IMG/VR virus record: IMGVR_UViG_3300030380_004166
Coordinates: 1-26,916 of that record
Reading direction: 5' to 3' (one strand)
Length of the DNA: 26,916 bases
Origin: a virus
This document shows, piece by piece, positions 1-26,916 of the stretch; position 1 is the first letter of the stretch; each line of letters starts with the position of its first letter. Made by a program: the position numbers and the translations under genes. Under the pieces are notes generated by a model, which was given only the letters and a program-made list of their open reading frames with translations, was not told the DNA's origin and ran no database searches.

Positions 1-728
1 AGTCTCAATGGACTTTGCTCACAGGCATTCCTAGTATGGGCAAGAGTGAATTTATGGATGCATTGGCAGTCAATCTAGCCAATGCTGGCTGGGTTATTGG
101 AGTGTGTTCGCCAGAGAATCAGCCGTTTGAGTGGCATTGTACAAAACTTCTGGAAAAAAAGGTTGGTAAAAGAATATCCAAACTTAGTAAATCAGAGTTT
201 GATGGAGCCATAGAGTGGCTCAACCAACATTTTTATTTCATTTTGCCTGAAGAACCTAGTCTGAATGCAGTCTTAGCTAACGCTAAGATTTTAGTTAAAA
301 AGTATGGGATGAGGGGTTTAATCATTGACCCATACAATGAGCTTGACCATACCAGAAGAGATTCAGGTGTCAATGAAACGGAATATGTGTCTTCGTTTTT
401 GACGAAGCTTCGTAAGTTTGCACGAGAACATGAGGTACACATCTGGTTAGTTGCCCATCCAGCAAAGTTAGCAAAAGATAAAGATGGAAACTATCCAGTT
501 CCTGATGGTTATTCTGTTTCAGGCTCGGCTCATTTTTTCAACAAAGCAGACAACATCATGGCAGTACACAGAACTGTTGGCTCAGATGATGTTGAGATAC
601 ATGTACAAAAGATTCGCTCCCGATGGCTGGGTAAGGTTGGGATGTGTAAATTAACATGGAATAAAAAGAATGGCAGATTTAAAGAATGGTCAAACGAAGA
701 ATGCTCTTATAACGCTATCAATAACTGA
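1..728 (+). CDS. DnaB/Twinkle-like replicative helicase, C-terminal part (5' end cut by window)
   Basis: The reading frame is open from the first bases, so the N-terminus lies outside the window; the TTG at 15 is only the first in-window start codon. The visible part is a RecA-fold hexameric helicase motor. It has a Walker A (GIPSMGKS) near the left edge, a Walker B-like strand (GLIIDPYNE) about 100 residues later, the VAHP sensor motif, and a basic stretch (KIRSRWLGKVG) where DnaB and T7 gp4 relatives place their arginine finger. It would unwind DNA at the phage fork using NTP. A primase or Toprim domain could precede it, but that cannot be seen here. The genes downstream are recombination functions, consistent with an early replication operon. 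The ATPase class is secure; the subfamily is inferred. Confidence 0.85.
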   Translation, partial: SQWTLLTGIPSMGKSEFMDALAVNLANAGWVIGVCSPENQPFEWHCTKLLEKKVGKRISKLSKSEFDGAIEWLNQHFYFILPEEPSLNAVLANAKILVKKYGMRGLIIDPYNELDHTRRDSGVNETEYVSSFLTKLRKFAREHEVHIWLVAHPAKLAKDKDGNYPVPDGYSVSGSAHFFNKADNIMAVHRTVGSDDVEIHVQKIRSRWLGKVGMCKLTWNKKNGRFKEWSNEECSYNAINN

Positions 729-879
729 ACTTAACGCTAGGTACACAAAGGAGCAAATACGAAAGATGTTTCCAATAACTACAAAATATCTTGATAAGTT
801 TCGGGAAAGATTTCCTTCAGCACAATGCGTTTACATTAACGAAAATTTTATTGAGGTTAAAGATTACGATGACGATTAG
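670..879 (+). CDS. Small hypothetical protein (69 aa) overlapping the helicase end
   Basis: This gene starts at an ATG inside the helicase 3' end (59 bases of overlap), with a weak GGA nine bases upstream. The next in-frame ATG, at 766, follows AAGGAG at a long spacing and would leave only 37 residues, so 670 is preferred. Residues from about 18 on (TELNARYTKEQIRKMFP) look like a compact helical domain, possibly DNA-binding. I do not recognise the family. It overlaps the next gene by 11 bases, which supports translational coupling. The start is uncertain; the C-terminal half is more secure. Confidence 0.55.
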   Translation: MADLKNGQTKNALITLSITELNARYTKEQIRKMFPITTKYLDKFRERFPSAQCVYINENFIEVKDYDDD

Positions 880-1177
880 ACCACATATCATTCGTTCTAA
901 AAAACTGCGTAGGTTAGCGAATGGCAAAGCTTGTGTGATGTGTGGGATACAAGATGGAACTATTGTATTGGCTCACTCGAATTTATTAGAACATGGAAAA
1001 TGTCTGAGCGTAAAAAGTTCCGATCTGATGGGTGCATGGCTCTGTGGGAAGTGCCATTATGAGTACGATCAAGGTAAAAATATGAGCAAGGAAGAGAAAA
1101 GAGATTTTATTTTGACTGCAATTTGTAGAACCATTATGCAAATTAGTAAAGAGGAGATTATACAAATTGGAAATTGA
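869..1177 (+). CDS. DUF1364-like (YbcO-type) zinc-binding putative nuclease
   Basis: The 102-residue protein starts at the ATG at 869, inside the preceding stop region. A longer in-frame start at 791 would overlap most of the upstream gene and was not used. It carries CVMCG (C22, C25), a central LAHSN, and SSDLMGAWLCGKCH (C59, C62, H63). This pattern matches DUF1364 proteins such as E. coli DLP12 YbcO, in which Cys pairs bind zinc and His residues form an HNH-like nuclease site. Nuclease activity on recombination intermediates is inferred from the family. The family's usual neighbour, rusA, lies two genes downstream. The family call is fairly secure; the enzymatic role is not shown. Confidence 0.75.
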   Translation: MTIRPHIIRSKKLRRLANGKACVMCGIQDGTIVLAHSNLLEHGKCLSVKSSDLMGAWLCGKCHYEYDQGKNMSKEEKRDFILTAICRTIMQISKEEIIQIGN

Positions 1178-1499
1178 AGAACTTCTCCAAGAATATCGTG
1201 AGCTTATCCAACCTTATGCTCAAGCAAAAGCAAACTTAGCTTATGTAGAGGACTTTAAAAAATCCAAGCTTGCGATGTGTATGAAAAAAGCAGAGCGAGA
1301 TGGGATTAAGACAGTCTCTACACAAGAGCGAGAAGCTCGTACAGACCCAGAATATTTAAATGTGATTGATGGTTTGAAGGTAGCAGTACAAGAAGAAAGC
1401 AGACTGCGTTTCTTACTTAAGCGTGTGGAGTTGGAGATCGAGATATGGAGAACCAAACAAGCTGATAATCGGATGGAGAGGAAAGCATACAATGCTTGA
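1167..1499 (+). CDS. Conserved coiled-coil phage protein (110 aa)
   Basis: The gene starts with TTG at 1167, overlapping the previous stop. GAGGAG about ten bases upstream supports this start. The protein is highly helical and charged (ELLQEYRELI, then REARTDPEYLNVIDGL, then LRFLLKRVELEIEIWRTKQA), with heptad-like spacing that suggests a coiled coil. I recall proteins of this shape in phage recombination operons, without known activity. It sits between the DUF1364-like and RusA genes and overlaps RusA by eight bases. A role as a recombination accessory is only an inference from context. Confidence 0.7.
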   Translation: MEIEELLQEYRELIQPYAQAKANLAYVEDFKKSKLAMCMKKAERDGIKTVSTQEREARTDPEYLNVIDGLKVAVQEESRLRFLLKRVELEIEIWRTKQADNRMERKAYNA

Positions 1500-1905
1500 C
1501 TGTCTGGAAATAACAGTTCATGGCAAGGTGGTAGGAAAAGGCAGACCTCATTTCATTAGAAAAACTGGGGTAGCAATTACTCCAGCAAGGACTCGTTCAT
1601 ACGAGTCTGTGATTCGAGACTATGCTATGGCTGAGATGCAAGGCAAAGAACCTTGGGAAGGTAGGGTCAAAGCAAAGATCGTAGCTGTGCATGAGATACC
1701 TAAGAGTTGGAATAAAAAGAAGAAAGAATTAGCACAAAACAATTTAATCGCACCATCTAAACCAGATGTAGATAATGTGATAAAGATTGTGCTAGATGCA
1801 TGTAACCGTACAGTATATGTAGATGATGTACAAGTTGTGTCATGTACTGTGCAAAAAGAGTTTGGAAATAAGGCTAGATTAGAAATTAAGTTTGAAAGAT
1901 TATGA
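1492..1905 (+). CDS. rusA: RusA-family Holliday-junction resolvase
   Basis: The start is the ATG at 1492, which follows GGAGAGG and overlaps the previous stop by eight bases; an earlier in-frame ATG at 1423 lies inside the upstream gene. The 137-residue product has the RusA signature KPDVDN (residues 90-95), then K98, LDACN (101-105) and DDVQV (111-115). It also has a basic N-terminal GKGRPHF. In RusA, the aspartates coordinate the magnesium that cuts four-way junctions symmetrically. Here it would resolve recombination or replication intermediates before packaging. Length fits the family (about 120-140 residues). This is one of the most secure calls in the window. Confidence 0.93.
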   Translation: MLDCLEITVHGKVVGKGRPHFIRKTGVAITPARTRSYESVIRDYAMAEMQGKEPWEGRVKAKIVAVHEIPKSWNKKKKELAQNNLIAPSKPDVDNVIKIVLDACNRTVYVDDVQVVSCTVQKEFGNKARLEIKFERL

Positions 1906-2378
1906 ATTTCTATTCCGCAGAACAGGCAATCAAGTTTGCATTTAAGACAAGAGAAAGAAGTATTGTCAGCAAACCCAGCTTTAACTTCTTTGTCGCAGAT
2001 AAGTTTAGACACGATGATGATAAGCTAACACCGTTTGATTTCCATGCACAATCTGCAATGATATTTCGTTTTATTGATAAACAAACTGAGCTAGAAATTT
2101 TGTGGACATATTGGACATTCGGAAACAAAGATGAGAAAGAAAAAGCTTCTCGTCTTTTGGCAGATAAGGTAGATTGGAAAAGATTTAACCTAGAACGAGA
2201 TGATATATATTTAGTGTTATTATCAGATAGTGTACGCAAATGTGCAAAGAATATGAGTATTACTAATTACAAGGCATGGAAATATCGTAGGAAAGCATTA
2301 CACAATTTACAAGCATTAGAAGACAGCCTGACAAGCAAACTCTGGGATTGGTTAGAAAGAAATAATACTGCACAATAA
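1902..2378 (+). CDS. Unknown protein in the antiterminator-Q position (158 aa)
   Basis: The ATG overlaps the RusA stop (ATGA), so it is the last gene of the early operon. The N-terminal half contains KLTPFDFHAQSAMIFRF. The C-terminal half (about 105-150: SVRKCAKNMSITNYKAWKYR) resembles a helix-turn-helix like that of sigma-70 region 4. I do not recognise a named family. In lambdoid prophages such as DLP12 the order YbcO, RusA, antiterminator Q is standard, and this gene takes the Q place. A promoter-like sequence and an intrinsic terminator follow immediately. Late-gene antiterminator or transcription regulator is therefore a reasonable hypothesis from position, not a homology claim. Confidence 0.75.
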   Translation: MNFYSAEQAIKFAFKTRERSIVSKPSFNFFVADKFRHDDDKLTPFDFHAQSAMIFRFIDKQTELEILWTYWTFGNKDEKEKASRLLADKVDWKRFNLERDDIYLVLLSDSVRKCAKNMSITNYKAWKYRRKALHNLQALEDSLTSKLWDWLERNNTAQ

Positions 2379-2409
2379 AATCAAACAGGGTATAATTACT
2401 ATTAGTAAT
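2369..2409 (+). promoter_or_regulatory. Probable rightward promoter with overlapping palindromic operator
   Basis: A perfect TATAAT (2391-2396) is preceded at 16 bases by TGCACA (four of six matches to TTGACA). The last T of the -10 begins the 13-base palindrome TTACTATTAGTAA (2396-2408), which extends to 15 bases with its flanks and covers the predicted start near 2403. A protein bound there would block initiation. The same 13-mer recurs at 5610-5622. There is no gene downstream on this strand before the terminator at 2475-2545. Confidence 0.5.
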
Positions 2410-2545
2410 GTGGAAATTCTGCACTATATTTAGTGTGTCTCCTAACTCACATTGCTTTTTGTTTGTTCCTTTTTCCCAGCCCCAAATCCCTCTCCATAGT
2501 TTTAAACTACTGTATTTCTCCAAAAAGTTTTGGGGTTGGGTTTTT
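2402..2545 (+). ncRNA. Candidate short RNA of about 140 bases between promoter and terminator
   Basis: The stretch from the predicted start near 2403 to the U-run at 2541-2545 has no convincing gene: the only forward frame, from the ATG at 2408, lacks a ribosome binding site and runs through the terminator. A transcript of about 140 bases is predicted. By position, just after the Q-like gene, it parallels the lambda 6S RNA made from pR' and ended at tR'. The analogy is inferred; no expression evidence exists. Confidence 0.35.
2475..2545 (+). terminator. Rightward intrinsic terminator with large structured loop
   Basis: CCCAGCCCCAAA (2475-2486) pairs with TTTGGGGTTGGG (2529-2540) over 12 positions, with one G-U pair, and is followed directly by TTTTT (2541-2545). 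The 42-base loop holds its own inverted repeat (2497-2509). The T-run lies on the + strand side only, so it would end the early operon or the candidate short RNA. The loop is unusually large for a simple terminator. Confidence 0.55.
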
Positions 2546-2603
2546 CTTGAAGATCGTCTGGAAATATTATTGATGACAACCTTCTTCAATAAACAAGGAT
2601 TTA

Positions 2604-2635
2604 AAAGCTTTGAGGGGTTTCCCCCCCAAAGCCTT
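2604..2635 (-). terminator. Leftward terminator of the block at 2643-10422
   Basis: Read on the - strand, a 14-pair stem (including two G-U pairs) closes on a GAAA tetraloop and ends in CTTTT followed by TAAATCC. It lies eight bases beyond the last leftward stop codon. The U-tract is short but the stem is very stable. It probably ends the whole leftward block and insulates it from the opposing early operon. Confidence 0.6.
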
Positions 2636-2646
2636 GTAACCGTTAC
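2636..2646. repeat. GTAAC-C-GTTAC palindrome
   Basis: This perfect 11-base inverted repeat overlaps the stop codon of the last leftward gene and abuts the terminator stem. Its half-sites resemble those of the putative operators at 5610-5622 and 9429-9450. It may be a further binding site for the same protein, or chance; no promoter is seen beside it. Confidence 0.3.
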
Positions 2647-2876
2647 TGTATCGTTGGTATAGAATCAAGTAAGCCATCAAAAGGGTCTTGCATTGCAAGT
2701 CTTTTTTCAGCGAGCGTTTTGAGTTTTTCAATTTGCTCTTCTGAAAATTCATGGCTCAAGCTTTCAGCCATACGAATACATTCTCGTGATTTAAATGCAT
2801 CAGGTGCAGTAACAGATAAGATAAGTCCTAGTACGAACATCTTTTCGGTTGGGTTAAGGGTGGATAGCTCATTCAT
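2643..2876 (-). CDS. Small hypothetical protein (77 aa), last gene of leftward block
   Basis: The start is the ATG at 2876, overlapping the preceding stop as ATGA and following GGAGGA at good spacing; an in-frame start at 2912 has no such signal. The protein is helical and soluble (TEKMFVLGLILSVTAPDAFKSRECIRMAESL, shown here by its key residues: several alternating Leu/Ile and Glu/Lys). The C-terminal part EEQIEKLKTLAEKRL is probably a helix. No family is recognised. It is the distal gene before the strong leftward terminator. Confidence 0.7.
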   Translation of the reverse strand: MNELSTLNPTEKMFVLGLILSVTAPDAFKSRECIRMAESLSHEFSEEQIEKLKTLAEKRLAMQDPFDGLLDSIPTIQ

Positions 2877-3160
2877 TTTAAGTCCTCCATATTTTGTTTT
2901 TGTGACCACCAATCAGAATGTTTATGAACAATATTTTCGGCTTGCTCAAGTGCTTCTTGCGGAGTGTAAAAATCTGCATCGCAAGACCAATAAATCATCT
3001 TGCCATTTAAGCTTATGAAAAACTGATACATAACTTCTTTCGATGATTCTTTTTCGTGGATTTGAATTACGCAGTTTCGATATTTTTTAATAGGCAAACC
3101 TAAGTTTCGTTTAGATATTTTAGTCTTTAACTGTAATTCGTTTAGATAATCGTTACGCAT
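2873..3160 (-). CDS. Hypothetical protein (95 aa)
   Basis: The start ATG at 3160 follows GGAGGAG and overlaps the upstream gene by eight bases; the stop overlaps the downstream start. The protein starts with a basic region (ELQLKTKISKRNLGLP), followed by what looks like a small beta-rich domain (YQFFISLNGKMIYWSCDADFYTPQEAL). The FISLNG...DADFYTPQEALEQA pattern resembles short phage proteins that fold as a sheet plus a helix. No function can be assigned. Confidence 0.72.
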   Translation of the reverse strand: MRNDYLNELQLKTKISKRNLGLPIKKYRNCVIQIHEKESSKEVMYQFFISLNGKMIYWSCDADFYTPQEALEQAENIVHKHSDWWSQKQNMEDLK

Positions 3161-3797
3161 TACGACTCCTCCGTTTGATGAATGCTTCTAACTTATATTC
3201 CTTTCCGTTAAAGTTTTGGATTGCTCCATTTGGGTACTTGCCACTTTTTAAAACTGCACGAGGAGTTATAAACCCAAAAGGTATTGGACAAAGTTCAGGT
3301 GGAAATACAATCAAGTGATATTGATTTGCTGTGTTTAGTAGTCGATATTCTGCTGGATAAATCTGAATAGCTTCAGAATCATCTCCGCAAAGAATATTTT
3401 TGATAGTTTGAAAGTCTTGCCAATCATTACAAGGTTGTTTGTCATGTCTCTTAATAGAAAGATAAGTCATCTTTCCTTTATGTTCATCTAAATGAATTAT
3501 TTCATCTGACTTTTTATCTCCCTTGTGATAGAAAACAACATACACATCGTTTGTATAAAGGGGGCAAGTATAACTACTTAAAGCTTCTTGTCGTAAATGT
3601 TCTTTTACTTCTTCAGGGTCATCGTCTTTGACTACAGGATGGTAATGACACAATTGTAGGTAATTCTCTTCGACAAGACGGTTAATGTGTTGGTCGTCAG
3701 GTTTGTCACGTTCTTCCAAACGTAACATTCCACCTTGCGGAAAAACTATCTCTTTGTTTTTGAGTTTTTTTTTCCGTTGTTTGTGAGCGTAACTCAT
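3153..3797 (-). CDS. Conserved phage protein of unknown function (214 aa, DUF7694-like)
   Basis: The start follows AAAGGAG and overlaps the upstream stop as ATGA. The N-terminus is strongly basic (KQRKKKLKNKE). The central and C-terminal part reads WQDFQTIKNILCGDD, then IQIYPAEYRLLNTANQYHL, then PPELCPIPFGF. This is a motif set I recall from a conserved phage family, tentatively DUF7694, found in many unrelated phages. The YPAE and NQYHL motifs are the strongest link. No catalytic residues are known to me. The family assignment is from memory and needs a profile search. Confidence 0.72.
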   Translation of the reverse strand: MSYAHKQRKKKLKNKEIVFPQGGMLRLEERDKPDDQHINRLVEENYLQLCHYHPVVKDDDPEEVKEHLRQEALSSYTCPLYTNDVYVVFYHKGDKKSDEIIHLDEHKGKMTYLSIKRHDKQPCNDWQDFQTIKNILCGDDSEAIQIYPAEYRLLNTANQYHLIVFPPELCPIPFGFITPRAVLKSGKYPNGAIQNFNGKEYKLEAFIKRRSRNA

Positions 3798-3991
3798 TGG
3801 CTCTCCTTTCTTTCAAAGTGAATTCCTTCTTCTTCTAACTCTTCTTCGTTTGCAACTTTTACCCCAGCATCATATAAAAAAGTAAAAGCTTCTGTTTCAT
3901 TAGGAAATACTAATACTTGATTGTCTTTATCAAGTAGGTACTCTTTGCCGTTTAAGCCGATGCCATTTATGTATCTGTATATGCTAATCAT
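3794..3991 (-). CDS. Small hypothetical protein (65 aa)
   Basis: The start chosen is the ATG at 3991, six bases after AAAGGA; an upstream in-frame TTG at 4006 would place that ribosome binding site inside the gene. The protein begins MISIYRYINGIGLNGKEYLL and continues with a VLVFPNETEAFTFL motif. This suggests a small beta-strand protein with one helix, and the tail is very acidic. The start overlaps the preceding gene's stop region, and the stop overlaps the next start. No family is recognised. Confidence 0.68.
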   Translation of the reverse strand: MISIYRYINGIGLNGKEYLLDKDNQVLVFPNETEAFTFLYDAGVKVANEEELEEEGIHFERKESQ

Positions 3992-4160
3992 CGTTAATCC
4001 TTTCAATTAAAAGATTTAGAATACGGAGTTGATAATCATCAGGGTTGTGTACCGCTCTACCGTGCCGTTTTGCTGTGTGATATTTGACATGGAAACGAAG
4101 GGAGCGCATAAGCACTCCCTCTTGTAACCAATACCAAAATCCATCTATTTCAATTGCCAT
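3984..4160 (-). CDS. Small hypothetical protein (58 aa), short gene in the packed operon
   Basis: This frame fills the otherwise empty 150 bases between two genes. The ATG at 4160 shares TAATG with the upstream stop and follows AAAGGA; the TAG stop overlaps the next gene's start by eight bases. The product begins MAIEIDGFWYWLQEGVLM and continues RSLRFHVKYHTAKRHGR, with a HNPDDYQLRILNLLIE end, so aromatic then basic then helical. Packing and ribosome binding site make it convincing despite its length. The function is unknown. Confidence 0.7.
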   Translation of the reverse strand: MAIEIDGFWYWLQEGVLMRSLRFHVKYHTAKRHGRAVHNPDDYQLRILNLLIERINDD

Positions 4161-4399
4161 TAATCATCCTTTCGTTTTCGTAAGTCTTGATGGTTTCTGT
4201 CAGCGATATATACATTAAGCCTTTGATTGACTAACCAAAATATTTCTTGGTAGTCAAGGTCATTTAGAATATGACCACGAACTGTTAAGTCTTCAACGAC
4301 ATAACGAGCAAACGAAGTCATTTCATCAGCAACTTGTTGATATATCTTGAACCGAGGAACAGGCTTTTGTTGAATGATTTTTCTTTTGTAATTTTTCAT
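4160..4399 (-). CDS. Hypothetical protein (79 aa)
   Basis: The start is overlapped by the preceding stop (ATGA) and follows AAAGGAA. The protein has basic ends (KNYKRKIIQQK and DLRKRKDD) and a central helical stretch (VADEMTSFARYVVEDL) before LDYQEIFWLVNQRL. No family or motif is recognised. The charged ends and small size would suit a nucleic-acid or protein-binding adaptor, but nothing demonstrates that. Confidence 0.7.
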   Translation of the reverse strand: MKNYKRKIIQQKPVPRFKIYQQVADEMTSFARYVVEDLTVRGHILNDLDYQEIFWLVNQRLNVYIADRNHQDLRKRKDD

Positions 4400-4602
4400 T
4401 GAGTTCCTTTGTTTCGATTTGCATAATTGAGAATGGCATCTTTCAATGACACGATGATGTAGTCATACACATCTTCAGGAATTGTTCCCAACTCTTTGCC
4501 CATGTCTAGCCATTCCAATATTGCGTAGTATTCCTGTGGCTCGTCATCGGCATAGCTGTCGATGAGAGCCAAAAGAATTATTTGAACAAGGGAATCGTTC
4601 AT
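4396..4602 (-). CDS. Small acidic hypothetical protein (68 aa)
   Basis: The ATG shares TAATG with the DUF932 stop, and no strong ribosome binding site is seen, so translation is probably coupled to DUF932. The protein is acidic and helical (MNDSLVQIILLALIDSYADD, EEYYAILEWLDMG-like central part, then VYDYIIVSLKDAI). It is unrecognised. Small acidic phage proteins next to early genes are often inhibitors of host factors, but this is speculation. Confidence 0.68.
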   Translation of the reverse strand: MNDSLVQIILLALIDSYADDEPQEYYAILEWLDMGKELGTIPEDVYDYIIVSLKDAILNYANRNKGTQ

Positions 4603-5561
4603 TACGATATCAATTCAACATCAGAAATATTGGACAGTTTGTTTGTCCACCATTCGTGACGAAGAGCAGAACGAACTTTCTGTCTACGCTCCTCTGCTTT
4701 GTGAACTTCATCACTAGCATTGGTTGTGTAGTGCGTTGAAAAATCAGTCAACACATTGTACGTTCTCCAAAGAGTGTCGCCATCTTTAGGGTACTTAGCC
4801 CAACGATGTTCACATCTTTCGAGCTCTCGTTCATTGACTTCTCTTTTGTGTCCAGCAGTTCTGCCACAAATAGTTTGCTTGAAGAATTCAAACGCATCAT
4901 CTTTGGCAACAGGAATGCTTTTTGTTTCACGAAGAAGTTCAGCATGATTTGCAAGAACATTTGGGAATCTACTAGCAGACAATGCAAGCTTCACAGGGTC
5001 AGCATTTTTAGTATGCTTTTCCATGATGTACGTTTCATGCGAAGTACCCCAAACACAACCGTTGTAACAGAATGAACGAACAAGTTCTGCTGTAATAGAA
5101 CGAGCACTACTTGCATTGTGAGAGTCACGCAAACGAATCAACATAAACGATTCTTCGCCAAGCTGTTTGTTAAAGTTGTGAGCTGGTAAAGATATCCAGA
5201 CCTCAAGCGATGAATCATTCCAGTTTGTTTTGAACTCGACTTTCATATCAGTTAAGTTCAAATCCGTTTCAGCAATACAAGATATGTATTTGCTGTACAA
5301 GTCATGGAAGTTATGAGTCTTGTAAGCATTTGAAACAATCTGAATTGGTTGATTAACCATCGGGTTCCAAAGCATAACGTGTTGCTTATCTTCAGTCATC
5401 ACTTGGTTTATGTCTGGAGATGATATCGGATGAGACACAGGCTGATAGTTCAACCGCTCTGGAAGCGGTGGAAACATATCAAGCCTACTGTTAGTGCTAG
5501 TGATAATAGCTGGTACTTCAGGTTCGTCAGAACGAACAGGTAGAACGGAAGTAAAATCCAT
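4602..5561 (-). CDS. DUF932 (TIGR03299-like) phage/plasmid protein, 319 aa
   Basis: The start follows AAGGAG at seven bases. The order of features fits DUF932: a variable N-terminus with a beta-rich ligand-like region (NQPIQIVSNAYKTHNF), then LRDSHNASSARSITAELVRSFCYNGCVWG (the family's sNS-to-R..C.NG core), then an ELERCEHRW helix region, and an LWRTYNVLTDFSTHYT segment near the end. DUF932 proteins are common on phages and plasmids; their biochemical role is unknown, with proposed links to DNA maintenance or recombination. It is the first gene after the palindromic promoter site at 5595-5631. Confidence 0.82.
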   Translation of the reverse strand: MDFTSVLPVRSDEPEVPAIITSTNSRLDMFPPLPERLNYQPVSHPISSPDINQVMTEDKQHVMLWNPMVNQPIQIVSNAYKTHNFHDLYSKYISCIAETDLNLTDMKVEFKTNWNDSSLEVWISLPAHNFNKQLGEESFMLIRLRDSHNASSARSITAELVRSFCYNGCVWGTSHETYIMEKHTKNADPVKLALSASRFPNVLANHAELLRETKSIPVAKDDAFEFFKQTICGRTAGHKREVNERELERCEHRWAKYPKDGDTLWRTYNVLTDFSTHYTTNASDEVHKAEERRQKVRSALRHEWWTNKLSNISDVELIS

Positions 5562-5594
5562 ATTGATTCTCCTTATTAAAGATTACTACAGTTA

Positions 5595-5631
5595 ATTATA
5601 CACTAAATGTTACTATTAGTAATAATTAGTG
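5595..5631 (-). promoter_or_regulatory. Leftward promoter with nested palindrome in place of the -35
   Basis: On the - strand, a perfect TATAAT (5600 to 5595) lies 27-33 bases before the DUF932 start codon. No good -35 box is present. Instead TTACTATTAGTAA (5610-5622) covers the -35 region, nested symmetrically inside CACTAA (5601-5606) and TTAGTG (5626-5631) with three-base spacers on each side. An activator site replacing the -35, or a repressor operator, are both possible. The site overlaps the stop codon of the gp88-like gene. Confidence 0.55.
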
Positions 5632-6294
5632 CAAAAGATAATAGATGTGTTTCACATCTGTGTCCCAACATGCACGACATGTACCGCACTTGCCGTATGC
5701 TGGATGCTCTTTTGGTAAAGCTTTCGACATGCATTTAACAACTGATTTACTTGTCTTAGCTTTCTCAAAAAAAGGTTTGCTCAAAACAGAACTTGTCGTA
5801 GGTAACAGTTTTGTTTTGGACTCACTAGAATTAATAAATTGGTTAGATATTCTAATGATTAGGTTGGAAGGAATGGTGTCCGTCTTAAGAAACTTGGTAA
5901 TAATATTTCGTTCTTGTGTCGGTAACCAGAATTGAACTTGAGGTAATCGCTTTGCAATCTCAACAATCTTTTGCAAGTGATCAACACTTTGCAAATCGCC
6001 AGAGTCAAACCATCTGAAGTAATTCAACGAATGATAGACCATCAAGTACACCATAGCATCTACCCACTCAGGGTTAGAGATAGCTTCGAGTCTACGTTGA
6101 TGACATTGATTGACGTTGTCGTACAAGTAGTTGCCACGCATTGCGAAACATTTACTACATGTACTGTTTGGAAGTTTAGATAGTTTGGAACCAGTAATAC
6201 ATTGAGATGATGAGATACCCCAAGTTTTTGTTGGCATCTTGGAAGCATGTCCAAGGTCAGAGCCAACTATTTGCTTGGCAGTATTGTAATTCAT
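5626..6294 (-). CDS. Phage gp88-family cysteine-rich protein (222 aa)
   Basis: The sequence has the gp88-family layout: an N-terminal region with ISSSQCITGSKLSKLPNSTCSKCFAMRGNY, then FRWFDSGDLQS, then LPQVQFWLPTQE, a long helical middle, and a C-terminal CGTCRACWD. Clustered cysteines (at least eight in the mature protein) suggest zinc or iron-sulphur binding. The family is widespread in phages, mostly of unknown function. The ribosome binding site AGAAGGAG lies 12 bases from this ATG, longer than usual, and is ideally spaced for a three-codon mini-ORF (6291-6302) whose stop overlaps this start. The family name is from memory, the motif match good. Confidence 0.75.
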   Translation of the reverse strand: MNYNTAKQIVGSDLGHASKMPTKTWGISSSQCITGSKLSKLPNSTCSKCFAMRGNYLYDNVNQCHQRRLEAISNPEWVDAMVYLMVYHSLNYFRWFDSGDLQSVDHLQKIVEIAKRLPQVQFWLPTQERNIITKFLKTDTIPSNLIIRISNQFINSSESKTKLLPTTSSVLSKPFFEKAKTSKSVVKCMSKALPKEHPAYGKCGTCRACWDTDVKHIYYLLH

Positions 6295-6350
6295 TTGGTC
6301 ATAAGTCTCCTTCTAAGTTGTGAACGTAATGTTTTTAATGCTATCGTTAT

Positions 6351-6929
6351 TCATACAGTATCTCCTAGTTTTTCTGGATGCCAGACTATACTGTTTATAG
6401 TCTCGTAAGTTAATGGAATCTCCCAATCATAGGCTTCGGTTTCTGTCATACTATGACGTTGCATTTGTTTCAAATGCTCACGCACCCATTGTAAGTAGGA
6501 TGAGTCTATGTCTTCGCTGGTAGCAAATAACTTTAAACCATAGCGTGTTTTTAGAAACCAGTTACTAAAACCATGTGGCAAATTAGGAACGATAAGCACA
6601 TCTGTGATTGATAAAGGTCGCATAGGACTATGTACTATAACTTGAGGATGTTGATAGTTTTTACGTTGTTCTTCACTTCCATGCATTGTTACTTCTGCTT
6701 TTAGGATACGTTTAGTACGGTTAGTAAGACCCATGTACTCTTTATTACTTCCAAACGCAGAAGGAGAAAAGATATCAAAAACATCAGATATACTATTAAC
6801 ATGAGCAGATGCTACATGGCGATACGAACCGTTAGCAAGATGGAGTGTAACTTCTGAGATAGATGTCTGTAGACCTTCAAACAAATCACGGTCTACTTGA
6901 CATACATAAACAAGTTGTAATGGTTTCAT
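6351..6929 (-). CDS. Hypothetical protein (192 aa)
   Basis: The start follows AGGAG at six bases, within the 25-base repeat that also carries the upstream stop codon. The protein has no signal peptide or membrane segment. Recognisable blocks are HLANGSYRHVASAHVNSISDVFDIF, MGLTNRTKRILKAEVTMHG, and VLIVPNLPHGFSNWFLKTRYG, all shown only by their shortest distinctive parts (LANGSYRHVA, NRTKRILKAEV, NLPHGFSNWFLK). I do not recognise a family. A compact globular domain is likely. It precedes the gp88-family gene by 57 bases. Confidence 0.7.
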   Translation of the reverse strand: MKPLQLVYVCQVDRDLFEGLQTSISEVTLHLANGSYRHVASAHVNSISDVFDIFSPSAFGSNKEYMGLTNRTKRILKAEVTMHGSEEQRKNYQHPQVIVHSPMRPLSITDVLIVPNLPHGFSNWFLKTRYGLKLFATSEDIDSSYLQWVREHLKQMQRHSMTETEAYDWEIPLTYETINSIVWHPEKLGDTV

Positions 6930-6934
6930 AACTT

Positions 6935-6959
6935 CTCCTAGTCAAGTGATGTGTTAATT
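6935..6959. repeat. 25-base direct repeat, copy 1 (stop codon plus ribosome binding site module)
   Basis: It is identical over 25 bases to 7219-7243. On the - strand it encodes the C-terminal residues INTSLD, the TAG stop, and the AGGAG ribosome binding site of the next gene. It lies at the junction between the 91-aa and 192-aa genes. Confidence 0.9.
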
Positions 6960-7213
6960 AGATGTGTTTCCGAATGAAAGTCCAACTTTCTAATTTCAAA
7001 TTCAAAATTTTCATCAGCAAATTTCATAACGTATTTTCTTTTTAATTTTGTTAAACTAGTATCAGAAGGTCGTTTATTTTTTGGAAAGTCAGCACTAATA
7101 TGTTTATCTAGCTCTTTAATAAGTCCAACTGCTGTTGTAAAGATTAAGTTCCTATACATATTGTGTGTATCATTTTGTCTGTAGATTACTAACTGATATA
7201 CAAAAGTTTCCAT
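6938..7213 (-). CDS. Hypothetical protein (91 aa) ending in INTSLD
   Basis: The start follows AGGAG at seven bases. The body (METFVYQLVIYRQND, LIFTTAVGLIKELDKHI) reads as a strand-helix-strand small fold, and the C-terminal part is KYVMKFADENFEFEIRKLDF. No family is recognised. The last six residues and stop are shared with the adjacent 83-aa protein through the 25-base repeat, although the two proteins otherwise show no obvious similarity. Confidence 0.7.
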   Translation of the reverse strand: METFVYQLVIYRQNDTHNMYRNLIFTTAVGLIKELDKHISADFPKNKRPSDTSLTKLKRKYVMKFADENFEFEIRKLDFHSETHLINTSLD

Positions 7214-7218
7214 GTAAG

Positions 7219-7243
7219 CTCCTAGTCAAGTGATGTGTTAATT
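7219..7243. repeat. 25-base direct repeat, copy 2
   Basis: It is identical to 6935-6959, 284 bases away. It covers the end of the 83-aa gene (INTSLD, TAG) and the AGGAG that serves the 91-aa gene. The arrangement suggests that one gene was inserted by recombination at the shared junction. Confidence 0.9.
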
Positions 7244-7473
7244 GCTACGTTGAATTTGTCTCTAGCGATAATACGTCTAAGCTGGTCAGGACTAATTGTC
7301 TTGTTGTCGTTGCCAAATAAATTCATCCATATTTGTGTAGCCATGTTTGCTGGGTAATAACGCTTCGTTCCATATGTGACTCGTTGTACAAACGTGAGTG
7401 TTTCAGCATGTGGATTGCTAGACTCCGTATAATTGTCTAGCTTAATAGGGTTTTTGAACGCTGTAATGTTCAT
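7222..7473 (-). CDS. Hypothetical protein (83 aa) ending in INTSLD
   Basis: The start follows CAGGAG at seven bases and lies 17 bases from the hairpin-tail element at 7490-7536. The protein has a TFVQRVTYGTKRYYPANMATQ segment and an SPDQLRRIIARDKFNVA helix. It is soluble, slightly basic and unrecognised. The C-terminal residues are shared with the next gene through the 25-base repeat. Confidence 0.7.
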   Translation of the reverse strand: MNITAFKNPIKLDNYTESSNPHAETLTFVQRVTYGTKRYYPANMATQIWMNLFGNDNKTISPDQLRRIIARDKFNVAINTSLD

Positions 7474-7489
7474 CGTAATCTCCTGTGAA

Positions 7490-7536
7490 TTGAATAGAAA
7501 AAAGAAGAGCCCTCCCCTTCGTGGATAAGGAGAGGG
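7490..7536 (-). terminator. Hairpin plus CTTTTTTCTATT element 1
   Basis: On the - strand, CCCTCTCCTT pairs with AAGGGGAGGG (10 pairs, one G-U, 7-base loop; 7510-7536) and is followed by a U-rich tail ending TTTTTTCTATT. It is a textbook intrinsic terminator. However, it sits only 17 bases upstream of the next start codon, with no space for a new promoter, so read-through or antitermination is implied. Confidence 0.75.
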
Positions 7537-7549
7537 ATGGTTGATATTG

Positions 7550-7753
7550 TTATAAAATTTGAATAGGTTTGTAACCGCTTTCGCTTTGCTTAATACGAGT
7601 GAAGACTACAAGTTGATTGCATCTATCACAACATCTCGCATCAGGATTGCCCTCAACATAGAATGGGTCAGGGTTGTTACCCCTGTCCCACCCAGTTTCT
7701 TTGTTAACCAATGACTGATTACAAAAACAACAAGTGTTATCAAGATTGTTCAT
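7550..7753 (-). CDS. Small zinc-ribbon-like phage protein (67 aa)
   Basis: The start used is the ATG at 7753, seven bases after AGAGGAG; an earlier in-frame ATG at 7777 lacks this. The protein has TCCFCNQSL, then GWDRGNNPDPFYVEG, then ARCCDRCNQLVV. The two cysteine pairs and the GNNPDP motif match a small phage family that I recall as widespread, with a probable structural zinc site. It overlaps the end of the 265-aa gene by 14 bases. The function is unknown. Confidence 0.78.
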   Translation of the reverse strand: MNNLDNTCCFCNQSLVNKETGWDRGNNPDPFYVEGNPDARCCDRCNQLVVFTRIKQSESGYKPIQIL

Positions 7754-8537
7754 TTGCTGTCTCCTCTGAATTAACATCTGCTGTTTCTTCTGGAGCTTTG
7801 ATACCTAACTCTTCTGGAGTTGGTACACATCCCATGTTATTGAGCACACGAAAAGCGTTGTAATACTTACTGTCCATGTCTTCAACATAGTAATGAGGGT
7901 TGTCAGAAAACAAACAGCTTTCAAGTTGTCTGTAAAATGCATCTTCGCCTGTGTCTTCTGCTCTTGTTGGATACAAATGAAATTCTGGAATACCGCTTGG
8001 TGGAACTTGAAGAACCCACATTTTATCTGCACCGTATGGTTCAGTTAGCTCGCCATTCCTAGCTAATCTTTCGATGTACCTGTATTGCATACCCAGTTCA
8101 GCAAGGTCGAAATATTTCTTTTCAGCGTTTTCTGCTCTTTCGTTTAGCGTGCTAATCACTTCAGGTAACTTAGGATTCAATGCAAGATCGACAAGACTTT
8201 TCAATGAATCAACTTGTGTTTGAAGTGTATTAACTTTTTCGGTAAGGCTTTCAACTTCGGTTGGAAGTTCATCCCATTCCCTCGGAAGATTGTTTTCAAC
8301 AACTCTTTCAACGATGTATTCGATGTCTGATTCATAATCGTCCATGTCAAAAGTGTCACTAATTTTACTAGCAAGATTGTCGTCCATCCATGTTTCGATA
8401 TGGTCAGAAGTATAATTTTCCATATACGTTTCTACTCTGCCATCAATGGTGTCTTTCAACTCTTCTTCGAGTTGAGGTTTGATTGCAAGCATAATGTCAT
8501 GCGATGGAATGGTTAACTCTTGTCCTTCAACAGTCAT
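7740..8537 (-). CDS. Acidic coiled-coil hypothetical protein (265 aa)
   Basis: The start follows AAGGAG at eight bases. The N-terminal 90 residues are very acidic and helical (LEEELKDTIDGRVE, YESDIEYIVERVVE). Residues 90-150 form a likely coiled coil (PTEVESLTEKVNTLQTQVDSL). The rest is globular, with YGADKMWVLQVPPSGIP, and a disordered acidic tail (APEETADVNSEETANEQ). Acidic, coiled proteins of this kind may act as DNA mimics or scaffolds, but that is speculative here. No family is recognised. Confidence 0.72.
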   Translation of the reverse strand: MTVEGQELTIPSHDIMLAIKPQLEEELKDTIDGRVETYMENYTSDHIETWMDDNLASKISDTFDMDDYESDIEYIVERVVENNLPREWDELPTEVESLTEKVNTLQTQVDSLKSLVDLALNPKLPEVISTLNERAENAEKKYFDLAELGMQYRYIERLARNGELTEPYGADKMWVLQVPPSGIPEFHLYPTRAEDTGEDAFYRQLESCLFSDNPHYYVEDMDSKYYNAFRVLNNMGCVPTPEELGIKAPEETADVNSEETANEQS

Positions 8538-8561
8538 AATGTTCTCCTTGTCAATGAAGGT

Positions 8562-8610
8562 TAATAGAAAAAAGGGATATTCCTCCCTGTATATAAAGAG
8601 AGAGGAATAT
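8562..8610 (-). terminator. Hairpin plus CTTTTTTCTATT element 2
   Basis: On the - strand, ATATTCCTCTC pairs with GGGAGGAATAT (11 pairs; 8577-8610, 12-base loop), followed by CCCTTTTTTCTATT. The tail matches the other copies. The next start codon (8537) lies about 25 bases beyond, leaving no room for a promoter. Confidence 0.7.
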
Positions 8611-8617
8611 ATGTGGG

Positions 8618-8941
8618 TTAATTAGGAACACGAGCGTAATTTCTGATGGGAGAATCTACACCATCGTCAACTTCGATAATTTTTATGTCAAAGTTATCGT
8701 GTGTAGTGATTACTCCATCTTTGAAATGACCAATAAGTTTTATAAACTTTGGTGCATCGCAATCTTCTTCAAGATAGAAAAAGCCGTCATTGATGTAGCT
8801 GTAAGTTGAAGGTTCGAAGCCGACAGCTAAGACAAAAGAAGCTGGTACTTGTAACCAAGAATGTCCTGAGTCTGAATGCCAACATAAACGGACTGGATAA
8901 GGTACGTCTGATAATGACTTTTCTTTTATAATAGTTTTCAT
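8618..8941 (-). CDS. Conserved phage/plasmid protein with SGHSWL and YLEEDCDA motifs (107 aa)
   Basis: The start follows AAGGAG at eight bases. Characteristic pieces are WHSDSGHSWLQVP, YSYINDGFFYLEEDCDAPKF, and a hydrophobic C-terminal strand region. The D(S/P)GH-WL...YSY...YLEEDCDA pattern is one I recall from a conserved small family spread over phages and plasmids. Its function is unknown to me, and the conserved acidic EEDCD cluster could be a binding site. The family call rests on motif memory. Confidence 0.75.
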   Translation of the reverse strand: MKTIIKEKSLSDVPYPVRLCWHSDSGHSWLQVPASFVLAVGFEPSTYSYINDGFFYLEEDCDAPKFIKLIGHFKDGVITTHDNFDIKIIEVDDGVDSPIRNYARVPN

Positions 8942-8969
8942 TGGTTCTCCTTATTGTGAGTGTTAATAA

Positions 8970-9314
8970 TTAATCAGTCCAAAAACCTTGACCTTCATGG
9001 CTTTCAGGTGCTTTGTTTTCCCAAGGGGTTTCAGGATTGGTTACTAAGTTAGGACTTAAATGAGGTTTGTCTGAATGGGCAAGATTTATACCGAGATTTC
9101 TTGCTGTGTTTTCATTTGACTCAATGCCATTCATCTCTGCAACTACTACATAAAAGTCTTTACCGCCAAAGACTCCATAGCCTTCGTAATTGTCTTCTTT
9201 GTACTTGTTGCCTTTGTTGTCGATTAAGTAAACTGTTTGTACCTTTCTGCCTTTTGCAAATCGGTTCCAAATTACTTTGCGTGTGTCGTTTGTGTACCAA
9301 CTAAAAAAACCCAT
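8970..9314 (-). CDS. Conserved phage protein with MGFFSW start (114 aa)
   Basis: The start follows TTTAGGAG at nine bases. The beginning MGFFSWYTNDTRKVIW, the block YKEDNYEGYGVFGGKDFYVVVAEMN (key parts YEGYG, FGGKD), and the end PWENKAPESHEGQGFW match a family found in many phages of unrelated morphology. Its role is unknown. It is the first gene downstream of the putative promoter/operator region at 9408-9450, with a leader of about 90 bases. Confidence 0.78.
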   Translation of the reverse strand: MGFFSWYTNDTRKVIWNRFAKGRKVQTVYLIDNKGNKYKEDNYEGYGVFGGKDFYVVVAEMNGIESNENTARNLGINLAHSDKPHLSPNLVTNPETPWENKAPESHEGQGFWTD

Positions 9315-9407
9315 GATTGTTTCTCCTAAATGTTATATGAGTGTTAATAAAAAACTTCTGGAACTATTTGTTGTGTGTAACTGGTACTACAGATAACAAT
9401 GGCAATT

Positions 9408-9450
9408 AGCATACAAGTGTTAGCAATAGTAACATGTTACCGTTAGTAAC
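9408..9450 (-). promoter_or_regulatory. GTTAC/GTAAC operator cluster upstream of the MGFFSW gene
   Basis: The 12-base perfect palindrome GTAACATGTTAC (9429-9440) overlaps a second inverted pair GTTAC...GTAAC (9436-9450). On the - strand, TTACTAACGGTAACAT shares 14 of 16 positions with the promoter site at 5610. A possible -10 TATGCT (9413 to 9408) lies downstream, as in that promoter, but matches consensus at only four of six positions. A common regulator is inferred. Confidence 0.45.
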
Positions 9451-9481
9451 AAAAAGTGTTTGGAAATAACGCTTATGTCTA

Positions 9482-9543
9482 CCCGAAGTTTTTGAACTTG
9501 GGTGTTCCTCGACAGGCTGGGCATTGAGCCCAACCCATCGAGG
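9482..9543. other. Two strong hairpins without U-tract
   Basis: A 16-pair stem (9507-9543, allowing three G-U pairs, loop ATTGA) is flanked by a smaller hairpin (9482-9502, AAGTT/AACTT closed by CCC/GGG with one mismatch). Neither is followed by a T-run on either strand, so an intrinsic terminator is unlikely. It could be mRNA 3'-end protection, a processing site or an initiation structure. Together with 9408-9450 it makes up the gene-free stretch 9315-9549. Confidence 0.6.
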
Positions 9544-9549
9544 GAGTAA

Positions 9550-10092
9550 CTACACCTCTGTATCGCTAGCATCATCGTTTGTGATGCGAGGAAGCTGGAA
9601 GCCATCGACAATCTGTGCTAGTTTGCCTTTGGATTCTTCGCCAGACAGCGTTGCAAGCAAGTCAATCAATGCTTGTCTTGTCAGCGTTGTTTTGCCGACA
9701 GCAAGAACGAGATGCTTGAGCAATGCTTCGGTATCTGCATCTTCATTGCCCATAGCTTGCACAGTCTTTACGACATAAAGCGCAAGTTGCATGTTACGTC
9801 TGGTTTCAGCTTCGTGAAACAAAGGTCTGCCGTTAGTCTTTCTGCCGACAGGATGAGTTTTGACACCCATGTTGTTGGCACGAATTGCAAGACCGCCAGC
9901 AGATTCGGTGTTGATACCAATCTCACGATTAGTAAGCTGTTCCGAAGCTTGAACTGATGTAAGCTTTCTAGCTTCATCAGGTGTTGCACATAAGCCGAGA
10001 TTGACCAACACCTCAACCTGACGGTCGGTTGCTGGACGAACTGGAGTAGCCTGTTTCTGTTGTGGCTGAACAACTTCAAGTGTGTCAAACAT
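9550..10092 (-). CDS. Hypothetical protein (180 aa)
   Basis: The start follows AAGGAG at seven bases. After a proline/glutamine-rich N-terminus comes PATDRQVEVLVNLGLCATPDEARKLTSVQASEQL (key parts PATDRQ, ARKLTSVQAS), a short helical segment I have seen in several phage proteins without known role. The rest is helical (RNMQLALYVVKTVQAMG, TTLTRQALIDLLATL) and ends in an acidic disordered tail. Base composition is noticeably richer in GC than neighbouring leftward genes. The function is unknown. Confidence 0.72.
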   Translation of the reverse strand: MFDTLEVVQPQQKQATPVRPATDRQVEVLVNLGLCATPDEARKLTSVQASEQLTNREIGINTESAGGLAIRANNMGVKTHPVGRKTNGRPLFHEAETRRNMQLALYVVKTVQAMGNEDADTEALLKHLVLAVGKTTLTRQALIDLLATLSGEESKGKLAQIVDGFQLPRITNDDASDTEV

Positions 10093-10119
10093 TAGATTCT
10101 CCTTGTGATGTTGACGTTA

Positions 10120-10165
10120 ATAGAAAAAAGAGATACTCCCTCCTTCGCAAGTTAAGGAGGAAGTA
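10120..10165 (-). terminator. Hairpin plus CTTTTTTCTATT element 3
   Basis: On the - strand, TACTTCCTCCTT pairs with AAGGAGGGAGTA (12 pairs, one G-U; 10134-10165, 8-base loop), followed by TCTCTTTTTTCTATT. The next start codon is about 30 bases further, again without room for a promoter. Confidence 0.75.
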
Positions 10166-10170
10166 GTTGA

Positions 10171-10422
10171 TTAATAGCGAGTGATAGAACGCAAACGCTT
10201 TGAGAACTTGTAGTGCTTGATGCATTCCTGTATGTGATGCCCAAAGTCTGCTAGAAACCAAGGTGCAAGGATGGACGGAAAGCATAAGAGGAACATGACA
10301 ACGTAGTGCCAGATAGCGAATAGTTCTAATGAATACCAGCCGTATGCTAAGAAGGCTGTTAATGGACATACGATTGTTATCCAAAGAAAATCGATGATTG
10401 CGTAGAAGATGTTGTGTTGCAT
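10171..10422 (-). CDS. Small integral membrane protein (83 aa)
   Basis: The start follows GGAG at nine bases. Two hydrophobic segments are visible: FLWITIVCPLTAFLAYGW (about residues 12-29) and AIWHYVVMFLLCFPSILAPWF (about 36-57). A basic C-terminal tail follows (HYKFSKRLRS). Two-helix membrane topology with a cytoplasmic basic tail is likely. It is the first gene of the leftward block. Roles such as superinfection exclusion or host-membrane modification are possible but not supported by motif. Confidence 0.72.
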   Translation of the reverse strand: MQHNIFYAIIDFLWITIVCPLTAFLAYGWYSLELFAIWHYVVMFLLCFPSILAPWFLADFGHHIQECIKHYKFSKRLRSITRY

Positions 10423-10483
10423 AAGTTAGCTCCGTTTCTTTATTTGAATCAACGACATATATGTATCAATGCCGTGCGGTTTT

Positions 10484-10529
10484 AATAGAAAAAAAGGCAT
10501 ACCTCGCCTTCGTGAAGAGAGAAGAGGTA
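10484..10529 (-). terminator. Hairpin plus TTTTTTTCTATT element 4
   Basis: TACCTC/GAGGTA (10500-10505 and 10524-10529) form the stem base, with a further short paired segment inside and a bulge, so it is weaker than copies 1-3. The - strand tail is GCCTTTTTTTCTATT. No gene lies upstream of it on this strand, so it would end a leader or non-coding transcript started in 10530-10711. Confidence 0.6.
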
Positions 10530-10711
10530 GCTGAAAAGTGTTTAATCGTGGTCACAGACCGTTGAAGAGCAAGGGTAGTGGCTAGCGATCATCGGTTTTA
10601 GTATCCGAAGCATTAGCACAACCCCCATAGTGGACACGGTGTCAAAGCATCGGGGGGTCTTATATACATGTATAGGTCATATCCACACGCACTTTCCTGA
10701 AAGGAACCCGA
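10530..10711. other. Divergent structured intergenic region between leftward block and late operon
   Basis: No gene is seen. The stretch contains a short hairpin GGTCACAGACC (10550-10560), a larger imperfect one from GCTA (10581) to TAGC with an inner TCGG/CCGA pair, and a stem ACCCCC (from 10620) with GGGGGGT (ending about 10659) enclosing GACAC/GTGTC. The perfect palindrome TATACATGTATA follows at 10663-10674. Both operons should start here, but no convincing -35/-10 pair was found for either direction. It may hold non-consensus promoters, a leader RNA, or an origin. Confidence 0.5.
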
Positions 10712-10948
10712 ATGAATGTAGTCGCACCTGTTTTAACTTTTATGGCTGGCATAGTACTGACGTATATGCTGATGACCAAATACGATGCAAAGATGTTTGA
10801 TATGTGGGAAACCGCTTATAAGGTTGGTAAATCTGATGGGTACGATATTGCGAAGGCTCAGTTCAAGATGAACAGAGACAAGCTGGAGTACACCTGTGCA
10901 TTCTTATGGGCAGATGAATCTGATTTGCAAAAGAATAGGAATAAGTAG
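10712..10948 (+). CDS. Small membrane-anchored protein (78 aa), first late gene
   Basis: The start follows GAAAGGAA at good spacing. Residues 4-22 (VAPVLTFMAGIVLTYMLM) form one transmembrane or signal-anchor helix; the rest is soluble and helical (YKVGKSDGYDIAKAQFKM). A membrane-anchored protein at the head of a late operon could belong to lysis (spanin-like) or host interaction, but no lipobox or typical spanin pattern is seen. The family is unknown. Confidence 0.7.
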   Translation: MNVVAPVLTFMAGIVLTYMLMTKYDAKMFDMWETAYKVGKSDGYDIAKAQFKMNRDKLEYTCAFLWADESDLQKNRNK

Positions 10949-10950
10949 AA

Positions 10951-11214
10951 ATGGCTAGAAGATTAAATACAAGACATAGTGAGTTGTGTAGACAGAAGAT
11001 ACAGGTCACTCAATTGATTAATCGTTTGATGGGTCACATTGAGGGCAAGGTAGACTTGTCCAACTCTCAGGTTAACTCAATCAAGATATTGCTTGATAAG
11101 TCTTTGCCGAGCTTATCGGATGTTAAGACGGAGCATGTATCACAAGGTATTACATTTAACTTAAAGCTAGATGAAACTGTGACGGATGTCGTTAATAGAG
11201 AAGAGGAACAATAA
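10951..11214 (+). CDS. Probable terminase small subunit (87 aa)
   Basis: It begins two bases after the previous stop and overlaps the next start as TAATG. The protein is basic and helical at the N-terminus (ARRLNTRHSELCRQKIQVTQLINRL), followed by DLSNSQVNSIKILLDKSLPSL. This pattern, with Q-V-x-x-x-x-LLDK-LP, is one I recall from small phage proteins encoded just before the large terminase. Recognition of packaging sites is inferred from that context. It is shorter than most TerS proteins, so an alternative DNA-binding role remains open. Confidence 0.6.
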   Translation: MARRLNTRHSELCRQKIQVTQLINRLMGHIEGKVDLSNSQVNSIKILLDKSLPSLSDVKTEHVSQGITFNLKLDETVTDVVNREEEQ

Positions 11215-11501
11215 TGCCAAAGCCAATACCGTCTGGAGCCAAAGGGGCTGGAATTAGAAAACTAAAAGAAGTACGTCCTGATGTTGCTGAGAAGATGGGG
11301 TACAAGAAAGGTGGCAAGGTTAAGGCGAAATCAAAAGTTAACTCTGCTGGCAACTATACGAAGCCAGCACTTAGAAAGAGACTGTATCAACAAATTTTAA
11401 ATTCGAACTCCTATGGCACGGCTAGTGGGAAGTGGTCGGCTCGGAAAGCCCAAGCCCTAGCGAGACTCTATAAACAAAAAGGTGGGGGCTATCGTGATTA
11501 G
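11214..11501 (+). CDS. Lysine-rich phage protein with WSARKAQ motif (95 aa)
   Basis: The start overlaps the previous stop (TAATG) after GAGGAA. A basic glycine-rich N-terminus precedes the conserved-looking C-terminal half: NYTKPALRKRLYQQILN, then GKWSARKAQALARLYKQKGGGYRD. I recall this C-terminal block from many aquatic phage proteins of unknown function, usually near terminase genes. It may bind DNA, given its charge. No enzyme motif is visible. Confidence 0.72.
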   Translation: MPKPIPSGAKGAGIRKLKEVRPDVAEKMGYKKGGKVKAKSKVNSAGNYTKPALRKRLYQQILNSNSYGTASGKWSARKAQALARLYKQKGGGYRD

Positions 11502-11518
11502 TCGACATAATTTTGGAA

Positions 11519-11697
11519 TGAAAAAAGCCTTTCAAAAAAATTTTTTAAAAAAGCTAATGGAAAGAAAACAAAAGAGTTTAAAGGATTATATAAATACGCA
11601 AATAGCAAAAATGAATAGGGAAAAAGATGGCACTCAAGAAATCTCAGAAAAGCCTGAAGAAGTGGGGAAAGCAAAAGTGGAGAACAAAGTCAGGTAA
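11519..11697 (+). CDS. Possible small lysine-rich protein (59 aa), doubtful
   Basis: This frame would fill the 125 bases between two well-supported genes. It starts MKKAFQKNFLKKLMERKQKS, has only a weak GGA before the ATG, and overlaps the following DUF5872-like gene by 71 bases in another frame. An A/T homopolymer block (A7T6A6, 11534-11552) lies within it. It may equally be untranslated leader. It is listed because the gap would otherwise be empty. Confidence 0.3.
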
Positions 11698-11869
11698 GAA
11701 ATCTAGTGAGACTGGAGAAAGGTATTTGCCTGAGAAAGCCATTAAAGCTCTTACAGCGAAAGAGTATGCTCAGACGACAAAAGCAAAAAGAGAAGACACA
11801 AAGAAGGGTAAGCAACATTCAAAGCAACCTAAGAAAATTGCTAAGAAGACCAGAAGGTATAGAGCATGA
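11627..11869 (+). CDS. DUF5872-like small basic protein (80 aa)
   Basis: The start follows AGGGAAAAAG, and the stop overlaps the terminase start (ATGA). The protein is very lysine-rich with SLKKWGKQKWRTKSGKKSS, ETGERYLPEKAIKALTAKEYA, and KGKQHSKQPKKIAKKTRRYR. The KW..Q.W.TKSGK and RYLP motifs match the family I know as DUF5872, common in aquatic phage and environmental sequences. The function is unknown. Strong positive charge suggests nucleic-acid contact during packaging, an inference. Confidence 0.78.
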   Translation: MALKKSQKSLKKWGKQKWRTKSGKKSSETGERYLPEKAIKALTAKEYAQTTKAKREDTKKGKQHSKQPKKIAKKTRRYRA

Positions 11870-13296
11870 GTGAGATTATTAATTACAAGCCTGCTGGGAA
11901 GGTTGCTCAGAAGTTTCACAACACAAAAGGATTTGTAAAAGGTCTTATGGGTTGCGTAGGAAGCGGTAAGAGTTCCGCTTGCTGTGTAGAGATATTGAAC
12001 CTTGCTTTACAACAACCGCCCTCTCCTGACGGAGTGAGAAAGACAAGAGCGTTAGTGATTCGGAATACTTATCCTGAATTAAAATCTACAACGATCAAAA
12101 CGTGGGAGCAATGGTTTCCGTATAACGTAGCTCCGATTAAATGGGATACCCCGATTACATCTGTAATGAATATAGATGATATCGGAGATGGTACTGGTCT
12201 TCATTTAGAAGTCTGGTTCATGGCATTAGACAGAGTACAAGATACTGGAAGGCTTCGTTCTGTTGAGACATCTATTGCATGGATTAACGAGTGTTCGGAA
12301 GTGCCGAAAGAAATCTTTGACATGGTTACTCAGAGGGTTGGTCGATTCCCTAGAAAGATGGATGGTGGGTTTCATTTCCCATGTGTCCTGTTAGATACGA
12401 ACCCCCCAGATGATGACTCGTGGTATTTTAAAATTGCAGAAGAAGAAACCCCAGAGGGGTGGAAGTTCTTTCGACAAGCTGGTGGCTTGTACAAAGAAGA
12501 AGATGAATATAAACCAAACCCAGATGCAGAGAACATAGATAACTTACCGAATGGGTATAACTATTATCTCAACATGCTGGGAGCAAAAGATGAATCGTGG
12601 GTCAATGTTTTTGTTTTGGGAAACTACGGCACAACCTCAGATGGCAAGCCTGTGTATCCAGAGTTCAAAGATAAGATTCACGTTGCAGAAGAAGAGATAG
12701 AGCCCATACGAGGACTACCGATTATTCTGGGGTGGGACTTTGGTTTGACTCCTAGTTGTGTAATTCTTCAACAAACAGCACGAGGAAGTATTATTGTTTT
12801 AGAAGAAATCATATCGGAAGATATGGGTATCAGACAATTTGCTTCTGACATTGTAAAACCTGTATTGACAAATAAGTATTCTGGTTTCATGCGAGTGTCT
12901 ACCGCAGACCCAGCGGGAAATCAAAGAAGTCAGACAGATGAGCGTACATGTATTCAAGAGTTATTTGAGATTGGTATCCCAACAGAGATAGCGAATACGA
13001 ATGATTGGTTACCGAGAAGGGAAGCAGTCGCTTTTTTCCTAACACGCATGAATGATGGTAAGCCTTCCTTTCTCATCAACAAGAGTTGCAGAGTATTACG
13101 CAAAGGATTCAACGGTAAGTATCAGTATCAAAGATTAAAGGTATCTGGTACAGCACGGTATCGTGACAGACCATTGAAGGATGATATGTCTCACATACAA
13201 GATGCATTGCAGTATGCATGTCTTCGAGTACGAAGTGGATTGGGTCAGACAAGATCAAGAATGGTTTCTCAGAAAACTGCAATCGGCTGGACATGA
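11866..13296 (+). CDS. terL: Terminase large subunit, ATPase and nuclease
   Basis: The start overlaps the previous stop as ATGA. The N-terminal motor shows Walker A GCVGSGKSS (29-37), a Walker B-like strand AWINECSE (138-145) with N-E in place of the common D-E, and a coupling-type LLDTNPP (175-181). The C-terminal RNase H-like nuclease shows GWDFGLTPS (D291), STADPAG (D348) and KDDMSHIQDAL (439-448), the expected acidic metal ligands. It would translocate DNA into procapsids through the portal encoded downstream, and cut the concatemer. Length 476 is typical. Confidence 0.94.
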   Translation: MSEIINYKPAGKVAQKFHNTKGFVKGLMGCVGSGKSSACCVEILNLALQQPPSPDGVRKTRALVIRNTYPELKSTTIKTWEQWFPYNVAPIKWDTPITSVMNIDDIGDGTGLHLEVWFMALDRVQDTGRLRSVETSIAWINECSEVPKEIFDMVTQRVGRFPRKMDGGFHFPCVLLDTNPPDDDSWYFKIAEEETPEGWKFFRQAGGLYKEEDEYKPNPDAENIDNLPNGYNYYLNMLGAKDESWVNVFVLGNYGTTSDGKPVYPEFKDKIHVAEEEIEPIRGLPIILGWDFGLTPSCVILQQTARGSIIVLEEIISEDMGIRQFASDIVKPVLTNKYSGFMRVSTADPAGNQRSQTDERTCIQELFEIGIPTEIANTNDWLPRREAVAFFLTRMNDGKPSFLINKSCRVLRKGFNGKYQYQRLKVSGTARYRDRPLKDDMSHIQDALQYACLRVRSGLGQTRSRMVSQKTAIGWT

Positions 13297-13448
13297 TAGA
13301 CCCGAACCTTCCGTCTATTCAAAAGTATGTGGTTGTTGATAAATCAAACTGCGTGAAGTTAATTACTTCTAATAGAACAATTGCAAAGTGGTATCAAGGC
13401 ATGTTCGACATTGGAAGATTTAAAGAAGTAAAAATTTTTTTAAAATAA
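13293..13448 (+). CDS. Small hypothetical protein (51 aa) after terminase
   Basis: The start ATG at 13293 overlaps the terminase stop (ATGA); an in-frame ATG at 13218 lies within terminase and was not used. The product MIDPNLPSIQKYVVVDKSNC... continues to YQGMFDIGRFKEVKIF. It looks like a small alpha/beta domain with no recognised motif. The stop lies inside an 18-base AT-rich repeat copy. Coupled translation supports it as real. Confidence 0.6.
   Translation: MIDPNLPSIQKYVVVDKSNCVKLITSNRTIAKWYQGMFDIGRFKEVKIFLK
13430..13447. repeat. 18-base AT repeat, copy 1 (AAAAATTTTTTTAAAATA)
   Basis: It is identical to 13647-13664. It lies about five bases before the AAGGA ribosome binding site of the 13460 gene. 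It could be bent DNA, a weak upstream promoter element, or a ribosome-recruiting U-rich leader. Confidence 0.85.
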
Positions 13449-13459
13449 AAGGATTAACG

Positions 13460-13636
13460 ATGAAAGGTGTTAAACATTACTTAAAGTCTGGTAAAGAGTG
13501 GAAAGGTAAAAAACACAAGATGCCCAACGGTCAGCTTCATACAGGAGCATCACATAGTGCAACTTCGCAAAGGTTGTTTCATAAAAAAGAATTATCAAAA
13601 AGTGTTCAGGCTAAATTAAAAAAGGCTTCAGCGTGA
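13460..13636 (+). CDS. Small phage protein with MKGVKHYLK and HKMPNG motifs (58 aa)
   Basis: ATG follows AAAAGGA at good spacing. The sequence MKGVKHYLKSGKEWKGKKHK then MPNGQLHTGASHSATSQRLF then HKKELSKSVQ resembles a very common tiny protein of aquatic phages with the pattern MKGVKHY.K.G....HKM..G..H.G..H...S..L. Its function is unknown. Histidine pairs plus lysines could bind metal or nucleic acid. It lies between two 18-base AT repeats. Confidence 0.75.
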   Translation: MKGVKHYLKSGKEWKGKKHKMPNGQLHTGASHSATSQRLFHKKELSKSVQAKLKKASA

Positions 13637-13646
13637 ATGATGATAT

Positions 13647-13664
13647 AAAAATTTTTTTAAAATA
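13647..13664. repeat. 18-base AT repeat, copy 2 (AAAAATTTTTTTAAAATA)
   Basis: It is identical to 13430-13447 and likewise sits directly before a ribosome binding site (AGGAG, 13664-13668) of a small lysine-rich gene. Confidence 0.85.
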
Positions 13665-13674
13665 GGAGAATCAA

Positions 13675-13833
13675 ATGAGAAAAGCTAAAGGTACAAGTGT
13701 AATGAAGAAAAAAGATGACGATAAAAAGAAAAAGCAAAAGCTTATGGGCGGTGGTAGAGTCGGTCAAAAGAGTATGCAGAAAAAAGGGTATTCAAAAGGA
13801 GGAGCGATTAATCGCATGGGTCGAATGAAATAA
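13675..13833 (+). CDS. Lysine/glycine-rich very basic protein (52 aa)
   Basis: ATG follows AGGAG at seven bases, and the stop overlaps the next ATG as TAATG. The product is dominated by Lys and Gly (MKKKDDDKKKKQKLMGGGRV, then KKGYSKGGAINRMGRMK). Tiny proteins of this composition are frequent in aquatic phage structural regions; none is characterised to my knowledge. DNA condensation or capsid decoration are conceivable. Confidence 0.7.
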   Translation: MRKAKGTSVMKKKDDDKKKKQKLMGGGRVGQKSMQKKGYSKGGAINRMGRMK

Positions 13834-14504
13834 TGGCTTACCTTATAAGTAATATTCCGTATACAAAAGTTTGGGTTCGTAAAGAATTTACTAACGGTCA
13901 CAATGAAGGCGAAGGAGAATTCTTACATGGATTGGCAGTAGCAGTAACAACAATGCCCGATAGATGTTTGAGTTTTCAAATTATATTTACTGGATGTGAA
14001 ACAGACTTTACGGAAGAGCCAAACGTAACAGGCGGTGCTATGTGGGCGAGAATGCCAATCACAGGATTAGTTTATGATATGCCATTAGAGTCATGGGCTG
14101 ATAGAATGGAAACCCATTTAGCACAACCTTGGGATTGCCCTTCGCATCATCATTCAATTATTGAGCTTGCAAGATGTAAACCATCTCCGTGGCTTTGTAA
14201 AATTGATGGAGAGTTTTATACAGGAAGATATTTATTTACTGTAGATTATTCTGAAAGTGAAATTGCAGATTGCCCAGCACAACACAAACAAAGTCATGTC
14301 CTTGCCTTAACAGATGGGCAATGGAAAGGAAACATAGTAGCGTTACCAAACAATAGAGTAAGAGTTACTTCCCCAGCTTTATGGGAGACAGGCGATGGCG
14401 CACCACCGTTTAGACCATCACAATTTACGCATTGTGCTGAACAGGATGATTCCTATAAAGACCCTGAAGTAACCTTCAATAATTTATACAAGGATACGAA
14501 GTGA
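13833..14504 (+). CDS. Hypothetical protein (223 aa), probably beta-rich
   Basis: The start overlaps the preceding stop as TAATG. The sequence has many aromatic and strand-forming stretches (YTKVWVRKEF, CLSFQIIFTGC, GAMWARMPITGLVYDMP), a PWDCPSHHHSIIEL segment with adjacent His, and a repeated WLCKIDGEFYTGRYLFTVDY. Five or more Cys and a His cluster could bind metal. It lies between terminase and the lysis genes, and I recall similar proteins in aquatic phages without function. Structural or host-interaction roles are both possible. Confidence 0.75.
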   Translation: MAYLISNIPYTKVWVRKEFTNGHNEGEGEFLHGLAVAVTTMPDRCLSFQIIFTGCETDFTEEPNVTGGAMWARMPITGLVYDMPLESWADRMETHLAQPWDCPSHHHSIIELARCKPSPWLCKIDGEFYTGRYLFTVDYSESEIADCPAQHKQSHVLALTDGQWKGNIVALPNNRVRVTSPALWETGDGAPPFRPSQFTHCAEQDDSYKDPEVTFNNLYKDTK

Positions 14505-14671
14505 ATGAACAAATTGTCAACGATATTGACAAGCGGTTGACTACGCACGAAGCAGTTTGTGCGGAACGCTACAACGGTTTGTTAGGTAGGTTAAAAAGGT
14601 TAGAGACAATAATGATTGGAGCCTGTGGCTTTATCATTGTTTTATTGTTAAGTCTTGTATTAAAGGCTTAA
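14501..14671 (+). CDS. XhlA-like small membrane protein of the lysis cassette (56 aa)
   Basis: GTG at 14501 overlaps the previous stop as GTGA, with AAGGA at good spacing. A helical N-terminus (IDKRLTTHEAVCAERYNGL, RLKRLETIMIG) is followed by one transmembrane helix (about 38-54: MIGACGFIIVLLLSLVL). The THEAVCAERY...RLKRLE pattern followed by a single C-terminal membrane helix matches haemolysin XhlA-like phage proteins, which help holins and endolysins. The neighbours are lysis genes. The call is by topology and motif. Confidence 0.7.
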   Translation: MNEQIVNDIDKRLTTHEAVCAERYNGLLGRLKRLETIMIGACGFIIVLLLSLVLKA

Positions 14672-14674
14672 GTC

Positions 14675-15178
14675 ATGCTTGACCCCATCACAGCTATATC
14701 CGTTGCTGGGGCAACCATATCGACTATCAAGAAATGTGTAGATGATTCTGAAGCTCTATGGTCTTCGCTTAAGAAGTACGCTGGTGCAATTGAAGATGCT
14801 AGAGAACATGTCCGTCAAGAAAAGCAGTTTGGTAAAACCAAATTAAAAAAAGCAGTCAACAAAGCGAAGAGTGCAACCGATCAGGCATTCGACATCATCA
14901 TTATGGAGGAGAAGATTCGCCAACATGAAAAAGAACTCTACAATTTTTTTAGTGCGAATTGGACTCAAGAATGGGGAGGTCGTTCTGGATGGCTCCGCTT
15001 CCGAAAGCTTAGAGAGGAGATTAGAGCCAAGAAGGAACAAGAGGAATATAATCGAATCCGAAGAAGGAAGGCTCTCATATATAACTCCAAGCTTGGCTCG
15101 CTCATTGGATTTTTATTAATGGTTTTATTTTATTTGATTTGGTTTTTGTATAACGCAATTGTAGAAAGTGCAAAGTAA
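14675..15178 (+). CDS. Membrane-anchored coiled-coil protein in lysis cassette (167 aa)
   Basis: It begins three bases after the previous stop. Residues 1-20 are small-residue-rich (ITAISVAGATIST). The centre is a long charged helix (YAGAIEDAREHVRQEKQFG, KAKSATDQAFDIIIMEEKI). A conserved-looking WTQEWGGRSGW block precedes another charged helix, and one membrane helix ends the protein (about 141-161). The C-terminal anchor suggests attachment to the inner membrane with a coiled coil reaching out, as for spanin-like or accessory lysis proteins. No signal peptide or lipobox is seen. The family is unnamed. Confidence 0.7.
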   Translation: MLDPITAISVAGATISTIKKCVDDSEALWSSLKKYAGAIEDAREHVRQEKQFGKTKLKKAVNKAKSATDQAFDIIIMEEKIRQHEKELYNFFSANWTQEWGGRSGWLRFRKLREEIRAKKEQEEYNRIRRRKALIYNSKLGSLIGFLLMVLFYLIWFLYNAIVESAK

Positions 15179-15180
15179 TT

Positions 15181-15636
15181 ATGTTGAATTTAATTGGTTC
15201 ATTACTGCCACTAGGCGAGAAGCTAGTTGACAAACTCGTTCCTGACCCTGAAGCCAAGGCAAAGGCTCTTCAAGAATTGAAAAAGCTAGAACAATCAGGA
15301 GAGCTTGCAAAGCTTTCTGCCGAACATGCAAATACCGCAAGTGCCAGAGAGCGAGAGATTAAAGTTGCAACCTCAGAGTTTGCACCTTTCATTAATAAGA
15401 TCATCGTACCGTGCCTAGCGATACTTATTGTTCTTCTTACTTTCGGAATGATGACAGCGATTTTGTTTTTAGATATTACTGAAGGCAAGAGTTATGAAAT
15501 CGCATTGTACATTCTCGGTTTGCTTTCGGGAGCATTGATGTCATGTATTAATTACTACTTCGGTTCATCAACTGGCAGTAAAGAAAAGAGTAGAGAGTTA
15601 CAAGAGATCATGGAGAAGAAGGAGCCAAGGGTATGA
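15181..15636 (+). CDS. Holin (3TM-superfamily-like, 151 aa)
   Basis: The N-terminus has an amphipathic ISLLPLGEKLVDKLVPDPEAKA-like region (visible as GEKLVDKLVPDPEAKAKAL), then a charged linker, and two clear membrane helices at about 74-97 (IIVPCLAILIVLLTFGMM) and 106-127, ending YYFGSSTGSKEK. The KLVPDPEAKAKA and YYFGSS.GSK elements are typical of the holin family known from gene-transfer agents and marine phages. It would permeabilise the inner membrane to release the M15 endolysin encoded next, with a four-base overlap. Confidence 0.82.
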   Translation: MLNLIGSLLPLGEKLVDKLVPDPEAKAKALQELKKLEQSGELAKLSAEHANTASAREREIKVATSEFAPFINKIIVPCLAILIVLLTFGMMTAILFLDITEGKSYEIALYILGLLSGALMSCINYYFGSSTGSKEKSRELQEIMEKKEPRV

Positions 15637-16010
15637 CAAATTTTGGGCAGTACTTCACAAGACAAGAATTTGTATGCTCACATACTGGAGAAGAAAATAT
15701 GTCGCAAGACTTTTTAAATCTTCTTAATAAGCTTCGTGAGTTATACGGTCAGCCGATGTTGATCTCAAGTGGCTATCGCCATGAGACACATCCTATTGAA
15801 GCAAAAAAGAAAAAAGCTGGAATGCATACAACAGGTTTAGCCTGTGACATTTTAGTTCACGGTAAAGATGCACATTGTTTATTAGAACATGCAATGAGTA
15901 TGCAAGCCTTTACAGGAATTGGCATAGCCCAGAAGGGAGCGGTCGAGGGTCGGTTTATCCATCTTGATATTGGACAAAGTGACACAAGACCTTGGATATG
16001 GAGTTATTAA
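15633..16010 (+). CDS. Endolysin, M15-family D-Ala-D-Ala-type peptidase
   Basis: The start overlaps the holin stop (ATGA). The 125-residue protein has the M15 motifs SSGYRH (45-50), GMHTTGLACDI (63-73) giving H65 and D72, and RFIHLDIG (107-114) giving H110. Together these form the zinc site of DD-carboxy/endopeptidases. It would cleave peptide cross-links of peptidoglycan at lysis. Small single-domain size fits a Gram-negative-host phage endolysin. Placement next to a holin confirms the role. Confidence 0.9.
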   Translation: MTNFGQYFTRQEFVCSHTGEENMSQDFLNLLNKLRELYGQPMLISSGYRHETHPIEAKKKKAGMHTTGLACDILVHGKDAHCLLEHAMSMQAFTGIGIAQKGAVEGRFIHLDIGQSDTRPWIWSY

Positions 16011-16187
16011 ATGTGGGAAGTCCCAAAAGGAAGCACTCGTCCTGTTTACGACAAACAAAGAGATGGAAATGTTTTTCATTGGATTTTAAAAGCAAGTGAA
16101 TCAATACGAGATAAACAAATAATGGAAAGGTTAGAAAATGCCAAAGGCATCGGAAATCAAAAGAGAAAACGGAAAGATCAAGTATAG
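16011..16187 (+). CDS. Small hypothetical protein (58 aa) after endolysin
   Basis: ATG directly follows the endolysin stop. The product begins MWEVPKGSTRPVYDKQRDGN, continues VFHWILKASESIRDKQIMER, and ends basic. It overlaps the next gene by 50 bases in another frame, which is more than usual here and lowers confidence. No family or clear ribosome binding site is seen; coupling to the endolysin is possible. Confidence 0.5.
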   Translation: MWEVPKGSTRPVYDKQRDGNVFHWILKASESIRDKQIMERLENAKGIGNQKRKRKDQV

Positions 16188-16452
16188 AGGTCATACCTTT
16201 TCTGGTTTCAATAAACCAAAAAGAGCTCCATCTGGTAGTAAAAAGAAAATGATTGTTCTTGCTAAAAAGGGAGATCAGGTTAAGTTAGTCTCGTTTGGTC
16301 ATCGTGATTATCAAGATTTTAGACAACACAAAAGTGAAAAGAGAAGAAAGAATTATTTACAGCGTTCTGCTGGTATAAGAGATAAGTCTGGCAAGTTAAC
16401 AAAGGATGATAAGTTCTCTGCTAATTATTGGGCGAGAAGAAAGTTATGGTAA
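16138..16452 (+). CDS. Conserved basic phage protein with NYWARRKLW end (104 aa)
   Basis: ATG follows GAAAGG at suitable spacing. The body shows GSKKKMIVLAKKGDQVKLVSFGH, then YQDFRQHKSEKRRKNYLQRS, then GIRDKSGKLTKDDKFSANYW with an ARRKLW end. I recall this motif series as highly conserved among aquatic phages and usually encoded beside terminase or portal genes; I do not know its function. A strongly basic, small and presumably structured protein next to the portal fits a packaging or head role. Confidence 0.75.
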   Translation: MPKASEIKRENGKIKYRGHTFSGFNKPKRAPSGSKKKMIVLAKKGDQVKLVSFGHRDYQDFRQHKSEKRRKNYLQRSAGIRDKSGKLTKDDKFSANYWARRKLW

Positions 16453-16456
16453 ACAA

Positions 16457-18406
16457 ATGGCACTAAAATCACAAAGACTAAATACAGATCAGGAAGAGTC
16501 ACAGATCGAAGACGAATTTGTTATGTCTTCGTTGGCGCATTATGTATTGCGTTGTTACGAAGAAGCAAAGACAGCTAAGTCAGATGTCACGGAAAGACTC
16601 TTACGTTGTGAAAGACAAAGACGAGGAGAGTATGACCCTGACAAGTTAGCTGGCATTCGGGATACTGGTGGCTCAGATATATTTATGATGCTTACAGATA
16701 TTAAGTGTCGTGCTTCTGAGAGCTGGATTAAAGACGTTATGTTTTCTTCTGGAGAAAAGAGTTGGTCTTTAACTCCAACAAAAGAACCTGAGATTCCTTC
16801 TTTCTTTGATGAAGAGATAGTAAATACTGTTGTATCTGAAGCAGAGAATGTTCAGCAAGCTGGTCAGCAGATAAATCCGAAAGCTGTAGAAATTAGAATG
16901 GATGAAATCTATGCTGAGGTTCAAGAAAAAATAAACCAACACGCAAAAGATTCTGCTCTTGCAATGGAAAAAAGAATGATGGACAAGATGCAACAAGCTG
17001 GGTATCAGACTATGTTGTCTGAAGTTATCTATGACTTTGTTACATTCCCATGTGCAATTATTAAAGCTCCTATCATAAGAAAGAAAAAGTTTTTAACTTG
17101 GGCTCAAAATTCTTTTGACCCAAAAGTTGCTGATGAGATTATTGAGGATTTTGAAAGAGTGAGTCCATATGATATTTTTCCTTCTCCTAATGCAGTTACA
17201 CCGCAAGACGGATATATAATTCAGCGACATCATTTTACAAGAAAAGATTTAGAGAATTTAATTGGCTTGCCATCTTTTAATGAAAAAGCTATTCAAGATG
17301 TATTGATGCGTTATGGAACTCAAGGACTAACAGAGTTAACACAATCTGATACAGAAAGAAATCTTTTAGAAGGAAGAAGAAACACATTAGTCGGAACAGA
17401 GCTTATTGAAGGCATTGAGTTTTGGGGAAGTGTTTCAGGAATCATGCTTAAAGAATATGGCATGACTGATGTTGAAGACTATAAAGAATACGAAGTAAAT
17501 GTATGGATTGTTGGCTCAGATGTTATTAAGTGTGCCTTAAACACAGACCCTTTGCAACGCAGACCATACAGCAAATGTTCTTTCGAGCAAATACCAAGTG
17601 CCTTCTGGGGATTAGCTTTGCCAGAGATAATGAGAGACATTCAGGTTATGTGTAATGCAAGTGCCAGAGCACTTGCAAACAACATGGCTTTAGCTTCAGC
17701 TCCACAGGTTGAGGTAAGTGTTGATCGTTTACCAGAGGGAGAAGATTTAACAAAGATGTATCCGTGGAAGATATGGCAGACAACATCAGATAGAACTGGT
17801 GGCGGTCAGCCAGCGATTAAGTTTTATCAACCAAACATGAATGCGGAAACATTATTAAATGTATATCAGTATTTCCAGAAGATAGCTGATGAAGTAACAG
17901 GAGTTCCAAATTATATTTACGGAAGCTCTGCTGTATCTGGTGCTGGACGTACAGCTTCTGGATTATCCATGTTAATGGAGAATGCTTCTAAAGGAATCAA
18001 GCAAGCTATTTTAAATATTGACCAAGCAGTCGGAGAAGTATTACAACGCTTGTACGATCACATAATGATTTATGATGATGACCCAACAATCAAAGGAGAT
18101 ATGAAGATTGTCGCATCAGGAATTATAAAGACATTGTTAAAAGAGTCTGTACAACAAAGGCGAAATGAGTTTTTGCAACTTACATCAAACCCTGTTGATC
18201 TTCAGATCATGGGTCAAGCTGGAAGAGCAGAGCTCCTTAGGGAAACTGCAAAGGTATTAAACATGGATATTGATAAGTTGATACCAGACCCAGAAGAACT
18301 AAAAGCTCAACAACAATTAGCACAATTAATGCAACAACAGCAACAAGCGCAACCTCAACAACAACAAGTACAACAAATACCACCACAAGGAGATCAACCA
18401 CAATGA
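16457..18406 (+). CDS. Portal protein (podovirus type, 649 aa)
   Basis: The ATG at 16457, five bases after the preceding stop, is preferred over 16406, which lies in the upstream gene. Size, gene order and sequence fit short-tailed phage portals: a helical N-terminus (RLLRCERQRRGEYDPDKL), GGSDIFMMLTDIKCRASESWI, a beta-rich centre, LPEIMRDIQVMCNASARALANN and SGAGRTASGLSMLM (portal stem/wing-like helices), and a Q-rich tail (QQQQQAQPQQQQ). It forms the dodecameric ring through which TerL pumps DNA. It lies just before scaffold and capsid genes. Confidence 0.9.
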   Translation: MALKSQRLNTDQEESQIEDEFVMSSLAHYVLRCYEEAKTAKSDVTERLLRCERQRRGEYDPDKLAGIRDTGGSDIFMMLTDIKCRASESWIKDVMFSSGEKSWSLTPTKEPEIPSFFDEEIVNTVVSEAENVQQAGQQINPKAVEIRMDEIYAEVQEKINQHAKDSALAMEKRMMDKMQQAGYQTMLSEVIYDFVTFPCAIIKAPIIRKKKFLTWAQNSFDPKVADEIIEDFERVSPYDIFPSPNAVTPQDGYIIQRHHFTRKDLENLIGLPSFNEKAIQDVLMRYGTQGLTELTQSDTERNLLEGRRNTLVGTELIEGIEFWGSVSGIMLKEYGMTDVEDYKEYEVNVWIVGSDVIKCALNTDPLQRRPYSKCSFEQIPSAFWGLALPEIMRDIQVMCNASARALANNMALASAPQVEVSVDRLPEGEDLTKMYPWKIWQTTSDRTGGGQPAIKFYQPNMNAETLLNVYQYFQKIADEVTGVPNYIYGSSAVSGAGRTASGLSMLMENASKGIKQAILNIDQAVGEVLQRLYDHIMIYDDDPTIKGDMKIVASGIIKTLLKESVQQRRNEFLQLTSNPVDLQIMGQAGRAELLRETAKVLNMDIDKLIPDPEELKAQQQLAQLMQQQQQAQPQQQQVQQIPPQGDQPQ

Positions 18407-18864
18407 GTATTGGACAAGTAATAGCTGGCGCAATAGCTGGAAAAATGCAATATGATCAGACAAAGTATTACAAAGAACAAGATAAAAAAAGAGATGCTTT
18501 GTCAGAAAGAATTTTAAATCTTACTGCTGGTTTAAAGAAAACAACACAAGAACCAAACACTCCCAATGCAACAGAAGTTGTTCAATCTGATGGCAGTACA
18601 AAGACAACTACTAGCGGTGGAACAACAACTACCTTCGATCAAGGGGCAATGCCTGAAACAAAAATTGCGATTCTCTCTGATGATGAAATGAGAAAAAGTG
18701 CTGGCAAGCAAGCTCGCCCTAATAATATGGATAGTACATACAGGAATTTGGCTGAAGGTGGCATAGTCGGATACATGCATGGTGGAACAATTGGATACTA
18801 TCATGGTGGAATGGGGGGATGTCCTGATCGCATGTCATGGCAGAAAGATAATTTTAAGAAGTGA
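18403..18864 (+). CDS. Hypothetical structural-region protein with glycine-rich end (153 aa)
   Basis: The start overlaps the portal stop (ATGA). The N-terminus is small and hydrophobic (SIGQVIAGAIAGKMQYD), the middle is Thr/Ser-rich low complexity, and the C-terminal part reads LAEGGIVGYMHGGTIGYYHGG followed by CPDRMSWQKDNFKK. The AEGG-x-x-x-Y-x-x-GG pattern recurs in aquatic phage head-region proteins. The function is unknown. Coupling to portal suggests a head or neck accessory. Confidence 0.72.
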   Translation: MSIGQVIAGAIAGKMQYDQTKYYKEQDKKRDALSERILNLTAGLKKTTQEPNTPNATEVVQSDGSTKTTTSGGTTTTFDQGAMPETKIAILSDDEMRKSAGKQARPNNMDSTYRNLAEGGIVGYMHGGTIGYYHGGMGGCPDRMSWQKDNFKK

Positions 18865-19049
18865 AACCAGTTAACCAAACAATACGATCATTAAAACAAC
18901 ACAAAGAGTTTAATGATCTCATCGAATATTTAATTGAGTTGCGTAGAACAAAACTTGAAGAGTTAGAAGAATCTGGACAGACAATTCAAACTCATAAGTT
19001 GCAAGGCTACGCTCTTGCTCTACGAGACTTAATTAAATTAACTAAGTAG
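18861..19049 (+). CDS. Small helical protein (62 aa)
   Basis: GTG at 18861 overlaps the previous stop as GTGA. The product is helical (SLKQHKEFNDLIEYLIELRR, then KLEELEES and KLQGYALALRDLIKLT) and predicted to be a short coiled coil. It is the last gene before the scaffold gene, separated by 91 bases that hold a GCGTAGG/CCTATGC hairpin (19079-19115). The function is unknown; a head-assembly accessory is plausible. Confidence 0.68.
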   Translation: MKPVNQTIRSLKQHKEFNDLIEYLIELRRTKLEELEESGQTIQTHKLQGYALALRDLIKLTK

Positions 19050-19140
19050 TATTTTTTTAATCAACCGAGAATACCTTTGCGTAGGCAATTGGAAAACCTA
19101 AAAAGGCTCCTATGCACGAAGGAAGGCTCACGGAGAAAAC

Positions 19141-20124
19141 ATGCCTAAAAAAAATAAATCAGTATTGCAAGCTGAAAAAATTGCTAATGAGCTGTACGAA
19201 AAACAATATGGGAATACTTCAGAAGAAGCTCCTAAAAAACCAGAAGTAAAGAGAGAACTGATTACGCAAACAATTGCGAAACCTGTTGAGCCTGAAGTAA
19301 CAGAGACAGAAATTGAGCAACCTCAAGTTGAACAGAATGAATCTGTACAAAATGAAGAGCCAAAGAAAGAATCTGTTGTGTCAGACTTTGAACAAAAGTA
19401 CAAAGTCTTAGAAGGCAAATACAATGCTGAAGTGCCAAGAATGGCGCAAGAAAATAGAAGCTTAAAAGAAGAGTTAGATTCTTTGAAGCTACAGGTTGCC
19501 AATTTGGATAACAAACCTGAAGAACCTAAAGCAGAGGTAACTCCGCTTATTACAGAAAAAGATCGTGAGCAGTTTGGAGATGATCTTATTGAAGTAATGA
19601 AAAGGGCTTCAAGAGAAGTTATGTCGGAAAAGCAAGACAGTAGTGATGTTGAAAATCTAAAAGATGAATTAAGCAATCTACGAAAGCAACAATCTAATTC
19701 TCAAGAACTTCAATTTTATGAAAAACTTTCTACATTGTTTCCTGATTGGAGACTTAAAAATGAAGATGGTGGTTTTTTAAAATGGTTGGATGAGATAGAT
19801 TCTTTTTCTGGTCGGACGAGACAGTCATTGTTAAATGAAGCTTCAAGCAATTTTGATGCTCTAAGAGTAGCAAACTTTTTTAATAGTTATTTTGGGCAAA
19901 TGCAACCAGAGCCTTCAACTTCAAAACCTTCATTAGAAGATCAAGTAACTCCAAAAACAACTGGACGAACAACAGTACCTCCAGCAAAAAAATATTATAC
20001 CAATAGAGATATTGTAAATTTTTATGCAAAGGTCAGGACTGGCGAGATCAGCAAGGCTGAAGCTGAAAGGATTGAGCGTGATATTTTTAAAGCACAGTCC
20101 GAAGAAAGAATTCGGGCTGGTTAG
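19141..20124 (+). CDS. Scaffolding protein (327 aa)
   Basis: ATG follows GGAGAAAAC. The N-terminal 80 residues are Glu/Lys/Pro-rich and disordered. Residues about 85-190 form a long coiled coil (FEQKYKVLEGKYNAEVPRM, ENRSLKEELDSLKLQVANL). A globular part (LSTLFPDWRLKNEDGGFLKW) and a basic C-terminal helix (TGEISKAEAERIERDIFKAQ) follow. Composition and position directly before the major capsid gene are typical of phage scaffolds, which template procapsid assembly and then leave. The charged C-terminus would bind coat protein. Confidence 0.8.
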   Translation: MPKKNKSVLQAEKIANELYEKQYGNTSEEAPKKPEVKRELITQTIAKPVEPEVTETEIEQPQVEQNESVQNEEPKKESVVSDFEQKYKVLEGKYNAEVPRMAQENRSLKEELDSLKLQVANLDNKPEEPKAEVTPLITEKDREQFGDDLIEVMKRASREVMSEKQDSSDVENLKDELSNLRKQQSNSQELQFYEKLSTLFPDWRLKNEDGGFLKWLDEIDSFSGRTRQSLLNEASSNFDALRVANFFNSYFGQMQPEPSTSKPSLEDQVTPKTTGRTTVPPAKKYYTNRDIVNFYAKVRTGEISKAEAERIERDIFKAQSEERIRAG

Positions 20125-20151
20125 TCAAATTCTTTTTAATGGAGATTTATT

Positions 20152-21120
20152 ATGTCTGTAGCAATTACAAGTGGCTACTATGGAAATGGTGGCACAGACG
20201 AGTATGTAGGTAAGTTTATACCTGAGATTTGGTCAGGTAAACTTCAAGTTAAATTTTATGATACGACTGTTCTTTCCGAAATTACAAACAATGATTTCGA
20301 AGGAGAGATCAGAGATCAAGGCGATAAGGTCAAGATCAGAACCGTACCGAACATCACAATCAATGATTATGAGAAAGGCGAAACCCTTGCTTCTCAAGTT
20401 CCTACTACAAGTTTAGTAGAACTCTTGATAGACAAAGGTAAGTATTTTCAAGTGGTTGTTGATGATGTCGATGAGGTGCAAGCCGATCTTCGTCTTATGG
20501 ATATCTTTACCAATGATGCATCTCAGCAAATGAAGATTGCAGTTGACACACAAGTTCTTGCTGGACTTGTTGGTCAAGCTTCTGCTGATAACAGAGGTGC
20601 TACCGCTGGTAAAATATCAAATGACATTGACTTAGGTGTTTCTACTGGTGGTTCTAAAACTGCTAAGAAAGTCTTAAGCTCTGATGTTGTTTCTCACATT
20701 GTTGAGCTTGGTCAGGTATTAGACGAGCAGAATGCACCAGAGGATGGCAGATTTATTGTTGTCCCAGCGTGGTTTGCTTCTCGTATTAAGCAATCTGATT
20801 TAAAAGATGCTTCCATTACTGGAGATCAAATTTCTCCTTTAAGGAATGGTCGCTTGGGTACAATTGATCGTTTTACGATTTATGTATCTAATCTTTTACC
20901 AACGCAAACTGGTATTGCTAATGAAGATAGTGGTACTTCAACAGCAACATCAATCTTTGCTGGTACTAAAGATGCAATTACATTTGCTTCTCAGTTTACG
21001 AGAATGGAAACATTGCGTTCTACTTCAACCTTCGGACAGATTGTCCGTGGTTTAAATGTGTATGGCTTTAAAGTTGTTAAGCCAGAAGCATTGGTAGAGT
21101 TCCACGCATACGCTGGTTAA
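20152..21120 (+). CDS. Major capsid protein (322 aa)
   Basis: ATG follows GGAGATTTATT. An HK97-type fold is expected: N-arm (YVGKFIPEIWSGKLQVKFYD), early strand block (GDKVKIRTVPNITINDYEKG), spine-helix region (MDIFTNDASQQMKIAVDTQV), then a P-domain-like stretch (APEDGRFIVVPAWFASRIKQ) and a C-terminal strand region ending VVKPEALVEFHAYAG. The sequence resembles major capsid proteins of podoviruses with portals of this type. It lies between scaffold and a strong mRNA hairpin, consistent with high expression. Confidence 0.88.
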   Translation: MSVAITSGYYGNGGTDEYVGKFIPEIWSGKLQVKFYDTTVLSEITNNDFEGEIRDQGDKVKIRTVPNITINDYEKGETLASQVPTTSLVELLIDKGKYFQVVVDDVDEVQADLRLMDIFTNDASQQMKIAVDTQVLAGLVGQASADNRGATAGKISNDIDLGVSTGGSKTAKKVLSSDVVSHIVELGQVLDEQNAPEDGRFIVVPAWFASRIKQSDLKDASITGDQISPLRNGRLGTIDRFTIYVSNLLPTQTGIANEDSGTSTATSIFAGTKDAITFASQFTRMETLRSTSTFGQIVRGLNVYGFKVVKPEALVEFHAYAG

Positions 21121-21131
21121 TTACTAGCTTT

Positions 21132-21160
21132 TAGGATGGGGGGCTTGCCCCCCTACCCTA
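21132..21160 (+). terminator. Post-capsid GC hairpin (partial terminator or mRNA stabiliser)
   Basis: GGGGGG-CTTG-CCCCCC (21138-21153) extends outward with TAGG/CCTA after a small internal loop. No T-run follows, so full termination is unlikely. A hairpin right after the major capsid gene typically reduces downstream transcription or protects capsid mRNA. Confidence 0.5.
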
Positions 21161-21180
21161 TGTTACTTGGATAAATAAAA

Positions 21181-21879
21181 ATGGCTTTAACACCAAATAA
21201 TATTTTTACTAGAGTCGCTGATACTCTACAAGACGTTGGTAATGTGCGTTGGACATCGGCTGAACTTCTGCGTTACTTAAATGATGGCAGAAGAGAACTT
21301 GCAATTAACAAGCCTGACATTTATTCAGAGCATTCATCAGTTGCTTTAGTTGCTGGAACAAAACAATCTATACCTTCTGATGGTAATAGATTTATTGATG
21401 CGATTAGAAATTATAGTTCATCAGATGTAGTTGGCAGAGTTGTAAGACTCGTAGAGCGTGAAGTTCTTGATGCACAAAATCCTGATTGGCATTCGACAAC
21501 AGCGACAACTTCAATCGTCAACTTTATGTTTGATGAAAGAAGTCCTAAAACATTTTATGTATATCCACCAGCATCAGGCGGTGGACACAAACTAGAGATT
21601 CTATATTCTAAGTCTCCTGTTGATGTTGGTTCATCAGACTTAGATTCTACTACTGTGTTGGCGAAAGAAGATTTGCACACCAATACTTTATACGATTACA
21701 TTCTGTATCGAGCATATAGCAAAGATGCAGAGTATACAGGCAATGCCCAAAGAGCAGTTACACACTTTAATTTGTTTGCTAGTTCTATTGGGATTGATAA
21801 ACGAATGAAATATGTGAGTTCTCCAAATGTTGCAAATCAATCTGGAGTACCGCCCAAAGAAGCTGGAGCAGATGCGTAA
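21181..21879 (+). CDS. Head-tail adaptor protein (232 aa, DUF6682-like)
   Basis: ATG lies 60 bases after the capsid gene. The N-terminal helices (FTRVADTLQDVGNVRWTSAE, LLRYLNDGRREL) match a phage adaptor family that I recall as DUF6682, encoded between capsid and tail genes in podoviruses. Further on are TSIVNFMFDERSPKTFYVYP and YDYILYRAYSKDAEYTGN. It would seal the portal and connect the tail. The family label is from memory; gene order strongly supports an adaptor. Confidence 0.72.
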   Translation: MALTPNNIFTRVADTLQDVGNVRWTSAELLRYLNDGRRELAINKPDIYSEHSSVALVAGTKQSIPSDGNRFIDAIRNYSSSDVVGRVVRLVEREVLDAQNPDWHSTTATTSIVNFMFDERSPKTFYVYPPASGGGHKLEILYSKSPVDVGSSDLDSTTVLAKEDLHTNTLYDYILYRAYSKDAEYTGNAQRAVTHFNLFASSIGIDKRMKYVSSPNVANQSGVPPKEAGADA

Positions 21880-22535
21880 TGGCTACCTTAACAAGTTTTT
21901 ATCCATACATAGTTCCTCATGTTAGCGGATGTCCTGAAATAACAATTGATACGAATTTGATGAGCTCAATTATTGAGTTTAGTGAAAGGACTTTGATACT
22001 AGAAAGAGATCACGACCCAGTAACTATTGTAAAAAATATTTCTGATTATGACTTTGAACCACCTATTGCCAATCATCTGGTCATAAAAATAATTAACGCA
22101 TGGTGTGAAGGATACGCATTGGAGCCCATTGCTCCAGATGTAATTCAAGACCCAACAATTTATAACAGGTTTGCTAATAAAGATAATACATTTACGACAG
22201 GAAAGCCTAAAAATATATTTCAGAAAGATGAACGAACATTTACCTTGTCTCCAGTTCCTGATGAAACTGTAGCCCAGAGTTTAACAATGCGAGTTGCATT
22301 AAAGCCAAGCCGTAGTGCCACTTCTGTCGAAGATGTATTTTATGAAGACTATGCAGAGATTATTGCCGATGGTGCTTTATCTAAATTAATGATGATTCCA
22401 AATAATAAGTTTACAAATCCACAGATGGCTGGAGTTCATTTACAAAGATTTGTTCAAGGTATTAACAAAACAAAACAATTAGCAACAAAAGGGTTTGTTC
22501 GTTCAAACGTCAAGATCAATATTCCGAGATTATAA
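21879..22535 (+). CDS. Probable tail/neck structural protein (218 aa)
   Basis: The start overlaps the previous stop (TAATG). Motif-like parts are VPHVSGCPEITIDTNL, EFSERTLILERDHDPVTIV, KIINAWCEGYAL, and FTLSPVPDETVAQSLTMRVAL. The sequence suggests beta-rich and helical mixed structure. Its place right after the adaptor and before fibre genes is where short-tailed phages encode tail-tube or nozzle components. No specific homologue can be named. Confidence 0.68.
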   Translation: MATLTSFYPYIVPHVSGCPEITIDTNLMSSIIEFSERTLILERDHDPVTIVKNISDYDFEPPIANHLVIKIINAWCEGYALEPIAPDVIQDPTIYNRFANKDNTFTTGKPKNIFQKDERTFTLSPVPDETVAQSLTMRVALKPSRSATSVEDVFYEDYAEIIADGALSKLMMIPNNKFTNPQMAGVHLQRFVQGINKTKQLATKGFVRSNVKINIPRL

Positions 22536-22536
22536 A

Positions 22537-22689
22537 ATGAGAATTTATAGAACATCAAAACGAGTAGAACAAAGGTTAGCTAGAAAATTTCAAATTGTTC
22601 CTAATCCCAACATTATTTGTACCTATATAAAAAGACCAATTGGTTCTGAGTCACGTTCTAAACAATGGAGTTATACAAAAAATGGCTGA
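22537..22689 (+). CDS. Small basic protein (50 aa) between tail genes
   Basis: ATG follows the preceding stop after two bases, and the stop overlaps the next gene by eight bases. The product MRIYRTSKRVEQRLARKFQI continues VPNPNIICTYIKRPIGSESR and ends SKQWSYTKNG. It is short and positively charged. No homologue is recognised. The tight fit favours a real gene. Confidence 0.6.
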   Translation: MRIYRTSKRVEQRLARKFQIVPNPNIICTYIKRPIGSESRSKQWSYTKNG

Positions 22690-23005
22690 GAAAATTAAAT
22701 TAGTTCAGGGCGACACAAAGCCACAACTTAAATTAAATATTAGTTCTGATGGAACTCCGACAGATATTACTGGGGCAACAGTTAACTTACATTTTAGAGC
22801 GGTTGGCAGTACAACAAACTTGTTTAGCCGTCAGGCACTAGTAACTGATGGAAGTGCTGGTATTGCGACAGTTGTTTGGCAGTCCTCAGACTTAAATAGA
22901 GATGCTGGAGATTATGAAGGCGAAGTAGAAGTTGTATTCGCTGATACTACAAGGCAAACGGTTTTTGATTTATTAAAGTTTAAAATCCGTGAAGACTTTG
23001 CATGA
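22682..23005 (+). CDS. BppU-N-like beta-sandwich protein (107 aa)
   Basis: ATG at 22682 is preferred; an in-frame start at 22640 lies within the upstream gene. The sequence runs IKLVQGDTKPQLKLNISSDG, TPTDITGATVNLHFRAV, then a series of strands ending RQTVFDLLKFKI. The opening QGD...L......G.P.D.TGATV matches the N-terminal domain of upper baseplate protein BppU, an Ig-like connector in many phages. Here it likely joins the tail to fibre proteins. The next start overlaps its stop (ATGA). Confidence 0.75.
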   Translation: MAEKIKLVQGDTKPQLKLNISSDGTPTDITGATVNLHFRAVGSTTNLFSRQALVTDGSAGIATVVWQSSDLNRDAGDYEGEVEVVFADTTRQTVFDLLKFKIREDFA

Positions 23006-23853
23006 GTATCAATATCTCTGCTACAGCCAGTTCGTTAATTGCTGGCTCAGAAGCTGATGCTTTACTTTCTAGTGCAACGGCTTCTCAGTTAGTTGTATCG
23101 GCAGTACAAGGAAACTTTCTTGTATTAAAAGATAAGACATTAACGCACATTGTAAATATGACAGACAGCCATGTTGTTAGTTATAACAAGGTTGTTGCAG
23201 ATACATTTAGCGTACAAGAACTGATTGCATTTTCTTTTGGGAAAGATATACAGGATAGTACAGGAGTTGCAGATACACAGGTAATTTCTATAGCTAAAAA
23301 CTTATCAGATTCTATAAACATTACTGACCAAGAGATTGTTCAAAGCGAAGCAAATTTCCCAAGTCAATCTGATACGTCTTCGATGTCAGACCAGCATGTT
23401 TTTGGTTTTGAGAAAATACTTTCAGAAACTCCAAGTGTTGCAGAACAAATTGCAATTGGCATTGGGAGAGGATTGTCTGAAACCCCAAGTGTTTCAGAGC
23501 AAGCAGTTAAAACTATATCCAAAGTTTTAGCTGACGGCATATCTGTTGCTGAGTCATTATCTAGTGAAATACTTTTGGCAGAGAATCCAGACGATTCTAC
23601 TGGGGTTGCAGAAGAAACTGCTCTTGCAATAGGGAAAGTTTTATCAGATAACCCAACAGTTACAGAAGTACACTTTGTGAGTTTTAACAAAGTGTTATCA
23701 GATAACGCAAACGTATCAGAAGCAAATGTTTTAGATGTTGGCAAAACGCTTTCTAATAACGCTGGCACAACAGATTCAGGAGTTATATTCAATCACAATT
23801 ATGCAATAGATTATTTTGCAGAAGATTATGTAGGAACCTCGCAAACTTTTTAA
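23002..23853 (+). CDS. Tail fibre-like protein made of 18-residue repeats (283 aa)
   Basis: After about 38 residues rich in Ala/Ser, residues 39-259 (23116-23778) consist of 12 tandem units, ten of exactly 18 residues and two longer (21 and 20). Examples are TALAIGKVLSDNPTVTEV, HFVSFNKVLSDNANVSEA and IAIGIGRGLSETPSVSEQ. The consensus has K at position 7, LSD at 9-11 and V-S-E at 15-17. The C-terminus (NYAIDYFAEDYVGTSQTF) is aromatic. Regular short repeats suggest a beta-solenoid or trimeric fibre. It would be virion-associated and host-facing, inferred from position. Confidence 0.78.
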   Translation: MSINISATASSLIAGSEADALLSSATASQLVVSAVQGNFLVLKDKTLTHIVNMTDSHVVSYNKVVADTFSVQELIAFSFGKDIQDSTGVADTQVISIAKNLSDSINITDQEIVQSEANFPSQSDTSSMSDQHVFGFEKILSETPSVAEQIAIGIGRGLSETPSVSEQAVKTISKVLADGISVAESLSSEILLAENPDDSTGVAEETALAIGKVLSDNPTVTEVHFVSFNKVLSDNANVSEANVLDVGKTLSNNAGTTDSGVIFNHNYAIDYFAEDYVGTSQTF

Positions 23854-23862
23854 GGAAAAAGA

Positions 23863-24333
23863 ATGAACACTTTAGAGAATTTAGCAGTAAGAGGACAACT
23901 TGGTATTGTCCTTAAAGATAAAAATGGAAATATTAAAGACGAAAGGTTAGTTAAGAACCTTGTTGTAAACAAGGGTCTTGAGTATATTACTTCTCGTATG
24001 AAGTCTGATGTATCGGGCGGTAAGGCTTTGATGTCTCACATAGGTCTTGGTTCTGGTACTGGTTCAGCTTCGGCTAGTGATACAGACCTTGGTTCTATCT
24101 TAGGTTCAAGAGAAGCTTTAGATAGTACATCAATCTCTGGCTCAAACAATGAGAAGATTGTTTACGTTGCTTCTTTTGAAGCTGGAGATGCTACTGGTGC
24201 TGTTACGGAAGCTGGAATCTTTAATGCTTCTACGTCAGGCGATATGTTATGTCGTACAACTTTTAGTGCTGTCAACAAAGGTGCAGATGACACCATGAGC
24301 ATCACTTGGACAATCACTTTATCGGCTTCTTAA
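23863..24333 (+). CDS. Tail fibre/structural protein (156 aa)
   Basis: ATG follows AAGGAAAAAG. The pattern NLAVRGQLGIVLKDKNGN, VKNLVVNKGLEYITSRM, SHIGLGSGTGSASASDTDLG, TEAGIFNASTSGDMLCRTTF, MSITWTITLSAS is one I know from phage proteins encoded next to tail fibres: a loop-rich domain with an IGxGSGTG motif and a final W-I strand. The role in virion or fibre assembly is inferred. Confidence 0.75.
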   Translation: MNTLENLAVRGQLGIVLKDKNGNIKDERLVKNLVVNKGLEYITSRMKSDVSGGKALMSHIGLGSGTGSASASDTDLGSILGSREALDSTSISGSNNEKIVYVASFEAGDATGAVTEAGIFNASTSGDMLCRTTFSAVNKGADDTMSITWTITLSAS

Positions 24334-24334
24334 A

Positions 24335-24565
24335 ATGAGTACGATTACCACACGTTCTGGTAAAGGTTCTCCGCTTACGAATACGGAAGTAGATAATAAC
24401 TTTACTAATTTAAACACAGACAAAATTCAGTCATCAAACTCTCCTAGCGAGGGAGATATCTTGAAGTATGAATCTTCGGTCTGGAAAGCAACGGCTCAAG
24501 CTACGTCGTCCACAGGTATTACGACAGATGAAGCGACTGCCCTTGCTATTGTCTTCGGGAGTTAA
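24335..24565 (+). CDS. Short tail fibre-associated protein (76 aa)
   Basis: ATG lies immediately after the previous stop. The opening ITTRSGKGSPLTNTEVDNNF then TNLNTDK is a very common N-terminal module of aquatic phage tail fibres. The next segment SPSEGDILKYESSVWK is also fibre-like. It ends early, so it may be a stand-alone connector rather than the N-terminus of a long fibre. The last residues (ATALAIVFGS) precede the next gene by three bases. Confidence 0.72.
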   Translation: MSTITTRSGKGSPLTNTEVDNNFTNLNTDKIQSSNSPSEGDILKYESSVWKATAQATSSTGITTDEATALAIVFGS

Positions 24566-24567
24566 TA

Positions 24568-24738
24568 ATGGCTTTGAAAGGTAAGCCGATAGCAGTATCG
24601 GCAACGCATGGAAATACTGCGACAGATATATATACTGCTCCGACTTCTACCGAATCGGCAGTACATACTCTGTATTTTAGCAACACAACTGGAAGTGCAA
24701 TCACACTTACGTTGAAAGTATCTAGCTGGTGCGGATAA
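24568..24738 (+). CDS. Tail fibre gene, 5' part ending at a frameshift (56 aa)
   Basis: ATG follows the preceding stop by two bases. The product reads MALKGKPIAVSATHGNTATD through LYFSNTTGSAITLTLKV and then stops after SSWCG. The hydrophobic strand pattern is that of a virion-surface beta domain and its natural continuation (LAGADKIQATAS) is found one frame over. The stop is therefore most likely an artefact of a single-base change. Together with 24716-25693 it would make a protein of about 374 residues. Confidence 0.65.
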   Translation: MALKGKPIAVSATHGNTATDIYTAPTSTESAVHTLYFSNTTGSAITLTLKVSSWCG

Positions 24739-25693
24739 AATCCAAGCAACAGCAAGTGCAAGTTCTGGTTTAGTTGCATACTATTCTGTAAGTGAATCTA
24801 CTGCTACTGTCGCTCAAGGGTTTACAGCGAGAGGAGTATGGTCAAACAGTAGCAATTATGTAAAGAATGATATCGTATCAGCTTCTAATGGAAATTCATA
24901 CGTTGCTAGTCAAGCATCTTCAAATCAGAACCCGACAACGGCAACCGCATATTGGACACTTCTGTCTTCCAAGGGCGATACAGGCGAAGTCAGTTTAACT
25001 GGCACTCAAACCCTTACCAACAAAACTTTAACAAGTCCTGTGCTGGGTGGAACAACTACTACAGCCTCAGGAAACTTAGTAGTGAATCCAGCTACTCAAA
25101 TTGTAGAAGTATATGGTGGTGGTTCGACAGAAGGGGGAATTAAATTAAATTGTTCAGCAAACTCTCACGGACAAACTGTAAAAGCACAACCTCACAGTCA
25201 AAATGTTACAAACACTTTGTTGTTACCAAAAGGTTCTAACTCTACTTTGGTTTCAGAGGTAGCAGATCAGGAACTCAGTTCTAAAAAGATGGGAGCATTG
25301 CTGAGAGAAAGATCTAAAATCAATACGAATGCAACTAATGGAACAATTAATTTTAGTGCTAAAGAACAAAACGTAGTATTAAGAACTACTAATGCTTCTG
25401 GCAACTTTGTTTTAAATATTCGAGGAAATGCAACTACATCCTTAAACAATTCTATGGCAACGGAAGAAAGTATATCAATTGCCTTTGAAGTCAAACAAGG
25501 GAGTACTGCTTATTACATGACAGCTCTTCAAATTGATGGCTCTACTGTCTCTCCAGTTTACTGGCAAGGAGGTACTGCTCCTGATGCTGGTAATGCTGAT
25601 GGAATTGATAGTTATCTCATTAATATTACCAAAACTGGGGATGCTACATTCACAGTTTTAGCATCGTTAACTGCATTCACTTCAGTATCATAA
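24716..25693 (+). CDS. Tail fibre gene, 3' part in shifted frame
   Basis: This frame opens after a stop at 24713-24715 and runs to 25693. It encodes IQATASASSGLVAYYSVS, then GFTARGVWSNSSNYVKNDIV and SYVASQASSNQNPTTATAYW (a carbohydrate-binding CBM5/12-like segment), then the fibre motif LTGTQTLTNKTLTSPVLGG, and a long beta-rich end. No start codon with a ribosome binding site is near the beginning; the GTG at 25040 is internal. The TLTNKTLTSPV motif is typical of phage tail fibres. Expression needs a frame change or the upstream reading frame restored. Confidence 0.7.
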   Translation, partial: KYLAGADKIQATASASSGLVAYYSVSESTATVAQGFTARGVWSNSSNYVKNDIVSASNGNSYVASQASSNQNPTTATAYWTLLSSKGDTGEVSLTGTQTLTNKTLTSPVLGGTTTTASGNLVVNPATQIVEVYGGGSTEGGIKLNCSANSHGQTVKAQPHSQNVTNTLLLPKGSNSTLVSEVADQELSSKKMGALLRERSKINTNATNGTINFSAKEQNVVLRTTNASGNFVLNIRGNATTSLNNSMATEESISIAFEVKQGSTAYYMTALQIDGSTVSPVYWQGGTAPDAGNADGIDSYLINITKTGDATFTVLASLTAFTSVS

Positions 25694-25703
25694 GGGATTT
25701 ATA

Positions 25704-26916
25704 ATGCCAATTAAAAGTTTAAAAAGTGCTGGAGCAAAAGCATTAGGTCAAGGGTTAGGGGGCGATACAGAGGAAAAAGAACCTCATTTTAATCAGACTA
25801 TATTGCTTCTTCATTCTGATGGCTCTGAAGGTGCTGGAAATACATCTGCATTAGGCGACCCAAACTATAAGGCATTTAAAGATAACTCTACATCAGCTCA
25901 TGCTATTGCTGTAAATGGTGATGCTTATGGTAATGACTTTAGCCCATATTATTATGCTGATGGTTATTGGAGTGTTGCCTTTGATGGCAATGATGTGATG
26001 AAAGAAATAGGCACTAATGATGCTGATTTAAAATTTGGTACAGGCGATTTTACGATAGAGTTCTTTATTTTTAAATCAAAAAATCCAACTGCTACTGCTC
26101 CAATAGTAGACATGAGAAATTCGTCTGCTTATGGTTCACAAAATATGATGGTAATAAATTTAAATACATCAGGGCAGTTGCTTGTATATGTAGCAAACTC
26201 TGAAAGAATTAGCCCTAGTAGTTCAACTGCATTAGCTGATGGTTGGAATCACGTTGCTTATGCTAGAAATTCCTCTACACCTTTAGCAACTTTATATTTA
26301 AATGGAACATCTGTAGGAACATGGGCAGATAATATTAATTACAATATAAATAATACTGAAATAAATATAGGGGGAGCTACTTTAGGTGGTCTAGGAAAAA
26401 TTTTCGGTTTTATAAGTAATTTTCGTATTTGTAAAAGTTTGGTTTATTCATCAGGCTTTACACCTACTACTGTTCCCTTAACCACTACTTCACAATCAGC
26501 AAGTAACTGTGTTTTCTTAGGTTGTCAATCAAATAGATTTGTAGATAATAGCACTAATAACTTTTCAATATCTTTTACGGATGCTCCAAAAATATCTACC
26601 AACACACCATTTACACAAAGTAAAACTGAAAATGTAGGTTCTGGATTTTTTAGTAATGCAAATGGGACACAAGGTTCAATTGAACTTTCTGATGAAAGTA
26701 ATTTTGATATTGGTAGTGGCGAATTTAATATGGAGTGTTGGGTTTATTTAATTGAAACAGGTCAATATCATGTATTAATTAATAAATGGGATGTTCCAAG
26801 TAATAAATCGTATGCTTTTCAAATAAATAATTCTAATACGTTAGAAATTGTTTACACAAGTAATGGAAGTACGAATAGTACAGTATCAGGTTCAATAGCA
26901 ATTAAACCCTTTCAAT
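25704..26916 (+). CDS. LamG/concanavalin-like tail adhesin, 3' end cut by window
   Basis: ATG follows AAGGGA at seven bases, and the frame is open to the window end (about 404 residues visible). After a short head (MPIKSLKSAGAKALGQGLGG), a LamG-type domain is seen: LKFGTGDFTIEFFIFKSKN, WNHVAYARNSSTPLATLYLN, NTEINIGGATLGG, then FISNFRICKSLVYSSG and FTPTTVPLTTTSQ. A second copy begins FDIGSGEFNMECWVYLIETG. Such lectin-like repeats occur in marine phage tail-spike proteins that bind glycans. Host receptor binding is the likely role. Confidence 0.82.
   Translation, partial: MPIKSLKSAGAKALGQGLGGDTEEKEPHFNQTILLLHSDGSEGAGNTSALGDPNYKAFKDNSTSAHAIAVNGDAYGNDFSPYYYADGYWSVAFDGNDVMKEIGTNDADLKFGTGDFTIEFFIFKSKNPTATAPIVDMRNSSAYGSQNMMVINLNTSGQLLVYVANSERISPSSSTALADGWNHVAYARNSSTPLATLYLNGTSVGTWADNINYNINNTEINIGGATLGGLGKIFGFISNFRICKSLVYSSGFTPTTVPLTTTSQSASNCVFLGCQSNRFVDNSTNNFSISFTDAPKISTNTPFTQSKTENVGSGFFSNANGTQGSIELSDESNFDIGSGEFNMECWVYLIETGQYHVLINKWDVPSNKSYAFQINNSNTLEIVYTSNGSTNSTVSGSIAIKPFQ

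Follow-up and report, generated by a model that had tools for sequence, protein, structure and literature searches.

The 158-residue protein p158, encoded at positions 1902 to 2378 (plus strand) of an uncultivated virus fragment, very probably acts as a Q-like processive antiterminator, in the manner of AlpA from Pseudomonas aeruginosa. By predicted fold and by the architecture of the cis elements behind its gene, the protein has the testable features of the Q-like class. The fragment (26.9 kb; IMGVR_UViG_3300030380_004166, positions 1 to 26,916) was analyzed over its whole length of 26,916 nt, and this entire stretch is referred to here as the window. AlpA is a Q-like processive antiterminator of the alpB promoter (PDB 7XYA, 7XYB); it needs the sequence GGGACG at -25 to -20, between the -35 and the -10, and its -10-like pause element is found at -1 to +5, 24 bp from GGGACG when counted start to start (PMC9371919, PMC7969949). 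21Q, lambdaQ, 82Q and AlpA show no mutual sequence similarity (PMC9371919, PMC7969949).

A preliminary description of this DNA had guessed that the 158-residue protein contains a helix-turn-helix, and had proposed comparing its structure with those of Q-type antiterminators. The AlphaFold2 model of p158, built on an alignment of 26 sequences (mean pLDDT 87, pTM 0.77), comprised eight helices, and a helix-turn-helix was indeed present at the C-terminus (helices 111-118 and 122-157). Confidence was low at about residues 21-42, the ring region; as modeled, p158 has the Q-like organization of an N-terminal ring-forming segment and a C-terminal helix-turn-helix. Among solved structures AlpA came first, in both the loading and the loaded complex (Foldseek E 1.5e-3, probability 1.00), and the match covered nearly the whole chain (VIA-align Z 12.0 over 149 residues, with the next chain at Z 6.8). 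The model also matched a viral protein that bears the name antitermination protein Q (probability 0.97), and 21Q structures were absent among the structural matches listed.

At the sequence level, p158 had no family match in Pfam, PHROGs or NCBIfam, and none of the 26 members of its family matched a profile of the Q families in these collections. AlpA was absent from a profile search of PDB sequences up to E 10, and the fold match was not accompanied by detectable sequence similarity. Weak matches of the family to DPS-like proteins, Cas14 and IS1595 were judged to be noise, and a tblastn search of a cultured-phage collection with four family members gave no match. Several points count against the antiterminator reading: the Foldseek E value to AlpA is only 1.5e-3, sequence similarity to known antiterminators was not found, the -35 of the downstream promoter could not be recognized in L002, the far groups of the family lack a clear binding site, and the hexamer motif described below was picked only after the sequences had been seen. 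The earlier suggestion that p158 might represent a new antiterminator family is supported by the AlpA fold match together with conserved cis elements in the register of AlpA, from which its activity is inferred. Judged by its model, p158 most likely forms a new family of a known functional class, outside the named sequence families. It has been foreseen that structure-based annotation would reveal further Q-like antiterminators (PMC9371919), and the p158 family would be such a case, discovered in uncultivated aquatic phages together with the sites that it likely targets.

Three of the 26 family members gave a weak match to Sigma70_r4_2 (best E 0.015), and among the structural matches AlpA was followed by structures of sigma region 4 (Z up to 6.8). 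Together with a conserved hexamer situated within the promoter behind p158, these matches would also fit a sigma-region-4-like activator or repressor of that downstream promoter, with the terminator merely closing the early operon and a short RNA. Such a role is improbable, since the AlpA match spans the whole chain, including an N-terminal part for which a plain DNA-binding protein would have no use, and since both the terminator and the -10-like element at its fixed distance of 24 bp would be left unexplained.

By searching with the neighboring helicase, 80 viral loci were collected. About half of these (approximately 40) contained homologs of p158, which were 29-84% identical to the protein of the window and were encoded downstream of the same genes, usually at the end of the rightward early operon. 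For these roughly 40 phage genes, which had no annotation, and for the promoter that follows them, the present analysis offers a likely role. In the window, the early operon forms the left end and runs from a DnaB-like helicase through p158, all on the plus strand. The C-terminal part of the helicase (15-728; PF03796 E 3.6e-10, phrog_239 E 6e-34) is the first gene seen, and is followed by a small ORF, a YbcO-like HNH nuclease (869-1177; PF07102 E 4.5e-10, phrog_131 E 1.1e-24), a conserved 110-residue ORF without family match (1167-1499), and the RusA Holliday junction resolvase (about 1492-1905, start uncertain; PF05866 E 1.8e-32), whose gene overlaps that of p158 in the sequence ATGA. The preliminary description had likened this arrangement to the lambdoid order YbcO-RusA-Q ahead of the late promoter. 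The order itself was borne out, except that the 110-residue ORF intervenes between YbcO and RusA. This ORF was kept in most related loci, even in those without a detected RusA, and RusA was not detected in many of the relatives. The operon of locus L002 was 74% identical in DNA to that of the window. Between the same two phages, protein identity was 97% for the terminase (11866-13296) and 83% for the helicase and p158, a gap that may reflect an exchange of modules.

Directly behind p158, a TATAAT and an intrinsic terminator had been described as bounding a unit of about 140 nt, and this unit was recovered here. On the plus strand, TATAAT is located at 2391-2396, with a predicted transcription start near 2403, and the two arms of the terminator hairpin are at 2475-2486 and 2529-2540. 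L002 likewise has the promoter, the start region, the hairpin and the terminator, as do lineages that are more distant. A weak -35 (TGCACA, 2369-2374) lies 16 bp upstream of TATAAT in the window, and was not recognizable in L002. Between the -35 and the -10 is CAAACA (2382-2387), which is conserved in position and sequence among the near lineages and is predicted to be the binding element of p158. A -10-like element, TAATGT (2406-2411), follows CAAACA at a start-to-start distance of 24 bp and is predicted to cause a sigma-dependent pause. The promoter region of the window was in the top 3-4% of equal-length segments by its match to sigma70, a consensus that may not be that of the host. Over 26 loci, not all of them independent, the regions around the p158 stop codon outranked random segments for promoter score (KS p 6e-8).

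The hexamer CAAACA followed the p158 stop codon in the window, L002, L008, L011, L012, L016 and L055, and GGGACA was found there in L007 and L009. Both forms were placed in register by MAFFT unaided, and in the near lineages the spacing from the hexamer to a TANNNT element was exactly 24 bp, the same as in the promoter of AlpA. Positions T1, A2 and T6 of this pause-like element were invariant in an eight-row alignment. As in the Q class, the predicted binding element of the near lineages thus lies between the -35 and the -10, and a -10-like element stands at a fixed distance from it. A promoter scan blind to the motif put a -10 between the hexamer and the pause element in the window, L008 (TTTACA-17-TATAGT), L016 (TTGATA-17-TATATT), L055 and L009. 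Among the far p158 groups, good promoters were present in some and a clear binding site in none; scoring of these groups gave TGGACA-17-TACAAT in L037. Locus L072, which also belongs to a far group, has a perfect consensus promoter (TTGACA-17-TATAAT, 8576-8605) immediately after the stop codon of p158, and an intrinsic terminator comes next. In L065, L069, L070 and L073, the final stretch of the p158 gene (approximately 30 nt) contains TCAAACA, with CATAAT, TAGAAT or TAGATT following at a distance of 17-18 nt. The binding element may be inside the coding sequence in these four loci, or a conserved peptide could be the cause.

In 384,701 bases of sequence from p158 loci, the motif CAAACA-N18-TANNNT occurred seven times on the plus strand, each time 4-30 nt past the stop codon of p158, and was present in 0.05-0.25% of shuffles. 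The 7-mer TCAAACA was common to four lineages, a common length reached in none of 2000 shuffles. Because the motif had been picked after the sequences had been seen, a scan of the viral collection is the stronger test. A longer form of the motif matched seven times among 2.9 million viral contigs, and all seven matches were p158 loci, including a new one (L112, close to L055). The same collection scanned with the GGGACA form returned L009 and one new contig, L114, in which p158 is again encoded upstream of the site. With such scans yielding p158 loci only, with the fixed spacing, and with TCAAACA shared by four lineages, it is extremely improbable that TATAAT and the hairpin arose by chance in a 3' untranslated region that is rich in AT and has an ordinary operon terminator, even though the first 6 kb of the window contained no more promoter-like sites than shuffles would (17 found, 17.9 expected). 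An exact search of bacterial genomes with TTCTGCACTATATTTAGTG gave two chance-like matches, both within apparent host coding genes. An array of operator sites was also considered and rejected: CACTANNNNTAGTG occurs once in the window when up to one mismatch is allowed, which is about the chance expectation, and there was therefore no sign of a multi-site repressor.

In AlpA, Lys138 sits in the major groove of the binding element (PMC9371919, PMC7969949). If the conserved Arg112 of p158 is equivalent to Arg128 of AlpA, a correspondence derived from spacing and not from a residue-level structural alignment, then Asn122 (residue +10) falls on Lys138. Lineages with CAAACA have Asn-Tyr-Lys/Arg at this recognition position, and L007 and L009, which have GGGACA, carry Lys. 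The pairing of GGGACA with Lys was predicted, and was then seen in p158 of the newly found L114, where the helix reads Ser-Lys-Asn-Arg-Ala-Trp. The Lys-type proteins form one clade, indicating one specificity change within the p158 family and not several. CAAACA was not visible in L037-type loci, the proteins of which have Asn-Tyr-Lys, and in L046, which has Lys, GGGACA was absent from the 96 nt before the contig end. The pairing provides a testable rule, in which Asn goes with CAAACA, and Lys with GGGACA, a sequence close to the GGGACG of AlpA.

According to the antiterminator reading, p158 would bind CAAACA at 2382-2387 with its helix-turn-helix, using the beginning of helix 8, and polymerase started near 2403 would halt as sigma region 2 grips TAATGT at 2406-2411. 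Without p158, transcription would stop at about 2545 and give a short structured RNA; with p158, polymerase would read on rightward past the terminator. The intrinsic terminator (2475-2545, plus strand) has a 12-bp stem and a U-tract at 2541-2545 (TTTTTC). Matching terminators were found in other near lineages, so that the window and its relatives have an intrinsic terminator soon after the promoter, as is the case for the Q class. The transcript of about 140 nt folded better than all of 200 shuffles (z -4.7), and that of L002 reached a z of -8.6. Its leader hairpin (2404-2456) is composed of an outer stem (2404-2413/2447-2456) and an inner hairpin (2421-2426/2431-2436) with the core CACTA-TATT-TAGTG (2422-2435). 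In the near lineages, CACTA-NATN-TAGTG is enclosed by outer stems of differing sequence, and starts 16-18 nt past the start of the pause element; the full-length minimum-energy folds of L008, L011 and L012 depart from this arrangement. The five core pairs never vary, and the two pairs that flank them change on both sides (7 cells; one of 500 shuffles was as high). The invariant core and symmetric flanks are compatible with an RNA hairpin, but also with a palindrome in the DNA that a protein recognizes. The unit had also been likened to that of a 6S RNA under Q control. The architecture is that of the lambda promoter-terminator unit, whereas an Rfam search gave no match above threshold, including to bacterial 6S RNA.

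The strong structure of the two transcripts, the invariant hairpin with its covarying flanks, and CTCCTT-like stretches in the structured leader would also be consistent with a unit that chiefly yields a small phage RNA regulating translation, p158 tuning only the length of this RNA. Terminated late-promoter transcripts can gain a second life as small RNAs, for which StxS is a precedent. This explanation is rather unlikely, however, because the RNA sequence outside the CACTA hairpin is unconserved between lineages, whereas the protein, the binding site and the pause element are conserved.

The likeness of p158 to AlpA comprises the near whole-chain match of an eight-helix model with a C-terminal helix-turn-helix, the hexamer between the -35 and the -10 with 24 bp to a -10-like element and an intrinsic terminator downstream, and, in one clade, GGGACA (GGGACG in AlpA) along with Lys at the spacing equivalent of Lys138. 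Unlike AlpA, to which it has no detectable sequence similarity, p158 is phage-borne and ends an early operon; the hexamer of the window is CAAACA, and the presumed target genes are beyond a leftward block. With the Q proteins of lambda, 21 and 82 (PMC6606751), p158 shares a gene immediately ahead of a late promoter, a promoter, pause-like element and terminator giving a short RNA, and a helix-turn-helix with a predicted ring, but it matches none of the Q families in Pfam, PHROGs or NCBIfam. 21Q has two direct-repeat half sites (PMC6606751), in contrast to the single hexamer at p158 loci. GafZ of the Caulobacter gene transfer agents is likewise an antiterminator with a sigma-like helix-turn-helix and a proposed binding element between the -10 and the -35, and switches on late phage-like genes (PMC11150451). 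It acts together with GafY and IHF, and was reported to have no similarity to known antiterminators (PMC11150451), whereas p158 matches AlpA. The put RNA of HK022 resembles the p158 leaders in that a phage transcript has leader hairpins with a possible action on polymerase, but put serves early genes and works without any phage protein (PMC9378689).

Beyond the terminator, the window contains a leftward gene block (2643-10422, minus strand; DUF7694, DUF932, GP88 and mostly unknown genes), which ends in a terminator-like 14-bp hairpin (2600-2640, minus strand; -25.5 kcal/mol, z -4.7). In lambda, the DNA past the terminator is co-directional, whereas here it is convergent, as the preliminary description had stated, the genes between about 2.65 and 10.4 kb pointing leftward. 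The rightward late operon follows (10712-26915, plus strand), with terminase at 11866, a holin-like gene at 15181, portal/adaptor at 16406, major head at 20152, and tail genes. The order of early operon, p158, promoter-terminator unit, leftward block, and terminase with late genes was the same in the window, L002, L009, L016 and L055, and in all five the terminase and late genes are on the p158 strand. At the late-gene starts of five phages no sigma70-like promoter was found above background (0.38-0.85 of random segments scored as well), and that of the window had 0 sigma70-like sites, although promoters of the host may be of another type. The CAAACA/GGGACA site occurred once on the late strand of each examined stretch, behind p158. 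The layout suggests that late transcription starts at the p158 promoter and traverses the leftward block, since no clear promoter is seen at the late-gene start; the read-through transcript would cross the block antisense before arriving at the late genes (10.7 kb). Its position at the end of the early operon would make p158 an early-to-late switch.

Alternatively, p158 may antiterminate while the late genes use their own promoter near 10.4-10.7 kb, and read-through would then only silence the leftward block or have a minor role. The block and its terminator do lie between the unit and the late genes, and promoters of the host may differ from sigma70 sites, but the absence of above-background sigma70-like sites at the late-gene starts of five phages and the single binding site on the late strand of each stretch make a separate late promoter somewhat unlikely. 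An extended form of the antiterminator reading can be put forward tentatively, in which an AlpA-fold antiterminator loads behind its own gene, polymerase runs for kilobases antisense and silences the leftward block before reaching the late genes, and the CACTA hairpin is a further cis element that serves loading or resistance to termination. To our knowledge, own-gene loading and an antisense run of several kilobases have not been described together in a late switch. If true, the layout would be a natural instance of antitermination over a long antisense stretch.

Some further features of these loci were observed. The late region of the window includes a ferredoxin-like auxiliary gene (13833-14504; phrog_3704, E 1.1e-28). 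CTCCTT pyrimidine stretches, complementary to the Shine-Dalgarno sequence, recur before the terminator in many p158 leaders (for example L059, L069, L037 and L016). A second hairpin of the leader, of nearly invariant sequence (TTTGTAGCGAA), is absent from the window, L002 and L055, and is located just before the terminator in L008 (9275-9300), L009 (4430-4450), L016 (4975-5000) and L114 (745-770); its stem is GGTT/AACC in L008 and L016, and GCTT/AAGC in L009.
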